Source: Methylomarinum vadi
Lineage (GTDB): Bacteria > Pseudomonadota > Gammaproteobacteria > Methylococcales > Methylomonadaceae
Assembly: GCF_000733935.1 (NCBI RefSeq)
Contig: NZ_JPON01000001.1
Span: forward strand, 3,980,623 to 4,044,622
Reading direction: 5' to 3'
Length of the DNA stretch: 64,000 nucleotides
A model generated the notes under the pieces. It saw nothing but the letters and a program-made list of their open reading frames with translations, was not told the DNA's origin and searched no databases. A program made the translations under genes and the position numbers. Of the stretch, positions 1 to 64,000 are shown in pieces (the stretch's first letter is position 1; each line of letters begins with the position of its first letter).

Positions 1-1047
1 ATCGTCCGCGATAAATCGGTGTTGCGCCAGTTGATACACGTGGGCACCGAGATATCCGATTCGGCTTTCAACCCCGAAGGGCGGGAAACCGCCGAATTGC
101 TGGAGAATGCCGAACGCCAAGTGTTCAAAATTGCCGAGCAGAGGCAGCGTGGCCAAGGCGGTTTCAGTTCGATCAAGACCTTGCTCGCGGAGGCGGTCGA
201 TAAGATCGAAACCTTGTTCGAGATGGAAGGCGACATCACCGGCGCCAGTACCGGCTTCACCGATTTCGATGGGATGACTTCGGGTCTGCAGCCGGCCGAC
301 TTGATCATCGTCGCAGGCCGGCCGTCGATGGGTAAAACCACGATCGCGATGAACATGGCGGAAAATATCGCCATTTCCGGCGACAAGCCTGTTGCGGTAT
401 TCAGTATGGAGATGCCGGGCGAGGCGTTGGCGATGCGGATGATGTCGTCGTTGGGGCGGATCGATCAGCACAAGGTCAGAACCGGTAAGCTAGAAGATGA
501 CGAGTGGCCGCGACTGACCTCGGCGATCAATCTACTGGCTGAAACCAAGTTGTTCATCGACGATACGCCGGCCCTGACGCCGACCGAGGTGCGCTCCCGC
601 GCCCGCCGACTGGCCCGTGAACACGGACAGTTGGGGCTGATCGTGATCGACTATTTGCAGTTGATGCAGTCGCCTACCAGCGGCGATAACCGGGTGCAGC
701 AAATCTCCGATATATCCCGCGGCTTGAAGGCTTTGGCCAAGGAGCTGAATGTGCCGGTGATCGCGCTGTCGCAGTTGAACCGGAACCTGGAGCAGCGTCC
801 GAACAAGCGTCCCGTTATGTCCGATTTGCGCGAGTCCGGTGCGATCGAGCAGGACGCCGATCTGATCGTGTTCGTCTACCGCGACGAAGTCTATAACGAA
901 GACAGTCCCGACAAAGGCATCGCCGAGGTGATTATCGGTAAGCAGCGTAACGGTCCGCTCGGCACCGTGCGCCTGACTTTTCTGGGGCAGTACACGCGCT
1001 TCGAGAATTTCGTCGGCGATAGCTATGGCTATGAGGATTATGAATGA
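1..1047 (+). CDS. dnaB: Replicative DNA helicase DnaB (5'-truncated by the window edge)
   Basis: The reading frame is open from base 1 (I-V-R-D-K-S...), so the N-terminal part lies outside the window. What remains is the end of the linker and the RecA-like motor domain of the hexameric helicase that unwinds DNA at the fork. A Walker A motif (GRPSMGKTT) lies near base 320, a Walker B stretch (LIVIDYLQLM) near 640, and the RESGAIEQDAD and KQRNGPLGT motifs follow, all typical of DnaB. The stop codon overlaps the alr start in an ATGA arrangement, so the two are translationally coupled. In many gammaproteobacteria dnaB follows rplI; here rplI lies 18 kb downstream instead. Confidence 0.97.
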   Translation: MVRDKSVLRQLIHVGTEISDSAFNPEGRETAELLENAERQVFKIAEQRQRGQGGFSSIKTLLAEAVDKIETLFEMEGDITGASTGFTDFDGMTSGLQPADLIIVAGRPSMGKTTIAMNMAENIAISGDKPVAVFSMEMPGEALAMRMMSSLGRIDQHKVRTGKLEDDEWPRLTSAINLLAETKLFIDDTPALTPTEVRSRARRLAREHGQLGLIVIDYLQLMQSPTSGDNRVQQISDISRGLKALAKELNVPVIALSQLNRNLEQRPNKRPVMSDLRESGAIEQDADLIVFVYRDEVYNEDSPDKGIAEVIIGKQRNGPLGTVRLTFLGQYTRFENFVGDSYGYEDYE

Positions 1048-2132
1048 TTCCGGCTGCCTATGCGTTGCTCGATCTCGAGGCCGTACGCCACAATTTGCAA
1101 ATCGCCAAGCGCCACGCTCCCAATGCCAAGATCATGGCCGTTATCAAGGCCAATGCCTATGGTCACGGTTTGCTGCGGATCGCTTCTCTGTTATTGCCTG
1201 AAGTCGATGCCGTCGCCTTGGCGCGGGCCGACGAGGGCATACGTTTACGCAAAGCGGGCTTCGATAAACCCATCACAATACTGGAAGGCTTTGTTTGCGC
1301 CGAGGAATTGGAGGGGCTATACCAATATCATCTCGATGCCGTAATCCATTCGTCGCAACAGATCGATTTGCTGGAACAGCGGCGGGGAGAGGGACTGATT
1401 TCGGTCTGGTTGAAGATCGATAGCGGCATGAATCGGCTCGGTTTTAAAGGGCGCGAGGTCGAGGCGGCTTACAAGCGCCTAGCGGGTTGCCAGAGTGTCA
1501 ATCGGCCGGTAGGCTTGATGACGCATTTAGCCACGGCCGACGATTTGTATGACGGCAATACGCCGCGGCAGGTCGCCGTGTTCAACGAATTGACCAAGGA
1601 TTACCCGGGGCCGCGCAATATCGCCAATTCGGCCGGAATTCTAGGCTGGAGAGAGACGTTGTCGGATTGGGTTAGGCCTGGCATCATGCTGTACGGTTGT
1701 TCGCCGTTTATCGGCCAAGAGGCCGAACAACAGGGCTTGAGGCCGGTCATGAGCCTCAAATCCCGCGTCATTGCCGTCAAGCAAGTGATAGCCGGCGAGT
1801 CGGTCGGTTACGGCGGTGGTTGGGTTTGCCCAAGGGATACCCAGTTGGGCGTCATCGCGATCGGTTATGGCGACGGATATCCACGCTATGCTAGGTCGGG
1901 AACCCCGGTATTGGTGAACGGCCGTGAAGTGCCGCTAATCGGCCGGGTATCGATGGACATGATTACCGTCGATTTGCAGAGCCAGCCGGAGGCAAAGCCG
2001 GGCGACCCCGTGACGCTGTGGGGCGCCGGTCTGCCGGTGGAAAGAATCGCCCAGGCCGCCGGCACCATCCCGTACACCTTACTGTGCGGCATCACCCAGC
2101 GAGTGCGTATTGTCGAGCGAGAACATGGCTAA
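1044..2132 (+). CDS. alr: Alanine racemase
   Basis: PLP-dependent interconversion of L- and D-alanine in the cytoplasm, supplying D-alanine for peptidoglycan. The PLP lysine sits in the signature AVIKANAYGHG near residue 35. The second catalytic residue, the tyrosine, is in SVGYGGGW near residue 255, followed by IAIGYGDGYPR of the C-terminal beta domain. At 362 residues it has the usual family length. The ATG shares bases with the dnaB stop (ATGA), and the 3' end slightly overlaps the region of the radA start, giving a dnaB-alr-radA operon. Nothing odd was seen. Confidence 0.97.
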   Translation: MIPAAYALLDLEAVRHNLQIAKRHAPNAKIMAVIKANAYGHGLLRIASLLLPEVDAVALARADEGIRLRKAGFDKPITILEGFVCAEELEGLYQYHLDAVIHSSQQIDLLEQRRGEGLISVWLKIDSGMNRLGFKGREVEAAYKRLAGCQSVNRPVGLMTHLATADDLYDGNTPRQVAVFNELTKDYPGPRNIANSAGILGWRETLSDWVRPGIMLYGCSPFIGQEAEQQGLRPVMSLKSRVIAVKQVIAGESVGYGGGWVCPRDTQLGVIAIGYGDGYPRYARSGTPVLVNGREVPLIGRVSMDMITVDLQSQPEAKPGDPVTLWGAGLPVERIAQAAGTIPYTLLCGITQRVRIVEREHG

Positions 2133-3501
2133 AAAACAGAAATCGGCTTTTGTTTGTACCGAATGCGGAGCGGATTACCCGCGCTGGGCGGGACAGTGCA
2201 GCGCATGCGGGGAATGGAATACGGTCAAGGAAGTGCAATTGGGGACGGCCGGAAAACGCAAAAATGTTTCCGGTTATGCCGGCAGCCGCTCCGAAGTGCA
2301 GTTGCTGTCCGACGTCAACCTGGCGCAGGCGGAACGAATCTCGACCGGGCTGCGCGAATTCGATCGCGTGCTGGGAGGCGGTATCGTCAAGGGCAGCGTC
2401 GTGTTGATAGGCGGCGCGCCCGGGGCCGGTAAAAGCACCATTTTATTACAAGCCATTGCCAGCATCGCGTTGCGGCACATTCCGGTGCTTTATGTCTCCG
2501 GCGAGGAATCTCTGCAACAGATTGCCGAACGCGCCCATCGTTTAGGTATTAAAACCGACGGCATCAAAATGCTGGCGGAGACCTCGGTGCAACAAATTTG
2601 TAGCATACTGGATCAGGAAAAACCCGCAGTCGTCATCATCGATTCGATCCAAGTCATGTTCACGCTCGATTCCGATTCCGCGCCGGGCTCGGTCTCGCAG
2701 GTGCGTGAATCGGCCAGTTATCTGACCCAGTATGCGAAGCGCCACAATGTCAGCATCTTCATGGTTGGCCATGTCACCAAGGACCAGTCGCTGGCCGGGC
2801 CGATGACCTTGAGCCATATCGTCGATGCGCAGGTGGTGCTGTCGTCCACCGATGATGCCCGCTTCCGCGTGTTGCGCTCGGACAAGAACCGCTTCGGCAG
2901 CGTCGGCGAGTTGGGTTTCTTCGCGATGGAAAGTAGCGGCTTGAAGGAAGTCAAGAATCCGTCGGCGATGTTTCTGACTCGCGCGGACCAGCCGGCGCCG
3001 GGTAGCGTCGTGACGGTGTTGTGGGAAGGTACGCGGCCGTTGCTGGTGGAAATCCAGGCCCTGGTGACGGAAAGCCAGTACGGTAATCCACGGCGTTTGG
3101 CGGTAGGGTTAGACCAGAACAGGCTGGCGATGTTGCTGGCGGTGTTGTCTCGCCATGGCGGCATTTTTACCGGCAACGATGAAATCTACACCAATGTCGT
3201 CGGCGGCATCAAGGTCGGCGAAACCAGTTCCGATCTGGCAATCATGGCAGGGGTCGTTTCCAGTCTGAAGGATAGAGTGGTCCCTTATGACACGGTGATT
3301 TTCGGCGAAGTCGGTTTGAATGGCGAAATCCGCCCGGTTGCGAATGGTCATGCTCGCCTGAACGAGGCGGCCAAGCATGGTTTCAAACGGGCGTTGATTC
3401 CCAAAGCCAACAAGCCGAAACAAGGTGTGAGTAATTTGCAAATCAGTGCGGTAAGCAATATACAGCAGGCATTGGGCGTGTTAGCCGAGCTGTATCAGTG
3501 A
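2125..3501 (+). CDS. radA: DNA repair protein RadA
   Basis: RadA is a RecA/DnaB-like ATPase that promotes branch migration of recombination intermediates. The N-terminus has a C4 zinc finger (CTECG...CSACG), followed by Walker A (GGAPGAGKST), the RadA-specific KNRFG motif and a C-terminal Lon-protease-like domain. The ATG at 2125 (M-A-K-K-Q-K...) is chosen over a TTG five codons upstream because it is preceded by GAGCGAGAA and matches the usual RadA N-terminus. It lies inside the end of alr, so it is probably co-transcribed with dnaB and alr. The 3' end overlaps the convergent PilZ gene by 7 bp. Confidence 0.96.
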   Translation: MAKKQKSAFVCTECGADYPRWAGQCSACGEWNTVKEVQLGTAGKRKNVSGYAGSRSEVQLLSDVNLAQAERISTGLREFDRVLGGGIVKGSVVLIGGAPGAGKSTILLQAIASIALRHIPVLYVSGEESLQQIAERAHRLGIKTDGIKMLAETSVQQICSILDQEKPAVVIIDSIQVMFTLDSDSAPGSVSQVRESASYLTQYAKRHNVSIFMVGHVTKDQSLAGPMTLSHIVDAQVVLSSTDDARFRVLRSDKNRFGSVGELGFFAMESSGLKEVKNPSAMFLTRADQPAPGSVVTVLWEGTRPLLVEIQALVTESQYGNPRRLAVGLDQNRLAMLLAVLSRHGGIFTGNDEIYTNVVGGIKVGETSSDLAIMAGVVSSLKDRVVPYDTVIFGEVGLNGEIRPVANGHARLNEAAKHGFKRALIPKANKPKQGVSNLQISAVSNIQQALGVLAELYQ

Positions 3502-3875
3502 GCGTCGAGACCGGATAGCGCGAGCAAATCCCTTTCCAATAAAACGCTGTCCCCTAAATTAAGTTCAATCAGGCGGCGCAATTGCGATATGCTGTCGATA
3601 TCGATATGTTCGCATTTGCAGCCGATCTCGTTGCTGCTGGCATGGCAGATGCGTAGTTCCATTTTGATGTCGATGCTGTCGGACAATTGTAACGACAACG
3701 TATAGAGGGTATCCGTGTTTCCTGTCCAGGGTTCTTCGAAACGGAGCAAGCAGCCTTGCAAGGATAAGTCCAGAACCTTGCATGGATAGCTTTCCCGGCC
3801 GTCGCTCAAATTCGCGTTTGCCGTATACAGGATCCGGTGATAGCGGCGTCTTTCCTCGCTTTTATCTAAGTTCAT
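3495..3875 (-). CDS. PilZ-domain protein (candidate c-di-GMP receptor)
   Basis: A 126-residue protein made almost entirely of one PilZ domain. The c-di-GMP signature is present: an arginine-rich start (EERRRYHR, residues 7-14) and a D-L-S-L-Q-G version of the DxSxxG motif near residue 36. By family knowledge it would bind c-di-GMP and pass the signal to a partner. It lies 2 bp downstream of the FHA gene on the same strand, so the two are almost certainly one transcript. The nearby flagellar regulators and the GGDEF-EAL gene at 22.8 kb make a motility or surface role plausible; this is inference. Confidence 0.85.
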   Translation of the reverse strand: MNLDKSEERRRYHRILYTANANLSDGRESYPCKVLDLSLQGCLLRFEEPWTGNTDTLYTLSLQLSDSIDIKMELRICHASSNEIGCKCEHIDIDSISQLRRLIELNLGDSVLLERDLLALSGLDAH

Positions 3876-3877
3876 GA

Positions 3878-4522
3878 CTAAGCATTCGTCACAAAGAACT
3901 GCATGGAGACTTTGTTAATCGAGATGATATCGTTATTTTTCAGCGGGATCGATTGTTCGCCCAACGGTTGCTTGTTAACTGTCAATGGACATCCATTGGG
4001 ATTTTCCAGGGTGGAAATGAAATAACCTTCCTTACGTCTGGATATGGCAACAATCCCGGAATCGTTATTGCCGAGGCGGGTCATGGACTTCTTTAATGAC
4101 AATATTCGGCCGATATGCGGGCCGTTCATGATCTGTAGATTGGCTTCCGTTGGCTTCATGTTTTCTTCCAGTTTTTCATTGAGAAAACTGATGTCTTTGT
4201 CCGAGGCTTTGTTTCGCGCCATATCGCTGATCGATTCGGTCACACTGTAAACAATAGAGTGCTTACCAATGTTGATACGATCATTATTCTGCAGCACTGC
4301 CTCCTTGGTCGGCGTATTGTTGATGATCAATGGAAAATCGTCGTTCAGTTGCTTGATGATGCATTTGTCATTCTTGATAATAACAGCGGCATGAGCAGGC
4401 GCTACCGCCAGGCTGTCGACGCTCAAATCGTTTGTTTCATCTCGGCCAATATGCACGACACCCGAATCGAAAATTTCCGAGTTGATTGCTTTATCTTTAA
4501 AAAAAACGGTGAATTTTGCCAT
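3878..4522 (-). CDS. Tandem FHA-domain protein
   Basis: About 214 residues with two forkhead-associated-like domains separated by a short linker. Domain 1 (residues about 5-95) keeps a GR pair (HIGRDETND) and an AH pair, but the usual S-R before the histidine is replaced (VAPAHA). Domain 2 (about 120-210) keeps an SRR and an NPNG turn but has lost the arginine of the GR pair (RLGNND). FHA domains normally read phosphothreonine, so each half may be partly degenerate. The start at 4522 (M-A-K-F-T-V) opens directly into domain 1; an upstream in-frame GTG at 4549 is the alternative, and neither has a strong ribosome site. Operon with the PilZ gene. Confidence 0.75.
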   Translation of the reverse strand: MAKFTVFFKDKAINSEIFDSGVVHIGRDETNDLSVDSLAVAPAHAAVIIKNDKCIIKQLNDDFPLIINNTPTKEAVLQNNDRINIGKHSIVYSVTESISDMARNKASDKDISFLNEKLEENMKPTEANLQIMNGPHIGRILSLKKSMTRLGNNDSGIVAISRRKEGYFISTLENPNGCPLTVNKQPLGEQSIPLKNNDIISINKVSMQFFVTNA

Positions 4523-4639
4523 TGTTTTAGTCAAATGATCCCTACTCACGCCTTAGTATAGACGTAAATTTTATCCTTGCTCAATAAATGGTTGGAATCG
4601 TGAAGGCAGACAAAAAACGGCAAATATTGGGAGCGGTTG

Positions 4640-5884
4640 TTATTCCGGCGGATGGAATCTGACCAGTTTTATCGCGTTTTCATCACGCTTGATAATTTCC
4701 AGCCGATAACCATACAAATTAACGCTGGTGCCGGGTTCGGGGATCGTTTCCATGAATTCGATAATCAGACCGTTCAGCGTTTTCGGACCTTCGATCGGTA
4801 GATCCCACTTAGTGATACGGTTCAATTCTCGAATGGTAATGCTGGCGTCGACCAGATAGCCGCCATCTTTTTGTCGCGTCACATCCGCTTCATCGATGAT
4901 CAACTCGCCGATTACTTCCTGCAGTAAATCATCCAGCGTGACCAGACCTTGTACATCGCCATATTCGTCGACCACCAGGCCGATGCGCAGTTTCTCCGCC
5001 TTGAAGCACTGAATTTGCTTGTGCAGAGGGGTATTGACCGGGATGAAAAAAGGTTTGCTTAAATGGTCGGTGATATTTTGCTTGTTGAAGTCAGCGTGAC
5101 TGGTTTGCGACAACACATTGCGCAAATGCAGAAAACCGATGACGCGGTCGATGCTTTTCTTATAGACCGGCAGGCGGGTGTGCGGGCTGTTTTGTAATTG
5201 TTCGATAATTTTTTCGATGGGATCTTCCAGGTCGATACCGACAATTTCGTTCCTTGGCGTCATGATATCCTCGACCGAGGCGGATTCCATGTCCAGAATT
5301 CCCAGTAGCATATTGCGGTAACGGGCCGGCATCAGGTCTTCCGCGTCGGATACGATGGTTTTTAATTCGTCCTTGTTCAACGTGTCCTCTTTGATTTTGG
5401 CGACATTAATGCCGAACAGACGCAATAACAGGTTGGCGATCAGGTTGACCAGCCATACCACCGGATAAAATAGTTTCAGTAACGGCGTATAAATCCAGGC
5501 TGCCGGAAATGCCAGGGCTTCGGGTTTGATCGCCGCCAGCGTTTTGGGCGTGACTTCGGAAAAAATCAGCACCGCCAGGGTCAGTAAGCCCGCAGCGGCG
5601 GCAATCGCTTGTTCGCCGCCTATGCGTATTGCAATCACCGTTGCCAACGATGAAGCGAGAATATTGACGAAGTTATTGCCCAGCAATATCAGGCCGATCA
5701 GTCGGTCTGGCCTTTTCAATAATCGGTTTGCTCTAGCGGCGCCACGATGTTTCTGTTTGACCAGGTGCTGCAGGCGGTAGCGGTTTAGCGTCATTAACGC
5801 GGTTTCGGAACCGGAGAAAAAAGCGGAAAGTAACAGTAATGCGACTAAAATACCGAACAATACGGTCAGGGATATGTCGTTCAA
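4640..5884 (-). CDS. CorB/CNNM-family (HlyC/CorC-like) membrane transporter
   Basis: A 414-residue inner-membrane protein with a DUF21/CNNM membrane domain (residues 1 to about 170, containing FFSGSETALMTLNRYRL), a CBS-domain pair (about 190-320) and a C-terminal CorC/HlyC domain (about 335-410). The family includes CorB/YfjD and is linked to Mg2+/Co2+ efflux; the substrate cannot be told from sequence. The start is a TTG (L-N-D-I-S..., read as Met) with no alternative ATG before the conserved membrane domain. The gene is transcribed away from fleQ. Confidence 0.88.
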   Translation of the reverse strand: MNDISLTVLFGILVALLLLSAFFSGSETALMTLNRYRLQHLVKQKHRGAARANRLLKRPDRLIGLILLGNNFVNILASSLATVIAIRIGGEQAIAAAAGLLTLAVLIFSEVTPKTLAAIKPEALAFPAAWIYTPLLKLFYPVVWLVNLIANLLLRLFGINVAKIKEDTLNKDELKTIVSDAEDLMPARYRNMLLGILDMESASVEDIMTPRNEIVGIDLEDPIEKIIEQLQNSPHTRLPVYKKSIDRVIGFLHLRNVLSQTSHADFNKQNITDHLSKPFFIPVNTPLHKQIQCFKAEKLRIGLVVDEYGDVQGLVTLDDLLQEVIGELIIDEADVTRQKDGGYLVDASITIRELNRITKWDLPIEGPKTLNGLIIEFMETIPEPGTSVNLYGYRLEIIKRDENAIKLVRFHPPE

Positions 5885-6222
5885 AGAAAAGAAACTCGAG
5901 TTGATTAAACAGACATCTAGTTTCTATGCTGAGAAAAAATTGTCAAGTGCCTGAGCCTATAAAAAACCAACTGATTGCATCAGTTTCTTAGTTATAACAT
6001 TAAATTTATTTTATAACTTTATAAAAAACATGGTGTTTTGACAACTTGGGAATTCGATGCTTAACTTAATGGCATGCAACATGTCTGGGAAGAGGCAAAA
6101 ATAATGCCTATTTTCTTTTTTGCCTATCTGGCACCAGAACAAGAGGAACAGACAGATTGCCGTGAAACTAAATTTGCAGGTAATCCGAATAAGCGATTAC
6201 AACTATTGACGAGTGATAACGC
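5885..6222. promoter_or_regulatory. Divergent intergenic region, CorB-like gene / fleQ
   Basis: An AT-rich 338-bp spacer between divergently read genes. A TTGACA at 6038-6043 is followed after 17 bp by a weak -10 candidate (TTAACT, 6061-6066) pointing to fleQ, consistent with a sigma-70 promoter for the flagellar master regulator. No sigma-54 -24/-12 pair with the correct GG-to-GC spacing was found. No coding signal is seen. Confidence 0.35.
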
Positions 6223-7650
6223 ATGGCTTTGCCAAGTATTTTGTTAATCGATGATGATCAAGAGAGAGCGCAGCAGTTTGAAGTCATACTTAATTTCCTG
6301 GAGTATGAGGTTCAATGCGTGACGTCGGAAGATTTTGAACCCTCATTAGATGATTGTGAAAATTGCCGCGCCGTTTTTGTTGGCGGTGGAGACCGGCAGG
6401 GGGCGGTCGTTCAAGCGGTGCGCGATTGGGTCGATGGCCTACCGGTTTTTTTGTTGGTCGGAAAGGAAAAAATTCTGCAAGTTTCCAGCACCCTACAAGA
6501 TTCGGTTACGAGAGTTCTGGAATGGCCGTCGACATATCCGGTATTGAATGATGCGCTAGCGTCGTTGCCGGCCATCGAACAGTTTGTAGGCATGACCCAG
6601 AAAAAAAAGGCCGATAAAGGGCTGGCCGGCAACAGCCGTGCGATTCGGCAAATCCGCGAGTTGATCGACCAGGTGTCAGGATCCGATGCAACGGTCCTGA
6701 TACTCGGTGAATCCGGCACCGGTAAGGAAGTGGTGGCGCAAGCTCTGCATCGCCATTCGCCGCGCCGCGACAAGCCGTTCGTGCCGGTCAATTGCGGCGC
6801 CATTCCTGGCGAACTATTGGAAAGCGAATTATTTGGTCATGAAAAAGGCGCGTTTACCGGCGCGTTGACCTCCAGGCAAGGCCGCTTCGAACTGGCCGAA
6901 GGCGGAACACTGTTTCTGGATGAAATCGGCGACATGCCGATGCCGATGCAGGTCAAGCTGCTGCGGGTGCTGCAGGAAAGGACCTTTGAGCGGGTCGGCA
7001 GCAATAAGACCCTGCATTGCGATGTCAGGGTCATTGCCGCGACCCACCGCCAGTTGGAAGAGGAAATCAGGGAAAAACGGTTTCGCGAAGACTTGTTCTA
7101 TCGCCTCAATGTGTTTCCGATTGAAATGCCGGCCTTACGCGAACGGCCGGAAGATATCCCTTATTTGGTCCATGACTTGAATGGCAGAATGGAGGCGGCC
7201 AAGCGCGATTCGGTTAGGCTGACTAAAGCCGCGCTCGCGGTGCTGATGCAGCATGATTGGCCCGGTAACGTGCGCGAGTTGTCCAATTTGATGGAGCGGT
7301 TGGCGATTATCCGGCCTAATGCCCTCGTCGATGTAGACGATCTGCCGGAAAAATTCCGTAGCTATAAGGTGCCCGAAGGGGTCGAAGCTAACGTGTTGAT
7401 CGAGGAAGAAGAGGTGCCTGAGGCGCAAGAGCAAGTTCATGTGTCCCGGAAAAAGGAACCGCTGTTGACTCCGGTCAGTCATTTACCCGAACAGGGAATG
7501 GATTTGAAGGAATATTTGAGTGATCTCGAAAGCGGCTTGATCAAACAGGCGCTGGAGGAATGTAATGGGGTCGTGGCACACGCCGCTAAGTTATTGCACA
7601 TGCGTAGAACCACCCTGGTCGAAAAGCTACGCAAATACGATTTGTCTTAA
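6223..7650 (+). CDS. fleQ: Flagellar master regulator FleQ/FlrA (sigma-54 activator)
   Basis: A 475-residue enhancer-binding protein. The N-terminus (about 1-120) is a FleQ-type receiver-like domain ([15 protein letters not shown]). The AAA+ domain starts with Walker A GESGTGKE near residue 162, followed by the sigma-54 contact loop GAFTGA near 208 and Walker [11 protein letters not shown]. The C-terminus has a Fis-type helix-turn-helix ([20 protein letters not shown]). FleQ family members activate early flagellar genes with RpoN and in Pseudomonas bind c-di-GMP. Its place just upstream of flrBC and a flrB sigma-54 promoter matches the Vibrio/Pseudomonas hierarchy. It probably has its own sigma-70 promoter. 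Confidence 0.93.
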
Positions 7651-7706
7651 TCGTGTCGGAATTTTGACTGCTCTCCATAATTTATTGAATTTTAAGTGAT
7701 AATAAG

Positions 7707-7724
7707 TTGGCTTTATTTTTGCTT
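7707..7724 (+). promoter_or_regulatory. Sigma-54 promoter upstream of flrB
   Basis: TTGGC at 7707-7711 and TTTGCTT ending at 7724 place the GG and GC dinucleotides exactly ten bases apart, as in the -24/-12 consensus TGGCAC-N5-TTGC. The element ends 34 bp before the flrB start and lies just after fleQ. This is the expected FleQ-dependent class II promoter. Confidence 0.7.
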
Positions 7725-7758
7725 GTAAGGTTTTGTCAATGACGGAACCTCAGTAAAA

Positions 7759-8976
7759 ATGAAGACCAATAACCAACGAGCGGTAAAGGCGGAGCGCCTG
7801 GCCGATGCTTTTCATCTCTTCAATCAGTTATCGCAAAATCTGAGCGCTTCTTACCAGGGGCTCGAAGCCCAAGTCGCCAGGCTGAATCGGGAATTAGCCG
7901 CTGCGCGTGGCGAACGCCTGAAAACTTTGGTGGAAAAGGAAAAAATTGCGACGCGTCTGCAACAGATTTTAGCGGCGCTGCCGGCGGCCGTGATCGTTCT
8001 CGATTATGCCGGCCAAGTGATCGATTGCAATACGCTGGCCATTAACTTTCTCGGCGAACCGCTGCTGGGCGAAAATTGGGCGGCGGTGATGCGGCGCCGT
8101 TTACCTCAAGTCGGCGATACGCCGCACGAACGCCAGCTGCCGGACGGCAGGCAAGTCACTATGACGCGCAATTTTTTGGACAACGAGTCCGGGCAGATCA
8201 TTCTGCTCTCTGATGTCAGTGAATTGCGCGCTTTAGAGACGATGCTGGCCCGCCAGAAACATTTGACGGCAATGGGCGAAATGGCGGCCAGTCTGGCCCA
8301 TCAGGTCAGGACGCCGCTGGCGACGGCCATTCTCTATGCCTCGCAAATGAACAAGCCTGCCGTCGACGACGATAAGCGCCAGCGCTTCTCCCAAAAGATT
8401 TTGGAGCGGCTGCATCATTTGGAACGACAGGTCAACGATATGCTGATATACGCCAAGCAAGGGCGCTTGAGCATGGAAAGTTTTTCCTTGAACAATCTGC
8501 TGGAGTTCGTCCGGGAAAACATGGCCGAACGTCCGATTCTTTTTCAATTGGATAATCGTGTCGAGGCCGATGCCATGTTGGGTAACGAGGATGCCTTGCG
8601 CGGCGCATTGATGAACCTTTTGAACAATAGCTCGGAGGCTTGCGGCGATGATGGCGAAATCTCCATGACGGTTTTCCGGCAGGACGACTATAACCTGGGG
8701 ATTCGTATCGAGGATAACGGAGTCGGTATGTCGGAACAGCAACGGCAACGACTGTTCGAGCCTTTCTATACGACAAAAAGCAGCGGTACCGGCCTGGGCC
8801 TGGCCGTGGTCGACAGCGTGGTCAGTGCCCATAGCGGCTCGATAGAATGCCGCTCGGTACTCGGCCAGGGAACGGTTTTTACGCTGTTGCTGCCTTGTAT
8901 CAATCACTATTCGGTCACGTTATCCAATGCGAGCGCTCCCGTCGAGAATGAGGTTACAGATTATGAAACAGTATGA
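7759..8976 (+). CDS. flrB: Flagellar two-component sensor kinase FlrB/FleS
   Basis: A 405-residue soluble histidine kinase with no membrane segment. The N-terminal coiled coil (about 1-70) is followed by a PAS-like domain (about 70-160), an H-box (MGEMAASLAHQVRTPLA) with the phospho-accepting His near residue 180, and a HATPase_c domain with N, G1 (DNGVGM) and G2 (GTGLGLAV) boxes. FlrB phosphorylates FlrC to switch on class III flagellar genes. Its 3' end overlaps flrC by 14 bp, so both are made from one transcript. Confidence 0.92.
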   Translation: MKTNNQRAVKAERLADAFHLFNQLSQNLSASYQGLEAQVARLNRELAAARGERLKTLVEKEKIATRLQQILAALPAAVIVLDYAGQVIDCNTLAINFLGEPLLGENWAAVMRRRLPQVGDTPHERQLPDGRQVTMTRNFLDNESGQIILLSDVSELRALETMLARQKHLTAMGEMAASLAHQVRTPLATAILYASQMNKPAVDDDKRQRFSQKILERLHHLERQVNDMLIYAKQGRLSMESFSLNNLLEFVRENMAERPILFQLDNRVEADAMLGNEDALRGALMNLLNNSSEACGDDGEISMTVFRQDDYNLGIRIEDNGVGMSEQQRQRLFEPFYTTKSSGTGLGLAVVDSVVSAHSGSIECRSVLGQGTVFTLLLPCINHYSVTLSNASAPVENEVTDYETV

Positions 8977-10336
8977 TGTCTTGATCGTTGAGGATGATTC
9001 GGCCTTGTGCGAAGCCTTGCGCGATACCTTGGAAGTCGAAGGGTATCGGGTCATGTCCGCGCTCAACGGAAACGAGGCCTTGAACAAGTTGGCGAAACAT
9101 GGCTTCAAGCTCGTGGTCAGCGACGTGCAAATGCCGATGATGGATGGATTGCAATTACTGCATAATATGCAAATGCATTATCCGGCTACGCCGGTTTTGC
9201 TGATGACGGCTTACGGAACGATTCCGAAAGCCGTCGAAGCAATGCGATCCGGCGCGGTCGATTATCTGATCAAACCGTTCGAGGCGGCCATGCTGGTGGA
9301 TAAAGTCGCTCCCTTCATCGTTCGGGAAACCGTGCCGGTCCAGGCGAATATCCTGGCCGACGGTAAAATGCGTCAGCTATATGCGCTCAGCGCCAAAGTG
9401 GCGCAAACCGATGTGACCGTTTTATTGGAAGGCGAGAGCGGTACGGGCAAGGAAGTCTTGGCTCGTTATATTCATCAACAATCGCGTTGCAACGACGGGC
9501 CGTTCGTCGCGATCAATTGCGCCGCGATACCGGAGAATATGCTGGAGGCCATGCTGTTTGGCTATGAGAAAGGCGCCTTTACCGGCGCGGTTCAGGCTTC
9601 GGCCGGCAAGTTCGAGCAGGCGCAGGGCGGCACATTGTTGTTGGACGAGATTTCGGAAATGGACCTGGCGTTGCAGGCTAAATTATTGAGGGTGCTGCAG
9701 GAAAAGGAGATTGAGCGTTTAGGCAGTCAGAAAAAAGTCACGCTGGATGTCAGAATTTTGGCGACGACCAACCGTAAGCTGAAAGATTATGTCGATCAGG
9801 GGCGTTTCCGGGAGGATTTATATTACCGTTTGAGCGTGTTTCCGCTGCGAATTCCACCGTTACGCGAACGGGTCGACGATATTTTGCCATTGGCAAGCGA
9901 ATTGCTGCAGAAACATCATGCCGGCGGCAATAATTTACCCGTTTTCAGCGCCGAGGCGGTCAGAAAAATGCAGTGTTATCGATGGCCGGGCAATGTGCGC
10001 GAATTGGAAAACGTTGTCCAGCGGGCGTTGATTCTGCAACGGGATGGCCGAATCGGCGCGGATGAGCTAATCTTCGAAGAAGCGCCGCTGGATGTTGGGA
10101 CTTCGTTCGTCGAACAATCCGGCAATATCATTCACGTGCATGAAGCAAAAGAGGAGAATGAAATCAGCACGTTAGGAGAAGGGGTCAGGTCGGTGGAGGA
10201 AAAAATAATCCTGCAAACGCTGAACGAGGTAAATGGCAGCCGTAAAATGACTGCCGAAAAGCTTGGCATCAGTCCGCGCACATTGCGTTACAAATTGGCC
10301 CGCATGAAAGAATCGGGTGTCGCACTGCCGTGTTAG
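8963..10336 (+). CDS. flrC: Flagellar response regulator FlrC/FleR (sigma-54 activator)
   Basis: 457 residues: a receiver domain (about 1-118) with acidic pocket EDD and phospho-acceptor aspartate in SDVQMPMMDG, a sigma-54 AAA+ domain with GESGTGKE near residue 157 and GAFTGA near 204, and a C-terminal Fis-type helix-turn-helix (KMTAEKLGISPRTLRYKL). The start at ATG 8963 (M-K-Q-Y-D-V) is chosen over an upstream in-frame codon because the receiver domain begins at once and a GAGG lies about 10 bp before it. FlrC should activate the sigma-54 promoter found just downstream, before fliE. Confidence 0.93.
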   Translation: MKQYDVLIVEDDSALCEALRDTLEVEGYRVMSALNGNEALNKLAKHGFKLVVSDVQMPMMDGLQLLHNMQMHYPATPVLLMTAYGTIPKAVEAMRSGAVDYLIKPFEAAMLVDKVAPFIVRETVPVQANILADGKMRQLYALSAKVAQTDVTVLLEGESGTGKEVLARYIHQQSRCNDGPFVAINCAAIPENMLEAMLFGYEKGAFTGAVQASAGKFEQAQGGTLLLDEISEMDLALQAKLLRVLQEKEIERLGSQKKVTLDVRILATTNRKLKDYVDQGRFREDLYYRLSVFPLRIPPLRERVDDILPLASELLQKHHAGGNNLPVFSAEAVRKMQCYRWPGNVRELENVVQRALILQRDGRIGADELIFEEAPLDVGTSFVEQSGNIIHVHEAKEENEISTLGEGVRSVEEKIILQTLNEVNGSRKMTAEKLGISPRTLRYKLARMKESGVALPC

Positions 10337-10338
10337 GT

Positions 10339-10356
10339 GTGGCCCGAAAAATGCTT
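10339..10356 (+). promoter_or_regulatory. Sigma-54 promoter upstream of fliE
   Basis: GTGGCCCGAAAAATGCTT carries GG and GC ten bases apart, as in the sigma-54 -24/-12 consensus. It begins 2 bp after the flrC stop and ends 36 bp before the fliE ATG. This is the expected FlrC-dependent class III promoter for fliEFGHIJK. Confidence 0.7.
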
Positions 10357-10392
10357 GAAAGTTTGGCAGGTAAAGATTAATGGGTAAACGAC

Positions 10393-10704
10393 ATGACTGA
10401 GATGAATATTGACCAAGTATTGGCGCAAATGCGCGCTATGTCGATCGAGGCAGGCGCTAAACCGCAGCCAGCCAATAGTGACGGTGATTTTGCCGCGGTA
10501 TTGAAACAGTCAATCGATGCGGTTAATGATACCCAGCAAACTTCTTCGGAAATGGCCAAGGCTTTCGAAATGGGGGACCCCGATGTCAGTTTGGCGGAAG
10601 TGATGATCGCCTCGCAAAAGGCCAGTGTCTCTTTTCAGGCCATGGTGCAAGTGCGCAATAAGCTGGTCGAGGCCTATCAAGATATCATGAACATGCCGAT
10701 GTAA
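10393..10704 (+). CDS. fliE: Flagellar hook-basal body protein FliE
   Basis: A 103-residue protein of normal FliE length, with the family's C-terminal pattern of membrane-adjacent helices (PDVSLAEVMIASQKASVSFQ ending in VRNKLVEAYQDIMNMPM). FliE joins the MS-ring FliF to the proximal rod and is exported through the flagellar apparatus. It is the first gene of a tight fliEFGHIJK operon, 18 bp upstream of fliF. Confidence 0.93.
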   Translation: MTEMNIDQVLAQMRAMSIEAGAKPQPANSDGDFAAVLKQSIDAVNDTQQTSSEMAKAFEMGDPDVSLAEVMIASQKASVSFQAMVQVRNKLVEAYQDIMNMPM

Positions 10705-10722
10705 GGTTAATCGTTTGCAGCC

Positions 10723-12492
10723 ATGAGTGAGCAAAACAATAACGGCGCGGCCGACATACAAGGATCATCCCAACTGGTTTCGACGGGGCAGACGATACAT
10801 CCCGCCTTTAAGGGGTTGATGGAACTGTCGACCGTCCGTCAACTCGGTCTGATGCTCGGTTTGGCATTGAGCGTGGCGATCGGCATGGCGGTGGTGCTGT
10901 GGTCGCAGACGCCTTCCTATGATTTGCTTTTCAGTAATATCGCCGAACAGGATTCGGCCGAAATTATCGATGCGCTCGATAAACTGGGGGTGGATTACCA
11001 GGTGGACACCGGTTCCGGCGCGATCATGGTGCCGTCCGGCGATGTGCGCGAATTGAAGTTGAAGCTCGCCGCCCAAGGGTTGCCGCGCAGTTCCAGTACC
11101 GGTTATGAGTTGCTGGATAAGGAAACCAGTTTCGGCACCAGCAAGAGTGTCGAGAAAATGCGCTTCCAACGTGCGCTGGAAGGCGAAATTGCCCGCACGA
11201 TCATGACCATTCAAAACGTCAAGTCCGCCCGCGTGTTGTTGGCCTTGCCAAAACAATCGGTATTCGTGCGCAAACAGAAGAAACCGAGCGCGTCGGTCAT
11301 CGTCAACTTGTATCGAGGCAGAATGCTGGAGAAGGAGCAAATCGAGGCGATTGTGCATTTGGTGGCATCCAGCGTGCCGATGTTGGAATCCACCCAGGTG
11401 ACCGTAGTCGACCAGAAAGGCCGGTTATTGAGCAGTCAAGACAGTTCGGCCGAGGTTTATTTGACTTCCAAACAGTTCGAATACAAGAAAAACATCGAAG
11501 AACATTTGATGGAAAGGATTCGAAATATTTTAACGCCATTGGTTGGCAGCGATGGTTTCCGCACGCAAATTTCCGCCGATGTCGATTTCACGGTGACCGA
11601 ACGTACCCAGGAAATGTTCAATCCCGATTTGCCGGCTTTGCGCAGCGAACAAACGCTGGAAGAACAAAATTCATTGTCGGCGGTGCAAGGTGTCCCCGGT
11701 GCGTTGTCCAATCAACCGCCACCGGCCGGCGTAGCGCCGGAAGTGGCCGGCGGAGCGGCGCCGACTGCTCCGGCCGGTACGCCATCCTCGTCTTCTCCGA
11801 CCTCGGCCAGCAAAAGCGCAACCCGCAATTACGAGCTGGATAAAACCATCACTCATACTCGTTTGGCGACGGGAGATTTACGGCGCCTGTCGGTCGCGGT
11901 CGTGGTCGATAATAAAATTATCGGCGAAGGAGAGAATAGGGCCAGACAGCCCTATTCGCGTGAAGACATTAATCAGATGACGGCGCTGGTCAAGCAGGCC
12001 GTCGGGTTCGACAATGCCCGTGGCGATCAGGTTACGGTCACTAATGTCGCCTTCCGGGCCGAAGACGAGCCTGAACCGCTGCCCGAGTTGCCGCTATGGG
12101 AGCAAAGCTGGTTTAACGACGCGGTGAAACAAGCAATAGCCGTCGCGGTAGTGTTGTTCCTGGTCTTCGGAGTTTTACGCCCGACCCTGCGGGGCTTGGT
12201 TGCCAGGCAAGAAGATAAGGCATTGGTCGAGGAATTGGCGAAAGTGCGGGAAGAAGCGGAAGCGATGGGAGGCGTGGTCAAATTCGATGAAAGGGGTAAG
12301 CCGGTGGCCGTGCCTGTCGGCCCGAGCGGGACACCCGACCAAGTCGCCCTGGCTGGTGGCGCGGAAGATTTACTGTTGCTGGATGCGCCGCAAAGCTACG
12401 AAAAGCGGCTGGAATATGTACGTAAGTTGATAGACGAGGACCCGAAATTGGTTTCTCAGGTGTTGAAGGAATGGTTGAAAGACGATGGCTGA
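10723..12492 (+). CDS. fliF: Flagellar MS-ring protein FliF
   Basis: A 589-residue membrane protein forming the MS ring of the basal body. It has an N-terminal transmembrane helix (about 45-65, LGLMLGLALSVAIGMAVVLW), YscJ/FliF ring-building domains (about 66-240), a proline/alanine/serine-rich disordered insertion (about 325-365), a second membrane helix (about 470-490, AIAVAVVLFLVFGVLRP) and a C-terminal FliG-binding tail ending in YVRKLIDEDPKLVSQVLKEW. The last 8 bp overlap fliG, so the two are translationally coupled. Confidence 0.96.
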   Translation: MSEQNNNGAADIQGSSQLVSTGQTIHPAFKGLMELSTVRQLGLMLGLALSVAIGMAVVLWSQTPSYDLLFSNIAEQDSAEIIDALDKLGVDYQVDTGSGAIMVPSGDVRELKLKLAAQGLPRSSSTGYELLDKETSFGTSKSVEKMRFQRALEGEIARTIMTIQNVKSARVLLALPKQSVFVRKQKKPSASVIVNLYRGRMLEKEQIEAIVHLVASSVPMLESTQVTVVDQKGRLLSSQDSSAEVYLTSKQFEYKKNIEEHLMERIRNILTPLVGSDGFRTQISADVDFTVTERTQEMFNPDLPALRSEQTLEEQNSLSAVQGVPGALSNQPPPAGVAPEVAGGAAPTAPAGTPSSSSPTSASKSATRNYELDKTITHTRLATGDLRRLSVAVVVDNKIIGEGENRARQPYSREDINQMTALVKQAVGFDNARGDQVTVTNVAFRAEDEPEPLPELPLWEQSWFNDAVKQAIAVAVVLFLVFGVLRPTLRGLVARQEDKALVEELAKVREEAEAMGGVVKFDERGKPVAVPVGPSGTPDQVALAGGAEDLLLLDAPQSYEKRLEYVRKLIDEDPKLVSQVLKEWLKDDG

Positions 12493-13489
12493 GGAAGGTA
12501 AGTTAAATCACGCGGAGAGGGCGTCGTTGCTGTTGCTGGCGGTAGGTCAGGACAGAGCCGCCGCCGTCTTGAAAAATATGGGGCCCAAGGAAGTGCAAAT
12601 GGTCGGTTCCACCATGGCGAGACTGGGGCCCATATCGTCGGACATGGTCGACTCGGTATTGGAAGATTTTATCTCGCAGGTCAAAAACGAAACCGGGCTG
12701 GGCATGGATTCCGACGAATATATCCGCAACATGCTCACTAATGCCTTGGGGGCGGAAAAAGCCGGCAGCATCATCGACAGGATTCTGCTAGGCGCCAACA
12801 GCAAAGGGATCGAACAGCTGAAATGGATGGACACCCGAGCCATCGCCGATTTGATCAGGTTGGAGCATCCGCAGATTATCGCCATTATTTTGTCGTTGTT
12901 GGATGCCGACCAGTCGGCCGAAGTGTTGACATTGTTGCCCTCGAATCTGCGCTCCGATGTGTTGATGCGGATCGCCACGCTGGAAGGGGTGCAACCGGCA
13001 GCCTTGCGGGAGCTAGATGATATCATGGAGAAACAGTTGACCGGCAGCGATAGCGTCAAGTCCTCGGTGGTCGGCGGCGTGGATGCCGCGGCCAACATCC
13101 TCAACTTCATGGAGGGCTCCATCAGCGAATCGATGATGGAGGATATCAATGAAACCAGTCCGGATCTGGGGCAGCAAATTCAAGACAAGATGTTTGTGTT
13201 CGAAGATTTGGTCGCCGTCGATGATCGCGGTATTCAAACCTTGTTGCGAGAAGTTTCCACCGATCAATTGCTGGTCGCGTTGCGCGGTGTCGATGACAGG
13301 TTGAAAGATAAGATTTTTAGTAACATGTCGAAACGGGCGGCGGAAATGTTAAAGGACGATTTGGAAGCGTCACCGCCAACCAAGCTGAGCGAGGTCGAAA
13401 TGGCGCAGAAGGATATTCTGTCGATTGCCAAAAAACTGGCCGATTCCGGTGAATTGTCGCTAGGCGGTGGAGGCGATGAATTGGTCTAA
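12485..13489 (+). CDS. fliG: Flagellar motor switch protein FliG
   Basis: A 334-residue cytoplasmic rotor protein that couples FliF to the motor and contacts the MotA stator. The N-terminal FliF-binding domain, the middle domain with its EHPQ motif (IRLEHPQIIAIILS) and the C-terminal torque domain (MFVFEDLVAVDDRGIQTLLR) are all present. Length and domain order are normal. It overlaps fliF upstream and fliH downstream. Confidence 0.97.
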   Translation: MAEEGKLNHAERASLLLLAVGQDRAAAVLKNMGPKEVQMVGSTMARLGPISSDMVDSVLEDFISQVKNETGLGMDSDEYIRNMLTNALGAEKAGSIIDRILLGANSKGIEQLKWMDTRAIADLIRLEHPQIIAIILSLLDADQSAEVLTLLPSNLRSDVLMRIATLEGVQPAALRELDDIMEKQLTGSDSVKSSVVGGVDAAANILNFMEGSISESMMEDINETSPDLGQQIQDKMFVFEDLVAVDDRGIQTLLREVSTDQLLVALRGVDDRLKDKIFSNMSKRAAEMLKDDLEASPPTKLSEVEMAQKDILSIAKKLADSGELSLGGGGDELV

Positions 13490-14213
13490 GCCGGGAAGAT
13501 TTTCCCAGGACGAGTTGGAAAAGCTGGATACATGGTCTGGCTTGGAAAATTTTGGCGAGGTTCGTTCCGAACCGGTTGACAATGAAGAAACCCGAATTTT
13601 GACGGTTGAAGAAATCGAAGCCATGCAGCAACAGGCCTATGACGAAGCTTACGAGCAAGGGCGCAAGGAGGGGTTTGGTCAGGGGCGCGAGGAAGGGATC
13701 GAAGAAGGCAAGAAAACCGGTTTTCAACAGGGCTTCGACGAAGGTTCGAAAAAGGGTTACGACGACAATGTGCATTTGTTACGCAAACAGACAGCTGAAT
13801 TCGTCAGCTTATTGGAGGCGTTGGCCGAGCCGTTTAAGCAATTGGATGAACAAGTCGAGCGGGAGTTGGTAAAGTTGGCGATCGGTATCGCGAGGCAGTT
13901 GCTACGCCGGGAAATCAAGGTCGATCCGGGGCAGATTGTCGCGGTAGTCAGGGAAGCCGTGCAGGCGCTACCGCTGGCGAGTCGTAAAATCACGTTGACC
14001 TTGCACCCCGAAGATGCCGAACTGGTTCGCAAGGCATTGGTGTTGGACGAAATGTCACCCCCCTGGGGAATTCGGGAAGACCCGCTGCTGATGCGGGGCG
14101 GTTGTATCGTCGAAAGCGGCGCCTCGCATGTCGACGCCACGGTGGAAAATCGCTTGGCGGCCATTGTCGCCAAGGTATTGGGCGGAGAAAGGCGCGGAGA
14201 TCAAACCCCATGA
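13476..14213 (+). CDS. fliH: Flagellar assembly protein FliH
   Basis: A 245-residue negative regulator of the FliI ATPase in the export apparatus. It shows the FliH hallmark of repeated GxxxG spacing (roughly residues 60-100, GRKEGFGQGREEGIEEGKK) followed by a helical FliI-binding C-terminal domain. The ATG at 13476 lies inside the end of fliG; an in-frame GTG three codons upstream is an alternative, and the ribosome site is cramped for either. The stop overlaps the fliI start. Confidence 0.92.
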   Translation: MNWSKPGRFSQDELEKLDTWSGLENFGEVRSEPVDNEETRILTVEEIEAMQQQAYDEAYEQGRKEGFGQGREEGIEEGKKTGFQQGFDEGSKKGYDDNVHLLRKQTAEFVSLLEALAEPFKQLDEQVERELVKLAIGIARQLLRREIKVDPGQIVAVVREAVQALPLASRKITLTLHPEDAELVRKALVLDEMSPPWGIREDPLLMRGGCIVESGASHVDATVENRLAAIVAKVLGGERRGDQTP

Positions 14214-15583
14214 TACCTAGCGCTAACCGAACCGAAAACTGGCTGCAACGTTTGAGACCCTATATCGCTCGCCTGGACGAAACCCCGGAGTTGGTGGTCG
14301 AGGGCCGTTTGTCGAGGATGGTGGGGTTGACGTTGGAAGCGGAAGGTTGCCGGGCGGCCATCGGTTCGCTATGCCAGGTTGAAGGCAAGAATGGCGCGCG
14401 TATCGGTGCCGAGGTGGTCGGTTTTGCCGGCAGTAAAATTTATCTGATGCCTACCGGCGATACCCATGGCCTGGAACCGGGATGCCGGGTGATTCCGTTG
14501 GGGACGAATAGTTTGGCCAAGGTCGGTTTCGGCTTGCTCGGACGCGTGCTAAGCGGGAGCGGCGAAGCGTTGGATAATAAGGGCCCGCTCAATACGGATG
14601 CCAAAGTATTGCTGTCAGGCGGTACCATCAACCCTCTGTCCAGAAAACCAATACGCGAACCGTTGGATGTCGGAGTTAGGGCTATCAATGCCTTGTTCAG
14701 TGTCGGCCGCGGTCAACGTATGGGCTTGTTCGCCGGCACCGGCGTCGGCAAAAGCGTATTGCTGGGCATGATGACGCGATTTACCACGGCCGATGTCGTC
14801 GTGGTCGGGCTCATTGGCGAGCGGGGCCGCGAGGTCAATGAGTTCGTTTTGAAGATACTTGGCCAAGAAGGCATGAAAAGGGCCGTGGTGGTTGCCTCGC
14901 CGGCCGATGATTCGCCGCTGATGCGGGTGCATGGCGCGATGCTGGCCACCAGTATTGCCGAATATTTTCGCGATCAAGGCTTGGACGTGTTGTTGTTGAT
15001 GGATTCCCTGACCCGTTATGCCCAGGCTTATCGGGAGATCGCGCTGGCCATCGACGAACCGCCGGCCACCAAGGGTTATCCGCCTTCGGTATTCGCTAAA
15101 TTACCGGCCTTGGTGGAACGGGCTGGCAACGGCGATGTCCAAGGAGGCTCGATTACGGCGTTTTATACCGTATTGGCGGAGGGCGACGATACCAATGATC
15201 CGATTGCGGATGCCGCGCGAGGGGTGTTGGATGGCCATGTGGTATTGTCGAGAACGCTGGCCGAATCGGGCCATTTTCCGGCCATCGACATCGAAGCCTC
15301 GATCAGTCGCGTCATGCCGGATATCGTCGAGGTGCAGCATATGCAAATGGCCCGTGAGTTGCGGCGCTTATATTCCATTTATCAACAAAACAAGGATCTG
15401 ATCAGTGTCGGCGCCTATCAACCGGGATCCGATCCCCGTATCGACCAAGCGATCGCCAAGAATCCTGCCATTATGGAATTTTTGCAACAGGACATGAACG
15501 AGTCGGTGGATATCAGCAGGAGCCTAAGCGAGTTGGCGTTGGTTTTAGGCGTAGAAACGGCGACGGATAAGGAGAGAACATGA
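14210..15583 (+). CDS. fliI: Flagellum-specific ATPase FliI
   Basis: A 457-residue F1-beta-like ATPase energising type III export of flagellar subunits. Walker A (GLFAGTGVGKSVLLG) is near residue 170, Walker B (DVLLLMDSLTRYAQAYREI) near 260, with the signature PPATKGYPPSVFAKLP after it. The ATG at 14210 overlaps the fliH TGA (ATGA); the longer upstream extension is arginine-rich read-through inside fliH and is not family-like. It is coupled downstream to fliJ by another ATGA. Confidence 0.96.
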   Translation: MIPSANRTENWLQRLRPYIARLDETPELVVEGRLSRMVGLTLEAEGCRAAIGSLCQVEGKNGARIGAEVVGFAGSKIYLMPTGDTHGLEPGCRVIPLGTNSLAKVGFGLLGRVLSGSGEALDNKGPLNTDAKVLLSGGTINPLSRKPIREPLDVGVRAINALFSVGRGQRMGLFAGTGVGKSVLLGMMTRFTTADVVVVGLIGERGREVNEFVLKILGQEGMKRAVVVASPADDSPLMRVHGAMLATSIAEYFRDQGLDVLLLMDSLTRYAQAYREIALAIDEPPATKGYPPSVFAKLPALVERAGNGDVQGGSITAFYTVLAEGDDTNDPIADAARGVLDGHVVLSRTLAESGHFPAIDIEASISRVMPDIVEVQHMQMARELRRLYSIYQQNKDLISVGAYQPGSDPRIDQAIAKNPAIMEFLQQDMNESVDISRSLSELALVLGVETATDKERT

Positions 15584-16032
15584 AAAAATCGGAACGATTT
15601 AAAGTTATTATCGATATACAGGCGCAACAGGAAAAGCAATCGTTGCAGGCATTGGGCGCTTGCCAGCAGCAGAAACAGGCGCTGGAGGGACAATTGCGCA
15701 ATCTACGCAGTTATCGGCGTGAATATGCGGAAAAATTCGACGCAGCCGAAAGCCGGGGAATGTCTATCGGGCAATTGCTGGAGTTTCGGGCTTTTATCGA
15801 CAAGTTGGACAAGGCGATCGCAGCGCAACAGCAAACCGTTGAAGATAAAAACAAGGAGTTGCTGCGGTTTCGTAAAAACTGGGAGCAAAATCATCGCAAA
15901 ACCCAGAGCCTGCAAAAAATTGGTGAACGGGCGGTCTTGGAAGAAGTGAAACTGGCCGACAAGCGGGAGCAAGCGGAGCAGGATGAGCGGGCCTCTAGGG
16001 CAGGACGCAAGAATGGCATGGGAACTGCTTGA
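15580..16032 (+). CDS. fliJ: Flagellar export chaperone FliJ
   Basis: A 150-residue highly charged coiled-coil protein of normal FliJ size, which docks on FliI and moves export chaperones. The whole length is heptad-like and rich in Gln, Glu, Lys and Arg. Its ATG overlaps the fliI stop. Identification rests on size, coiled-coil character and position between fliI and fliK. Confidence 0.88.
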   Translation: MKKSERFKVIIDIQAQQEKQSLQALGACQQQKQALEGQLRNLRSYRREYAEKFDAAESRGMSIGQLLEFRAFIDKLDKAIAAQQQTVEDKNKELLRFRKNWEQNHRKTQSLQKIGERAVLEEVKLADKREQAEQDERASRAGRKNGMGTA

Positions 16033-16060
16033 TTAAGGGCGGGTTTTTTGGAGAGCGATC

Positions 16061-17266
16061 ATGAATGTTGAAGCGTCCGGTTTACAATCATTTTTTACCG
16101 CGTTGGTCGGAGCGGAACAATTGCCGGCTACCTGGCTGCAAGACGGCAGTTTGCCTGAGGGATTCTCTTCCGCCTTGAGAGAGCAAATTGCCCACTTGCA
16201 GGAAACGCAGCAAACGCTGCCCGTGTCATCCGACCAGGCCGGACTTTCACTATTGCAAGAGCTTGCCGTCTTTTCCGGCAAGAACTTGCCGGCTGTCGGC
16301 GAAGAAAACGATATCGACCTCGAGTCGACTTTGCAGGCGTTGGCCAAAGTCCTGAAAACCATCGGCACAACGGAAGCCTCGGAGGATGTCGACGAGCTGG
16401 CCCAGTTGGTGGCGGAAGCTGTCGTGCCGTTGCAAAACTCTTCGCCGGTTGCCGTTCAAGCTTCGGTAAATCCGGTTGCGCCTGACGACGCGAGGGAGAA
16501 GCAAGCGTCCGGCCCGCTGCCATTGTCCGGGTTTGGGGCTAAGGAAGAAAAGAATCAAACGCTTGCCCCGGCGATTTCGCCGAATAATCAAGCCAAAGAG
16601 GAAACGCTGAAGGTGCAACAGGATAGGACCGCTATGGCCAAGGAAAATTTACCCGAAGTCGAGGAAAAACATAACGACGAGTCTTTGCCGCTTAAGAAAA
16701 ATGTGAGCGATTCTCACGAGCAGGAAATGCCGAAACACGAGCAGGCAATACCCAAAATGGCGGCGGATATCGCCCTGCTGAATCGTGCGGTCGCAGTCGA
16801 AAAAAACGAATTGGCGCCTATGGGGCGGCATTTCGCTCATCCGCAATGGGGCAATGAATTGTCCGACAAAATAGTATGGATGCATAAACAAAACATTCCC
16901 TCCGCCGAATTGAATTTGAACCCGCGCCATTTAGGTCCGGTATCGATTCGGGTCGATGTCCATCAAGAGCAGACCTCGGTCGCGTTCACCACGCATCATG
17001 CCGTGGTCAAGGAAGCCATCGAGGCAGCCATACCGAGGTTACGGGAAATGCTGGGGTCGCAGCAATTGAATCTGGTGAACGTGGATATATCCCAGCAGCA
17101 TTCGGAACAAAGGCAAGGCAACAATTTTTCTCAAATGGCGAATGATCAACGCAGTCACCAGAACGGCGGACAGCTTACAGAAAATGCCGAACCGCTAACC
17201 ATCGCCGATGAAATCGAAGCGGGCCGAGCGATTGCCAGCCAAGGCATTTTAAGTCTATTCGCCTAG
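16061..17266 (+). CDS. fliK: Flagellar hook-length control protein FliK
   Basis: 401 residues: a long low-complexity, Glu/Lys-rich N-terminal ruler region (1 to about 270) and the conserved C-terminal hook-length control domain (about 275-370) with the pattern AELNLNPRHLGPVSIRVDV and later LREMLGSQQLNLVNVDIS. FliK measures the hook and switches export specificity. It is the last flagellar gene here; the fliLMNOPQR genes that commonly follow are absent, and a structured spacer and rpsF come next. Confidence 0.92.
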   Translation: MNVEASGLQSFFTALVGAEQLPATWLQDGSLPEGFSSALREQIAHLQETQQTLPVSSDQAGLSLLQELAVFSGKNLPAVGEENDIDLESTLQALAKVLKTIGTTEASEDVDELAQLVAEAVVPLQNSSPVAVQASVNPVAPDDAREKQASGPLPLSGFGAKEEKNQTLAPAISPNNQAKEETLKVQQDRTAMAKENLPEVEEKHNDESLPLKKNVSDSHEQEMPKHEQAIPKMAADIALLNRAVAVEKNELAPMGRHFAHPQWGNELSDKIVWMHKQNIPSAELNLNPRHLGPVSIRVDVHQEQTSVAFTTHHAVVKEAIEAAIPRLREMLGSQQLNLVNVDISQQHSEQRQGNNFSQMANDQRSHQNGGQLTENAEPLTIADEIEAGRAIASQGILSLFA

Positions 17267-17300
17267 GCGGTCGTTGACCTGGGCGGTACTACAGCATAAG

Positions 17301-17398
17301 CGTGGAATAGCGGCAAGCCAAGGCGAGTCGTATTTTGCCTTGGCTGGAACCGGTAGGTTCGGGAGGGAGTCGGGCAATGCTTCCCCAGCTATTCTACG
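17301..17398. other. Cloverleaf-like structured intergenic element
   Basis: A nested set of inverted repeats. The outer stem 17301-17311 pairs with 17388-17398 (11 bp, one G-T pair). Inside are three hairpins: 17316-17324/17337-17345 (9 bp perfect), 17347-17351/17356-17360 (5 bp perfect, 4-nt loop), and 17361-17366/17380-17385 (6 bp, one G-T). This folds as a four-way junction. No T-run follows, so it is not a typical terminator, and it lacks tRNA consensus bases. It could be a structured RNA, a processed mRNA end or a repeat-type palindromic element. Confidence 0.5.
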
Positions 17399-17469
17399 AT
17401 CTCAAGTTCTCTGGCAGCGAAGGCCGTCAATCTCTATCTTTACACTATTAAATATCCCGATAGCGGAGT

Positions 17470-17490
17470 GATGCAAATCAATTTTGCATC
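17470..17490. promoter_or_regulatory. Perfect palindrome upstream of rpsF
   Basis: GATGCAAA (17470-17477), loop TCAAT, TTTGCATC (17483-17490): a perfect 8-bp inverted repeat 107 bp before rpsF. It may be a regulator site or a weak hairpin ending transcription from the flagellar side. The following AT-rich stretch (17491-17520) could hold the rpsF promoter. Confidence 0.45.
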
Positions 17491-17520
17491 AAAGCTAATA
17501 TCTTTTTATAATTGATCGTT

Positions 17521-17596
17521 TTATCGGGCAATCCGCCCATCCTTGCTTCATCGTTATTTTAAGACGTAGCGAGAGGCTTAACCGTAAGGAGCGACT
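17521..17596 (+). promoter_or_regulatory. rpsF leader, possible S6:S18 autoregulatory RNA
   Basis: The leader holds a small hairpin CTTA (17577-17580), loop ACCG, TAAG (17585-17588) directly before the GGAG ribosome site, so a CCG is exposed next to the site. Another short stem, GGGC/GCCC, lies near 17526-17538. Leaders of rpsF in many bacteria carry an S6:S18-binding motif with a conserved CCG near a hairpin; matching it here is inference from position and this feature only. Confidence 0.3.
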
Positions 17597-18019
17597 ATGC
17601 GACATTATGAAATTGTCTTTTTGGTACACCCTGATCAAAGTGCTCAGGTCCCTGCCATGATCGAGCGCTATAAAGCGACGATCGAGGGAGCTTCCGGCTA
17701 TATACATCGCCTGGAAGACTGGGGGCGTAGACAGTTGGCGTATCCCATTAAAAAAATTCACAAGGCGCATTACGTGCTGATGAATATTGAGTGCGACCAG
17801 GACACGCTGGATGAATTGGAAAGCGGTTTCCGCTTTAACGACGCTATTTTACGTAGCATGACTCTGGTCAGACAGGAAGCCATCACCGATCCTTCGCCGA
17901 TCATTGCCGCAGAAGGCGGGGCGGCAGAGGAAAAATCCAGTTCAGCGGATGCTAAAGAAGAGAGTGATGAGGAAGAGGAAGAGCTGGACGAAGACGCGGA
18001 CACTTCCGACGCTGAATAA
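17597..18019 (+). CDS. rpsF: 30S ribosomal protein S6
   Basis: A 140-residue protein with the S6 fold: [21 protein letters not shown] at the start, [20 protein letters not shown] in the middle. It pairs with S18 in the small-subunit platform. The C-terminus carries an unusually acidic tail of about 35 residues (Glu/Asp/Ser-rich, about 105-140), which recalls the glutamate tail added after translation in E. coli but here is encoded. First gene of rpsF-rpsR-DUF2232-rplI; no priB lies between rpsF and rpsR. Confidence 0.97.
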
Positions 18020-18045
18020 CTAACAATTGGATTACGAGGATTATT

Positions 18046-18273
18046 ATGGCACGTAACGTAAAACGCAAAAAATTCTGCCGTTTCAGTGGCGAAGAGGCAG
18101 TCGTGATCGACTACAAAAACCTGGACTTGTTGAGCGAATACATTACCGAAACCGGTAAAATCGTTCCAAGCCGCATCACTGGAACCAGTGCGAAGTATCA
18201 AAGACAATTGTCGAAGGCAATCAAACAGGCCCGTTATATTGCCTTGCTGCCTTATTGCGACGCACATAAGTAA
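18046..18273 (+). CDS. rpsR: 30S ribosomal protein S18
   Basis: A 75-residue basic protein, full length for S18, with the signature of the [21 protein letters not shown] region and the KFCRF start. It binds S6 and 16S rRNA. It lies 26 bp after rpsF with a clear ribosome site (GAGGA). Confidence 0.98.
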
Positions 18274-18288
18274 CATACGGGAAGCAAA

Positions 18289-19200
18289 GTGAAGTTTCTG
18301 GCGGGTTACATCATGAAGGGGCGTTTTCAGGCCACGACGGTCGCTTCTTCGTTAGCCTTGCTGGCTTTGCTTTTTCCTCCCGTCAGTATTGTAAGTTCGG
18401 CGTCCGTCGCACTGGTGACTTTACGGCGTGGGGCCGGAGAAGGGCTGTGGGTATTGATCGCCTCCTGCGTGGCCGCGGCAATATTAGGCATGTTCTTGCC
18501 CATCGGCTCCCACATTGCCCTGTTGTACGGCTTGGTGATTTGGCTGCCGGTTTGGCTGATCGCGATTGTTTTACGCGAGGGACGGCAATTGGCCGTAACC
18601 ATCGAAATCACCGTGATTTTGGGTGTTTTGGGCGTGATAGGTTTTTACCTTTATCATCCCGCCCCTGCCGCGTTGTGGAACAATGTGTTGAACGTGATGT
18701 TTCAACCGATGCTCACTCAGCCCGGTGTTCCGGCCGAGGAAATTACTCAATCCCTCGTTAGATTTTCCCGCCTGATGACAGGTGCGATCGCCGCTGGGAT
18801 TGTTTACGGTGTTCTATTCGGCTTGTTTTTGGCGCGCTGGTGGCAGGCGGTGCTGTACAATCCCGGCGGTTTCCGCAGTGAATTCTTGTCGCTGCGCTTG
18901 CATCCGCAACTGGCGTTGGCGACATTGGTTGTGGTGGCCATGGCGCTGGCTTTGTCGGGTAAGGTGGCCGAAGCTTGTTGGAACGTGATTGTGTTGTTGT
19001 TCGTGCTGTACACCATTACCGGCACGGCAGCGTTACACGATGCCTTCGCGAAGGCGAAGAGTGGTCGTTTCATGGTGCCGTTTCTATACATTACCCTGGT
19101 GATGATACCCCATGTGGCGATCGCCGTGGCTTTGTTCGGATTGGGCGATACTTGGCTGGACTTACGCAATAAAATTTCAAATCAAACGGACACTAAATGA
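18289..19200 (+). CDS. DUF2232 (YybS-like) multi-pass membrane protein
   Basis: A 303-residue protein with about seven to eight hydrophobic segments and little soluble sequence, matching the DUF2232 family, whose members often sit between rpsR and rplI. The function is unknown. The GTG start at 18289 has GGAAG five bases upstream; an ATG eight codons later is the alternative. Its place inside a ribosomal-protein operon suggests co-transcription rather than a shared task. Confidence 0.8.
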   Translation: MKFLAGYIMKGRFQATTVASSLALLALLFPPVSIVSSASVALVTLRRGAGEGLWVLIASCVAAAILGMFLPIGSHIALLYGLVIWLPVWLIAIVLREGRQLAVTIEITVILGVLGVIGFYLYHPAPAALWNNVLNVMFQPMLTQPGVPAEEITQSLVRFSRLMTGAIAAGIVYGVLFGLFLARWWQAVLYNPGGFRSEFLSLRLHPQLALATLVVVAMALALSGKVAEACWNVIVLLFVLYTITGTAALHDAFAKAKSGRFMVPFLYITLVMIPHVAIAVALFGLGDTWLDLRNKISNQTDTK

Positions 19201-19244
19201 GTCCGCTAATTCGACGAAGAGTCGATTAAACGAGGTATAAAGCG

Positions 19245-19691
19245 ATGGAAGTTATTCTTCTGGAAAAGATTGCCAATTTGGGTAATCTGGGTGACAAAGT
19301 AACGATTAAAGCCGGTTACGGTCGCAATTATTTGATTCCTCAGGGCAAGGCTGTTGCAGCGACCGAGGAAAAAATCAAGGAATTCGAGACGCGCCGTGCG
19401 GAATTGGAAAAAGCTGCGGCGGAAAAACTGGCTGCTGCTCAAGCACGGGCCGAGGCGATTGGCAAACTGAAAGTTATCATCAAACAGAAAGCCGGCGAAG
19501 AAGGTAAGTTGTTCGGTTCTATCGGTACGCAAAATATCGCCGAGGCGATTACCGAAGCGGGCGCTAAAGTGGAAAAACACGAAGTTCGCCTGCCGCAAGG
19601 CGCTATCCGTCAGGTGGGGGAATACGAAATCGACATCAACCTGCACTCCGATGTCGACGTAACCGTACCGGTGACTGTCGAAGCCGAGTAA
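19245..19691 (+). CDS. rplI: 50S ribosomal protein L9
   Basis: 148 residues of standard L9 architecture: N-terminal rRNA-binding domain ([19 protein letters not shown]...[13 protein letters not shown]), a long connecting helix rich in Ala/Glu/Lys, and a C-terminal domain ([14 protein letters not shown]...). It ends the ribosomal cluster. The next gene is hldD, whereas dnaB often follows rplI. Confidence 0.98.
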
Positions 19692-19696
19692 GTAAG

Positions 19697-20641
19697 ATGA
19701 TCATCGTAACCGGCGGAGCAGGCTTTATCGGCAGTAATTTGGTGCTGGGCCTAAACCAGCAGGGTTACGATGATATTCTGGTAGTCGACCATCTTAGTAA
19801 CGGCGTCAAATACAAGAATCTGGTCGATTGCCGAATTATCGATTATTTGGACCGGGAAACCTTCTTGCAAAAGTTGCAACAAGGTTTCTTTCAAGCGGAA
19901 ACAATCAAGGCAATTTTTCATCAAGGGGCCTGTTCGACGACAACGGAATGGGATGGCCGTTACATGATGGAAAATAATTACGAATACAGCAAAGTGCTGT
20001 TTCATTATTGTCAGCAACACAAGATTCCCTTTATCTATGCTTCCAGCGCCGCGGTCTATGGCGACGATAAGCATTTCAAGGAAGAACTCGCCTTCGAGAA
20101 ACCGCTGAATGTATACGGCTATTCCAAATTCCAGTTCGATCAGTATGTGCGGCGATTCCAGGCCAATTTGACCGCCCAGGTTGTCGGCCTGAGGTATTTC
20201 AATGTCTACGGTCCCCGGGAAGAGCACAAAGGAAGCATGGCCAGTGTCGCCTTTCATTTGAATAACCAAATCAAGGAATCGGATCGTGTCCGCTTGTTCG
20301 AAGGTTGCGATGGCTACGGCGATGGCGAACAACGGCGCGATTTCGTCTACGTTGGCGATGTGGTCGATGTTAACTTGTGGTTTCTGCAGAATCCTCAGGT
20401 TTCTGGCATCTATAATACCGGCACCGGTCGTAGCCAGACCTTCAACGACGTTGCCAATGCCGTGATCGCCTATCATCAACGGGGTGAAATCGAGTACATT
20501 CCATTTCCGGAAAATTTGCGCGGTTATTACCAGAGTTTCACCGAAGCTAACCTGGAAAAACTGCGCGCGGCGGGATGTGAACACCCATTTAAAACAGTGG
20601 AGCAAGGCGTTCGACTGTATATGGAGTGGTTAAACCAATAG
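19697..20641 (+). CDS. hldD: ADP-L-glycero-D-manno-heptose 6-epimerase
   Basis: A 314-residue short-chain dehydrogenase-like epimerase making ADP-L-glycero-D-manno-heptose for the LPS inner core. NAD(P)-binding glycines ([11 protein letters not shown]) are at the very N-terminus and the catalytic YGYSK pair near residue 140. It starts 5 bp after rplI and is followed 43 bp later by waaA, another LPS core gene, so the two serve the same pathway. Confidence 0.95.
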
Positions 20642-20684
20642 AGACATTCCGGTAGAATAGATCTATCTGTTCACGGGGATCTCT

Positions 20685-21944
20685 ATGCGATTAATATATT
20701 CGAGCTTATTTAGTCTGCTATTGCCGCTGGTTTTGTTGCGCTTGTATTGGCGCGGCATTAAGGCGCCGGAATACCGTAAGCGCTGGTTGGAGAGACTGGC
20801 CGTCTACTCCAAGCGATACCCCTCGAACGTCATCTGGTTTCATGCCGTATCCGTCGGCGAGGCGGAGGCCGTGTTTCCCTTGATAAAGCTGATGCAGGCA
20901 CAATGTCCCGCAGAAGCCTTTCTCGTCACGACTACCACGCCCACGGGGTCAGCCAGGGTAGCGTCGGTATTGGGCGACAGTGTCGAACATGTTTATCTGC
21001 CTTATGATCTGCCGCCGGTGGTTAGGCGTTTTTTGCAAGTATTCCGGCCAAAGTTGGCGATTATCATGGAAAAGGAAATCTGGCCGAACGTGTTCGCCCA
21101 ATGCGGCGAAAGCAAGATTCCCTTATTCATTATTAATGCCCGTTTATCGGCCAGTTCGGCTAAAGCTTACCGAAAGATTCCGGCCTTGATAAAGCCAGCC
21201 TTATGCAATGTTGCCGCGGTGCTGACGCAAACGAAAGAGGATCGTCAGCGCTTTATCGAGATCGGCGCCCCGGCGGAGAAAACCCTGGTTGCGGGTAATA
21301 TCAAATTCGATGTGACGGTTGGCGAAGACGTCATTGATGAGGGACGGCTATTGCAAAGGCAATTGTTCCCCGGGCGCTTTACCTGGATTATCGCCAGCAC
21401 CCATAAAGGGGAAGACGAAATCTTTATGGATCTCTATCGGCGACTTAAGAAAGACATTCCCGAGTTGCTGTTAATGATCGCGCCGCGCCATCCGGAGCGA
21501 TTTGAAAGCGTCAAGCGCTTGGCCGAGGAAAGGCAACTGAAAACGGTGGCCCGCAGCGGGGAAGATTATTGCACGGCCGAAACGGATCTTTATCTGGCCG
21601 ATACCATGGGCGAGCTGAAAATGCTCTATGCCGCGGCCGATATTGGTTTTGTGGGCGGCAGCATGGTGCCGGTGGGAGGGCATAATATCCTGGAGCCCTT
21701 GGCGGTTGGTTTGCCGGTGATGTTCGGTCCGCATATGACCAATTTCAAGGAAATCGCGGATAATGTCCTGCAAAGGCGGGCCGCTTTACAGTGCCGGAAT
21801 GAGGACGAAATCATCGCTGCCGTAACAAAATTGCATGACGATGACGAATTCAGACAAGCCATCAGCCTGCGTGGCAGCGAATTTTTGCAGCAAAATCAGG
21901 GGGCAACGCGTCAGATTGCCGAGACGCTGGCGCGTTATCTCTGA
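20685..21944 (+). CDS. waaA: 3-deoxy-D-manno-octulosonic acid (Kdo) transferase
   Basis: A 419-residue inner-membrane-anchored glycosyltransferase adding Kdo to lipid IVA. It has an N-terminal hydrophobic anchor (about 5-20), the conserved WFHAVSVGEAEA motif near residue 50, EKEIWPN near 130 and the C-terminal nucleotide-sugar region with GGSMVPVGGHNILEPLA near 325. Length and motifs are normal. It follows hldD. Confidence 0.95.
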   Translation: MRLIYSSLFSLLLPLVLLRLYWRGIKAPEYRKRWLERLAVYSKRYPSNVIWFHAVSVGEAEAVFPLIKLMQAQCPAEAFLVTTTTPTGSARVASVLGDSVEHVYLPYDLPPVVRRFLQVFRPKLAIIMEKEIWPNVFAQCGESKIPLFIINARLSASSAKAYRKIPALIKPALCNVAAVLTQTKEDRQRFIEIGAPAEKTLVAGNIKFDVTVGEDVIDEGRLLQRQLFPGRFTWIIASTHKGEDEIFMDLYRRLKKDIPELLLMIAPRHPERFESVKRLAEERQLKTVARSGEDYCTAETDLYLADTMGELKMLYAAADIGFVGGSMVPVGGHNILEPLAVGLPVMFGPHMTNFKEIADNVLQRRAALQCRNEDEIIAAVTKLHDDDEFRQAISLRGSEFLQQNQGATRQIAETLARYL

Positions 21945-21960
21945 GGGTTAACGGAATGAA

Positions 21961-22016
21961 GCGACAAGGAGGAAAGCAACGTTGCTAGTCGCGATATTGG
22001 TTTCGGCGTAAACCAA
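21961..22016. other. Inverted repeats after waaA
   Basis: GCGAC (21961-21965) pairs with GTCGC (21988-21992) around a self-complementary GCAACGTTGC (21976-21985). A second hairpin, TTGGTTT (21997-22003) / AAACCAA (22010-22016) with a 6-nt loop, follows. No long T-run comes after, so this is at best a weak terminator or a structured 3' end of waaA mRNA. Confidence 0.35.
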
Positions 22017-22142
22017 ATCTCTCTATATTCGGGAAAAGGATTAAACATCCGGCGGACTGCCGGTCTTCTCTATCGAAAACGCGTCGCGTTTTCAAGTCGC
22101 GTTTTCAAATTGTCATTTTTAAACTTAATAACACCAGAATTA

Positions 22143-22727
22143 ATGAATACAGAAAACGCATTGCATACCCGTAGTGAATCCAAATGTGAATTATGTGGCG
22201 CCGCTGACAATCTTGCCGTTTACGAAGTGCCGCCGAGTTCCGATGGAGGCGTCGACACATGCGTGCTGCTATGCGCAACTTGCCGTGAACAAATCGACAA
22301 TCCGGACAAGGTCGACGTGCATCATTGGCATTGCCTGAACGACAGTATGTGGAGCCAGGTGCCGGCAGTGCAGGTCATGGCATGGCGTATGTTGAAACGC
22401 CTCAGTAGCGAAAGTTGGGCGCAGGATTTGCTCGAGATGTTGTATCTGGACGGTGAGACCTTGGCTTGGGCGAAAGCGGGCAACGAAGGACAGGCTGGGG
22501 GAGACGATAGCGTCAGGCATGTCGACAGCAATGGCGCGCTGTTAGAAGCTGGCGATACGGTGACGTTAATCAAGGACTTGAACGTAAAAGGCGCTAATTT
22601 TACCGCCAAGCGCGGCACCGCGGTGCGGGGTATTTCACTGGTGGCGGACAATCCGGAACAGATCGAGGGGCGCGTCAACGGTCAGCAAATCGTCATTTTG
22701 ACCAAGTTTGTCAAGAAAGCCAAATGA
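22143..22727 (+). CDS. PhnA/YjdM-family zinc-ribbon protein
   Basis: 194 residues with an N-terminal zinc ribbon (CELCG near residue 12, CATCRE near 48) and a C-terminal PhnA/YjdM domain (about 130-193; GDTVTLIKDLNVKGANFTAKRGT...). The family is named from the E. coli phosphonate region but has no proven phosphonate role. The ATG at 22143 is chosen over an upstream TTG at 22110 because the conserved part begins soon after; neither has a strong ribosome site. A monocistronic gene facing the GGDEF-EAL gene. Confidence 0.8.
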   Translation: MNTENALHTRSESKCELCGAADNLAVYEVPPSSDGGVDTCVLLCATCREQIDNPDKVDVHHWHCLNDSMWSQVPAVQVMAWRMLKRLSSESWAQDLLEMLYLDGETLAWAKAGNEGQAGGDDSVRHVDSNGALLEAGDTVTLIKDLNVKGANFTAKRGTAVRGISLVADNPEQIEGRVNGQQIVILTKFVKKAK

Positions 22728-22774
22728 GTTTTTTGGAAACTGTAACGGCTTGATAGCATGTGCTTACTGTTGCA

Positions 22775-24907
22775 TTAATCCCTAAGCCGTTGTGGCTGTA
22801 GGTAAGCAGGGGTAGGGGCTGCATTCCGGCTTTGCGGATGAATATCGCCCAGTTCCATCATTAATTGGGGGTAGGGGATCGGGCAGCCGAACAGAAACCC
22901 TTGGACCGTATCGCACCCGTATTGTTTGACGTACAGATATTGCCGATCGGTCTCGACCCCCTCGGCCACGACCTTGAGATTGAGATTATGGGCCATGGCA
23001 ATAATGGTCCTGACCAAGATCTCGTCGTCGGGGTCTTGGCCGAGATCGCGTACGAATGACTTGTCGATTTTCAACGTATGCAAGGGCAGTTGTTTAAGCC
23101 GGCTCAAAGATGAATAGGCGGTGCCAAAATCGTCGATACTCAGTTCTATGCCTAATTCACACAACTGGTTCAATACGCTGCAAGCGTCGACACTGCCCGG
23201 TCCGAAGAGGCTCTCGGTAATTTCCAGTTCCAACCGTTCACCCGGGAATCCGGTTCGTTGCAAAATGGCGGCGACGACATCGTAAAGGTCTTCACGGATG
23301 AATTGGGCCGGCGATAGATTGACTGCCAACCGAATGGGCGTATCCGGATTCGTGCACCAAGGCAGCATTTCCTTACAGGCGCGTTCCAGCACCCATTCAT
23401 CGATCGCCGCGATCAGGCCGCACTCCTCGGCCAAGGGAATGAATTCCGCCGGTGAAATCGGACCCTCCTCGGCATCATGCCAACGAGCCAATGCTTCGAC
23501 GCCTATGATGGCTAACGTATGGGTGTCGCGCCGTGGTTGATAATGAATACTTAAATTTCCTTCGGCAATCGCTTGTCGCAGTTTTGTTTCGAGAGCAAGG
23601 CGGCGGACCGCACGGGAATTCATCTCGGAGGAAAAAAAAGTATATTGATTACGGCCCCGGTCCTTGGAACGGTACATGGCCGTATCGGCGTTTTTGACGA
23701 TGGCTTCGGCAAGACCGCCATCCTCGGGGAAAAGGCTGATACCGATGCTGGTCGTGACGTGCAGGCTGTAGCCATCCACCTGGATGGGGTCGGCAATCGC
23801 TTCGGTCAGTTTACAGGCCACCTCGGCGGCATCGGTATCATGCCGGATCTGGGTGAGGAGTACGGCGAATTCGTCCCCACCCAGACGAGCCAGCGTGTCG
23901 CTGTCGCGGATACAGGCCGACAAGCGTTGAGCAACCTGTACCAATAATTTGTCGCCTACCACATGCCCCAATGTGTCGTTTATCACTTTGAAGCGGTCGA
24001 GGTCGAGAAACATGACGGCAAGGCGCTGTCCGTAACGCCGGGCCTGGTCGATAGCCAAGCGCAGGTGGTCATCGAACGTAATCCGGTTGGCCAGCCCGGT
24101 CAGCGTATCGTGATAGGCCTGATGTTCCAACTGCTGGGCGAGTTCGCTCAATTCGAGAGTCCGAGCATGAACCTTCTCCTCCAATTGATCGCGGATTTTC
24201 TGCAGTTCGTGGTCCCGCAGTTGGATTTGGCTGAGCATGCCGTTGAAATCATCGACCAACGTGCCGATTTCGTCGGCGGATAGTTTTTCCGCGCGCAGGC
24301 CGTAGTCGCGCTGTTCGGTGACGCGCCGCGCGGTTGCCGCCAGTTGCAGAATCGGTTCGGAAACCAGCCGCTGCAGTCGGCTCGAAAGCAGCAGCGCTAG
24401 CAGCAACGATAGTAACAGCACGGCTGCGGCGATGAACAGATGAAAATATTGCCGTTCTTTCCAATAACTGAGATCGGAAATCAGCATGATATGGCCGATT
24501 GTTCTGCCGTCGAGGATAACGGGAGCAACCACGAAGAAATTGCCATCGATGGCGCCCGAAGCATGCCTTGGCAAATGGCGCGGAATAGCGCTGCCATTAT
24601 CCCGCTGATAATGGCAGAACAATTGATTTTCTATTCCGAACAACGCCGCGGCGACAATATCCGCTTCGTTCTTCAGGCTGGCTAGCGTATTGGCGGCGGA
24701 CTCCGGATCGGCAAAAGTCAGCGCGGCGATACTGTTGTTGCCGATAATCTGAGCCTGGGCGTGCAGCCGCTCGAACATCGAGCGGCGCAACGATAGCCAG
24801 TCATTGACGGCGAAGCCGGCTGCCGACAACAACAAGGCGCTGCTGCTGGTCAGCAACAGCATGAGCATCAGTTTTCTTCTGATCGAGGTTTTGCCGAGTA
24901 TCTTCAT
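22775..24907 (-). CDS. Membrane GGDEF-EAL c-di-GMP enzyme
   Basis: 710 residues. Two transmembrane helices (about 12-34 and 154-176) bracket a periplasmic sensor of about 120 residues, followed by HAMP (about 177-230), a coiled coil, GGDEF (about 265-425) and EAL (about 435-690). The cyclase site is intact (GGDEF), with an RxxD inhibitory site (RDSD) five residues before it. The EAL half keeps EALARW, ELEITES, DDFGTAYSSL and AEGVET, so both activities look possible. It starts 3 bp after the YfiR-like gene and ends a receptor-YfiR-GGDEF operon, which implies control of its periplasmic domain by YfiR. Confidence 0.9.
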   Translation of the reverse strand: MKILGKTSIRRKLMLMLLLTSSSALLLSAAGFAVNDWLSLRRSMFERLHAQAQIIGNNSIAALTFADPESAANTLASLKNEADIVAAALFGIENQLFCHYQRDNGSAIPRHLPRHASGAIDGNFFVVAPVILDGRTIGHIMLISDLSYWKERQYFHLFIAAAVLLLSLLLALLLSSRLQRLVSEPILQLAATARRVTEQRDYGLRAEKLSADEIGTLVDDFNGMLSQIQLRDHELQKIRDQLEEKVHARTLELSELAQQLEHQAYHDTLTGLANRITFDDHLRLAIDQARRYGQRLAVMFLDLDRFKVINDTLGHVVGDKLLVQVAQRLSACIRDSDTLARLGGDEFAVLLTQIRHDTDAAEVACKLTEAIADPIQVDGYSLHVTTSIGISLFPEDGGLAEAIVKNADTAMYRSKDRGRNQYTFFSSEMNSRAVRRLALETKLRQAIAEGNLSIHYQPRRDTHTLAIIGVEALARWHDAEEGPISPAEFIPLAEECGLIAAIDEWVLERACKEMLPWCTNPDTPIRLAVNLSPAQFIREDLYDVVAAILQRTGFPGERLELEITESLFGPGSVDACSVLNQLCELGIELSIDDFGTAYSSLSRLKQLPLHTLKIDKSFVRDLGQDPDDEILVRTIIAMAHNLNLKVVAEGVETDRQYLYVKQYGCDTVQGFLFGCPIPYPQLMMELGDIHPQSRNAAPTPAYLQPQRLRD

Positions 24908-24910
24908 GGG

Positions 24911-25552
24911 TCAGGGATCGTCGCCGACGATAATGGCTAGTTTTAACAATTCCGAGCTCATGCGCAGGCCGACCTCGCGCGTTTTTTGCAAGTTGATCTC
25001 GAAACCGATGCGCGCGCCGTTACGAATCAGCGTCACCAGGATGCCGTCATGCCGGTGAGTGTGCGAATCGGTATCGGTCAGGTCGGCGATGGTCAATACT
25101 GGACGGTTCGGGTCCGGCTGCGTTTCGCTCAAGTAGGCTTGCAATTCGTCTTGGCCGATCAACAAAATGTTACAAGCATCATTTTTCGTCAAGCTATGGA
25201 GTTGCTTGATGACGATTCGTCGGCCGGAGACTTCTTCGCCCGCGATAGATTCAATGGCTTGTCGAATCGGATTGTTGCGATACAGGCATAAGGATATTTC
25301 GGCACTACCATCGGCAAGCACTTCGGCTGGCCATGACACGAAACGCGCGATATTAAGAATAAATGCCGTTTTGACCCGGTTGATGCGGCTCGAGTCATCG
25401 GCCTTGACAACGAAACTGAAAGTCAGCCCGATGACGAGACATAGCAATAAAATGGCAGCCGGAGAAAGAAACCCGCCGTTGCTCGCGGCTCCATCGCTTC
25501 GGGCGCGGGCGTCGGCGATCAACTCGGTTTCGATCAAGGCTCGAAACTCCAT
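24911..25552 (-). CDS. YfiR-family (DUF4154) periplasmic protein
   Basis: 213 residues with one hydrophobic export segment (about residues 29-46, PAAILLLCLVIGLTFSFVVKA) after an unusually long charged leader, then the YfiR core starting VKTAFILNIARFVSWP. In Pseudomonas YfiR represses the diguanylate cyclase YfiN in the periplasm. Here the next gene 3 bp downstream encodes a membrane GGDEF-EAL enzyme. The ATG at 25552 overlaps the end of the receptor gene by 19 bp. The two cysteine positions that control YfiR redox state in Pseudomonas were not verified. Confidence 0.85.
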   Translation of the reverse strand: MEFRALIETELIADARARSDGAASNGGFLSPAAILLLCLVIGLTFSFVVKADDSSRINRVKTAFILNIARFVSWPAEVLADGSAEISLCLYRNNPIRQAIESIAGEEVSGRRIVIKQLHSLTKNDACNILLIGQDELQAYLSETQPDPNRPVLTIADLTDTDSHTHRHDGILVTLIRNGARIGFEINLQKTREVGLRMSSELLKLAIIVGDDP

Positions 25553-27594
25553 TTGATGCGTCCCCAAACTTCCCGATCGCTGCGTTCTGTATTGAATTGG
25601 TTGCCGAAATCGCCGGCCGGATCGAAAACCCGAACGTCGAATAAATTGTCGACGCCAATGCTGTAGGAAAAATTATGGATAAGGCTCCCTGAAGCGAAGA
25701 CATTGGTCAGCAAAAACGCATCGGGATTATCGTCTCGAAAATCGTTGCTGTCGGGACGGTTGCTGTTATAGAACAGTGAAAACCCCAGGCGGTGATCTTG
25801 TAGGTAATTGTAATTGGCCGTGAAACTGCCGCTCCATGTCGCCAAATAAGGCAATTTGCCGTTGTTACTATCTTTGGCGTGCAGGTAGGCGGCGCTCAGG
25901 CGCAGGTCCAGATTGGTTAAAGGCTGGAATTGAACGAGCGTTTCGACGCCACGCAGCCGCCAAGGCGATTCGCTATTGGCGAAGTATTCATCGGCACCGC
26001 CCGGCGTCGGAATTTCGTGGATATAGTTGTCGACTTTGTTTTGAAAAAGCGTGAGGCTGAAGTTGGCGCGTTCCCATTGATATTGATAACTGAATTCCAG
26101 TGATTTTATGCGTTCGGGGGTTGGGATCGGTGCAACGAAGTCGGTGTTTTCCAGAACCTTCAAATATTCCCTGAAGGTCGGGGTGCGAATGCCGGTGCCA
26201 TAAAGCAACTTAAGGCTTTGATGGTCGTCGGGCTTATACACCAAGGCCCCGCGATAATTGAGATGGTCGCCGAATTGTTCGAAGCTGTCGTAGCGGATAC
26301 CGAGGGTCAGGTCGAATTGCGAATTAATGCTCCATACTTCCTGTAGGAAAAATGCATAGTCATCATTGCTGACGGTTGGGTCATTCAACAGGGAACCGCT
26401 TTCCGGGGATGCGAGGAAGCCCTGGCTATAATGGAAGCGGCGCACGAAATTCATGTCTACCGCTTCGCTGCGCATCCAATTGAAACCCAGCGCCAGAACA
26501 TGGTCGTCCAGCAGGCGCTTGAATCCGGTCACGGTGGCCCCCGCGTTGATCGCATCCTGATTTTCCTGGTAGCCCAAAGTGTGTGTTTGCTGTTCGATCT
26601 CGTATTCCCGGGCGTAATCCCAGGTATAATAAAAACTGGCTTGGATTTTACCTTGCTCTAGGTCACCAGCCTCGTATAGCGTCGTCAGGGTTAACGAATC
26701 TTCTTCAATGAAGGCATTTTGCGTGTCGGGAATAAACAAAAATGGCGTGTTATTGCGATAATAATCCAGGCTGAGGGTAAAGCCGTCGAACGGAGAGGTT
26801 TTGACGAACAGATTGGCGTAATCCTCGTCGAGAGGTTGTAGTGTGTCGCCGCCGATGAAACTTTGTCGGTCTTCCCTGAACGGCGCATCTTGTTCCAGAT
26901 AGCTGCCGAAAGCTTGAAATCGGGAACTGTTGTAGAGTAGCGTACCCTTGCCGCGCGCATTGCTGCCGCCCTCGGCGCTGGCCTCGATTCGAGGCTTGGC
27001 GGCGAAATCCCGGGTGGTCACCGAGATGATGCCGCCGAAGGCATTGGCGCCATAGAGCGATGAGGCCGGCCCCAGAATGATTTCGATTTTCTCGATTTTT
27101 TCTAACGGAAAATTATCGCCTAGGGAAAAATGCCCGTAATAAACATGTTGCCGGCGTACGCCGTCGACCAGCAGCACCAGTTTATCGTTATAGCGGTCGA
27201 TTTGTCCCCTTGCCCAGATCGAGCGATGGCGTTTTCGGTATTGACTCAGCTGGAAGCCCGGCACATAGGCTAATAAATCGTCGAGCCTGCGGACGCCTAA
27301 ACGGACGAAATCCTTGCGATGAAAACTGTAAACCGTGCCCGGCGCCTTGGCTTGTTCGGTCGGCAGTAACGAGGCGGCGCTGAACACCTCGAGGTCCATC
27401 AACTCCTTGAGGGACATGTCGGCATAACTATTGTTCCCGGATTCTTGAGCGGGATGCCCGCACATGCCGGAGGTTATCGAACCGAGCAGCACCAGCAGAG
27501 AAACTGGCACCAAGCTCCAGCGACGGGCATCGCCATGGCAGTGGGGTGGCCTGTCGCCATCGAAAAAAGTAAGAGAAGATAATGAAGAGGGCAT
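25534..27594 (-). CDS. TonB-dependent outer-membrane receptor
   Basis: 686 residues: a signal sequence with a 27-residue polar lead (hydrophobic part about 28-45), a plug domain (about 60-190; LDDLLAYVPGFQLSQYRKRHRSI, then EIILGPASSLYGANAFGGIIS), and a 22-strand barrel ending in a terminal aromatic strand (RIKWSFEP). The ligand cannot be read from sequence. It is the first gene of an operon with the YfiR-like and GGDEF-EAL genes, so it may serve as sensor or importer for the module, not only for nutrients. No TonB/ExbBD genes lie nearby. Confidence 0.9.
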   Translation of the reverse strand: MPSSLSSLTFFDGDRPPHCHGDARRWSLVPVSLLVLLGSITSGMCGHPAQESGNNSYADMSLKELMDLEVFSAASLLPTEQAKAPGTVYSFHRKDFVRLGVRRLDDLLAYVPGFQLSQYRKRHRSIWARGQIDRYNDKLVLLVDGVRRQHVYYGHFSLGDNFPLEKIEKIEIILGPASSLYGANAFGGIISVTTRDFAAKPRIEASAEGGSNARGKGTLLYNSSRFQAFGSYLEQDAPFREDRQSFIGGDTLQPLDEDYANLFVKTSPFDGFTLSLDYYRNNTPFLFIPDTQNAFIEEDSLTLTTLYEAGDLEQGKIQASFYYTWDYAREYEIEQQTHTLGYQENQDAINAGATVTGFKRLLDDHVLALGFNWMRSEAVDMNFVRRFHYSQGFLASPESGSLLNDPTVSNDDYAFFLQEVWSINSQFDLTLGIRYDSFEQFGDHLNYRGALVYKPDDHQSLKLLYGTGIRTPTFREYLKVLENTDFVAPIPTPERIKSLEFSYQYQWERANFSLTLFQNKVDNYIHEIPTPGGADEYFANSESPWRLRGVETLVQFQPLTNLDLRLSAAYLHAKDSNNGKLPYLATWSGSFTANYNYLQDHRLGFSLFYNSNRPDSNDFRDDNPDAFLLTNVFASGSLIHNFSYSIGVDNLFDVRVFDPAGDFGNQFNTERSDREVWGRIKWSFEP

Positions 27595-27979
27595 TAGCTC
27601 ATCTGATCCGGATAGGTCGGTTCGTCGACGTCTCGAATAAATCGAATTGCTGTAAACCGCACGCCTAAAAAACGGTGTCCGGTTCGATTGTCTAAGGCCT
27701 TGCTTTTCATTGCGTCGGGGCCGGATTTAACTCGAATAAAACCCGGCATGATAATGATGAAAAATTTAGAGTCAATAACATGGAATTATTTGAGATTTAG
27801 GGTTAACAGTAGCATTCAATCGAGTAGGCAGGCCTAATTTATATTACATTGTAATTTTATACTCATAATATTGTAGTCAATTGATTGTTATTCTCAACTT
27901 GTCGGCGATAATCAGAGCCCGTACGCCGTCGCTAAGTTGCTGGGTCGTGGTCATCGATTACTGATCAGGGAATCGTTAA
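27595..27979. promoter_or_regulatory. Divergent spacer, TonB receptor / hypF
   Basis: A 385-bp spacer between divergent genes. The middle (about 27770-27900) is very AT-rich and likely holds the promoters. A GAGTCAATAACATGGAATTATT stretch and TA-rich boxes are visible, but no convincing Fur box or -24/-12 pair was found. Confidence 0.3.
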
Positions 27980-30232
27980 ATGAACGCAATAGAGGCAAAA
28001 GAGATCGTTATATCCGGTCGGGTGCAGGGAGTCGGGTTCCGTCCCTTTGTGTACCGACTGGCCGATGAGTTTGGTTTGGCCGGCTGGGTACGCAACCGCA
28101 GCGGTCAGGTGGAAATCAGGGTGGAAGGCGCGGGTTCGGCGCTAGCGGCATTTGCCGACGCCTTGTATAATCGAGCTCCGCCGCTCGCCCGACCCGATTA
28201 TCCCAGAATTGCCTCGGCGGCCCCGCTCGGATTGACAGGCTTTATTATTGAATCCAGCGAGGTGGGCGATGAAGCCGACATCCACCTTCCACCGGATTAT
28301 TTCGTTTGCGACGATTGCCTGGCGGAAATGCGGAATCCGGTCGAGAGACGATATCGTTACCCGTTCATCAATTGCACGCAGTGCGGGCCCCGTTACACAT
28401 TGATCGATCGCCTGCCTTACGACCGTCCCAATACGGCCATGGCCGCTTTTGCATTGTGCCGCGACTGCCGCGACGAATATGAAAACCCGCTTGATCGGCG
28501 CTACCACGCTCAACCCTTAGCCTGTGCCCGCTGCGGCCCGAGCTTGGCTTTCACTCGTCCGGGAGCGGCCGATATCCACGGCAACGAAGAGGCCTTGTCG
28601 GCTTGTTTGGACGCAATCCAAAACGGATTCATCGTCGCCGTCAAGGGGGTGGGCGGTTATCATCTGCTATGCGACGCAGGTGACCCCGAGGTTATCGGCC
28701 GATTGCGGCAGCGCAAACCCCGTCCCGACAAACCGCTGGCCGTGTTGGTGCCTTGGCGTGGGGATGACGGGCTGGAATGGGTCGGGCGCCTGGCCGAGTT
28801 CGGCGAAGCTGAACAACGCCTGATTTGCTCGCCGTCACGGCCGATCGTATTGCTGCGCAAACGCAATGAAGCTTGGCTGAGCGAAGCCGTCGCTCCGGGT
28901 TTGAACGAAATCGGGGTGATGCTGCCGTACAGCCCGATGCATCATTTGTTGGCGGAGGGTTACGCCAAGCCGCTGGTGGCGACCTCGGCCAATTTGAGCG
29001 GCGAGCCGGTTTTGATCGATAACGATGAAGCGACGGCGCGATTAGGCCACATCGCGGACGCTTTTTTGCACCACAACCGGCCGATAAGACGGCCGGCGGA
29101 TGACTCCGTTTACCGCGCTATCGCCGGTAAGGTGCGGCCTTTGCGGATCGGTAGAGGCGTGGCGCCGGTGGAAAAAAAATTGCCTTTTCGTCTGGAGCAG
29201 CCGGTCCTGGCCATCGGCGCCGATTTGAAAAACACCGTGGCGTTGGCTTTCAACGACCGGGTCGTGATCTCGCCGCATATCGGCAACCTCGGCTCGTTAC
29301 GCAGCGAGCGGGTATTCGAACAGGTCATTGCCGACCTTTGTCGGCTCTACGACATTACGCCCCGGACGATCGTCTGCGATGCTCACCCGGCTTACTATTC
29401 CAATTTGTGGGCGAAGCGGCAGGATTTACAGGTCGTGCCGGTCTATCATCACCATGCCCATGCCTCGGCGCTGGTGGGGGAACATGAGCTAGAAGAGCCC
29501 CTTTTGGTTTTTACCTGGGACGGAACCGGTTATGGCGAAGACGGAACGATCTGGGGCGGTGAAGCCCTGCTCGGTTCTCCCGGCCATTGGCGCCGCGTCG
29601 CCTCGTTAAGGCCTTTTAAACTTCCGGGAGGGGATAAGGCCAGCCGTGAAGCTTGGCGTTGCGCCCAAGCGCTGTGCTGGGAACAAGGGATGGCATGGCC
29701 GGATAGTCCGCCGAGTAGCGCGTTGCTTCGTAAAGCGTGGGAACGGGGCATCAATTGCCCGGTTACCAGTTCGGCCGGAAGATTGTTCGATGCCGCCTCG
29801 GCGCTGACTGGCGTGGCCCAGTTTTCCAGTTACGAAGGCCATGCCGCGATGCGCTTGGAGGCCATCAGCCGCCCCGGCGCCGAAGCGCTATCGCTGCCCC
29901 TTGGTTCGACGACTTCCGGGTTATTAATCAGCGATTGGGCGCCGTTGTTGCCTTTGCTATTGGACCGGGACGTTGGTCTTGCCGAACGGGCTTCGATGTT
30001 CCATGCCAGTCTGGCTAACGTGATAGTCGATCAGGCGCTCGCTATACGCGGCAAACACGGCGTCAAACGGGTCGGGTTGTCGGGCGGCGTGTTTCAGAAC
30101 CGGTTGCTGACCGAACAAGCGCTAACGGCATTGAATCGACAAGAGTTCGAGGTTTATTTGCACGAAAGCCTGCCGTCCGGCGATGGCGGCATTTGTTTCG
30201 GTCAAGTGATCGAGGCCGCTAACAGGAAGTAA
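27980..30232 (+). CDS. hypF: Carbamoyltransferase HypF
   Basis: 750 residues with the full HypF order: acylphosphatase domain (about 1-95; ISGRVQGVGFRPFVYRL), two zinc-finger motifs (CDDC...CTQCGPRYT and CRDC...CARCGPSL), a YrdC-like domain (about 205-380; VKGVGGYHLLCDA) and a Kae1-like domain (HHHAHASAL, TWDGTGYGEDGTIWGGEAL, LSGGVFQNRLL). HypF makes the carbamoyl group used for cyanide ligands of NiFe hydrogenases. No hypABCDE or hydrogenase gene is in the window, so the partners must lie elsewhere or the gene is a remnant. It ends 3 bp from the convergent cusA. Confidence 0.95.
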   Translation: MNAIEAKEIVISGRVQGVGFRPFVYRLADEFGLAGWVRNRSGQVEIRVEGAGSALAAFADALYNRAPPLARPDYPRIASAAPLGLTGFIIESSEVGDEADIHLPPDYFVCDDCLAEMRNPVERRYRYPFINCTQCGPRYTLIDRLPYDRPNTAMAAFALCRDCRDEYENPLDRRYHAQPLACARCGPSLAFTRPGAADIHGNEEALSACLDAIQNGFIVAVKGVGGYHLLCDAGDPEVIGRLRQRKPRPDKPLAVLVPWRGDDGLEWVGRLAEFGEAEQRLICSPSRPIVLLRKRNEAWLSEAVAPGLNEIGVMLPYSPMHHLLAEGYAKPLVATSANLSGEPVLIDNDEATARLGHIADAFLHHNRPIRRPADDSVYRAIAGKVRPLRIGRGVAPVEKKLPFRLEQPVLAIGADLKNTVALAFNDRVVISPHIGNLGSLRSERVFEQVIADLCRLYDITPRTIVCDAHPAYYSNLWAKRQDLQVVPVYHHHAHASALVGEHELEEPLLVFTWDGTGYGEDGTIWGGEALLGSPGHWRRVASLRPFKLPGGDKASREAWRCAQALCWEQGMAWPDSPPSSALLRKAWERGINCPVTSSAGRLFDAASALTGVAQFSSYEGHAAMRLEAISRPGAEALSLPLGSTTSGLLISDWAPLLPLLLDRDVGLAERASMFHASLANVIVDQALAIRGKHGVKRVGLSGGVFQNRLLTEQALTALNRQEFEVYLHESLPSGDGGICFGQVIEAANRK

Positions 30233-30235
30233 GTC

Positions 30236-33200
30236 TCACGTTTCGAGCGAGCGGCGTTTCTCCTGGAATTCCAACAGCAAGCTGTAAACGACCGGAAACA
30301 CCAGCAGGCTCAACACCAGCACGGTCAGCATGCCGCCCAGAACCGGCGCCGCTATGCGTTGGGTGACGTCGGCGCCGGCGCCCGAGGCCCACATGATCGG
30401 GATTAGGCCGATCATGGTCGAGAAGGCCGTGATCGCGACCGGACGCACGCGTAGCGTGGTGGCCTTTTCGACGGCTTGGCATAGTTCCTCGCCGCTCAGC
30501 CGGCTTTGTGTTTGCTGCCGCCGTTTGGCGACTTCGATGTCGATAAAGTTCAGCACCATCACACCTGTCTCGGCGGCGGTGCCGGCCAGGGCGATGAAGC
30601 CGACATAGACCGCGACCGACAGATTGAAGCCATACCAGTACACCAGCCAGACACCGCCGATCAGGCCGAACGGAATGGTCAGCATGACGATGACCGGTTC
30701 GCTGATATTACGGAACGTTAGATAGAGCAGAACGAAGATCAGGACAAAGGTCAGCGGAACGACGATGCGCAATCGTTGCAGCGCCCGTTCCATGTATTCG
30801 AATTGGCCGGACCAAGCGACCGTGTAGCCGGGCGGAAGCGATACTTGTTCCGCCAACGTGCGTTTGGCCTGGGCGACGAAGCCGCCGATATCGGACGTTT
30901 TCAGGTCGACATAGACCCAAGCATTGGGGCGGGCATCCTCGCTCTTGATCGCCGGCGGGCCGCGCCGCAAATGCAGATCGGCCACCAGGGTCAGCGGAAT
31001 CTGCGCGCCTCCGGGAGTGGCGATCAACACGCGTTTCAAGCTTTCCAGGTTGTCGCGCAGTTCCCGGGGATAGCGCAGATTGATCGGATAACGCTGCAAA
31101 CCTTCCACCGTTTCGCTGACGTTCATGCCGCCGATCGCGCTTTGTATCACGTCCTGGACGTCGCCGACGGTGAGCCCGTAACGGGCCACTTCCTCGCGCT
31201 TGATGTCGAAATCAAGATAATACCCGCCCACGGCGCGGTCACCGAAAGCCGACAACGTGTCCGGCAGTGCCTTCATCGTTCCTTCGATCTCCTTGGTCAA
31301 TTGTTGCAGGACATTCAAATCGGGCCCCGAGACTTTGATGCCGACCGGTGTCTTGATGCCGGTCGACAGCATGTCGATGCGGGTCTTGATCGGCATGGTC
31401 CAGCTGTTGGCCAGACCGGGAAAGCGGATGGCCTTGTCCATCTCGGCCATCAATTCGGCCGTGGTCTTATTCGGATCGGGCCATTGCTCCTTCGCTTTTA
31501 GTCGTATCGTCGTTTCCAGCATCGACAGCGGCGCGGGGTCGGTGGCGGTGTCGGCGCGGCCGACCTTGCCGAATACGCGTTCGACTTCGGGAAAGGTTTT
31601 CAGGATGCGGTCGGTCTGCTGCAGCAGTTCCTTGGCCTTGGTGATCGAGATACCAGGAAAAGTGGTCGGCATGTAAAGAATGTCGCCCTCGTCCAGCGGC
31701 GGCATGAATTCGCTGCCGGTCCTGGCCAGCGGGTAGGCGGTCGACGCCAGCAATATCGCGGCCAGTAACAGCGTTACTGCTCGATGGTTCATGGCCCAAT
31801 GCAGAGCGGGCGAATGCAACGCATGCAGGATGCGGTTGCTCGGATTGTTCTGTTCCGGGATGATCTTGCCGCGAATGAAATACCCCATCAGTACCGGCAC
31901 CAAAGTGACGGTCAATATCGCCGCCGCGGCCATGGCATAGGATTTGGTGAAAGCCAGCGGGCTGAACAATCGGCCTTCCTGAGCCTGCATGACGAAGATC
32001 GGCAGGAAGGAGACGGTGATCACCAATAACGAGAAAAACAAGGCCGGGCCGACTTCGCGCGAGGCCTTGCCAATAGCCTGCCAGCGTTCTCGCGGGTTTA
32101 GTTCGGCTCGCTTTGCCGCAGCGGCCTCGGCCAGATGCTTATGGGCGTTTTCGACCATGACAATGGCGCCGTCGACCATGTCGCCGATGGCGATGGCGAT
32201 GCCGCCCAACGACATGATGTTGGCGTTCAGTCCCTGCCATTTCATGAGTATAAAGGCCATCAGCACGCCTAGCGGCAGCGTGATGATGATGACCAGCGAC
32301 GAGCGCAGGTGGAGCAAAAACAGCGCGACCAGAATACTGACGATCAGCAGTTCCTGGCCCAATGCGGTTTTCAGCGTCGCGACGGCTCGCTCGATCAGGC
32401 TGCCGCGGTCGTAAACCGGAACGATCTCCACGCCATCCGGCAGACCTTGCTTAAGTTCCTCCAGTTTTCGTTTCACCCCGTCGATGGTGCGGCGGGCGTT
32501 TTCGCCAAAGCGCATGATCACGATGCCGCCGGCCACTTCACCGATGCCGTCCAATTCCGCCACGCCCCGGCGCAGTTCCGGGCCGATATGGACATGGGCG
32601 ACATCCTGCAAGCGCACCGGGGTGCCGTTGGCATCGACGCCCAAGGCGATGGCGTTGATGTCTTCCAGGTCGTGAATATAACCCAGGCCGCGTACCATGA
32701 ATTCGGTTTCGCCCATTTCCACCAGGCGGCCGCCGACATCGTTATTGGAACGCTGTATGGCGCGTTTGACTTTGGCCAGCGGAATACCGTAGGCGAGCAG
32801 GGCGTTGGGGTCGACTTCGACCTGATATTGCTTGACGAAACCACCTATCGAGGCGACCTCGGCGACCCCCGGAACGCTTTGCAACGGGTAACGAAGATAC
32901 CAGTCCTGGAGCGAACGCAGCTGCGCCAAGTCGTGCCAACCGCTGCGATCGACCAGGGCATATTCATAGACCCAGCCGACGCCGGTGGCATCCGGGCCCA
33001 AACTCGGATTGACGCCTTGCGGCAGGCGCTTGCCGACATAATTGAGCGCCTCCAATACTCTGGATCGGGCCCAATAGAGATCGGTCCCGTCGGCAAAAAT
33101 CACATACACGAACGACAGGCCGAAAAAAGAGTAACCCCGGACGGTCTTAGCCTTGGGCACGGCCAGCATGGCGCTGGTCAGAGGATAGGTGACCTGGTCC

Positions 33201-33385
33201 TCGACCACTTGCGGCGCCTGGCCGGGATATTCGGTGAAAACGATCACCTGCGCGTCGGATAAATCGGGTATCGCGTCCAACGGCATACTGTTGAACGACC
33301 AGAAACCGGTGACGGCGAGAATCATGGCGGCCAATAAGACCAGGAACCGTTCCCGCAGGGCCGCGCCAATCAGCCTGCTAATCAT
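30236..33385 (-). CDS. cusA: Heavy-metal RND efflux pump, CusA/CzcA type
   Basis: A 1049-residue inner-membrane proton/metal antiporter with twelve predicted membrane helices and two large periplasmic loops. The helix-4 signature GDMVDGAIVMVENAHKHL and the WTMPIKTRIDMLSTGIKTPVG segment resemble monovalent-metal (Cu/Ag) CusA more than divalent CzcA; that is inference. The start at 33385 (M-I-S-R-L-I) is preferred over an upstream codon that adds a non-family leader. It overlaps the cusB stop by 8 bp and forms a cusC-cusB-cusA operon. Confidence 0.92.
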   Translation of the reverse strand: MISRLIGAALRERFLVLLAAMILAVTGFWSFNSMPLDAIPDLSDAQVIVFTEYPGQAPQVVEDQVTYPLTSAMLAVPKAKTVRGYSFFGLSFVYVIFADGTDLYWARSRVLEALNYVGKRLPQGVNPSLGPDATGVGWVYEYALVDRSGWHDLAQLRSLQDWYLRYPLQSVPGVAEVASIGGFVKQYQVEVDPNALLAYGIPLAKVKRAIQRSNNDVGGRLVEMGETEFMVRGLGYIHDLEDINAIALGVDANGTPVRLQDVAHVHIGPELRRGVAELDGIGEVAGGIVIMRFGENARRTIDGVKRKLEELKQGLPDGVEIVPVYDRGSLIERAVATLKTALGQELLIVSILVALFLLHLRSSLVIIITLPLGVLMAFILMKWQGLNANIMSLGGIAIAIGDMVDGAIVMVENAHKHLAEAAAAKRAELNPRERWQAIGKASREVGPALFFSLLVITVSFLPIFVMQAQEGRLFSPLAFTKSYAMAAAAILTVTLVPVLMGYFIRGKIIPEQNNPSNRILHALHSPALHWAMNHRAVTLLLAAILLASTAYPLARTGSEFMPPLDEGDILYMPTTFPGISITKAKELLQQTDRILKTFPEVERVFGKVGRADTATDPAPLSMLETTIRLKAKEQWPDPNKTTAELMAEMDKAIRFPGLANSWTMPIKTRIDMLSTGIKTPVGIKVSGPDLNVLQQLTKEIEGTMKALPDTLSAFGDRAVGGYYLDFDIKREEVARYGLTVGDVQDVIQSAIGGMNVSETVEGLQRYPINLRYPRELRDNLESLKRVLIATPGGAQIPLTLVADLHLRRGPPAIKSEDARPNAWVYVDLKTSDIGGFVAQAKRTLAEQVSLPPGYTVAWSGQFEYMERALQRLRIVVPLTFVLIFVLLYLTFRNISEPVIVMLTIPFGLIGGVWLVYWYGFNLSVAVYVGFIALAGTAAETGVMVLNFIDIEVAKRRQQTQSRLSGEELCQAVEKATTLRVRPVAITAFSTMIGLIPIMWASGAGADVTQRIAAPVLGGMLTVLVLSLLVFPVVYSLLLEFQEKRRSLET

Positions 33386-34706
33386 GCGCCGGGCTCTTCG
33401 TGGCGTTATGTTCGTGCTGCATAGGCATGGATTCGCCATTTTTTGACTGGGGTTTGGGCGCGATCATCTTCGCGGCGGCTTCGCGTAGTTTGGATTCCGA
33501 GTCGATTAGGAACTGCGCCGACGTCACCACTTCTTCGCCGGGTTCGATGCCGTCCAACACCGCCACTTTGCCCCCGGACGACAATCCTAGTTTGACCAAT
33601 CTCGGTTCGAAACGGCCGGGAGCGGTGACGACGAAGACCTGGTTGCGGGCGCCTGAGCGGATCACTGCCTCGGAAGGAATGGTAATGCTGTTTGCCAGGC
33701 TGCCGGCATGGATGGTGATCTCGCTGTACATTTCCGGTTTCAACAGCAGATCGGGGTTGTCGAAGGCCAAACGCACCTTGATGGTTCGCGTTCTGGCTTC
33801 GGCATAGGGGTAGATATAAGCCAAATGGCCGCTGAAAATGCGCCCCGGCACGCCGGCCAAGTGCATGTCGACAGGATCGCCCGGTTTGACCCACGGCAGT
33901 TCGTATTCGTAGATGTCGGCATAGACCCAGACCCGGGTCAGGTCGGCGATCATGTACAACTCGGTGGCGGGGGTGACATATTGGCCTTCGCGCGCGCCGA
34001 TGTTCATGACGATACCGGCAGTCGGGGAATGGATATGCAGGCTTTTACGGATTTTGTGTTGATGAATTAGGTCATGCAGTTGATGCTCCGGTACATCCAG
34101 AAGCTTTAATCGTTCCAGAGAGCTTTGCAACAGTTCTTCGGCGCCGCGGCGAATGTCCTCGAAAGGGCTTTGTTCCAGCGCTTTTAGATTGTTCAATGCC
34201 AGTAAGTATTCCTGCTGGCTGGCGACCAGTTGCGGTGAATAGATGCTGAGCAAGTCGTCGTTTTGTCGCACCCAATCGCCGGTTTTATCGACCCGAACTT
34301 CCTCGATCCAGCCTTCGGTCTTGGGGTGCAGGCGGACCAGTAGCTCTTCGTCATAACCGATGCGGCCGACCGTGCGGATGACATGGGACAGCGTTTCCCG
34401 TTTGGCTTTCGCTGTACGCACGCCGATGCTTTGCACGACGCCGCCATCGATAATGACCGTGCCGGGCGTTTCTTGCGGTCCTTTCTGCTCTTCGGCATAG
34501 ACCGGAATATAATCCATGCCCATGTCGTCCTTGGCCGGAACAGGCGAAGTGATTTCCGGGTTCATCGGATGGCGGTAGAACAACGGTCGCTTTTCGGTTC
34601 TCTCGGAATCTGTTGTGACACCCATGCGTTTGGGGGCCAACCAATAACCAACGGCCAAGCCAACAATCAGCATTAGGGTGGCGGTAATGAGCAAGGATTT
34701 ATTCAT
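33378..34706 (-). CDS. cusB: RND periplasmic adaptor, CusB type
   Basis: 442 residues: an N-terminal anchor (about 5-24), a heavy-metal-binding domain with the pattern YRHPMNPEITSP...DDMGMDYIPVY (about 45-70), lipoyl/hairpin and beta-barrel adaptor domains (GAREGQYVTPATELYMIADL; GIEPGEEVVTSAQFL), and a His/Met-bearing tail (MPMQHEHNATKSPAHD) that could bind metal. The Met/His content supports copper or silver. It overlaps cusC by 8 bp upstream and cusA by 8 bp downstream. Confidence 0.92.
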   Translation of the reverse strand: MNKSLLITATLMLIVGLAVGYWLAPKRMGVTTDSERTEKRPLFYRHPMNPEITSPVPAKDDMGMDYIPVYAEEQKGPQETPGTVIIDGGVVQSIGVRTAKAKRETLSHVIRTVGRIGYDEELLVRLHPKTEGWIEEVRVDKTGDWVRQNDDLLSIYSPQLVASQQEYLLALNNLKALEQSPFEDIRRGAEELLQSSLERLKLLDVPEHQLHDLIHQHKIRKSLHIHSPTAGIVMNIGAREGQYVTPATELYMIADLTRVWVYADIYEYELPWVKPGDPVDMHLAGVPGRIFSGHLAYIYPYAEARTRTIKVRLAFDNPDLLLKPEMYSEITIHAGSLANSITIPSEAVIRSGARNQVFVVTAPGRFEPRLVKLGLSSGGKVAVLDGIEPGEEVVTSAQFLIDSESKLREAAAKMIAPKPQSKNGESMPMQHEHNATKSPAHD

Positions 34707-35976
34707 AGATCTCTTCCTTGCCGACGGAGGCGGTGAGTTGGGCTAGGGCCTGATGCGCCTCGGCCAACGTTTTCCAATATTGGGTTTCGTAATTGAACAA
34801 CGTCACTTGGCTGCGCACCAGATTGAGAAAATCGACTTTGTTGACCTGATAGCCGGCCAGCATGGAAGAAACCGTCTGCCTGGCTTGCGGGATAATGCCG
34901 GTTTTGAACAACTGGGCCTGCTGCTTGGCACGCTGGAAATCGTTGTAAGCTTGGGAAATCTGTGCTCGCGTTCGGTTCCATTCATCACGTAGGGCGTATT
35001 TCTGTTGCATCAGTTCGCTGCTGCGTTGATCGACTGCCCGGCCTTGTTTGTCGGCGGCGAATAGCGGCACGTTCATGCTTAGCCTGAAACTGAGGAAATC
35101 GGCGCGTTCCTGCCCATTCGGCATGTCTTCCCGGCCGCCGTAATAGGCGCCGATATTGAAGTCCGGATAATAGTCCCGTTCCGCCAGTTGCAAGCGCGAT
35201 TCGGCCGCCTTGATCCGTTGTTGCTGCGCCGACAGCAATGCCCGTCGCTGTTCCGCGGTGGTATACAAGGCGTCTTCTGTTTGCAAGCTGGGCAAGTTTT
35301 CCTCGGTTTGTTTCGGTAGGCGCAGTGGATGATTGGCCGGCAGGTTGAGGAGGGCATTCAATCGTGCGGCAGTGTTACGGCGGGCGCCGGATAAGGACAA
35401 TTCGTTTTCCAGCATTTTCGATAATTCCAGTTGCGCCAACAACACGTCCTGTTGTAGGCCTTCGCCGACCTCGTATTTGGTGCTGGCGATCTTAATAAAC
35501 TGGCGCAATAGATTCTGGTTGGCGGAGATGATCGCCAGCGCCCGGTCCAGATAAAACAAATTCCACCACTGTTGCTTGACTTCGCGCATCAGTTGCCAGC
35601 GCGCCTCGACGACATTGTGCGCGGCCGCTTCGGCCTCGTGTTGCGCCGTTTGCTCGCGGAGCGCCAATTTGCCGGGGAAGGGAATGGCCTGGGAAATCCC
35701 GCCCTGCAGCTGGGTCATGTTTTCCTGGCCTAAATTAAAGGTGTCGGTAGGCAGGTTCAATGCGCTGAAACTGATGACCGGATCGGGCAATGCAGCGACT
35801 TGCGGCGCAATGCTGGCCATCGCCTCGGAACGGGCTCTTAGTTGGGCCAGGTTGGGATTGTCGCGGGTGGCGAGTTGCAGGGCGGAAGAAAGGGTGACCT
35901 CATTGTTTTGTTGGGCAATCACCATACCGTTGAAAAGCAGCAAACAGAGCAAGGAAAAATAGGTGCGAATTGGCAT
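34699..35976 (-). CDS. cusC: TolC-family outer-membrane factor, CusC/CzcC type
   Basis: 425 residues with a signal peptide (MPIRTYFSLLCLLLFNGMVIAQ) and the two TolC-type repeats of long coiled coils (for example LRARSEAMASIAPQVAALPDP and LQLAERDYYPDFNIGAYYG). It would form the outer-membrane channel of the tripartite pump. First gene of the operon; its promoter must lie in 35977-36130. No metal-responsive regulator gene is adjacent. Confidence 0.9.
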   Translation of the reverse strand: MPIRTYFSLLCLLLFNGMVIAQQNNEVTLSSALQLATRDNPNLAQLRARSEAMASIAPQVAALPDPVISFSALNLPTDTFNLGQENMTQLQGGISQAIPFPGKLALREQTAQHEAEAAAHNVVEARWQLMREVKQQWWNLFYLDRALAIISANQNLLRQFIKIASTKYEVGEGLQQDVLLAQLELSKMLENELSLSGARRNTAARLNALLNLPANHPLRLPKQTEENLPSLQTEDALYTTAEQRRALLSAQQQRIKAAESRLQLAERDYYPDFNIGAYYGGREDMPNGQERADFLSFRLSMNVPLFAADKQGRAVDQRSSELMQQKYALRDEWNRTRAQISQAYNDFQRAKQQAQLFKTGIIPQARQTVSSMLAGYQVNKVDFLNLVRSQVTLFNYETQYWKTLAEAHQALAQLTASVGKEEIYE

Positions 35977-36134
35977 GGCGTCTGGCGAAATCCAATATGA
36001 TCCGGATACTATTCATTATAGTCGTATACATCACCGTCTAGGACATAAAGTACGAAAAACCGAGGTCAGCGCTGAAGTGGTTGATTCGGAAAACCATATC
36101 CGTAAAGCGGGCATTTAATTTTGTGGCATAAAAC

Positions 36135-36155
36135 CGCAATAAATCGAGTATTGCG
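36135..36155 (-). terminator. Possible weak terminator after the MaoC-like gene
   Basis: On the minus strand a 7-bp perfect stem (CGCAATA/TATTGCG, 7-nt loop) lies 38 bp after the MaoC-like stop and is followed by GTTTTATG. The stem is AT-rich and the T-run short, so strength is doubtful. The rest of the 35977-36192 spacer holds the cusC promoter region with no clear operator. Confidence 0.35.
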
Positions 36156-36192
36156 CTCCAATCAAGGGTTGTTGAAGAACACTAGTTTATTG

Positions 36193-37089
36193 TTAGCCTG
36201 ATTTCAGGATATTTTGTAACGATGTCAGGGAAATGATGCCCCGATAAAGAATTCGGTTATCCCGTATTAAGCCGTAGCATTCATAGGAATCGGCTTGTTG
36301 CGGTATTTCCTTGGCCAGTATGTGAAGGACATCATTGCTCTTTAATTGACGCAGCCAAACGCGATCGATGGAAATCTTGTGTGTCGTATAAACCATCGGA
36401 TTTTCCTCGAAATCATGTTTATTTTTTAACGCTTTTTCCAACAATGCGCAGGAAATGAGACTGCAGGGAAATATTTCCGGAAAATTGGCTTTATTATTAA
36501 GTTCATCGAAGAACAACGATTGGTCGGTAAAAGAACCGCATAAAAAGTTTTTGGCATTGCTGGTGTTCATGAATTTGCGTTTTAGGAAAAATCCGTGTTC
36601 TTGCAGATAGTTCCGGTCTGGCAATAGACGTAAGTTGCCGAAAGTGGAGATATTTTTATCGGACAGAAAAAGCGGTTCAAACGACTCTTTTTTATAGCCC
36701 ATCAGCGCCAGACGTCCATCGGTTTTAACCGCTACACGGTTGCTTAATACGGTTTTTCCATCGTTTTCAGCGAGTTGCGATTTTTTGATATCGACTGTGA
36801 CCTGTTCGCCGGGTTTAACCGCATTGGCAAAAGTGAATTGATAATTACTGTAACGCAGTGCTTTTTCATGAATCAGAGATATTTCGTTGTTGAGCTCGCG
36901 GAAATCGGTAATTTGCTTTTCAACCAACGAAACCAGCTGGAATCCAAGCACTATAGGCCCGTTGAAAGGATTGTTTTTAATGTGATGCCAGTTATGCGGG
37001 TCGTGGAATAGATTGAAATCATCCGTTGCATTACGGGCGACATCGATATGAATTTGCTGAAAGCAAAATTCCGGATTAATTTCATTCAT
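36193..37089 (-). CDS. Double-hotdog MaoC-like acyl hydratase/thioesterase-type protein
   Basis: 298 residues that look like two hotdog folds in tandem. The first half has a hydratase-2-like pattern, ATDDFNLFHDP (residues about 17-27), followed by FNGPIVLGFQL, as in MaoC dehydratases acting on acyl-CoA or acyl-ACP. The second half ends VWLRQLKSNDVLHILAK...YECYGLIRDN, typical of the hotdog strand order. Substrate and pathway are unknown. It stands alone with a 500-bp divergent spacer, within 1.5-9 kb of two acyltransferases, so a role in supplying or editing their acyl chains is possible (inference). Confidence 0.6.
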   Translation of the reverse strand: MNEINPEFCFQQIHIDVARNATDDFNLFHDPHNWHHIKNNPFNGPIVLGFQLVSLVEKQITDFRELNNEISLIHEKALRYSNYQFTFANAVKPGEQVTVDIKKSQLAENDGKTVLSNRVAVKTDGRLALMGYKKESFEPLFLSDKNISTFGNLRLLPDRNYLQEHGFFLKRKFMNTSNAKNFLCGSFTDQSLFFDELNNKANFPEIFPCSLISCALLEKALKNKHDFEENPMVYTTHKISIDRVWLRQLKSNDVLHILAKEIPQQADSYECYGLIRDNRILYRGIISLTSLQNILKSG

Positions 37090-37590
37090 CTGCTGTTCTC
37101 CTGCAACAAGAAGAATAAGAATTTTAATCTGTTACCGTCTATACTAACGCTGAAAGGGCTTCGGATTAACTGCTAAATCCAAGTTGATAAGCGTGTCCTT
37201 TCTTCGCGTTCACCATAAAAGTAGAACCGTAAGTATTTTTTGGCCATAGGGCATTAGTACGAAGTTTAGCGAAACAAAATCAGAAAGTTAGTTTTTTAAG
37301 GTATTTAGTATGGCAACCTTGTCACGACTATTCTTTTAAGAATTTCGGGCAAAAGCGTTTAGATGTTGTGCTAAGGGGATAACCCAACGATCGATCATAT
37401 CATTGCTCATCAAAATTCGGTACCTTAAAACCTTTAACCTCCGGGAGAAGGCGGGATAAGGACAGAAAAAAACTAAATTTTGATGTGAACAGGATTAAAT
37501 TGGTTGTAAATAAAGTATCCGAAAGGAAAGTAAATCGTAATGGTCAATTCGCGACAATTATCGGATTGAATATAGAAGGAGGGGAATGGT
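37090..37590. promoter_or_regulatory. 500-bp divergent spacer, MaoC-like / cNMP-binding gene
   Basis: AT-rich, without coding signal. It should hold promoters for both flanking genes. A strong ribosome site AGGAGGGG (37577-37584) marks the rightward gene. No clear repeat, operator or sigma-54 element was recognised. Confidence 0.3.
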
Positions 37591-38064
37591 TTGAAAAATT
37601 TACTGAAAAAAATTCTTGCCGCCCGACAATTGCAGGAGGGCGTGGCTTGGCATAGACGGAATTATGATGCAGGAACCGTCATCGTAAAAAAAGGCGATAT
37701 TGGTGAGTCGTTGTTCTATATTGAAACAGGGGTATTGCGGGTCACCGGCGATGTCCAAGTGAAAAATCAGAAAACCATTCAAGCCGGAGTATGCGATTTG
37801 GAAAGCGGTTCTATTTTCGGGGAAATTTGCCTGCATCAGTCACAGATTCGCACTGCGACAGTGACGGCGGCAAGCGATGTCGAATTGCTGGAAATCGAAG
37901 GGGCGGCATTTAGCGTTTATTTGGATGATAATCCTGTACTCGGCTATCTTTTCTATAAAAATCTATTTGAAATAATGATCAATCGATTGGGTATGGCCAA
38001 TCGAAGGATAGAAAACCTGACCGCCTGGGGATTAAAGGTGCGAGGCGTCGATAGTGATTTTTGA
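37591..38064 (+). CDS. Stand-alone cyclic-nucleotide-binding-domain protein
   Basis: 157 residues forming one Crp-type cNMP-binding domain with no DNA-binding helix-turn-helix. The phosphate-binding cassette is intact in pattern: FGEICLHQSQIRTATVTA, with the Gly-Glu and the Arg followed by Ala-Thr (about residues 81-100). The start is TTG at 37591, six bases after AGGAGGGG; the nearer ATG at 37586 hits a stop after two codons. It may sense cAMP or c-di-GMP and act on a partner protein. Which partner is unknown; the closest genes are the MaoC-like and acyltransferase genes. Confidence 0.75.
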   Translation: MKNLLKKILAARQLQEGVAWHRRNYDAGTVIVKKGDIGESLFYIETGVLRVTGDVQVKNQKTIQAGVCDLESGSIFGEICLHQSQIRTATVTAASDVELLEIEGAAFSVYLDDNPVLGYLFYKNLFEIMINRLGMANRRIENLTAWGLKVRGVDSDF

Positions 38065-38393
38065 CCGTGATTGGTTCAACTTTTTCTGTTATGAATCGAA
38101 AATTTCGCCGTATGGATTGATTTTGAAAAGTTATTTGAGCAAAAAAAAACATGGAGTTGCGGCAAAGAATGCAAAAATCCAGAGGCAATGGATTGAGCTA
38201 AATTATAATTTTCATGTGGTTTGAATTGAACCGGTGTGGGCTAGGGCAAACCGATCGTTTGGTAAAAAGTCCCTTCATCAAAGCGCAAATTAAGGCTCAT
38301 TTTTGTTTGATGAACATTCCGGATTGTTGACAGGGAGATCTAAATGGGCAGTGAAAGTGTATTTCCATACGGAAAACATTATTTTGGGGAAGC
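38065..38393. promoter_or_regulatory. Spacer before acyltransferase 1
   Basis: 329 bp, AT-rich, no coding signal. It should carry the acyltransferase promoter; GGGGA lies just before the ATG. I searched for a -24/-12 pair with correct spacing and found none. Confidence 0.25.
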
Positions 38394-39143
38394 ATGATGA
38401 ATGAAAATTCGAGTATCACGAAAAATTTTCAGGACTACTTTTCGGTAGAGTTTGCTAAAACATCGGAACAAAAAAGCAAAGTTTACGGTGTTAGATATAG
38501 GGTTTATTGCGACGAATTTCATTACGAGAAGGTCGATAAATATCCACAGCAACAGGAAACCGACGAATACGATGATTTTTCCTTGCATTGTTTGATAACT
38601 CACAAAGCTAGCGGATTACCCGCCGGTTGCGTGCGGTTGGTTCCTGCTTTCGATAATAATGGCGCACCATGTCAGCTTCCCCTTGAACAACATTGCCAAG
38701 ATAGTCTCGATCAAGAATTTATCGATAACATGAATTTAGATAGATCTACAATCTGTGAAATATCCCGATTGGCTGTCGATAGAACATTCCGCAAACGTTC
38801 CGGGGAAACACTCACCCGTTTTGGGCAAATAGAAGGACTGGATTTTTCGAAACAGGAACAACGAACCTTTTCCCTCATCGCCGTCGCCGCATTTCTGGCG
38901 GCCACCGCCATGACGGATATCAGCGGAAAAACGAATGTTTTCGCCATGATGGAACCTTTTTTGCCTAGATTGATGAAACGCTCAGGTATCGTATTCAATA
39001 AGGTTGGTCATGATATGGATTACCATGGCATCAGGGCCCCCTATTTTATCCAGACTCAGTCAGCCCTTGATAACATGCAGGCGGATTTAAAAGAGTTGTA
39101 TCGATGGATTTTTGAGCAAATCGAAATAGGGGATCGTTTGTAA
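38394..39143 (+). CDS. PEP-CTERM/exosortase-associated acyltransferase (paralog 1)
   Basis: 249 residues of the LuxI/FeeM-like GNAT family that occurs with exosortase systems. Visible family features: VRYRVYCDEFHYE (about 28-40), DDFSLHCLITH (about 61-71), the core GCVRLVPAF, LPLEQHC and EISRLAVDR. Such enzymes join an acyl chain from acyl-ACP to an amine, as LuxI does with S-adenosylmethionine and FeeM with tyrosine; the substrate here is unknown. A second copy lies at 45.3 kb. No exosortase gene is in the window. Confidence 0.8.
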   Translation: MMNENSSITKNFQDYFSVEFAKTSEQKSKVYGVRYRVYCDEFHYEKVDKYPQQQETDEYDDFSLHCLITHKASGLPAGCVRLVPAFDNNGAPCQLPLEQHCQDSLDQEFIDNMNLDRSTICEISRLAVDRTFRKRSGETLTRFGQIEGLDFSKQEQRTFSLIAVAAFLAATAMTDISGKTNVFAMMEPFLPRLMKRSGIVFNKVGHDMDYHGIRAPYFIQTQSALDNMQADLKELYRWIFEQIEIGDRL

Positions 39144-39415
39144 ACCGCATTCAATCGGATGTGATTGTATTGAACTAATCCAAAAATTTCATAACTTAAA
39201 TTAGTTCAACATGAAGGTAAAATGATGTTCTTGATATTTTAGGATTGGACTAGGAAACGATAAAGAATGAGAATGCGCTAATCCGTCTTTAATTTGTTGT
39301 AGTTGATTGAAGCATTTAAATTTCTTAACCGTTTTTTGTCTCCAATGGTGTTTCGTGTCGAATATTATCGCATTAAATTCTTTAAAACTGTTCGGACTGT
39401 AATCTTAGCCTGTTG

Positions 39416-39440
39416 TTGCAAGTAGGTATTCTGCTTGCAA
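39416..39440. promoter_or_regulatory. Inverted repeat upstream of the TPR gene
   Basis: TTGCAAG (39416-39422) and CTTGCAA (39434-39440), perfect 7-bp arms around an 11-bp spacer, 54 bp before the TPR gene start. The spacing of about one and a half helical turns between arm centres fits a dimeric regulator site or a leader hairpin. The rest of the 39144-39494 spacer is AT-rich and featureless. Confidence 0.4.
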
Positions 39441-39494
39441 AGCTGTAATTCATAAAAAATGCCAGTCATGTTTAAACTTTTAATATGAGTCCCT

Positions 39495-41192
39495 ATGAAA
39501 AAAACTATTAACAGAATTGTTAGCTCCATCTTGTTACGCCAACTCGCCACATTTGGCATCTTTTTGATGCTAACACAACCGACGTTCTCGGCAACTTTTG
39601 AGGTTTTTGACGAATCAGGGACGTCGAATGAAATGGAATTTGAGCATTTCAACTCGGACGATCCTTTTCCCGACTATTTAGGAAGTCTGGAAACCGATTC
39701 CACGGAACTCGAGCATCATTATGAGACTGTTGTCAAAATGATTAAGCAAAAGCATGTAAAAGAGGCTCGAGAAAAAATTGAAGCATTGTTTAAACAATAT
39801 CCTAATCAGTCTCTTTTCTATGGTCTTAGTGCAACATTAGACGTAATGGAAAACAACAAACCTGCAGCTCGGAAAAATCTACTCAGGGCAATCGAAATGA
39901 ATCCCAACGATCAACGTGCGCTAGTTAGCTTAGCGATGTTGGAGTTAGGAGAAAACCAGTTGGATCAAGCCCATTATTACGCCAAGCGTGCGTTAGTTAT
40001 TAACGATAAATTCCAGACTCCTTATTTCGTGTTGGCCGATATCGCTAATAAACAGCACGATAAGGTAGCGCTGGAACAATGGCTAAAATCCGCTTACCAG
40101 AAAGCCCGGGGGGCGATAAACAGCGAAATCAAAGCTGCCGCAGCACTTGGTCAATTTTATCTGGCACGTAAACAGGCTCCGGCATTTCTTGCTCTCGCCG
40201 AAGAGTTCGTACAACGTGAGCCAAATAATAGCCGCGTGTTGTTTTTGCTTTCGCAGGCTCAAATCGCTAATAGACAATTTTTGGATGCCGAACACACGCT
40301 AAAAAAACTGATTGAGGAGGAAAAACAGGATATTCAAAGTCGGTTTTTACTCGTCCGATTGCTGATGGGACAACCCGACCAGGAAAAAGCAATCGTTACG
40401 TTATTGGATGAAATAGCTGTCATCGCGCCAGATAATCTTCGAGTGCGCCTTCAACAAGTAGCGTTTTTAATTAAACTTGAACGTTATCAGGATGCTGAGG
40501 CATTAGTAGGTACTATAGAAAGACTTTCGCCAAAAAAAGGTTTGAGTCAAACGCTGCAAGGCAAAATCTATTCTGCGGAAGGGGACTTCGATCAATCACT
40601 CGCCAGTTATCGTAAAGCATATTCTCTGAATCCCAATGACGAATTATTGTTGAAAATGGTGGATATTTTAAATGAGCAAGGGAAAACCGGTGATGCCATT
40701 GCTTTGCTGGAAAAGGCGCTAAATAAAGATGCCAGTAATTTAACCTTCCATTTTAAATTAGCTAATATTTACGAACGGCAACAGCGTTTTGAATTGGCCA
40801 AGAAACACTATCGTTTGATGCTGAATAAAAAGCCTGATAACGTCTTAGCGATGAACAATTTAGCATGGTTGTATCTGCAGCAAAACAATCCTGGAGCCTT
40901 GGAATTAGCCGAGAAAGCGTATCGAAAAGCGCCGGAGACAGCGGCAATAGTTGACACTTACGGAACAATTTTAGCAAGACAGGGTAAGCCTGAAGAAGGC
41001 ATCGAATTATTGGAACAAGCTGTTAAGCTAGCCCCTAAGGCCGGCGATATCCATTATCATTTGGCCGAGGCTTACGCAGAAAACGGTGATTCGCAACGTG
41101 CACGCTCGATTTTACAGGCGGCTTTGCAAGGCAATCTAGATTTTTCCGAAAAGGCTGCGGCCGAAGCATTGCTGCGACGGTTGCAGCCTTGA
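39495..41192 (+). CDS. Exported TPR-repeat protein
   Basis: 565 residues with an N-terminal signal peptide (about 1-35, ending PTFSA) and at least ten tetratricopeptide repeats from about residue 80 to the end, for example LFYGLSATLDVMENNKPAA and AYRKAPETAAIVDTYGTIL. No lipobox, so probably periplasmic. TPR proteins such as PrsT are linked to exosortase loci; this one is shorter and not a lipoprotein, so PrsT is not claimed. It lies between acyltransferase 1 and a convergent flavoprotein gene, 3 bp away. Confidence 0.75.
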   Translation: MKKTINRIVSSILLRQLATFGIFLMLTQPTFSATFEVFDESGTSNEMEFEHFNSDDPFPDYLGSLETDSTELEHHYETVVKMIKQKHVKEAREKIEALFKQYPNQSLFYGLSATLDVMENNKPAARKNLLRAIEMNPNDQRALVSLAMLELGENQLDQAHYYAKRALVINDKFQTPYFVLADIANKQHDKVALEQWLKSAYQKARGAINSEIKAAAALGQFYLARKQAPAFLALAEEFVQREPNNSRVLFLLSQAQIANRQFLDAEHTLKKLIEEEKQDIQSRFLLVRLLMGQPDQEKAIVTLLDEIAVIAPDNLRVRLQQVAFLIKLERYQDAEALVGTIERLSPKKGLSQTLQGKIYSAEGDFDQSLASYRKAYSLNPNDELLLKMVDILNEQGKTGDAIALLEKALNKDASNLTFHFKLANIYERQQRFELAKKHYRLMLNKKPDNVLAMNNLAWLYLQQNNPGALELAEKAYRKAPETAAIVDTYGTILARQGKPEEGIELLEQAVKLAPKAGDIHYHLAEAYAENGDSQRARSILQAALQGNLDFSEKAAAEALLRRLQP

Positions 41193-41194
41193 TT

Positions 41195-42805
41195 TCAACT
41201 TAATCCATAACGACCTGGAGCAATAATATGGTTCGGGTCAATAGCTGATTTAATTGTTTTTAATACTTCAGGAACCGCGTTATTTTCTTCGGGAAAATTC
41301 ATTGATTGTATGCCTAAACGATAAGGGATAAATCCTAACTTACGGCCATTTTCTAGCAATTCTTTGTAACAGGCTTGTGCGCGTTCCATTTCTTCGGGGT
41401 TTTGACGGTCATAAAGAATGGGAACAGTGCTATCCCAACAACGTTCGGATAGACTGGTTAATGTAATAAGTGGTTCAATGCGGTACTTGACACAAATATT
41501 GGTCACCATGTTTACATACTCCCGAGTTAAATTCGGTTTCATAGGCACCAACGGTGAATACCATATCAAGCCACAACCATCTTGCGCTGGATTCATCGGC
41601 TTGCCATCGGGAGGTAATGTACCGGAACGCCAATACGACAAAGGCAAAGCGATTTCACTTGGTTCGCCGGCGAATAATTGCATGGTTTTGTGTAACGTTC
41701 CAAGTACGTTGACTAAGTGTAAATTGCGAATTATCGGTAACGTTTGCGCCGTGCCATGCATGAATTTAACCAAACGGGGAGTAAAGAATATCAAGCGTTT
41801 GGCAACTGGCCGTAATATCTTGCGTATTTGTCCCCGTGCTGCCGCGACGATTTGTTTGTTGCCATAAATGGCGCCGACGGCAGTCCATTCCATAACCTGA
41901 TTGCGGCGCATCATTTCTTTCAAAACCGATTCCGGTATTAAACCGTCTGGTCCGAGCCGATCTTTGGGATAGGATTCGGACATTGACAGTACTCGGTGTT
42001 TGTTCATCAGATTAATCGAGCCGGTTACAGCGCCGACCTCGCGTAATACTTGACGAATTTTTTTTACCGCTAATTCCAGTTCGTCAGCTTTTTTTACACT
42101 GAAGAAAAAAGCTTCGACGCGTTCCGGTAATGGGGCCAAAGCAATAGTCATTTGTGTAACGATACCGAAGTTGCTTTGTGATAAGAGTCCTTCGACATAA
42201 GGGCCCATACCCCATTTAAATGATTTATCGATCATTTCGCCACCTAATCCCGATAGCATGGAGCGATAGGTATCACCGTTCGGCAGCACCGCTTCCAAGC
42301 CCATCACCGCACCAAAATGATCGGCGTAAGGAGTAATGCCATAGCCCCGTTCAAAAGCATTGCCGACTAAACTGCAATCTGGGCCGGCACCGGTAACAGG
42401 AACCATAAACGGCAATCGATGTTGTTTTAGATAGGTGTCCAACATACGCTGCGTAACGCCAGGCTCTATTGTTAATAAACCGATTTCGGCGTCGAATTCG
42501 ATAATACGTTTCATGCGGGATAAATCGACTAGTACACAATCGTCCCTTGTCGGATTAGACGAGCCATAACCCCAGTTGCGACCAGTACTGTAAGGATAGA
42601 GAGGGACTTTATACTGTCCCGCTATCCTTACAATTTGTGCCACGTCCTGAGCGCTTTTAGGATAGAGTATGGCTGGAATATGGCGTTGAATGCCGATGCA
42701 ATTGGCGGCGCCAATCCGCAGGGTGTCAATATCATTTACAATGGCGTTAGTGCCCAGGGCATTTTTCCAGGCGGTAAGTGCGGCTTCAATTTGAGTGTTA
42801 GTCAT
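41195..42805 (-). CDS. Vanillyl-alcohol-oxidase/4-cresol-dehydrogenase-family flavoprotein
   Basis: 536 residues: an N-terminal FAD-binding type 4 domain (about 40-230; PLYPYSTGRNWGYGSSNP, GAGPDCSLVGNAFERGYG) and a C-terminal cap ending ILYDRQNPEEMERAQACY...IDPNHIIAPGRYG, which matches the VAO/PchF subfamily. Members oxidise para-alkylphenols. No cytochrome c partner, as in PchC, is adjacent. The natural substrate is unknown; neighbouring LuxI/FeeM-like acyltransferases invite the guess that it acts on an acylated phenolic amine such as an N-acyltyrosine-like product. No signal peptide is seen. Confidence 0.75.
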   Translation of the reverse strand: MTNTQIEAALTAWKNALGTNAIVNDIDTLRIGAANCIGIQRHIPAILYPKSAQDVAQIVRIAGQYKVPLYPYSTGRNWGYGSSNPTRDDCVLVDLSRMKRIIEFDAEIGLLTIEPGVTQRMLDTYLKQHRLPFMVPVTGAGPDCSLVGNAFERGYGITPYADHFGAVMGLEAVLPNGDTYRSMLSGLGGEMIDKSFKWGMGPYVEGLLSQSNFGIVTQMTIALAPLPERVEAFFFSVKKADELELAVKKIRQVLREVGAVTGSINLMNKHRVLSMSESYPKDRLGPDGLIPESVLKEMMRRNQVMEWTAVGAIYGNKQIVAAARGQIRKILRPVAKRLIFFTPRLVKFMHGTAQTLPIIRNLHLVNVLGTLHKTMQLFAGEPSEIALPLSYWRSGTLPPDGKPMNPAQDGCGLIWYSPLVPMKPNLTREYVNMVTNICVKYRIEPLITLTSLSERCWDSTVPILYDRQNPEEMERAQACYKELLENGRKLGFIPYRLGIQSMNFPEENNAVPEVLKTIKSAIDPNHIIAPGRYGLS

Positions 42806-43623
42806 GATATCTTCAAGTTGGTTAATGTTTGTTTAATTTAACATCGCCTGAAATGTTTTTTAGGTTCCCGGAATTTGCTTGTGCGCTGTTAGCTATAAGC
42901 CTTTAGATTTGTTAATAGGCGGCAAAAATCTGAGAAAGTCTAAAAAAATGATAGATTTGAAAGTTTATGTCGAGTATCAGTCATGGCTATATCCTTGTTT
43001 GGCTAATCTTCATAGAACTACAAAACGATAACGCTCATGTTGGCTTAGCTTTTCCAATGAACTTAGGTGTTTAGAGCTTCAGCTTCGCAATTGGCGCAAA
43101 AAGGCTTAAACACTGGCTAATTTGTCCAGCCAGCAATTTCGAAAATACAGTCGGCCGTTAGCTTTCGTTACTCAGTAAGGTGAGTATAGACGTCATCTTG
43201 GATAAGGAGAAATGATTGATAATTGATTTTTTACGGATAGCGGGCGTCGCGTCATAAAGTTGAGACACAATCTCCGATGGTATGCCGCCCTTTTCCAAAC
43301 ACCGAGTGGGACAAGCTTTGAGGATATTCGAGAGCAAGCGAGAAGTGTCTATCGTTATTTTATGTAACGCTATGCACAGGCCCAGTAAATTAGCCTTATA
43401 ATTCTTTTCAAGAAAGTTCACTCATTGATCGCTATTCGAATCGCTCTGACTGTCAATGAGTCTGGAGGCAAGTGGGTATTGATTCGGTTAGAACGAAATT
43501 AGGGAAGGTTCTTGGTTTGAGTGTCAGATATTTTTACATTTGATAAAGTGTTCAAGGAATAATAAATGGAGTGTCGGATAAAAAAGTTATAATAATTAAT
43601 GGTTTAAAAATATTTTAATTTTA
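42806..43623. other. 818-bp spacer, mostly without coding signal
   Basis: AT-rich sequence holding a perfect 6-bp hairpin (CTGGCT 43113-43118 / AGCCAG 43128-43133) and TACTCA/TGAGTA arms near 43168-43185. The only reading frame of note is the doubtful 87-codon frame listed separately. It may be decayed insertion material, but nothing recognisable remains. Confidence 0.3.
43158..43421 (-). CDS. Doubtful small hypothetical protein (87 aa)
   Basis: An 87-residue frame with GTG start, mildly basic, with no family recognised and no clear ribosome site. Composition (Leu/Ile/Ser-rich) is not extreme. It sits alone in a long AT-rich spacer, so it may be a gene fragment or chance. Confidence 0.2.
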   Translation of the reverse strand: MNFLEKNYKANLLGLCIALHKITIDTSRLLSNILKACPTRCLEKGGIPSEIVSQLYDATPAIRKKSIINHFSLSKMTSILTLLSNES

Positions 43624-43639
43624 TGGCATGTAATTTGTT
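43624..43639 (+). promoter_or_regulatory. Near-consensus sigma-54 promoter of the PEP-CTERM gene
   Basis: TGGCATG-TAAT-TTGTT matches the -24/-12 consensus TGGCAYR-N4-TTGCW at all key bases but one (GT in place of GC), with correct spacing. It ends 36 bp before the PEP-CTERM gene start, preceded by a long AT-rich stretch. PEP-CTERM genes in other bacteria are controlled by RpoN with the PrsK-PrsR pair, which makes the match functional in context. Confidence 0.55.
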
Positions 43640-43674
43640 TAACGAATGTTGTATTTAAACCAGAGGAAAGTACG

Positions 43675-44526
43675 ATGAAAGCAATCAAATTAATCGCAAC
43701 AGCAGGATTATTTGCATTAGCCAGTCAGGCCAATGCACTTAATGTGGATGGAGTAGTTTTCGATCCCAATTGGGATGATGGATCTACCCCGCCAATAGAA
43801 CAAGACTTTATAGGCAAATTCGATTTCACCCAGTGGTATACAACAACCGCTAATGGAAACTCGATCGGTTCATTAGGTAACTATAACGATGCAGTAACCA
43901 TCGGAACGGTCTTTGCCACACTCGATCCAACTAGCAGTGATGCAACAGGATATGAACTTACAGGAGGGGGCGAGTTCTACAGGATCAACGATCCGTTGAT
44001 GAACGTTATTGCAGCATCATCTACTGGTGGTTCTGCAGACTCTTTTTGTCCGAGTTGTGAATTGACTTACGCATTTGGCGGCATTGGGTTAAATAAGGAT
44101 CAAACTTTTGATTTGACCAACGCGTGGGCCCGCATATACATAGATGATGGTTCAATCGATAACCTGTCCGTGCCAATCAGCTCTTTGGCCGAGGCAAATG
44201 CGGCGATCGGTGATCGAGTATGGTTGGATTTGGATATCGCTAGTTTATTCTTTACATCCGGTGATATTACTTCCGGTTTTGTTGAAGCGACATTTGATAT
44301 AATCGGCGGTACGGCGGCGGATGTGTTTGACCCTAAATCTCTAAGCTACAATGGTAGTGCGTTTTTTGGAACAGACCCCAATACTATTAATTTAGCATCA
44401 AAATATTCAAATGGGGGTAACGGCGCCGTTATTGGTAACACCACCTATGTTCCTGAGCCCGCTTCCTTGGCTCTGTTAGGCTTGGGTCTAATGGGTCTTG
44501 GTTTCAAGCGCCGGATATTCGCGTAA
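43675..44526 (+). CDS. PEP-CTERM sorting-domain protein
   Basis: 283 residues: a signal peptide (about 1-22, ending SQANA), a Gly/Ser/Thr/Asp-rich exported body with one CPSC pair (FCPSCEL, about 123-129), and a C-terminal PEP-CTERM signal: VPEPAS, a hydrophobic helix (LALLGLGLMGLGF) and KRR. Exosortase would cut at the PEP motif and the protein would be exported to the surface. Body function is unknown. It has a sigma-54 promoter, a good ribosome site (AGAGGAAAG) and its own terminator, so it is monocistronic and lies between two exosortase-associated acyltransferases. Confidence 0.9.
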   Translation: MKAIKLIATAGLFALASQANALNVDGVVFDPNWDDGSTPPIEQDFIGKFDFTQWYTTTANGNSIGSLGNYNDAVTIGTVFATLDPTSSDATGYELTGGGEFYRINDPLMNVIAASSTGGSADSFCPSCELTYAFGGIGLNKDQTFDLTNAWARIYIDDGSIDNLSVPISSLAEANAAIGDRVWLDLDIASLFFTSGDITSGFVEATFDIIGGTAADVFDPKSLSYNGSAFFGTDPNTINLASKYSNGGNGAVIGNTTYVPEPASLALLGLGLMGLGFKRRIFA

Positions 44527-44574
44527 CACAATACCGAAACTATAAATTATTACCATTAGATATTTGGTTTTAAA

Positions 44575-44607
44575 ACGCCCGTCTTAATAAAGACGGGCGT
44601 TTTTTTA
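44575..44607 (+). terminator. Rho-independent terminator of the PEP-CTERM gene
   Basis: ACGCCCGTCTT (44575-44585), loop AATA, AAGACGGGCGT (44590-44600): a perfect 11-bp stem, followed at once by a run of eight Ts. It lies 49 bp after the stop codon. Confidence 0.93.
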
Positions 44608-44610
44608 TAG

Positions 44611-45328
44611 AAAGTTCTTTGTCAGATTTCATTCCAATGCCGCCTGAGAATGTCTGACGTGCAATTCATTGACCTTTCGCCTCTAATAATGCCGCTTGCT
44701 GATTATGTAAGCGATTATTCTGTCATGTGTCGTTACCCTCGACGCAGGTGCTTTAGTCCATTCGCAAAATTATTGAATGACTGCAGGCAAGTTTTGTGGT
44801 GACCGGGGTGTTTCTATTTGATCAGAAAGAGAAGTTCCCTACATCATATTAAGCCGTATGATGCTGCCAAGTATCCCAGTGACGCAATTGAAAGTCAGTC
44901 ACAGCATTTTTAGACTTTTTCTTCTTTTTATTCCTTAACCCAAACCGGCGTCTACGGATCATTGGTGGCCTGAGCCTGTTTTACTTCATCCAGGAGGCCG
45001 CTGTCATGCCTCTGAAAGCTGTACCGTGGCCACTTGATAAATGTGATATGAAGCATAATTGGGTAGTGATTGAGTTTTTGATTACGTCTCGGCCGCTTAA
45101 CACCATGTGGATCGAGTCACGTCTCTCTTGTGAACATTGTTCGTTTGCGCCTTTCATTCCGATATCGCTATTCTTGGTTGCTTTCTAGGGGAAATATTTT
45201 AGATAGCAACTAGAATGAATCTCAGTTAAGAAAAATTTAATGTTTCCTTGATTTAATGGACCAAAGTTAATTATTCGGTTTAAGTCCGGATTAAAGGGTC
45301 CTTTTTTTAATTTTATTGGGTAAATGTT
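44611..45328. other. 718-bp spacer before acyltransferase 2
   Basis: Mostly without coding signal. A 60-codon frame at 45006-45188 has a good AGGAGG eight bases before its ATG, but the product (MPLKAVPWPLDKCDMKHNW...) resembles nothing known and composition is ordinary, so it is not called as a gene. The promoter of acyltransferase 2 should lie near 45190-45310. I found no sigma-54 element. Confidence 0.3.
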
Positions 45329-46060
45329 ATGTTTGACGATTATTTCGATGTTTATTTGGCCGATACAGCCGAAGGAAGAGAAGAACATTTTAAATTGCGT
45401 TATCAAGTTTATTGCGAAGAAATGGGATTCGAAGACAAGAATAATTTTTCGTCGGAACAAGAAAAAGACCGCTGGGACGACAATGCTGTGCATTTTTTAG
45501 TCAGACATAAAGAGACGAAACAATGGGTGGGGGCGATGCGCATGGTGTTCAAACAAGATGGTGCCTTACCTTTGCAAGAGCACTGTTCGTTAAACACTCC
45601 TCATGAATCTAATAATATCGATATCGAGATTTCCCGGCTTTGTCTGGTCAAGGAAATCCGTAGGAGAAAAACCGACGAGGAACCGCCTTTGGGATTGAAC
45701 GGCAAGGCCGACATGCCGGCACAAGGTAAAAATGTCATAGATTTTTACAATCGTAGAAAAATCAATCAAAGTTTGATTTGGGGGTTGTTTAGAGCGGCCA
45801 GTATCTATAGCGAAGAAAAAAATATTGATAATTGGTATTTTTTAAGTACGAAGGCCTTGGCTCGTATTATCAGTAGGGTAGGTGCAAAAATGAGCTTAGT
45901 TGGGAATGGGTGTCACTATCGAGGAGAGCGCTATCCATTCAAAATCGATCTGAATGAAGTGTTAAGTAATGATATTTGGACAAATGATTTTAAAAAAGGA
46001 TATCGATTATTTTCCGAGTTGGATGATGAAGTAGCACTGCCGCAAGAGCAAGCCGCCTAG
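45329..46060 (+). CDS. PEP-CTERM/exosortase-associated acyltransferase (paralog 2)
   Basis: 243 residues, a paralog of the gene at 38.4 kb: FKLRYQVYCEEMGFE (about 25-39), DDNAVHFLVRH (about 51-61), GAMRMV, LPLQEHC and EISRLCLVKEIRRRK all align with it, but identity outside these motifs looks low. LuxI/FeeM-like GNAT acyltransferase; acyl donor and acceptor unknown. Paralogs that far apart in sequence suggest different substrates rather than a recent copy. It has its own terminator downstream. Confidence 0.8.
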   Translation: MFDDYFDVYLADTAEGREEHFKLRYQVYCEEMGFEDKNNFSSEQEKDRWDDNAVHFLVRHKETKQWVGAMRMVFKQDGALPLQEHCSLNTPHESNNIDIEISRLCLVKEIRRRKTDEEPPLGLNGKADMPAQGKNVIDFYNRRKINQSLIWGLFRAASIYSEEKNIDNWYFLSTKALARIISRVGAKMSLVGNGCHYRGERYPFKIDLNEVLSNDIWTNDFKKGYRLFSELDDEVALPQEQAA

Positions 46061-46182
46061 TTTGATTCCGTCGGTTCGGTTAAGGTGCTGTATTAGTTCG
46101 CATAAATTTGGTTTTCTTTAAGGCAGTATAAATTTATGCTAATTCGTTTTATTGAGTATCTGCGCCGGTAAGGGGCTTTGAG

Positions 46183-46216
46183 AGGACGGGATCCCCAGCC
46201 CGTCCTAAAGTTTTTT
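46183..46216 (+). terminator. Terminator after acyltransferase 2
   Basis: AGGACGGG (46183-46190) pairs perfectly with CCCGTCCT (46199-46206), followed by AAAG and six Ts (46211-46216). The T-run is only on the plus-strand side, so it serves the acyltransferase transcript, 123 bp after its stop. Confidence 0.7.
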
Positions 46217-46309
46217 ATATCCACAATTAGTCGAAAATGATGGACTAGCCTCTATCGTTCTGTAAGCTTGCTGGATTACGGTAATGCAGGTCGAGTCAGT
46301 CAACCAAGT

Positions 46310-47353
46310 CTAACGATAAATCACGTCGGATTTACCTCGGCCAACAACGATTTCTCCCACCTTAAAAACTCTTTCTCCTTGTTCCGTCAACGTAGCTATG
46401 GATTGCTCGGCATCTTCCTCTGCCACGCAAACAATCATGCCAATGCCGCAGTTGAACGTGGTCAGCATGTCGGCTTGCGTGATGTTGCCTTGTTGTTGCA
46501 GCCATTTGAAAACTTCCGGCATTTCCCAGCTGGACAGGTCGATTGCCGCGCTGAGGCCTTCCGGCAATACCCGGGGCAGGTTTTCGGTGATGCCGCCGCC
46601 GGTGATATGGGCCAGGGCATGCACCGGGACTTGTTTGAACAGTTCCAGCAACGGTTTGACATAAATGCGGGTTGGTTCCAGCAGCGTTTCGCCGAGTGGT
46701 TTGCCGTTGAAGTCATCGGTCAGGGAAGCATGGCTTTTCTCGATGATTTTGCGGATCAACGAATAGCCGTTGGAATGCGGGCCGGAAGAGGCGATGCCGA
46801 TCAGTTTGTCGCCGGCTTTGACTTTACTGCCGTCCAGTATGTTAGCTTTTTCGACGATGCCGACACAAAATCCGGCCAGGTCGTAATCGCCTTCGGCGTA
46901 CATGCCCGGCATTTCCGCGGTTTCGCCGCCAACCAAGGCGGCGCCTGCTTGTTCGCAGCCTTTGCCGATCCCCTCGACGACTGCCGCCGCCGTGTCGACA
47001 TCAAGTTTGCCGGTCGCGAAATAGTCCAAAAAAAACAAGGGTTCTGCGCCTTGCACGATGATGTCGTTAACGCACATGGCGACCAGGTCGATGCCGACGG
47101 TATTATGAATGCCGAGTTCGAGCGCCAGTTTCAATTTGGTGCCGACGCCGTCGGTTCCGGAAACCAGGATCGGGTTTTTGTAGCGGTCGAGCGGCAGTTC
47201 GAACATCGAGCCGAATCCGCCTAGTCCGGCCATGACGCCGGCCGTCCGGGTTTTCGCCGCGATCGGTTTAATGCGCTCGACTAGCGCGTTACCGGCTTCG
47301 ATATCGACGCCGGCACTTTTATAATTCAGGCTATCTTGCTTTTGCTCGCTCAA
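46310..47353 (-). CDS. purM: Phosphoribosylformylglycinamidine cyclo-ligase (AIR synthetase)
   Basis: A 347-residue purine-pathway enzyme making AIR from FGAM with ATP. Signatures include [17 protein letters not shown] near the start, [22 protein letters not shown] and [14 protein letters not shown]. Normal length. The start is TTG at 47353 (L-S-E-Q-K-Q) with no ATG nearby; the sequence after it matches the usual PurM N-terminus. Divergent from the DUF2066 gene, 105 bp apart. Confidence 0.97.
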
Positions 47354-47458
47354 TGTCCAGTACTCTACTAGCTAAAGTTAAGGTTAGAATAACCGCTATT
47401 GTACTATAGATTCCGCTAAAGGAAGATGGTTGGACAGTCGAAAGGAGTTTGTGCTTAA

Positions 47459-48553
47459 GTGAGAAGTTTAACGCTTTGCTTGGAGAAAGAGTTGAGAGGG
47501 TTTAGCGCGTTATTAATGCTGGCGCTTTTGCTGGGTGTCGGCAATGTTTGGGCGGTGGAAGTCAAGGGTTTGTATGAGACCGAAGTGTTGGCAAAAAGCC
47601 GTTCCAACGAGGACCGCAATAAGGCGATTCGGGAAGCCCTGGCCGTCGTTCTCGGGCGGGTCGTGGCAGCCGACAAGGTCATGGAGACGCCGGTGGTGAA
47701 AACGGCGCTTGCCGGAGCCTCCCATTATGTGCGTCAATTTCAATATGCGATGATATCCAGCAAGTGGCAGCGCGATGAAAGGTCCCGCTTGATGCGGGTT
47801 TTGTTCGATGAGCAACAATTGCTCGAATTATTGCGTTCAGGCAATGTCGGGATCTGGAGCGAGATTAGGCCCGAAACCTTGGCTTGGCTGGTGGTCGAGC
47901 GTCAAGATAAGCTCCGTTTTTACGAGGCCGATAGCATGCCGGAACTGGAAAACGCCCTGACACGCGCCGCTCGCATAAAAGGCTTGCCGCTTATTTTTCC
48001 GATGTTGGACCTCGAAGAGCAGCAAAGAATTTCGGTCAGCGAAGTGTTGAGTAACGATTCGACACAATTATTGGCCGCGTCCGAGCGTTACGATGTGGTT
48101 TCGGTGCTCGCGGGGCGCCTGGTGGAAAAAGGGAAATGCTGGGAAGCTGAATGGGCTTTGTATTTCGATGAAAAAATCGAACAATGGGCTACTCCTTGCG
48201 CAGCGCTTTCGGAGGTGACCTTATCCGGCATGCAGGGAGTCTACGACGTGTTGTCGAAGTATTACGCGGTCAAGCCGGAAATAGCGGAAAGCGGTTTTAT
48301 CAGACTCAAAATCAAAGGCGTAAAAACGATGACCGACATGGTCAGAGTCACCGAATTTTTGCAATCCGTGGCGCTGATCAAATCGGTCAACTGGGTCAGT
48401 GTCGAGAACGGCTACAATATTTACAAGATCAAGTACGAAGGCAGTGATGTTCTGCTTGCCGAGGCGCTGACCGCCGCAAATGTGTTGGCGCCAGTGCCGG
48501 GCGCCGAACTGAGTCGCTATGAATTGAAATATCGGCTGGTACGAGATGAATAG
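47459..48553 (+). CDS. DUF2066-domain exported protein
   Basis: 364 residues with an N-terminal hydrophobic export segment (about 15-35, SALLMLALLLGVGNVWAVE) and a DUF2066 domain; KNRSNEDRNKAIREALAVVLGRV-like sequence near residue 45 is typical. The function is unknown. Genes of this family often neighbour purM in gammaproteobacteria, as here. The start is GTG at 47459 after a weak AAGG-like site. Confidence 0.75.
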   Translation: MRSLTLCLEKELRGFSALLMLALLLGVGNVWAVEVKGLYETEVLAKSRSNEDRNKAIREALAVVLGRVVAADKVMETPVVKTALAGASHYVRQFQYAMISSKWQRDERSRLMRVLFDEQQLLELLRSGNVGIWSEIRPETLAWLVVERQDKLRFYEADSMPELENALTRAARIKGLPLIFPMLDLEEQQRISVSEVLSNDSTQLLAASERYDVVSVLAGRLVEKGKCWEAEWALYFDEKIEQWATPCAALSEVTLSGMQGVYDVLSKYYAVKPEIAESGFIRLKIKGVKTMTDMVRVTEFLQSVALIKSVNWVSVENGYNIYKIKYEGSDVLLAEALTAANVLAPVPGAELSRYELKYRLVRDE

Positions 48554-48710
48554 GGCAATCATCCTAACCTTATTATTTTCTTCGCTAATTTAGGTGCTGG
48601 GTAAATAGGTTCATGTAGGCTTCATGTCTGTATCCATGCTGTCAAGACCTCCGTAAAACACTCCGGTGCCTTCTCGGGCACTGCCGAAATTCGAAGCGGG
48701 ATAAGTATAA

Positions 48711-50210
48711 ATGAGTACCATTCACCCCCATGGCTCGGAGAGAGTCACGCATACTGTCGGCAAAAAGGCGCTGATTGCTTCGCTGCGTCAATTCTTGCCG
48801 GATTCCGCCATTCTTGCCGAAACCGAACAACTGCGCGCCTTCGAGTGCGACGGGCTGTCCGCTTATCAATGTCTGCCCTGGCTGGTGGTGTTGCCCGATA
48901 GCGTCGAGCAAGTTCAGCAACTACTGCGCGTATGCCATCGGCTTGGCGTGCCGGTGGTCGCCAGGGGCGCGGGGACCGGCTTGGCGGGCGGCGCGATACC
49001 GTTGGATAACGGCGTGCTGTTGAGTATGGCCCGCTTCAACCGGATCTTGCACATCGATGCCGCCAACCGCCTCGCCCGGGTGCAGCCGGGCGTGAGGAAT
49101 GTCGCTATCTCCCAGGCGGTAGCCCAACATGGACTTTACTATGCGCCGGATCCGTCCTCGCAAATTGCTTGTTCCATTGGCGGCAATGTCGCGGAAAATT
49201 CGGGTGGAGTGCATTGTTTAAAATACGGCTTAACCACGCACAATATTTTGCGTTTGCAAATCGTCACAATGGACGGCGAACGGGTTACGATTGGCGATCA
49301 TGGCCTGGACAGCCCGGGCTATGATTTGCTAGCGTTGTTGACCGGTTCCGAAGGCATGCTTGGCGTGATTGTCGAAATCAGTGTCAAACTGTTACCGATT
49401 CCGGAGTGTGCTCAGGTGATTCTGGCGGCGTTTAACGAGATCGAGCTGGCTGGCAACGCGGTGGCGGCGATCATTGCCGAAGGCCTGATACCGGCCGGTT
49501 TGGAAATGATGGATAAGGCCGCCATCCGGGCTGCCGAGGATTTTGTTCGTGCCGGTTACCCGCTGGACGCGGCAGCCATCTTGTTATGCGAGATGGACGG
49601 TACCGAGGAACAGGTGGAGTCCGATATCATGAAAGCAAGCCAGCTGCTGCAACGGCAAGGCGCCATTGAGGTTAGGGTTGCCGATTCCGAACAGGACAGA
49701 CAAAAAATGTGGGCAGGACGTAAGGCGGCGTTTCCCGCCGTGGGCAGGATTTCAGCCGATTACTATTGCATGGATGGCACGATTCCGCGTCGTTATTTGG
49801 CCCGTGTGTTGAAAAAAATCGCCGAATTGTCGGACCGCTACGCCTTGCCCGTGGTGAACGTCTTTCATGCCGGCGACGGTAATTTGCACCCCTTGATTCT
49901 GTATGATGCCAATAACGAGGGCGAGATGGCAAAGGCCGAGCGCTTGGGCGGGGATATTTTGCGCTTAAGCGTCGAAGTGGGCGGCACGATCACCGGCGAG
50001 CATGGCGTGGGAGTCGAAAAAATCAATCACATGTGCCTGCAATTCAAGGAAGGGGAATTGGCCTTGTTTCATGCCGTGAAGCTGGCTTTTGATGAAAAGG
50101 GTTTGTTGAATCCGGGCAAGGCGGTGCCAAGCCTGCATCGTTGCGCCGAGTTCGGTGCCATGCATGTGCATCGCGGTGAATTGCCTCATCCCGACTTGGA
50201 GCGGTTCTGA
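48711..50210 (+). CDS. glcD: FAD-linked oxidase, GlcD/D-lactate dehydrogenase type
   Basis: 499 residues: an FAD-binding type 4 domain (about 60-235; VARGAGTGLAGGAIP, CSIGGNVAENSGG) and a FAD-oxidase C domain (about 260-470; NVFHAGDGNLHPLILYD, GTITGEHGVGVEK). Matches the GlcD subunit of glycolate oxidase, which oxidises glycolate to glyoxylate. GlcE and GlcF do not follow, so it may work as a stand-alone D-2-hydroxyacid dehydrogenase. Its stop abuts the convergent gene. Confidence 0.85.
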   Translation: MSTIHPHGSERVTHTVGKKALIASLRQFLPDSAILAETEQLRAFECDGLSAYQCLPWLVVLPDSVEQVQQLLRVCHRLGVPVVARGAGTGLAGGAIPLDNGVLLSMARFNRILHIDAANRLARVQPGVRNVAISQAVAQHGLYYAPDPSSQIACSIGGNVAENSGGVHCLKYGLTTHNILRLQIVTMDGERVTIGDHGLDSPGYDLLALLTGSEGMLGVIVEISVKLLPIPECAQVILAAFNEIELAGNAVAAIIAEGLIPAGLEMMDKAAIRAAEDFVRAGYPLDAAAILLCEMDGTEEQVESDIMKASQLLQRQGAIEVRVADSEQDRQKMWAGRKAAFPAVGRISADYYCMDGTIPRRYLARVLKKIAELSDRYALPVVNVFHAGDGNLHPLILYDANNEGEMAKAERLGGDILRLSVEVGGTITGEHGVGVEKINHMCLQFKEGELALFHAVKLAFDEKGLLNPGKAVPSLHRCAEFGAMHVHRGELPHPDLERF

Positions 50211-50711
50211 CTAACCGATGAATATAGTGGTGATGCCGTAAGCAAGGCCGTAGGTGCAGGAGAAATAAAACAGAGAGACCACGCAACCGGCCGCCGTGTT
50301 GATGCCGAGTGCCTTTTTGTAAACGAAGGCAACCAACGAGAAATCCCATAAAATCAATAAAAACATCAACAGATAACTGAACTCGTTGTCGGTCATGGTG
50401 AGCCATACCATCACCGGCACGGCAAGTACCGCGATGATATTTTCGCAAAATAAAACCGCCGAAGTGACTTGGATATAGGAATGCGTCGACTTATTCAAGA
50501 ACAGAACGATGCCGACGAATAACAGGGTCAACCCCGTTTCCAGTATGACTTCGAAAACCGCCTCGAAATTATCGATCATGTTGACCTGGATAAACAGTTC
50601 AACGACGAAATAAAACCATAGGTTATGCTTAAAAAAACCAACAGACCTCGTTAAATCGAGAGGGTTGGCCGCGAACCAGCATAGCGGCAAATACTGTCTA
50701 AAAGTACCCAT
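50211..50711 (-). CDS. Four-helix membrane protein of unknown function
   Basis: 166 residues with about four to five hydrophobic segments (for example AVFEVILETGLTLLFVGIVLFL and LLMFLLILWDFSLVAFVY). No family was recognised. It lies 41 bp downstream of the dynamin-like gene on the same strand and may be co-transcribed. Could be a membrane partner of that protein; inference from spacing only. Confidence 0.6.
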   Translation of the reverse strand: MGTFRQYLPLCWFAANPLDLTRSVGFFKHNLWFYFVVELFIQVNMIDNFEAVFEVILETGLTLLFVGIVLFLNKSTHSYIQVTSAVLFCENIIAVLAVPVMVWLTMTDNEFSYLLMFLLILWDFSLVAFVYKKALGINTAAGCVVSLFYFSCTYGLAYGITTIFIG

Positions 50712-50752
50712 GGTAGCTTAAACTCAGTTGTCCATTCATTATTGTTATTATT

Positions 50753-52105
50753 TTATTGGTTGTCGCTGGAAATACTGTAGTCGTTAAAGCTGTCGTCCTG
50801 ATAATGACTGAACTGGTCGTTCAACGCCTGTACCAGATCTTTAGTTTGTTCAAGCAATTGGGCTAATTTTGCCCTGGTTTTCTTGTTTTTGGCAACCGGT
50901 TCTTTCATCGGCAACAACGTGCGCCAGAATGTGAGGCTTTTTTCGAACAAGCCGGCCAGATTTTCGGCTAGATTGAGTTTTTTTTGTCGGTCGTGCAATT
51001 TGTTGACGATGAATTTTGCATGGACCCGGCTGATGATTAAATGCATCGGCGTCAGAATCGCAATTAATATCAATAGAATAATCGGGCCGATGATGGGGTC
51101 GAGGAAAAAGTCCAGGATGCCGACGGAAATTTCCGCGAACAGCATCAACGTGACCAAAAATCCCAGAACAATCAAGGTGGAGGCATTGGAGCGCTCCTTC
51201 CACGACGATAAGGCATCGCCGACTTCGGGAATGATGACGTCGTCGATATCGCGGATACTCTTTTCCAAAGAACTTAGCACGCGGTAGGAACGATCATTGT
51301 CGATATTGGCGATGCGGCGGTCGATCGTTGACGTGTCATTGGCGTCGGTAAGCACCAGGAATTGGCCGGTATTGATGCCTAACTCGGCCAGTCTGCGCCG
51401 CCATGACGTGGTGATTTCGTTGATCTTGCGAAAATCCAAACTGATTTCGGAATGGTCGATCACATAAAGAAACTTGTTCGAGTCCTGATGTGCGATGATA
51501 GTGCTGATGGTATCGTTGATCAGTTCCGGCTCGGCGTCGAACAGGTCGGTGAAGACCAAGACCAGATCGGACATCTCGATGACGTGGCGGTTGAGCAAGG
51601 TATTGATCTTGTTATCCGACTGCGAACTCAGGATCGGCGCATCCACCAAAAGTTTGCCCCGCAACTTATCGCTATTGACCGTGACTAATTCCAGGTAGGC
51701 ATTGATTTTGGCGCCTTCGCCCTTAGCGACTTGCTCGATGTCGCGGCTGACTTGATAAAAAGGCAGACGGTGATCGGCATCCAGCGCCGAACCGGGTAGG
51801 GTGGCGGTGGTGGTTTGTGGCGTGTATTGAAGCACGGTGAACTTATGGCCGGTCGAGTGTAATTGGACACCGAGATAACGATTGATGAAATCGTTTTTTG
51901 CCGGCGAGTGGCCTCCCAAAGTGCTGATAATAGGCCACCAGGAACTCTTGCGGGCGGTGGTTTCGTCCTTGTCGAGTAGCCCCAAATCGAATTCCAGTTG
52001 GTCGAGTTCGTGAAACACCTTGGTTGCTTTTTGCAAAACAGGGTTGCTGGCCGCAAAATGTTTTTCAAGATTAATCAGGTGCTTGCTCACTGTTTTTTCA
52101 GCCAT
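50753..52105 (-). CDS. Dynamin-like membrane protein with degenerate P-loop
   Basis: 450 residues. The N-terminal half resembles a dynamin-type GTPase: GGHSPAKNDFINRYLG (about 64-79) aligns with the GxxSxGKSxFINxLLG P-loop but has Ala for the second Gly and Asn for the Ser; LVDAPIL sits at the G3 place and lacks the usual Gly after Pro. Two to three membrane helices (about 305-360) follow, then a coiled coil (about 370-430). It may bind membrane without full GTPase cycling. The identification is by pattern, so it is tentative. Confidence 0.6.
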   Translation of the reverse strand: MAEKTVSKHLINLEKHFAASNPVLQKATKVFHELDQLEFDLGLLDKDETTARKSSWWPIISTLGGHSPAKNDFINRYLGVQLHSTGHKFTVLQYTPQTTTATLPGSALDADHRLPFYQVSRDIEQVAKGEGAKINAYLELVTVNSDKLRGKLLVDAPILSSQSDNKINTLLNRHVIEMSDLVLVFTDLFDAEPELINDTISTIIAHQDSNKFLYVIDHSEISLDFRKINEITTSWRRRLAELGINTGQFLVLTDANDTSTIDRRIANIDNDRSYRVLSSLEKSIRDIDDVIIPEVGDALSSWKERSNASTLIVLGFLVTLMLFAEISVGILDFFLDPIIGPIILLILIAILTPMHLIISRVHAKFIVNKLHDRQKKLNLAENLAGLFEKSLTFWRTLLPMKEPVAKNKKTRAKLAQLLEQTKDLVQALNDQFSHYQDDSFNDYSISSDNQ

Positions 52106-52564
52106 CAGTTTAAAGCCTATTATCGTAAGTGGTTTAAAAAAGCGACCTCAGAGTATACACCGACAAGGTTCAAAGATAGAAACAATCTGGCTTTTTTTTG
52201 CCTGGAAGAGGATTATTTCCGGGCCGTTCGCATGGTTGGGCATGACGTGTAAAACTCGGAAATTCGCTGGCGCCTTTGTTGTTTTGCAAACAACCTATTG
52301 ATTTTGCTGTCGGCGAGAGGCGTTGCCGACTTCGGGCGAGACAATGGTTAACCGCGATAGCCGTTATTTTATAAATTAATCATTAGGTAAACTCTCGGCT
52401 ATGCCGCAAGTAACATAATTTGCGGCTCAATTTTTCTTAGACTGTCCTGCGAAAAAGTCATACACTCAAGTTTATCCTCTCTAAAATGCATAGGGAAGAG
52501 GCGTTCGGAGTAATCCGGACTAAATACAGGGATAAAATAAAAACGAATTGCGAGGATTGGGGGT
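52106..52564. promoter_or_regulatory. Divergent spacer, dynamin-like / Na-Pi cotransporter
   Basis: 459 bp with two hairpins: GTTGTTT/AAACAAC (52278-52294, 3-nt loop) and GTCGGC/GCCGAC (52309-52330). No clear Pho box with 11-bp period was found before the transporter. Promoters for both genes should lie here. Confidence 0.35.
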
Positions 52565-54391
52565 ATGTTCAAACGCGGCGTCTATTTGTTGTTTTTAGGA
52601 CTGTTGGCTGTGGGGTTCTGGCTGAGCGCCGATTTCAAAACCATTGTTGCCGGTATCGCCATATTTTTGTTTGGCATGTTGTCGCTGCAAAAAGGATTTA
52701 AATTTTTTACCGGCGGCGTCCTGGAAAAAATCCTGCGTTCGGTGACCGACAATGTGCTGAAGCGATTGTTGTTCGGCATCACGACCACGACCCTGATGCA
52801 ATCCAGTTCTTTGCTGTCGTTGTTGGTCATTTCCTTCATCAGCGCCGGCTTGCTCGATTTGGCGGCCGGCATCGGCATCATCTTCGGCGCAAATCTCGGT
52901 ACGACGACCGGCGCCTGGTTGGTGGCTGGCTTCGGCCTGAAGGTCAACATTTCCTCCTATGCCTTACCGTTGTTGACCTTCGGTGTCTTGTTGCAATTCA
53001 ATAAATCCATGAGTTTGCAGGGACTGGGGCATGTTTTGATTGGGTTGGGATTTTTGTTTCTGGGTATCCATTACATGAAGGAAGGTTTCGATGCCTTTAA
53101 AGACCATATCGACCTGGCGCAGTATGCGATGGGTGGCAAACGCGGGCTGTTGGTGTTTGTGCTGCTGGGTATCGCCGTTACCGTGATCATACAGGCGAGC
53201 GGGGCGACCATGGTGCTGATCATTACCGCCTTGGCCGCCCAGCAAATCACCTATGAAAATTCGCTGGCATTGGCTATCGGTTCCAATGTGGGGACGACGA
53301 TCACCGCCGTGCTCGGTTCATTCAGCGCTAATATCAAAGGCAAGCGCCTGGCGGGAGCCCATGTGTTATTTAATGTATTCACCGGCGCTTTGGCTATCGT
53401 CTTGCTGGACCAATTCGTCTGGCTGGTCGACCGGTTTTGTGGGTACGCCGGTATCGACAGCCATGACTATACGTTGAAACTGGCGAGCTTCCATACTTTA
53501 TTCAATCTGGCTGGTGTCATTGTCATGTTACCGTTGGCTGGATTGATGGCGAAGTTTTTGGAAAAGGTGATGCGGGAAAAAAAGGCCGCTGTCGAACAAC
53601 CGCGTTTTTTAACGCCATCGGCATTGCAGTTCCCGGATACGGCGGTGGAGTCGGTGCAACAGGAAACGCTCCATTTGTATGAAAATTCCTCACACATCAT
53701 TTTGAAGGTCATTGGCTTGCATCGGCGCGATGTGTATTCCGAGCAGGATCTGCATGAAATTATCGGTAAATATAAGCGGATCGGCGAATACGATATCGAT
53801 GAGGCCTACAATCGCACGGTTAAAGGCCTGTACAGCGCCATCATCGAGTTTATCAGTCAGGCCAGGTTTACCTGGGAGTTAAAGCAGTCGGGACGACTTC
53901 ATTGGTTGCGGGAAGCCAATTTGAAACTGGTGGAGGCGGTTAAGGGCGTTAAACACCTGCAAAAAAATTTGCTCAAAAGCAGCCATTCCTACAACCATAA
54001 TTTGATCGAGGAATATGGCCGGATTCGTTATCAGATTGCCTTGGTGATCCGGGAGTTGGACAGAATCAAAAACAGTGAATTCGCGGATGAATTGCCGCTA
54101 TTATCGCTGGATATGTTGAAAGGCACGATCAAGGATCAGCGCCGCATCGCCATCGAAACCATAGAAAACCTGATTCGCGAGCATAAGATCAGCGCCGACG
54201 AGGGGACGTCGTTATTGAATGACAATGCCTATGTCTACGATATCCAGGCCAATCTGGTAAGCATGGCGCAAACCGTTTTTGTCGATTACGCGACCAAGTC
54301 GGTTAAGGCCGAGCAGGCTTTGGCCTTGAGCGACCATGAGTTGCTCGAAGTCATTAACCCCAAACCGGATGAAAACTATGAACAAAATTAA
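52565..54391 (+). CDS. Na+/phosphate cotransporter family protein
   Basis: 608 residues: two inverted Na/Pi-cotransporter repeats in the membrane half (about 1-340), each with the hallmark QSSS (MQSSSLLSLLVI) or QASGATMV motif, and a cytoplasmic PhoU-like helical domain (about 370-590). By family it takes up phosphate with sodium; specificity is not proven. The last 14 bp overlap a small gene that begins in another frame. Confidence 0.88.
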   Translation: MFKRGVYLLFLGLLAVGFWLSADFKTIVAGIAIFLFGMLSLQKGFKFFTGGVLEKILRSVTDNVLKRLLFGITTTTLMQSSSLLSLLVISFISAGLLDLAAGIGIIFGANLGTTTGAWLVAGFGLKVNISSYALPLLTFGVLLQFNKSMSLQGLGHVLIGLGFLFLGIHYMKEGFDAFKDHIDLAQYAMGGKRGLLVFVLLGIAVTVIIQASGATMVLIITALAAQQITYENSLALAIGSNVGTTITAVLGSFSANIKGKRLAGAHVLFNVFTGALAIVLLDQFVWLVDRFCGYAGIDSHDYTLKLASFHTLFNLAGVIVMLPLAGLMAKFLEKVMREKKAAVEQPRFLTPSALQFPDTAVESVQQETLHLYENSSHIILKVIGLHRRDVYSEQDLHEIIGKYKRIGEYDIDEAYNRTVKGLYSAIIEFISQARFTWELKQSGRLHWLREANLKLVEAVKGVKHLQKNLLKSSHSYNHNLIEEYGRIRYQIALVIRELDRIKNSEFADELPLLSLDMLKGTIKDQRRIAIETIENLIREHKISADEGTSLLNDNAYVYDIQANLVSMAQTVFVDYATKSVKAEQALALSDHELLEVINPKPDENYEQN

Positions 54392-54617
54392 ACTGTTGAG
54401 TCTATTGCAGGATTTTTTCAACGCCGATGAAAAGGAAAAAAGGGATAAAGCCGTTGAAATCAGAGGGGTTATCAAAAAGCTGAAAAACAAACATCGTAAA
54501 ACGACCAAAATGCTCAACGAGTGCAGGGACGAGGAGCTCAAGAAGGCGTTGCGCATGGAAGCGGATATCATCCAGGCCCAGATTGAAAAGGGCATAGAGG
54601 TATTAAAACAGCTATGA
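54378..54617 (+). CDS. Small coiled-coil protein overlapping the Na/Pi gene
   Basis: 79 residues, highly charged (Lys/Glu/Asp), helical throughout (MNKIKLLSLLQDFFNADEKEK...), with no membrane segment. The ATG at 54378 is chosen; an ATG at 54369 is the alternative. It overlaps the transporter stop in a coupled arrangement, so it is probably co-translated and may be a partner of the PhoU-like domain. No family was recognised. Confidence 0.6.
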   Translation: MNKIKLLSLLQDFFNADEKEKRDKAVEIRGVIKKLKNKHRKTTKMLNECRDEELKKALRMEADIIQAQIEKGIEVLKQL

Positions 54618-54703
54618 GGCGTAGGCATACGGAACAGAACCAGAATCGAGCTGGGAAAGGCCGCGAAAGAATGCCAGTACAATAACCATTAGGGGGGGAA
54701 ACC

Positions 54704-55813
54704 ATGCAAGAAGATATGCATTATTATGGCACTTATGCCATGGCCCGAGCAGCCGGCTTAGCCGTCAAACATGCCCGGGTGATCGCCTATGCGGCGCAAT
54801 ACGTCGATGATGCGACCGCCAATAATAGCGAACAACACGACGATGGCGGCATGCTACAGGCCATTGCCACCGCCCACACAAACGCCCAGGCCATTAGAAA
54901 CGCCAAACGGGATTTGACCGAACAGCGCAACGTTTGGGTGCCGTTCCATTTTTATCCGGGCAACGTCGGAGAGAGCTTGTCGGAAAAACTGCAGTGCCAA
55001 AAAGACGGCCAATTGGCTCGGATCATGGTTAACAACCACATAGAACACGCCGTCTCGGTCAAGGAGGAATACGGCCTGGCATTGATGGGGGTGATGGCGC
55101 ATGTCTATGCCGATACTTTCGCCCATTACGGTTTTTCCGGGGTCAGTTCCACGCGTAACAAGGTGAGGGGGGATTCCTTTCAACTCGATGTCCAAAGCGA
55201 AGACATGAAGGTTTACCTCGAGACTAAATACAGCAAGTTCCTGAAAAAGTACTTGCCCAGCTTTCTGGTGTATAACTGGCGGCGCATAGCCAGTGAAACC
55301 GCCGAGGACGCGGTCGGTGCCTTGGGCCACGGCGGGGTCGCCACCTTCCCGGACCGGCCCTTTTTGAAATGGCGCTTTACCTACGAAAAAAACAATAGGG
55401 ATTCCGGTTGGCGCGATAATCCCGCAACCTATCTGGAAGGCGCGGAAAAGCTGCATGACGCGTTCAGCCGGTTTGCCGGGCAAGCCGGAATTCGGGCGAA
55501 ATCGGTCGATTTTGCCCAGATAAAAGGCAAAGTCTCGGCCATCATCCGCTTGGAAGCGGATATGCAAGGGCGTATCGCGGCATGGAAGCAGGCCATTCTG
55601 AATCAGGAACTGTTCGAAACCGATCCCCAGGAGCAGCATGCTCTGAGCTACACTGCGCACGATTGGGAACAACAAAAGCTGCAATTTCCCATGCTGCCGA
55701 ATTCTCAAACGGTCGTTGGGCAGGAGGTTTATCGTTTCCATCAGGCCGCCGTGTATCACCGCGACTATACGATGAAACAATTATTGCCGAGGCACGGCAT
55801 CGTGGTGTTATGA
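54704..55813 (+). CDS. DUF6765-like protein, possible zinc-phospholipase relative
   Basis: 369 residues. The start (MQEDMHYYGTYAMARAAGL) and the HAVSVKEEYG...MAHVYADTFAHYGFSG stretch (about 118-146) hold several His and Asp residues spaced as in the S1/P1-nuclease and zinc-dependent phospholipase C fold; this resemblance is tentative. I recall the family as DUF6765. No signal peptide. It has a strong run of Gs as ribosome site and stands alone, convergent with the split transporter. Confidence 0.6.
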   Translation: MQEDMHYYGTYAMARAAGLAVKHARVIAYAAQYVDDATANNSEQHDDGGMLQAIATAHTNAQAIRNAKRDLTEQRNVWVPFHFYPGNVGESLSEKLQCQKDGQLARIMVNNHIEHAVSVKEEYGLALMGVMAHVYADTFAHYGFSGVSSTRNKVRGDSFQLDVQSEDMKVYLETKYSKFLKKYLPSFLVYNWRRIASETAEDAVGALGHGGVATFPDRPFLKWRFTYEKNNRDSGWRDNPATYLEGAEKLHDAFSRFAGQAGIRAKSVDFAQIKGKVSAIIRLEADMQGRIAAWKQAILNQELFETDPQEQHALSYTAHDWEQQKLQFPMLPNSQTVVGQEVYRFHQAAVYHRDYTMKQLLPRHGIVVL

Positions 55814-55840
55814 CCCAGGCTTGTCCAAAATGGCCGTTTT

Positions 55841-56677
55841 TTACATAAACAATAAAATCATCAACTGGGCCGAGATGATTCTTAAAATCATGACCAACGG
55901 ATAGACCGTAGCATAGGCGATGGAGACGGCCGCCGACGGGTTGAAGCTGTTGGCGAATGCCAGCGCCGGAGGGTCGGTCATGCTGCCGGCCAGCAGGCCG
56001 CAGATGGAGAGGAAATTGACGCGAAAATAGAGTCTCGCGACCAGCGCCACGATCAATAGCGGCAGCAAGGTAATCAGCACGGCGACGCCCAGCCATTTCA
56101 GGCCGTCGCCTTCGATCAGCGTGGCCAGGAACTGGTCGCCGGCATTCAGGCCCACGCAAGCCAGAAACAGGACGATGCCGATATCCTTCAAAATGATATT
56201 GGAGCTTTTCGGCATGTGCCAGGTCATCGTTCCCCAACTGTCGACGCGGCTGAGAAAAATGGCGATGATCAGCGGACCGCCGGCCAGGCCCAGTTTGACG
56301 GCGGACGGTACGCCGGGAATATACACTGGGATATTGCCCAAAATAACGCCCAGCGTGATGCCGATAAAGATCGGCATGACTTGAGGGTGATCGATTTGCT
56401 CCAAGGAGTTGCCGAGGACTTTTTCGATGTTGGTTAACGCCTCGCGGGAGCCGACCACGTGCAGTTCGTCGCCGAAATGGATGCGAGTCGATTTGCTTGG
56501 AATCAATTCTATTTCGGGGCGTTGTATCCTGGAAATGGTGACCGCGTAATAGGTTCGCAGCTCGGCGATGGTTTTGCCGATGGCTTCCTTGTTGGTGACG
56601 ACGAAACGCTGCAGAAACAAGTTACTGGAAGTCTCGTTAAGGTCGAGCGGCGAATCCGGACCGATCAGCATTTTTAA
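55841..56677 (-). pseudogene. AspT/YidE-type transporter, C-terminal half (split by IS)
   Basis: About 278 codons coding the second RCK_C/TrkA-C domain (FLQRFVVTNKEAIGKTIAEL, about 22-100) and the C-terminal membrane half of an aspartate-alanine-exchanger-family transporter (five or six hydrophobic segments; GLLAGSMTDPPALAFANSFNP). Reading upstream from its first ATG gives only Leu-Lys before a stop inside the insertion. Together with the fragment at 57264-58076 the total, about 549 residues, equals a full YidE-type protein. Function lost unless the halves assemble. Confidence 0.88.
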
Positions 56678-56700
56678 TTATCCATCATAAGGTTTAAACC

Positions 56701-56728
56701 ACCGGCTTTAGCCGGTCAGCTTTAGCTG
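56701..56728 (+). repeat. Left-end hairpins of the IS
   Basis: ACCGGC-TTTA-GCCGGT (56701-56716) followed at once by CAGC-TTTA-GCTG (56717-56728). Two adjacent stems sharing the same TTTA loop precede the transposase ribosome site. Y1 transposases recognise such subterminal hairpins; which of the two is the recognised one is not known. Confidence 0.7.
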
Positions 56729-56753
56729 CGATAATTTGCCCAAGGAGGTGGCG

Positions 56754-57185
56754 ATGGACTATAGATACGGCAGCCATACGGTTTACCAAATTGAGTATCA
56801 TTTTGTTTGGGTTACGAAGTATCGTTATAAAGTGCTGAAGGATGAAATAGCCGAACGAGTGAGAGACTTGGTGCGGCAGACATGCGAAGCCTTTGAGATA
56901 CGGATTATCAAAGGTGTCGTGAGCAAAGATCATGTGCACATTTTGGTGAGTGCGCCGCCGACTATGGCCCCAAGCGAAATCATGAGGCGAATCAAGGGAC
57001 GAACTTCGAGCTATCTGTTCGAAGAGTTCCCGCACTTGAAAAAGCGATATTGGGGTCGACATTTTTGGGCCCGCGGTTATTTTTGCGCCACAGTGGGGCA
57101 AATGACTGATGAGATGATAAAGCAATATTTGGAGCATCACTTTGAACCTAATCCAAACGATAATTTCAAAATGGAGCCCGACTAA
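56754..57185 (+). CDS. tnpA: IS200/IS605-family transposase TnpA (Y1, HUH)
   Basis: 143 residues, full length for the family. The HUH motif is HVHILVSAPP (about 60-69) and the catalytic tyrosine lies in MIKQYLEHH (about 119-127). TVYQIEYHFVWVTKYRYKVL is the family's N-terminal signature. The ATG at 56754 has AAGGAGG five bases upstream; an earlier in-frame TTG is rejected. The frame is intact, so the element may be active. Confidence 0.95.
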   Translation: MDYRYGSHTVYQIEYHFVWVTKYRYKVLKDEIAERVRDLVRQTCEAFEIRIIKGVVSKDHVHILVSAPPTMAPSEIMRRIKGRTSSYLFEEFPHLKKRYWGRHFWARGYFCATVGQMTDEMIKQYLEHHFEPNPNDNFKMEPD

Positions 57186-57186
57186 G

Positions 57187-57256
57187 ACGCGTCGTTTAGT
57201 CGACGCGTATCCGGACTTTCAGTCCGTTATTGGAACCCACCCGCTTGAGCGGGTGG
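57187..57256 (+). repeat. Right-end hairpins of the IS
   Basis: Three perfect hairpins in a row: ACGCGTCG/CGACGCGT (57187-57208, 6-nt loop), CGGAC/GTCCG (57212-57226, 5-nt loop) and CCACCCGC/GCGGGTGG (57237-57256, TTGA loop). The last is closest to the element end and is the likely transposase target; the others may be decoys or a transcription stop after tnpA. Confidence 0.7.
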
Positions 57257-57263
57257 TTGTTTA

Positions 57264-58076
57264 GTTGTCGATGTTTTCCGGATTGCCGACCACGCGAATC
57301 GAATCGCCTTTTTGCAGCACGGTTTCATTGGTGACGATAGTGACTTGATTGTCATGGGCGATGCGGGTGACTATAGCGTCCATCGCATCGAAAAAAGGAA
57401 TTTGTGCGATCGTCAGGCCATTCAGATTAGGATTTTCGATAATCAGGTCCTTGGCGATGTGTTTGCTGGTCGAGCTCTTTTGCTGTTTTTTGAAGTCGGC
57501 CGCTTCACCGGCGACATCGATGGAAAAAACTTGTTTGACGATCAGCATCGACAGGATGATGCCGACGACGCCGAAAGGGTAGGCGACGGCATAACCCAGG
57601 CCGGGCTGTTTCAGCGTATTGGCGTCGACGTCGGGAACTTGGCCAAGGATTTCCTGGGCGGTGGCCAGCGAAGGGGTGTTGGTGGTGGCGCCGGAAAACA
57701 GGCCGACCGCGACCGGAATTTCTATCCCGGCATAGTGGCTGGCCATGACGGCGATCAGCGCCCCCATCAGCACGATGCTAGCGGCCATGATATTGAGGCG
57801 CACGCCGTAATTGAGGAAAGAATTGACGAATCCCGGACCGACTTGCAGGCCGATGGCGTATACGAACAGAATTAGGCCGAATTCGCGGACGAAATGCATT
57901 AGGTGGCCGTCCAAGGTGATGCCAAAATGGCTGAAAGCGATGCCGGAAAACAACACGCCGGCGATGCCCAGTTTCAGTTTTAACAGTGGGATCTCCCCGA
58001 GGGCCAGGCCGGAAGAGATTACCAGGCTCAGGATCAGCACGGTGTAGGAAATTGAATGCGGGTCGAACCAGTCCAT
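57264..58076 (-). pseudogene. AspT/YidE-type transporter, N-terminal half (split by IS)
   Basis: 271 codons giving the N-terminal membrane half (about 1-190, five to six hydrophobic segments, with the GLQVGPGF and GLFSGATTNTPSLA signatures of the AspT family) and the first RCK_C domain (about 200-270; NPNLNGLTIAQIPF...VTIVTNETVLQKGDSIRVVG). It runs into a TAA made by the insertion right end just after Asp-Asn. Sequence is otherwise undamaged, so the insertion is recent. Confidence 0.88.
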
Positions 58077-58302
58077 TTTTTGTCCAGAAGTGCATTGTCG
58101 CGGGCGCGAACGTTATCGTTTGGGCGGCGAAAAACTCTATTGTATGTGATCGCCGCCGAGATTTCAGTTTCCAACCGATAAACAATGTTGTTCCCAAAGC
58201 GAGCGGAAGACTGACAAGGTGTTATTATTGCGCGCCGTTATCCATTAAAATGGCGTGCTTTTGCACGCCGTCAGCGCATTTTCTACCTTATATACAATTA
58301 CT

Positions 58303-59097
58303 ATGGACATCATTCAAGCAATAGCGCTCGCTTTACTCCAAGGTCTCACCGAGTTTTTACCGATTTCCAGTTCGGCCCATTTGATTCTGTTGCCGGTGAT
58401 TTCCGGTTGGCAGGACCAGGGTTTGGTCTTCGATGTCGCGGTGCATGTCGGCACCTTGTCCGCGGTGGTCGCCTACTATCGCCGTGATTTGGCGCAAATT
58501 CTCTCGGCCTGGTTTGGTTCGCTATTCGGCAAGGGGTTGAATGATGACGCCAAATTGGCCTGGTATGTCGGACTCGGAACCATTCCGGTCGGCCTGGTCG
58601 GCATTGCCTTGCCCGATTCGGTGACCGAAGCCTTGCGCGCGCCCCTGGTGATCGCCGCGGCCACGATCGTTTTCGCCTTGCTGTTATGGTGGGCCGAGAA
58701 ACGGGCCAAAGAGCAGCGCAGCCAGATTAGCTTGCTGGATGCGGTGCTGGTCGGTTTGTTTCAGGCTATCGCGTTGATCCCCGGCACGTCGCGCTCGGGT
58801 ATCACCATTACGGCGGGGTTGATCACCGGTTTACGGCGGGAGCAGGCGGCCCGTTTTTCCTTTTTGCTGTCCATTCCGGTCATCGCTCTGGCCGGCATGC
58901 TGCATGTCATCGAGCTATACCAAAGTCAGGAACCGGTGCAATGGGACTTGATCGCGCTGGGCGCAGCGGTTTCCGGCGTGGTGGCCTATCTCACCATCGG
59001 TTGGTTTTTGCGCTTGTTGGCCAAGATCGGCGTGATGCCTTTCGTTTATTACCGCTTAGTACTCGGTGTCGTATTGTTCGCCGTATTTCTCCGCTAA
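58303..59097 (+). CDS. uppP: Undecaprenyl-diphosphatase UppP (BacA type)
   Basis: 264 residues, eight-helix inner-membrane enzyme that recycles the peptidoglycan carrier lipid by making undecaprenyl phosphate. The BacA signatures are present: LLQGLTEFLPISSSAHL (about 9-25) and PGTSRSGITITAGL (about 163-176). The ATG at 58303 (M-D-I-I-Q) is preferred over an upstream in-frame codon. The 3' end overlaps the convergent smr gene by 42 bp. Confidence 0.95.
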   Translation: MDIIQAIALALLQGLTEFLPISSSAHLILLPVISGWQDQGLVFDVAVHVGTLSAVVAYYRRDLAQILSAWFGSLFGKGLNDDAKLAWYVGLGTIPVGLVGIALPDSVTEALRAPLVIAAATIVFALLLWWAEKRAKEQRSQISLLDAVLVGLFQAIALIPGTSRSGITITAGLITGLRREQAARFSFLLSIPVIALAGMLHVIELYQSQEPVQWDLIALGAAVSGVVAYLTIGWFLRLLAKIGVMPFVYYRLVLGVVLFAVFLR

Positions 59098-59625
59098 CTT
59101 CAATAGCACGAACACGGCGCCGGTGCCCCCGTCCTTGGGCGGCGCCGAACAGAATGCCAATACGTCCTTGTGCTGGCGTAGCCATAAGTTGATTTCGTTT
59201 TTCAGCACCGGCAGGCTATCGGGGGAACGGTAGCCCTTGCCATGAATGATATGCACGCAACGGCAGCCGTTTTCGAGGCAATGATGGAGAAAATTTAACA
59301 GTCGCAGCTTGGCTTCGTGGGTGCCGAGGCCGTGCAGATCGATGTCGGCATCCAGGCCGAAGTAACCTTTGCGTAGCTTTTTCAATACGTTCTTCTGCAG
59401 GCCCGGAACGAGGAAACTTAGTTTGTCTTCATTGCTGAGGATTTCCAGCGGCGCTACGAGTGTTTTTTGCAACGGGTTGTCCCGCTCCAATTCTCTGGTT
59501 TTCGGACGGGGCGGGGGCTTTTTTGCCGGTTTCAGTACCACGTTGTCTTTTTTGACGGGCTGGACTTTACCGATGGTTTGTCTGAATAATTCGGAATCCT
59601 CCGCAGAAAGTATTTTTTTTGCCAC
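59056..59625 (-). CDS. Smr-domain protein, SmrA-like
   Basis: About 189 residues: a charged Pro/Lys-rich leader (about 1-80) and a C-terminal Smr domain (about 95-185) with DLHGLGTHEAKLRLLNFL and HIIHGKGYRS, the nuclease-linked DLHG and HGxG motifs. SmrA-type proteins are stand-alone relatives of the MutS2 C-terminus. The GTG at 59625 (V-A-K-K-I-L-S-A-E-D) fits the family start; a longer frame to 59694 would run into surE and is rejected. Confidence 0.85.
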   Translation of the reverse strand: MAKKILSAEDSELFRQTIGKVQPVKKDNVVLKPAKKPPPRPKTRELERDNPLQKTLVAPLEILSNEDKLSFLVPGLQKNVLKKLRKGYFGLDADIDLHGLGTHEAKLRLLNFLHHCLENGCRCVHIIHGKGYRSPDSLPVLKNEINLWLRQHKDVLAFCSAPPKDGGTGAVFVLLKLAEKYGEQYDTEY

Positions 59626-59688
59626 GCTAGCTGAATTTATCCTGGAATATTTGCTAATATGGCGGATTTTATAGTGTTTTAGAATCGC

Positions 59689-60444
59689 ATGCACATCTTA
59701 ATCAGTAATGACGACGGTTATCTGGCGCAGGGACTCGTCACGTTGGCCGAGTCATTGTCCCGTTATGCCGACGTTTCCGTCGTTGCCCCCGATAGAAACC
59801 GCAGCGCGGCCAGCAATTCCTTGACCCTGGAAACGCCGCTCAGGGCGATCCAATCCGAAAACGGTTTCATCCGCGTCGATGGGACACCGACCGATTGCGT
59901 GCATTTGGCTATCACCGGTCTGTTGGCCGATGAGCCGGACATGGTGTTTGCCGGCATCAATCATGGCGCCAATCTGGGCGATGACGTTCTATATTCGGGC
60001 ACCGTCGCGGCGGCCACCGAAGGACGCTTTCTCGGCCTGCCTGCGGTCGCGGTCTCTTTGGCCGCCAGCGACCCGAAGCATTTCGATACCGCCGCCCATG
60101 TTGCCGTCACGCTGATGAAAAAAATCGTCAAGCATCCCTTGCCGAAGGATACGTTGTTGAATGTCAATGTGCCGGATATTCCGATTGCCGAATTGCAGGG
60201 GTATCAATCCACCCGCTTGGGGCAACGCCACCGCGCGGAAGGCATGATTAAGGCTAGTGACCCGCGCGGACGCGACATTTATTGGGTCGGCCCGGCCGGC
60301 AGCGAGCAAGACGCCGGGCCGGGAACGGATTTTTTCGCGATCAATAACGGTTATGTGTCGGTAACGCCGCTGCAACTGGACCTGACCCGTTACGAGCGCA
60401 TCGATACCCTGGGGCATTGGCTGGAGTTGGAGGATGAGACATGA
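59689..60444 (+). CDS. surE: 5'/3'-nucleotidase SurE
   Basis: 251 residues with the acidic metal site at the N-terminus ([14 protein letters not shown]), [12 protein letters not shown] near residue 39, [11 protein letters not shown] near 65 and [19 protein letters not shown] near 93. It dephosphorylates nucleoside monophosphates. It overlaps pcm in an ATGA, and the pair is a classic gammaproteobacterial operon. Confidence 0.96.
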
Positions 60445-61103
60445 TGAACCAACGCCTGATGGGCATCGGTATGACTTCGCGCAGGACCCGCGAACGCATG
60501 GTCAGGCGCCTGCATGACCAGGGTATCAGGGATACCAAGGTCTTGAACGTCATGGCCGAAACGCCCCGGCATATTTTTGTCGACGAAGCTTTAGCCAGCC
60601 GCTCCTATGAAGATACGGCCTTGCCGATCGGCCATAACCAAACGATTTCCCAGCCCTATATCGTGGCCCGGATGACCGAGTTGTTGCTGCAAAAGGGCCC
60701 GTTGCACAAGGTGTTGGAAATCGGCACGGGCTGCGGCTATCAAACCGCCATTCTGGCGCAACTGGTCGACAGGGTTTATACGGTCGAACGCATCGGGCCG
60801 CTGCTGAAAAAGGCCAGGGATCACCTGTGGGAGTTGAAATTGAAAAACGTCAGTTATTTGCACAGCGACGGCGGTTGGGGCTGGCCCGATAACGCGCCTT
60901 TCGACGGCATCCTGGCCGCCGCCGCGCCGCAGGAAATACCGGAAACGCTGTTGCAACAAATGGCGCCGGGCGGCGTCATGGTGATTCCGGTCGGGCAGGG
61001 ACAGCGCCAGGAATTGCATCGGATCACCTATAGCGACAAGGGATTTGAAGACGAAGTGTTGGAACGGGTCAGTTTCGTTCCCTTCTTATCGGGGACCAGT
61101 TGA
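60441..61103 (+). CDS. pcm: Protein-L-isoaspartate O-methyltransferase
   Basis: 220 residues of a Rossmann-fold methyltransferase that repairs isoaspartyl damage with S-adenosylmethionine. Family motifs: [35 protein letters not shown] and the SAM loop [15 protein letters not shown]. The start overlaps the surE stop and the stop overlaps yqaA, giving a coupled three-gene operon. Confidence 0.96.
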
Positions 61104-61690
61104 CCATGTTTCAGAAACTTTACGATAAGGCCCTGGTTTGGTCCAGGCATCGTCATGCCGCCAAATATCTGGCCGTGCTGAGCTTTGCCGAATCGTCTTT
61201 TTTTCCAATTCCGCCGGACGTGATGCTGGCACCGATGTCGTTGTCCCAGCCCGCCAGGGCATGGCGCTTGGCGTTATTGACCACGCTGGCCTCGACCCTC
61301 GGCGGTATGTTGGGATTTGCCATCGGTTATTTCATGTTCGACAGCATCTCGCCCTGGTTGCAGCAAAGCCGATACTGGGAAAAATACCTGTTGGCGGAAA
61401 ACTGGTTCCAGCAATGGGGGGTATGGGCCGTGTTCGTCGCCGGCTTTTCGCCGATTCCCTACAAGGTCTTCACCATTGCCGCCGGGGCCTTGCAGATGTT
61501 GTTTCTGCCCTTTGTCGCGGCTTCCTTCGTCGGCCGCGGCGCGCGCTTCTTTCTGTTGGCATTGTTGATCGCAGCCGGCGGCGAACGTTTGGAGTCGGGC
61601 CTGCGCCGCTATATGGACAGGATAGGATGGGCCGTCGTCGCCATCGTCGCGATTGGCGCCATTGTTTATAAATTCGGTGGGTTTTCTTAA
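61100..61690 (+). CDS. YqaA-like DedA/SNARE-associated membrane protein
   Basis: 196 residues with about five hydrophobic segments and the DedA/VTT-like pattern [18 protein letters not shown] near residue 28 and [17 protein letters not shown] near 115. DedA-family proteins move lipids across the membrane; a specific activity is not shown. Coupled to pcm by ATGA, last gene of surE-pcm-yqaA. Confidence 0.85.
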
Positions 61691-61730
61691 TCATCGCTAT
61701 TCAAGTGGAACAACCTAAGCAAGTAGTACC

Positions 61731-64000
61731 GTGGATAAACAAGCTCAATATCTAGTCGGAATCGATCTGGGGACGACCCATACTGCCGTCGCCTATAGCC
61801 GCGCCGACCTGGCTGCGCATGAAATCGATATTTTCGCTATCGATCAGCTGGTGGCGCCGGGACAGGTGGCGCCGAGATCGCTGTTGCCGTCCGTGCGCTA
61901 TCACCCCGCCGAGGGCGAGTTGAGCGAGGACGACATCCGCTTTTCGCCGGCCGGTGACAAGGCCGTCGTCGGCGAGGCCGCCCGGCTGCTGGGTGCGAAA
62001 ACCCAGGGACGTCTGGTGACCAGCGCCAAGAGCTGGCTGTCTCATCCGGCAGTCGATCATGGTGCCGCCATTCTGCCGTGGGGCAGCGCCGAGGAGATCG
62101 ACAAAGTATCGCCCTTGGACGCCAGCGCTAGTTATCTGGCCCATGTCCGTAACGTTTGGCGGCATCGCTTTCCCGACGCCCCTTTAGAAGAACAGGATAT
62201 CGTCATCACCGTGCCTGCTTCGTTCGACGAGGCGGCCAGATCGTTGACTTTGGAAGCCGCTCGCATTGCCGGCTTGGCCGATGTCCGGTTGCTCGAAGAA
62301 CCGCAGGCGGTTTGTTACGACTGGCTGCGCCGGCACGCCGGGAATATCCGCCAGGCATTGGCCGATGTGCATTTGCTGCTGGTTTGCGATGTCGGCGGCG
62401 GCACCACGGACCTGACCCTGATCAAGGTCGAGCCCGGCGAAAAAGAGCCGAAATTGACCCGGATCGGGGTCGGCGACCATTTGATGCTAGGCGGCGATAA
62501 TATCGACCTGGCCTTGGCGCGCCTGGCGGAAGGGCGCTTGAATCCAGGCGAGAAAAAATTGTCGACGGCCGATTTTTCCCAATTAATCGAGCAATGCCGC
62601 ATCGCCAAAGAGCAACTACTGGCCGACGACGCGCCGGAGCAGGTCAACGTGACGCTGTTGGGAGGCGGCTCCCGTCTGATCGGCGGCAGCCGGACCACAT
62701 CATTGACACGGGATGAAGTCAGAAATATCGCGCTGGACGGTTTTTTCCCGTTGTCCGCTATCGATGAATTGCCGGACAAAAAGCGAAGCGGGGTGGTCGA
62801 GTTCGGTTTGCCGTACGCGGCGGAACCGGCCGTCAGCAAACATATCGCCGCTTTTTTGCATATGCACGGCAATGCGGCCAAGGAGGCCCTAGGCAAGGAC
62901 AGCATCGCGCCGGATGCGTTGCTGCTGAATGGCGGGGTATTTCGCAGTCAGCCGTTGACGCAACGGGTCATTGATCTGCTCAACAGTTGGAGCGACAAAT
63001 CGCCGAAGTTGCTGGAAAACAACCATCCGGAATTGGCGGTGGCCTACGGCGCCGTCAGCTATGCGGTGGCGCGCCGGGAAAAAAACATTCGTATCGGCGG
63101 CGGTTCCGCGCGCAGCTATTTTTTACTGATCGAAAGCGGTAAGCAACAGCAGCAGGGCGTTTGTATCCTGCCGAAAGGCAGCGAAGAAGGCAACGAAATT
63201 CGCCTGAGCGGGCAACAATTCGCCTTACGGGTAGGGCAGCCGGTCCGTTTTCATCTGGTTTCCCACAGCGGCGACGGCGATTACCGGCCCGGACAATTGG
63301 TCGACGTCGACGATGACTATTTCCATTCTCTGCCGCCTTTGGCCGTGGCTTTCGAGGGTGAGGACAAAGCCGAAGTGGCGGTGCAGTTGGTGGCAACGCA
63401 TACCGAAATCGGCACATTGCAGATTCAATGCGTTGCAATAGCCGATGAAAATCGTCGCTGGGATGTCGAATTTCAGCTGCGTAAAAAAGGAGTCGCCGCA
63501 AGCGGCGATGTCGAGCTGCCGCCCCAGTTCGAGCAGGCGGCCGAGAATATTCAGCGGGTGTTCGGAGCCAAATCCAAACAGGTAAATCCCAAGGCGGTCA
63601 AAAGCCTGCGCGCCGATCTGGAGAAAGCGCTGGGCATGGGGCGGGCAGAGTGGGATACGCCATTATTGCGAGCCCTGTTCGCGGTATTGCTGGACGGCCT
63701 GAAGAACCGGCGCCGTTCGGAGAACCATGAAAGGGTCTGGCTCAGCCTGACCGGTTTCTGCCTGCGTCCCGGCTTCGGTTATCCGCTGGACGATTGGCGT
63801 GTCGATCAATTATGGAAAACCTACCAACAGGGCATCCAGTTCGTCAACGAACAGCAGAACTGGAGCGAGTGGTGGACGCTGTGGCGGCGTATCGCCGGCG
63901 GCCTCGACACAGAGGCCCAGCAGCGGCTGTTGAAAGATATCGCCAAATTCCTTAATCCGGCTGCGGCCCGGCAGGCAGGGGTGGCCAAACAAATCAAGAC
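61731..64000 (+). CDS. Hsp70-family protein (3' end beyond the window)
   Basis: At least 756 codons, open to the window end. The N-terminal ATPase domain has GIDLGTTHTAVA (about 10-21), the second phosphate loop CDVGGGTTDLTLI near residue 222 and the adenosine motif LNGGVF near 400; the C-terminal part is not the DnaK substrate domain and looks like the longer, extended Hsp70 family rather than DnaK. Function unknown. The start is GTG at 61731: an in-frame TAA lies 12 bp upstream, so no earlier start exists. The gene is 40 bp after yqaA and could be co-transcribed. Confidence 0.85.
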   Translation, partial: MDKQAQYLVGIDLGTTHTAVAYSRADLAAHEIDIFAIDQLVAPGQVAPRSLLPSVRYHPAEGELSEDDIRFSPAGDKAVVGEAARLLGAKTQGRLVTSAKSWLSHPAVDHGAAILPWGSAEEIDKVSPLDASASYLAHVRNVWRHRFPDAPLEEQDIVITVPASFDEAARSLTLEAARIAGLADVRLLEEPQAVCYDWLRRHAGNIRQALADVHLLLVCDVGGGTTDLTLIKVEPGEKEPKLTRIGVGDHLMLGGDNIDLALARLAEGRLNPGEKKLSTADFSQLIEQCRIAKEQLLADDAPEQVNVTLLGGGSRLIGGSRTTSLTRDEVRNIALDGFFPLSAIDELPDKKRSGVVEFGLPYAAEPAVSKHIAAFLHMHGNAAKEALGKDSIAPDALLLNGGVFRSQPLTQRVIDLLNSWSDKSPKLLENNHPELAVAYGAVSYAVARREKNIRIGGGSARSYFLLIESGKQQQQGVCILPKGSEEGNEIRLSGQQFALRVGQPVRFHLVSHSGDGDYRPGQLVDVDDDYFHSLPPLAVAFEGEDKAEVAVQLVATHTEIGTLQIQCVAIADENRRWDVEFQLRKKGVAASGDVELPPQFEQAAENIQRVFGAKSKQVNPKAVKSLRADLEKALGMGRAEWDTPLLRALFAVLLDGLKNRRRSENHERVWLSLTGFCLRPGFGYPLDDWRVDQLWKTYQQGIQFVNEQQNWSEWWTLWRRIAGGLDTEAQQRLLKDIAKFLNPAAARQAGVAKQIK

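Follow-up and report, generated by a model that had tools for sequence, protein, structure and literature searches.

The seven-gene locus described here, from Methylomarinum vadi, probably encodes an accessory, cyclic-nucleotide-controlled N-acyl-tyrosine pathway of the PEP-CTERM-linked kind, in which the oxidizing step is of a new type. All seven genes named in an earlier sequence-only reading of the window (the whole stretch of 64,000 nucleotides that was analysed) are present, and the low-GC stretch that it described was confirmed, with 38–45 % GC against 52–56 % in the flanks. The ten 1-kb bins covering the locus (36001–46000) range from 0.379 to 0.452, compared with 0.532–0.563 in the two bins before it, 0.518–0.561 in the four after it and a lowest value elsewhere in the window of 0.455. 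The genes lie on both strands, separated by spacers of 329–869 bp (the TPR and flavoprotein genes, which converge, are only 2 bp apart), and the locus is therefore no single operon. Low GC content, absence of the gene set from the purM neighbourhood in all four genus mates that have a purM match, and broken copies of the hotdog gene in several relatives would fit an accessory island in decay that no longer holds a working pathway in M. vadi; we consider this highly improbable, since all seven genes are open and the conserved residues of the synthases and the flavoprotein are intact.

Two of the genes, NAS_A (38394–39143, plus strand) and the second, diverged NAS_B (45329–46060, plus strand), encode putative LuxI/FeeM-like N-acyl amino acid synthases (NAS) of the same family, with 233 and 169 bits, respectively, against the curated TIGR03694 cut-off of 112 and about 30 % identity to one another. 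No further TIGR03694 match was found in the M. vadi genome at E 0.001, and a third synthase, of the FeeM type, sits far from the locus. Eight residues which, from work on LuxI, we take to form the LuxI-like catalytic core (R34, E55, D57, D60, R81, E122, S124 and R125) are invariant in all 47 NAS sequences. A NAS_B copy (at least 40 % identity) occurs in 12 of 61 genomes, M. vadi included, and these 12 take in all eight genomes with a NAS_A of at least 50 % identity. The aromatic amino acid that NAS_A would couple to a fatty acyl chain is most likely tyrosine; NAS_B may carry out the same reaction, possibly preferring a different acyl group or amino acid. The predicted NAS_A structure (pLDDT 93.5) scores Z 16–18 against AHL synthases (best 18.1; RpaI, TofI and BjaI are nearest) and 15.8 against FeeM, and the NAS_A family profile (A3) finds AHL synthases first among PDB sequences and does not find FeeM at E 0.01; because model and profile are both closer to AHL synthases than to FeeM, a non-tyrosine acceptor is possible. 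The same likenesses favour the view that NAS_A and NAS_B make an AHL-like or other amine-based signal and that the neighbouring cyclic-nucleotide-binding protein is an unrelated regulator. This seems to us quite unlikely, given the NAS fusions to cyclic-nucleotide-binding domains considered below and the company of a phenol-type flavoprotein here and, in G001, of a nitroreductase-type oxidase next to its NAS_A orthologue, which point to an aromatic amino acid; moreover, the available parts of PMC11072679 and PMC7293339, citing Craig 2011, describe the TIGR03694-type family as N-acyl amino acid synthases.

The gene preceding NAS_A (37591–38064, plus strand) encodes a stand-alone protein of 157 residues with a cNMP-binding domain (PF00027; 57.5 bits, cut-off 27.5) that keeps the cassette FGE...RTATV, and it lies immediately upstream of NAS_A in seven of eight genomes. 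In seven relatives the NAS and cNMP domains are fused in one chain, and in L132 a NAS is fused to PilZ. Clardy and Brady reportedly described NasP in 2007 as a cAMP-activated N-acyl amino acid synthase. In NasP the NAS and the cNMP domain form one polypeptide. The window resembles it in placing a NAS under a cyclic-nucleotide-binding module, and differs in that the module is a separate protein encoded just upstream, the fused form being found only in relatives. From this arrangement we propose that the cNMP gene and NAS_A are a split version of NasP, in which the small cNMP protein would bind cAMP or cGMP and thereby switch NAS_A on, as reported for the NasP cNMP domain. The sequence-only reading had left the cNMP protein unconnected to the cAMP control of NasP. 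The split cNMP, fused cNMP and fused PilZ forms suggest that control of the synthase by second messengers recurs, with parts that can be swapped.

The flavoprotein gene (41195–42805, minus strand) encodes what is, by sequence and predicted structure, a full-length enzyme of the vanillyl-alcohol oxidase (VAO)/p-cresol methylhydroxylase (PCMH) type. The protein matches FAD_binding_4 with 86 bits (cut-off 26.4) and PCMH at E 2e-65 (phmmer), is 24–29 % identical to PCMH, VAO and eugenol oxidase, and its model (pLDDT 89) superposes on 1dii_A with Z 41.9 and an rmsd of 2.0 over 498 residues. Y80, Y495 and R496 align with Y95, Y473 and R474 of PCMH, presumably the Tyr/Tyr/Arg phenol(ate)-binding pocket, and do not vary among the 81 family members, although for Y80 this is partly built in, the family search pattern having been STGRNWGY. 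In PCMH proper the FAD is attached through Tyr384, and a cytochrome c serves as a subunit. The flavoprotein shares with PCMH, VAO and eugenol oxidase the whole-length fold and the phenol pocket, but it differs in its linkage to NAS genes, in lacking the flavin-linking Tyr of PCMH and in that none of the seven genes of the locus encodes a cytochrome c; the Tyr384 position is N405 (alignment extended gap-free by a few residues), in a column whose five commonest letters among the 81 are D (32), N (29), S (13), H (5) and G (2). We propose that this enzyme is an oxidase of N-acyl-tyrosine: it would bind the free phenol and take a hydride off the benzylic carbon, and the resulting p-quinone methide could give rise to a 2,3-dehydro-, β-hydroxy- or decarboxylated (enamide) N-acyl-tyrosine.

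Gene linkage was followed in 80 loci collected by the flavoprotein alone and, separately, in 52 relative NAS loci and a panel of 61 genomes. A NAS of one of the two types is within reach in 61 of the 80 flavoprotein loci (60 of 79 if L093 and L094 are taken once, because their flavoproteins are identical), in 24 of them at no more than 200 bp, and in 45 of the 53 with at least 5 kb on both sides. Anywhere in the genome, a NAS is found in 77 of the 80 flavoprotein genomes, against 42 of 229 in a one-class sample that includes M. vadi. Two close relatives, Methylomonas fluvii and Methylomonas sp. WSC-7, are among the 19 with no NAS in reach of the flavoprotein; 16 of these 19 genomes hold a NAS elsewhere, and in L085, L144 and L145 none was found anywhere in the genome. 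The nearest NAS is of the TIGR03694 type in 34 loci and of the FeeM type in 27, although in L113 and L120 it is unsurely classed (TIGR03694-type at about 30–34 bits by our own profiles, FeeM by Pfam) and each of these loci also holds a clear TIGR03694-type gene; both types occur together in some loci (L097, L101 and L098), and a quick tree requires at least six switches of type. The pairing of this flavoprotein family with neighbouring NAS genes recurs in seven named phyla, of which several are represented by metagenome-assembled genomes only. In the 61-genome panel, the three flavoproteins of at least 42 % identity sit about 0.3–2.1 kb from a NAS, the TPR gene intervening in the case of the window, and the surroundings of NAS genes in four other class-sample genomes with long frames include the flavoprotein in one (G144) and not in three.

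Part of this linkage may be indirect, because both genes favour PEP-CTERM/exopolysaccharide regions. Taken further, NAS and flavoprotein genes might be neighbours merely through shared accessory regions of that kind, the flavoprotein oxidizing an unrelated phenol or alcohol; a PrsT-like TPR cluster in 23 of the 80 flavoprotein loci, a sequence cluster with a checked PEP-CTERM representative in 28, and the 19 loci with no NAS in reach, two of them from Methylomonas, all speak for this. Nevertheless, we judge it unlikely, if less so than the alternatives above, since in all 13 Colwellia loci the gene directly upstream of the flavoprotein gene, on the same strand and 20–89 bp away, is a NAS, and the link persists while the NAS partner switches type. 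In addition, the one-contig genome G039 holds the pair and has no exosortase match, and more distant VAO relatives in five panel genomes have no TIGR03694 match on the same contig, FeeM-type genes being outside that search. The flavoprotein retains its phenol pocket and accompanies NAS genes in several phyla, which makes an acylated phenol that is later oxidized, as the sequence-only reading had suggested, the best current interpretation. The refuting case named in that reading, a flavoprotein clearly of an unrelated degradation pathway, was not encountered. A search of the open-licence PMC literature found no paper linking a VAO-type flavoprotein to an N-acyl amino acid synthase or exosortase, and the conserved VAO-type partner of NAS genes is new here, as are the split cNMP arrangement and the gene sets shared in part by relatives.

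In the parts available of PMC10404671, PMC12856293 and PMC12479983, a nitroreductase-superfamily oxidase and a ThiF cyclase are used or proposed in the oxazolone pathways TyzABC, TrzAS and OxzAB and in the thalassotalic, kyonggic and stieleriacine clusters. The window is like TyzABC, TrzAS, OxzAB and similar systems in combining a NAS with what would be flavin-dependent oxidation of an N-acyl aromatic amino acid; however, the oxidase beside its NAS has the VAO fold and not that of the nitroreductase superfamily. No nitroreductase-superfamily oxidase is found among the seven genes, and an oxazolone-type ThiF is absent from the M. vadi genome (G002 ThiF as query, E 1e-30). The flavoprotein would do here what related pathways leave to an oxidase of the nitroreductase family and a ThiF cyclase. 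More broadly, and tentatively, the VAO-fold family could be a dedicated oxidase of N-acyl-tyrosine lipids, an unrelated second solution to the TyzC/OxzB oxidation that serves both synthase types under cNMP control or, where PilZ is fused as in L132, c-di-GMP control. Judged by sequence, the gene sets of relatives overlap with that of the window and include the nitroreductase, the ThiF or both known from oxazolone/dehydrotyrosine pathways: both are present in the NAS loci of G042 and G019, ThiF in that of G002, and a nitroreductase and a methyltransferase behind the cNMP gene and NAS_A in G001. The ThiF profile matches in 10 of the 52 relative NAS loci (one of these, L061 with 67 bits, probably reflects a MoeB-type protein of the ordinary kind) and in 3 of the 80 flavoprotein loci. 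For the nitroreductase profile the counts are 6 and 2, respectively, and the flavoprotein occurs in 2 of the 52, both without ThiF and nitroreductase. Since the taxa differ, this split is a tendency only, and strict replacement by the flavoprotein can be dismissed, as L093 and L094 hold all three genes and L111 holds ThiF. The flavoprotein is likewise not the known maker of the stieleriacine dehydrotyrosine: PMC12479983, in the part available, assigns this step by comparative genomics to the nitroreductase-family protein Mal15_37310 of S. maiorica together with ThiF, and states that deletion of the synthase gene nasY1 nearly stopped stieleriacine production; the words FAD, flavin, cresol, PEP-CTERM and exosortase are absent from its main text as available.

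The remaining genes give the locus its PEP-CTERM character. The TPR gene (39495–41192, plus strand) encodes a protein that reaches 294.6 bits against PrsT (TIGR02917), short of the cut-off of 312.2, over profile positions 426–898 of 899; it resembles the C-terminal half of PrsT and, by eye, has a signal for export at its N terminus. Relatives at 43–44 % identity lie in the NAS loci of G002, G019 and G015. The PEP-CTERM protein (43675–44526, plus strand), whose gene adjoins that of the flavoprotein, has the C-terminal domain (PF07589, 30.9 bits, cut-off 20.7; TIGR02595, 26.5 bits). Divergent from the cNMP gene is the gene that the sequence-only reading called a double-hotdog MaoC-like protein (36193–37089, minus strand); the gene is present, but its MaoC match is below the cut-off (18.3 bits against 27) and confined to residues 36–110. 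Relatives of this protein, which may tailor the acyl chain, lie beside cNMP and/or NAS genes in G003, G005 (split), G015, G035 (contig edge), G002 (a remnant) and G042. The expectation that the same set would recur was not borne out, the seven-gene set being found in none of the 52 relative NAS loci and none of the 80 flavoprotein loci, some of which are on short contigs; partial sets do recur (cNMP and NAS; NAS, flavoprotein and PEP-CTERM; hotdog, cNMP and NAS).

Both exosortase matches of M. vadi lie more than 1.3 Mb from the locus. A direct role in protein sorting is unproven: of the 36 genomes whose NAS passes the cut-off, 8 show no exosortase match, one of the eight being only 77 % complete. 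Among 61 genomes, 28 have both, 8 a NAS only, 11 an exosortase only and 14 neither, a weak co-occurrence (Fisher p 0.014, kinship ignored). Many bacteria make N-acyl amino acids, which have been tied to biofilms and exopolysaccharide. The link of NAS genes to PEP-CTERM sorting is not new, Craig, Cherry and Brady having reportedly published it in 2011; to their PEP-CTERM/exosortase-linked NAS the window adds the VAO-type flavoprotein, the split cNMP module and the hotdog protein. ExoAT of Methylomonas sp. LW13 is such a linked NAS according to the part available of PMC11072679. The TPR and PEP-CTERM proteins may tie the product to a cell-surface/exopolysaccharide programme. A conserved partner of the synthases whose active-site chemistry can be read would indicate the target, an oxidized phenolic lipid, and the single flavoprotein gene offers a handle for finding the product and its role.

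Between positions 34000 and 48000 no RNA element exceeded the Rfam gathering scores; promoter- and terminator-like sites were not above shuffles, and repeats were short and unremarkable. Sigma-54-like sites of the full consensus are not enriched in the window (16 against a shuffle mean of 12.3), and those of a shorter consensus number 9 against 3.6, none within the locus. Full-consensus sites precede 6 of 11 hand-picked PEP-CTERM genes, against 2 of 51 window ORFs, a comparison chosen after looking and in which the window's own PEP-CTERM gene is counted on both sides. One full-consensus site ends 35 bases before that gene.

All seven genes that the sequence-only reading had named in the locus at 36193-46060 proved to be open, with their coordinates unchanged. 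Family scans placed both acyltransferases, the putative N-acyl amino acid synthases (NAS) NAS_A and NAS_B, in TIGR03694, the family of acyltransferases associated with PEP-CTERM/exosortase systems, at 233 and 169 bits against a cut-off of 112, and recognized the cyclic nucleotide-binding (cNMP) protein, the flavoprotein with its FAD_binding_4 domain and the PEP-CTERM protein; the TPR protein resembles the C-terminal half of PrsT at a score below the family cut-off. The proposed MaoC-like hotdog protein retained a weak MaoC likeness, its score falling short of the cut-off. The GC content is 38-45% in the locus stretch versus 52-56% in the flanks, and the neighbours are a TolC-type outer membrane protein gene identified by family scan (34699-35976, minus strand) on the left and purM (46310-47353) on the right. 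The genome is a single contig of 4.34 Mb. A purM match was present in four of the five genus mates, and the gene set is absent beside it in all four; the region is therefore variable and accessory. On the flank of purM that faces away from the locus, G002 and G004 retain the next four window genes and the remaining two mates just the first of them. Within 10 kb of purM, on the side of the locus, G005 has a TPR relative (33%) despite the missing set, and G003 has a nitroreductase and ThiF gene (L186:87-2456), about 6.5-9 kb past purM. To the left of the locus, 30236-35976 holds three successive minus-strand genes, the TolC-type gene among them, the other two being adaptor-like and RND-pump-like as judged by eye and size; relatives of the pump gene (about 22%) adjoin purM in G003 and G005.

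Craig et al. 2011 reportedly linked such synthases to PEP-CTERM systems. TIGR03694 matches occur in 43 of the 61 related genomes (36 above the cut-off); in a class-wide sample of 229 genomes, 30 have one at E 1e-20. Eight residues (R34, E55, D57, D60, R81, E122, S124 and R125 in NAS_A numbering) are invariant in 47 aligned family members, and the structure model of NAS_A (mean pLDDT 93.5) comes nearest to AHL synthases, the best of which reach Z 16-18 (EsaI, 12.4), with FeeM at Z 15.8. With its ExoAT synthase gene disrupted, Methylomonas sp. LW13 lost the normal polysaccharide band and no longer grew in a methane-gradient syringe; complementation reversed both defects (PMC11072679).

The NAS/PEP-CTERM link, NasP and pathways combining NAS with flavin oxidases are already known. 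What is new in the locus is a putative, testable enzyme role for a VAO-type flavoprotein beside NAS genes; we found no paper linking the two in the open-licence PMC literature. Only three flavoproteins of at least 42% identity occur in the 61-genome panel (that of the locus, G008 at 66% and G039 at 42%), all with a NAS within about 2.1 kb. Four class-sample genomes, chosen for a long NAS frame, were fetched for their NAS surroundings: in G144 a 44% flavoprotein lies divergently, adjoining the NAS, and in the other three no flavoprotein was found around the NAS. An alignment of the three panel flavoproteins, used to scan named genomes, yielded 172 confirmed candidates, and the best 80, which were kept, span nine named phyla. 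Local profiles detected NAS in 61 of these best 80 loci (36 when the TIGR03694-type profile was first used by itself), the nearest NAS being TIGR03694-type in 34 and FeeM-type in 27; it lies within 5 kb in 56 loci, 1 kb in 34 and 200 bp in 24, and among the 53 loci flanked by 5 kb or more on each side, 45 hold one. Colwellia accounts for 13 of the 61 positive loci and MAGs for many others; grouping the loci by taxon name gives 49 groups, of which 34 include a NAS-positive locus. The 61 NAS-positive loci represent eight named phyla; the count falls to seven if L093 and L094, which share an identical flavoprotein, come from a single organism that bears two names. Among the 19 NAS-less loci of the best 80, six are in genomes with a TIGR03694 member elsewhere, and ten of the remaining 13 genomes have a FeeM-type synthase elsewhere; neither type was found anywhere in the genomes of L085, L144 and L145. 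For comparison, a NAS of either type is present somewhere in 42 of the 229 genomes of the class-wide sample. If contig C1 is scaffold1 of Methylomonas fluvii (L086), about 49 kb separates the flavoprotein gene there from the closest TIGR03694 gene. In Methylomonas koyamae (L088), a laboratory methanotroph, the flavoprotein and NAS genes are 7.5 kb from each other. A quick flavoprotein tree gives a minimum of six changes of partner type, with the starred branches alone forcing fewer than six and 29 of 77 inner branches open. The identical flavoproteins of L093 and L094 stand under Elusimicrobia and Omnitrophota names, and L085, a 'Sphingobacteriaceae' contig, encodes a flavoprotein 73% identical to that of the window; the names of these three MAG contigs may not match their content, and they are possibly mis-binned.

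The flavoprotein matches p-cresol methylhydroxylase (PCMH) and bacterial vanillyl-alcohol oxidases (VAO) at E 2e-65 to 2e-72, and its model (pLDDT 89) fits 1dii across 498 residues at Z 41.9, D-lactate dehydrogenases scoring about Z 31. By positions derived from the alignment, Y80 corresponds to PCMH Y95 and Y495-R496 to Y473-R474, which we take to be phenol-pocket residues in PCMH and VAO; two VAO structures among the model matches are mutants at two such tyrosines (5mxj, Y108F; 5mxu, Y503F). None of the three residues varies among the 81 family members, the window's included, the invariance of Y80 being partly selected by the search pattern and that of Y495 and R496 free of such selection. 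The flavin-linking tyrosine of PCMH is not conserved. Our current working hypothesis is that a NAS would join an acyl group from acyl-ACP or acyl-CoA to form an N-acyl-tyrosine, that the cNMP protein would gate this step, and that the flavoprotein would remove a hydride at the benzylic position of the phenol, giving a quinone methide that may proceed to a dehydrotyrosine, a beta-hydroxytyrosine or an enamide; the hotdog protein may determine the acyl chain. The site altered in the T181D mutant of a bacterial VAO, presumably equivalent to VAO Asp170, is occupied here by a glycine (G139), which gives no pointer to one of these three products.

According to published work, tyrazolones and tryptazolones are products of NAS acting with a nitroreductase-family flavin oxidase and ThiF (PMC10404671). 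ThiF of this kind was found at E 1e-30 in 20 of the 61 genomes; at that threshold there was none in the window's genome or in G008 and G039, the other panel flavoprotein carriers. The flavoprotein coexists with ThiF and nitroreductase in L093/L094 and with ThiF in L111, and the modules are thus combinable. In G001, a cNMP gene, the NAS_A orthologue, a nitroreductase-family gene and a methyltransferase gene follow one another on the same strand, and they are preceded by genes for a sigma-54 response regulator and for a histidine kinase. Two single open frames beside NAS (L043:7426-9396 and L045:10496-12496) match both ThiF and nitroreductase profiles and resemble the OxzB/TrzS fusions.

The cNMP gene is directly upstream of NAS_A in seven of the eight genomes counted (NAS_A of at least 50% identity), the window's own genome among the seven and G015 being the sole exception. 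In the window 329 bp separates the two genes; in the other six genomes the spacing runs from a 4-bp overlap to 73 bp. Seven relatives (G002, G010, G011, G019, G021, G036 and G042) encode a fusion of a FeeM-type synthase with a cNMP domain, each domain scoring above its Pfam cut-off. The fusion is accompanied by a hotdog gene, PrsT-like TPR, ThiF, PEP-CTERM and regulator genes in the genus mate G002, where the hotdog gene is a remnant and exosortase A is also present, and in G042, where it stands with ThiF, nitroreductase, PEP-CTERM (called by local profile only), TPR and hotdog genes in about 8.5 kb. The cassette G-(E/D)...R-x-A is kept in the fusions and in eight stand-alone cNMP relatives aligned with the window protein. 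The NasP study is entitled 'Cyclic AMP directly activates NasP'. Given the adjacency, the fusions, the kept cassette and this title, the simplest reading is that the cNMP protein and NAS_A would form a split NasP, with a cyclic nucleotide as putative ligand. A FeeM-type synthase at L132:13823-15109, 2.2 kb from a flavoprotein gene, is fused to a PilZ domain, which makes c-di-GMP control likely; the published two-domain proteins Nas343/Nas354 are similarly arranged according to a homology model. At L148:4485-6458, near NAS and flavoprotein genes, a patatin-like phospholipase is fused to a cNMP-binding domain.

The hotdog gene adjoins cNMP and/or NAS genes in seven genomes (G000, G002, G003, G005, G015, G035 and G042), and close copies lie apart from both in G001, G016, G020 and G026, those of G020 and G026 on contigs only 6-7 kb long. 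It is split or reduced at L050:7884-9282 (G005), L169:7600-8058 (G002) and L175:6378-6995 (G026), as if this part were often lost in relatives. A sigma-54-like site is present at 43624-43639, just upstream of the PEP-CTERM gene; such sites precede six of 11 PEP-CTERM genes examined versus two of 51 window ORFs, and the G002 and G001 clusters include sigma-54 activator genes.
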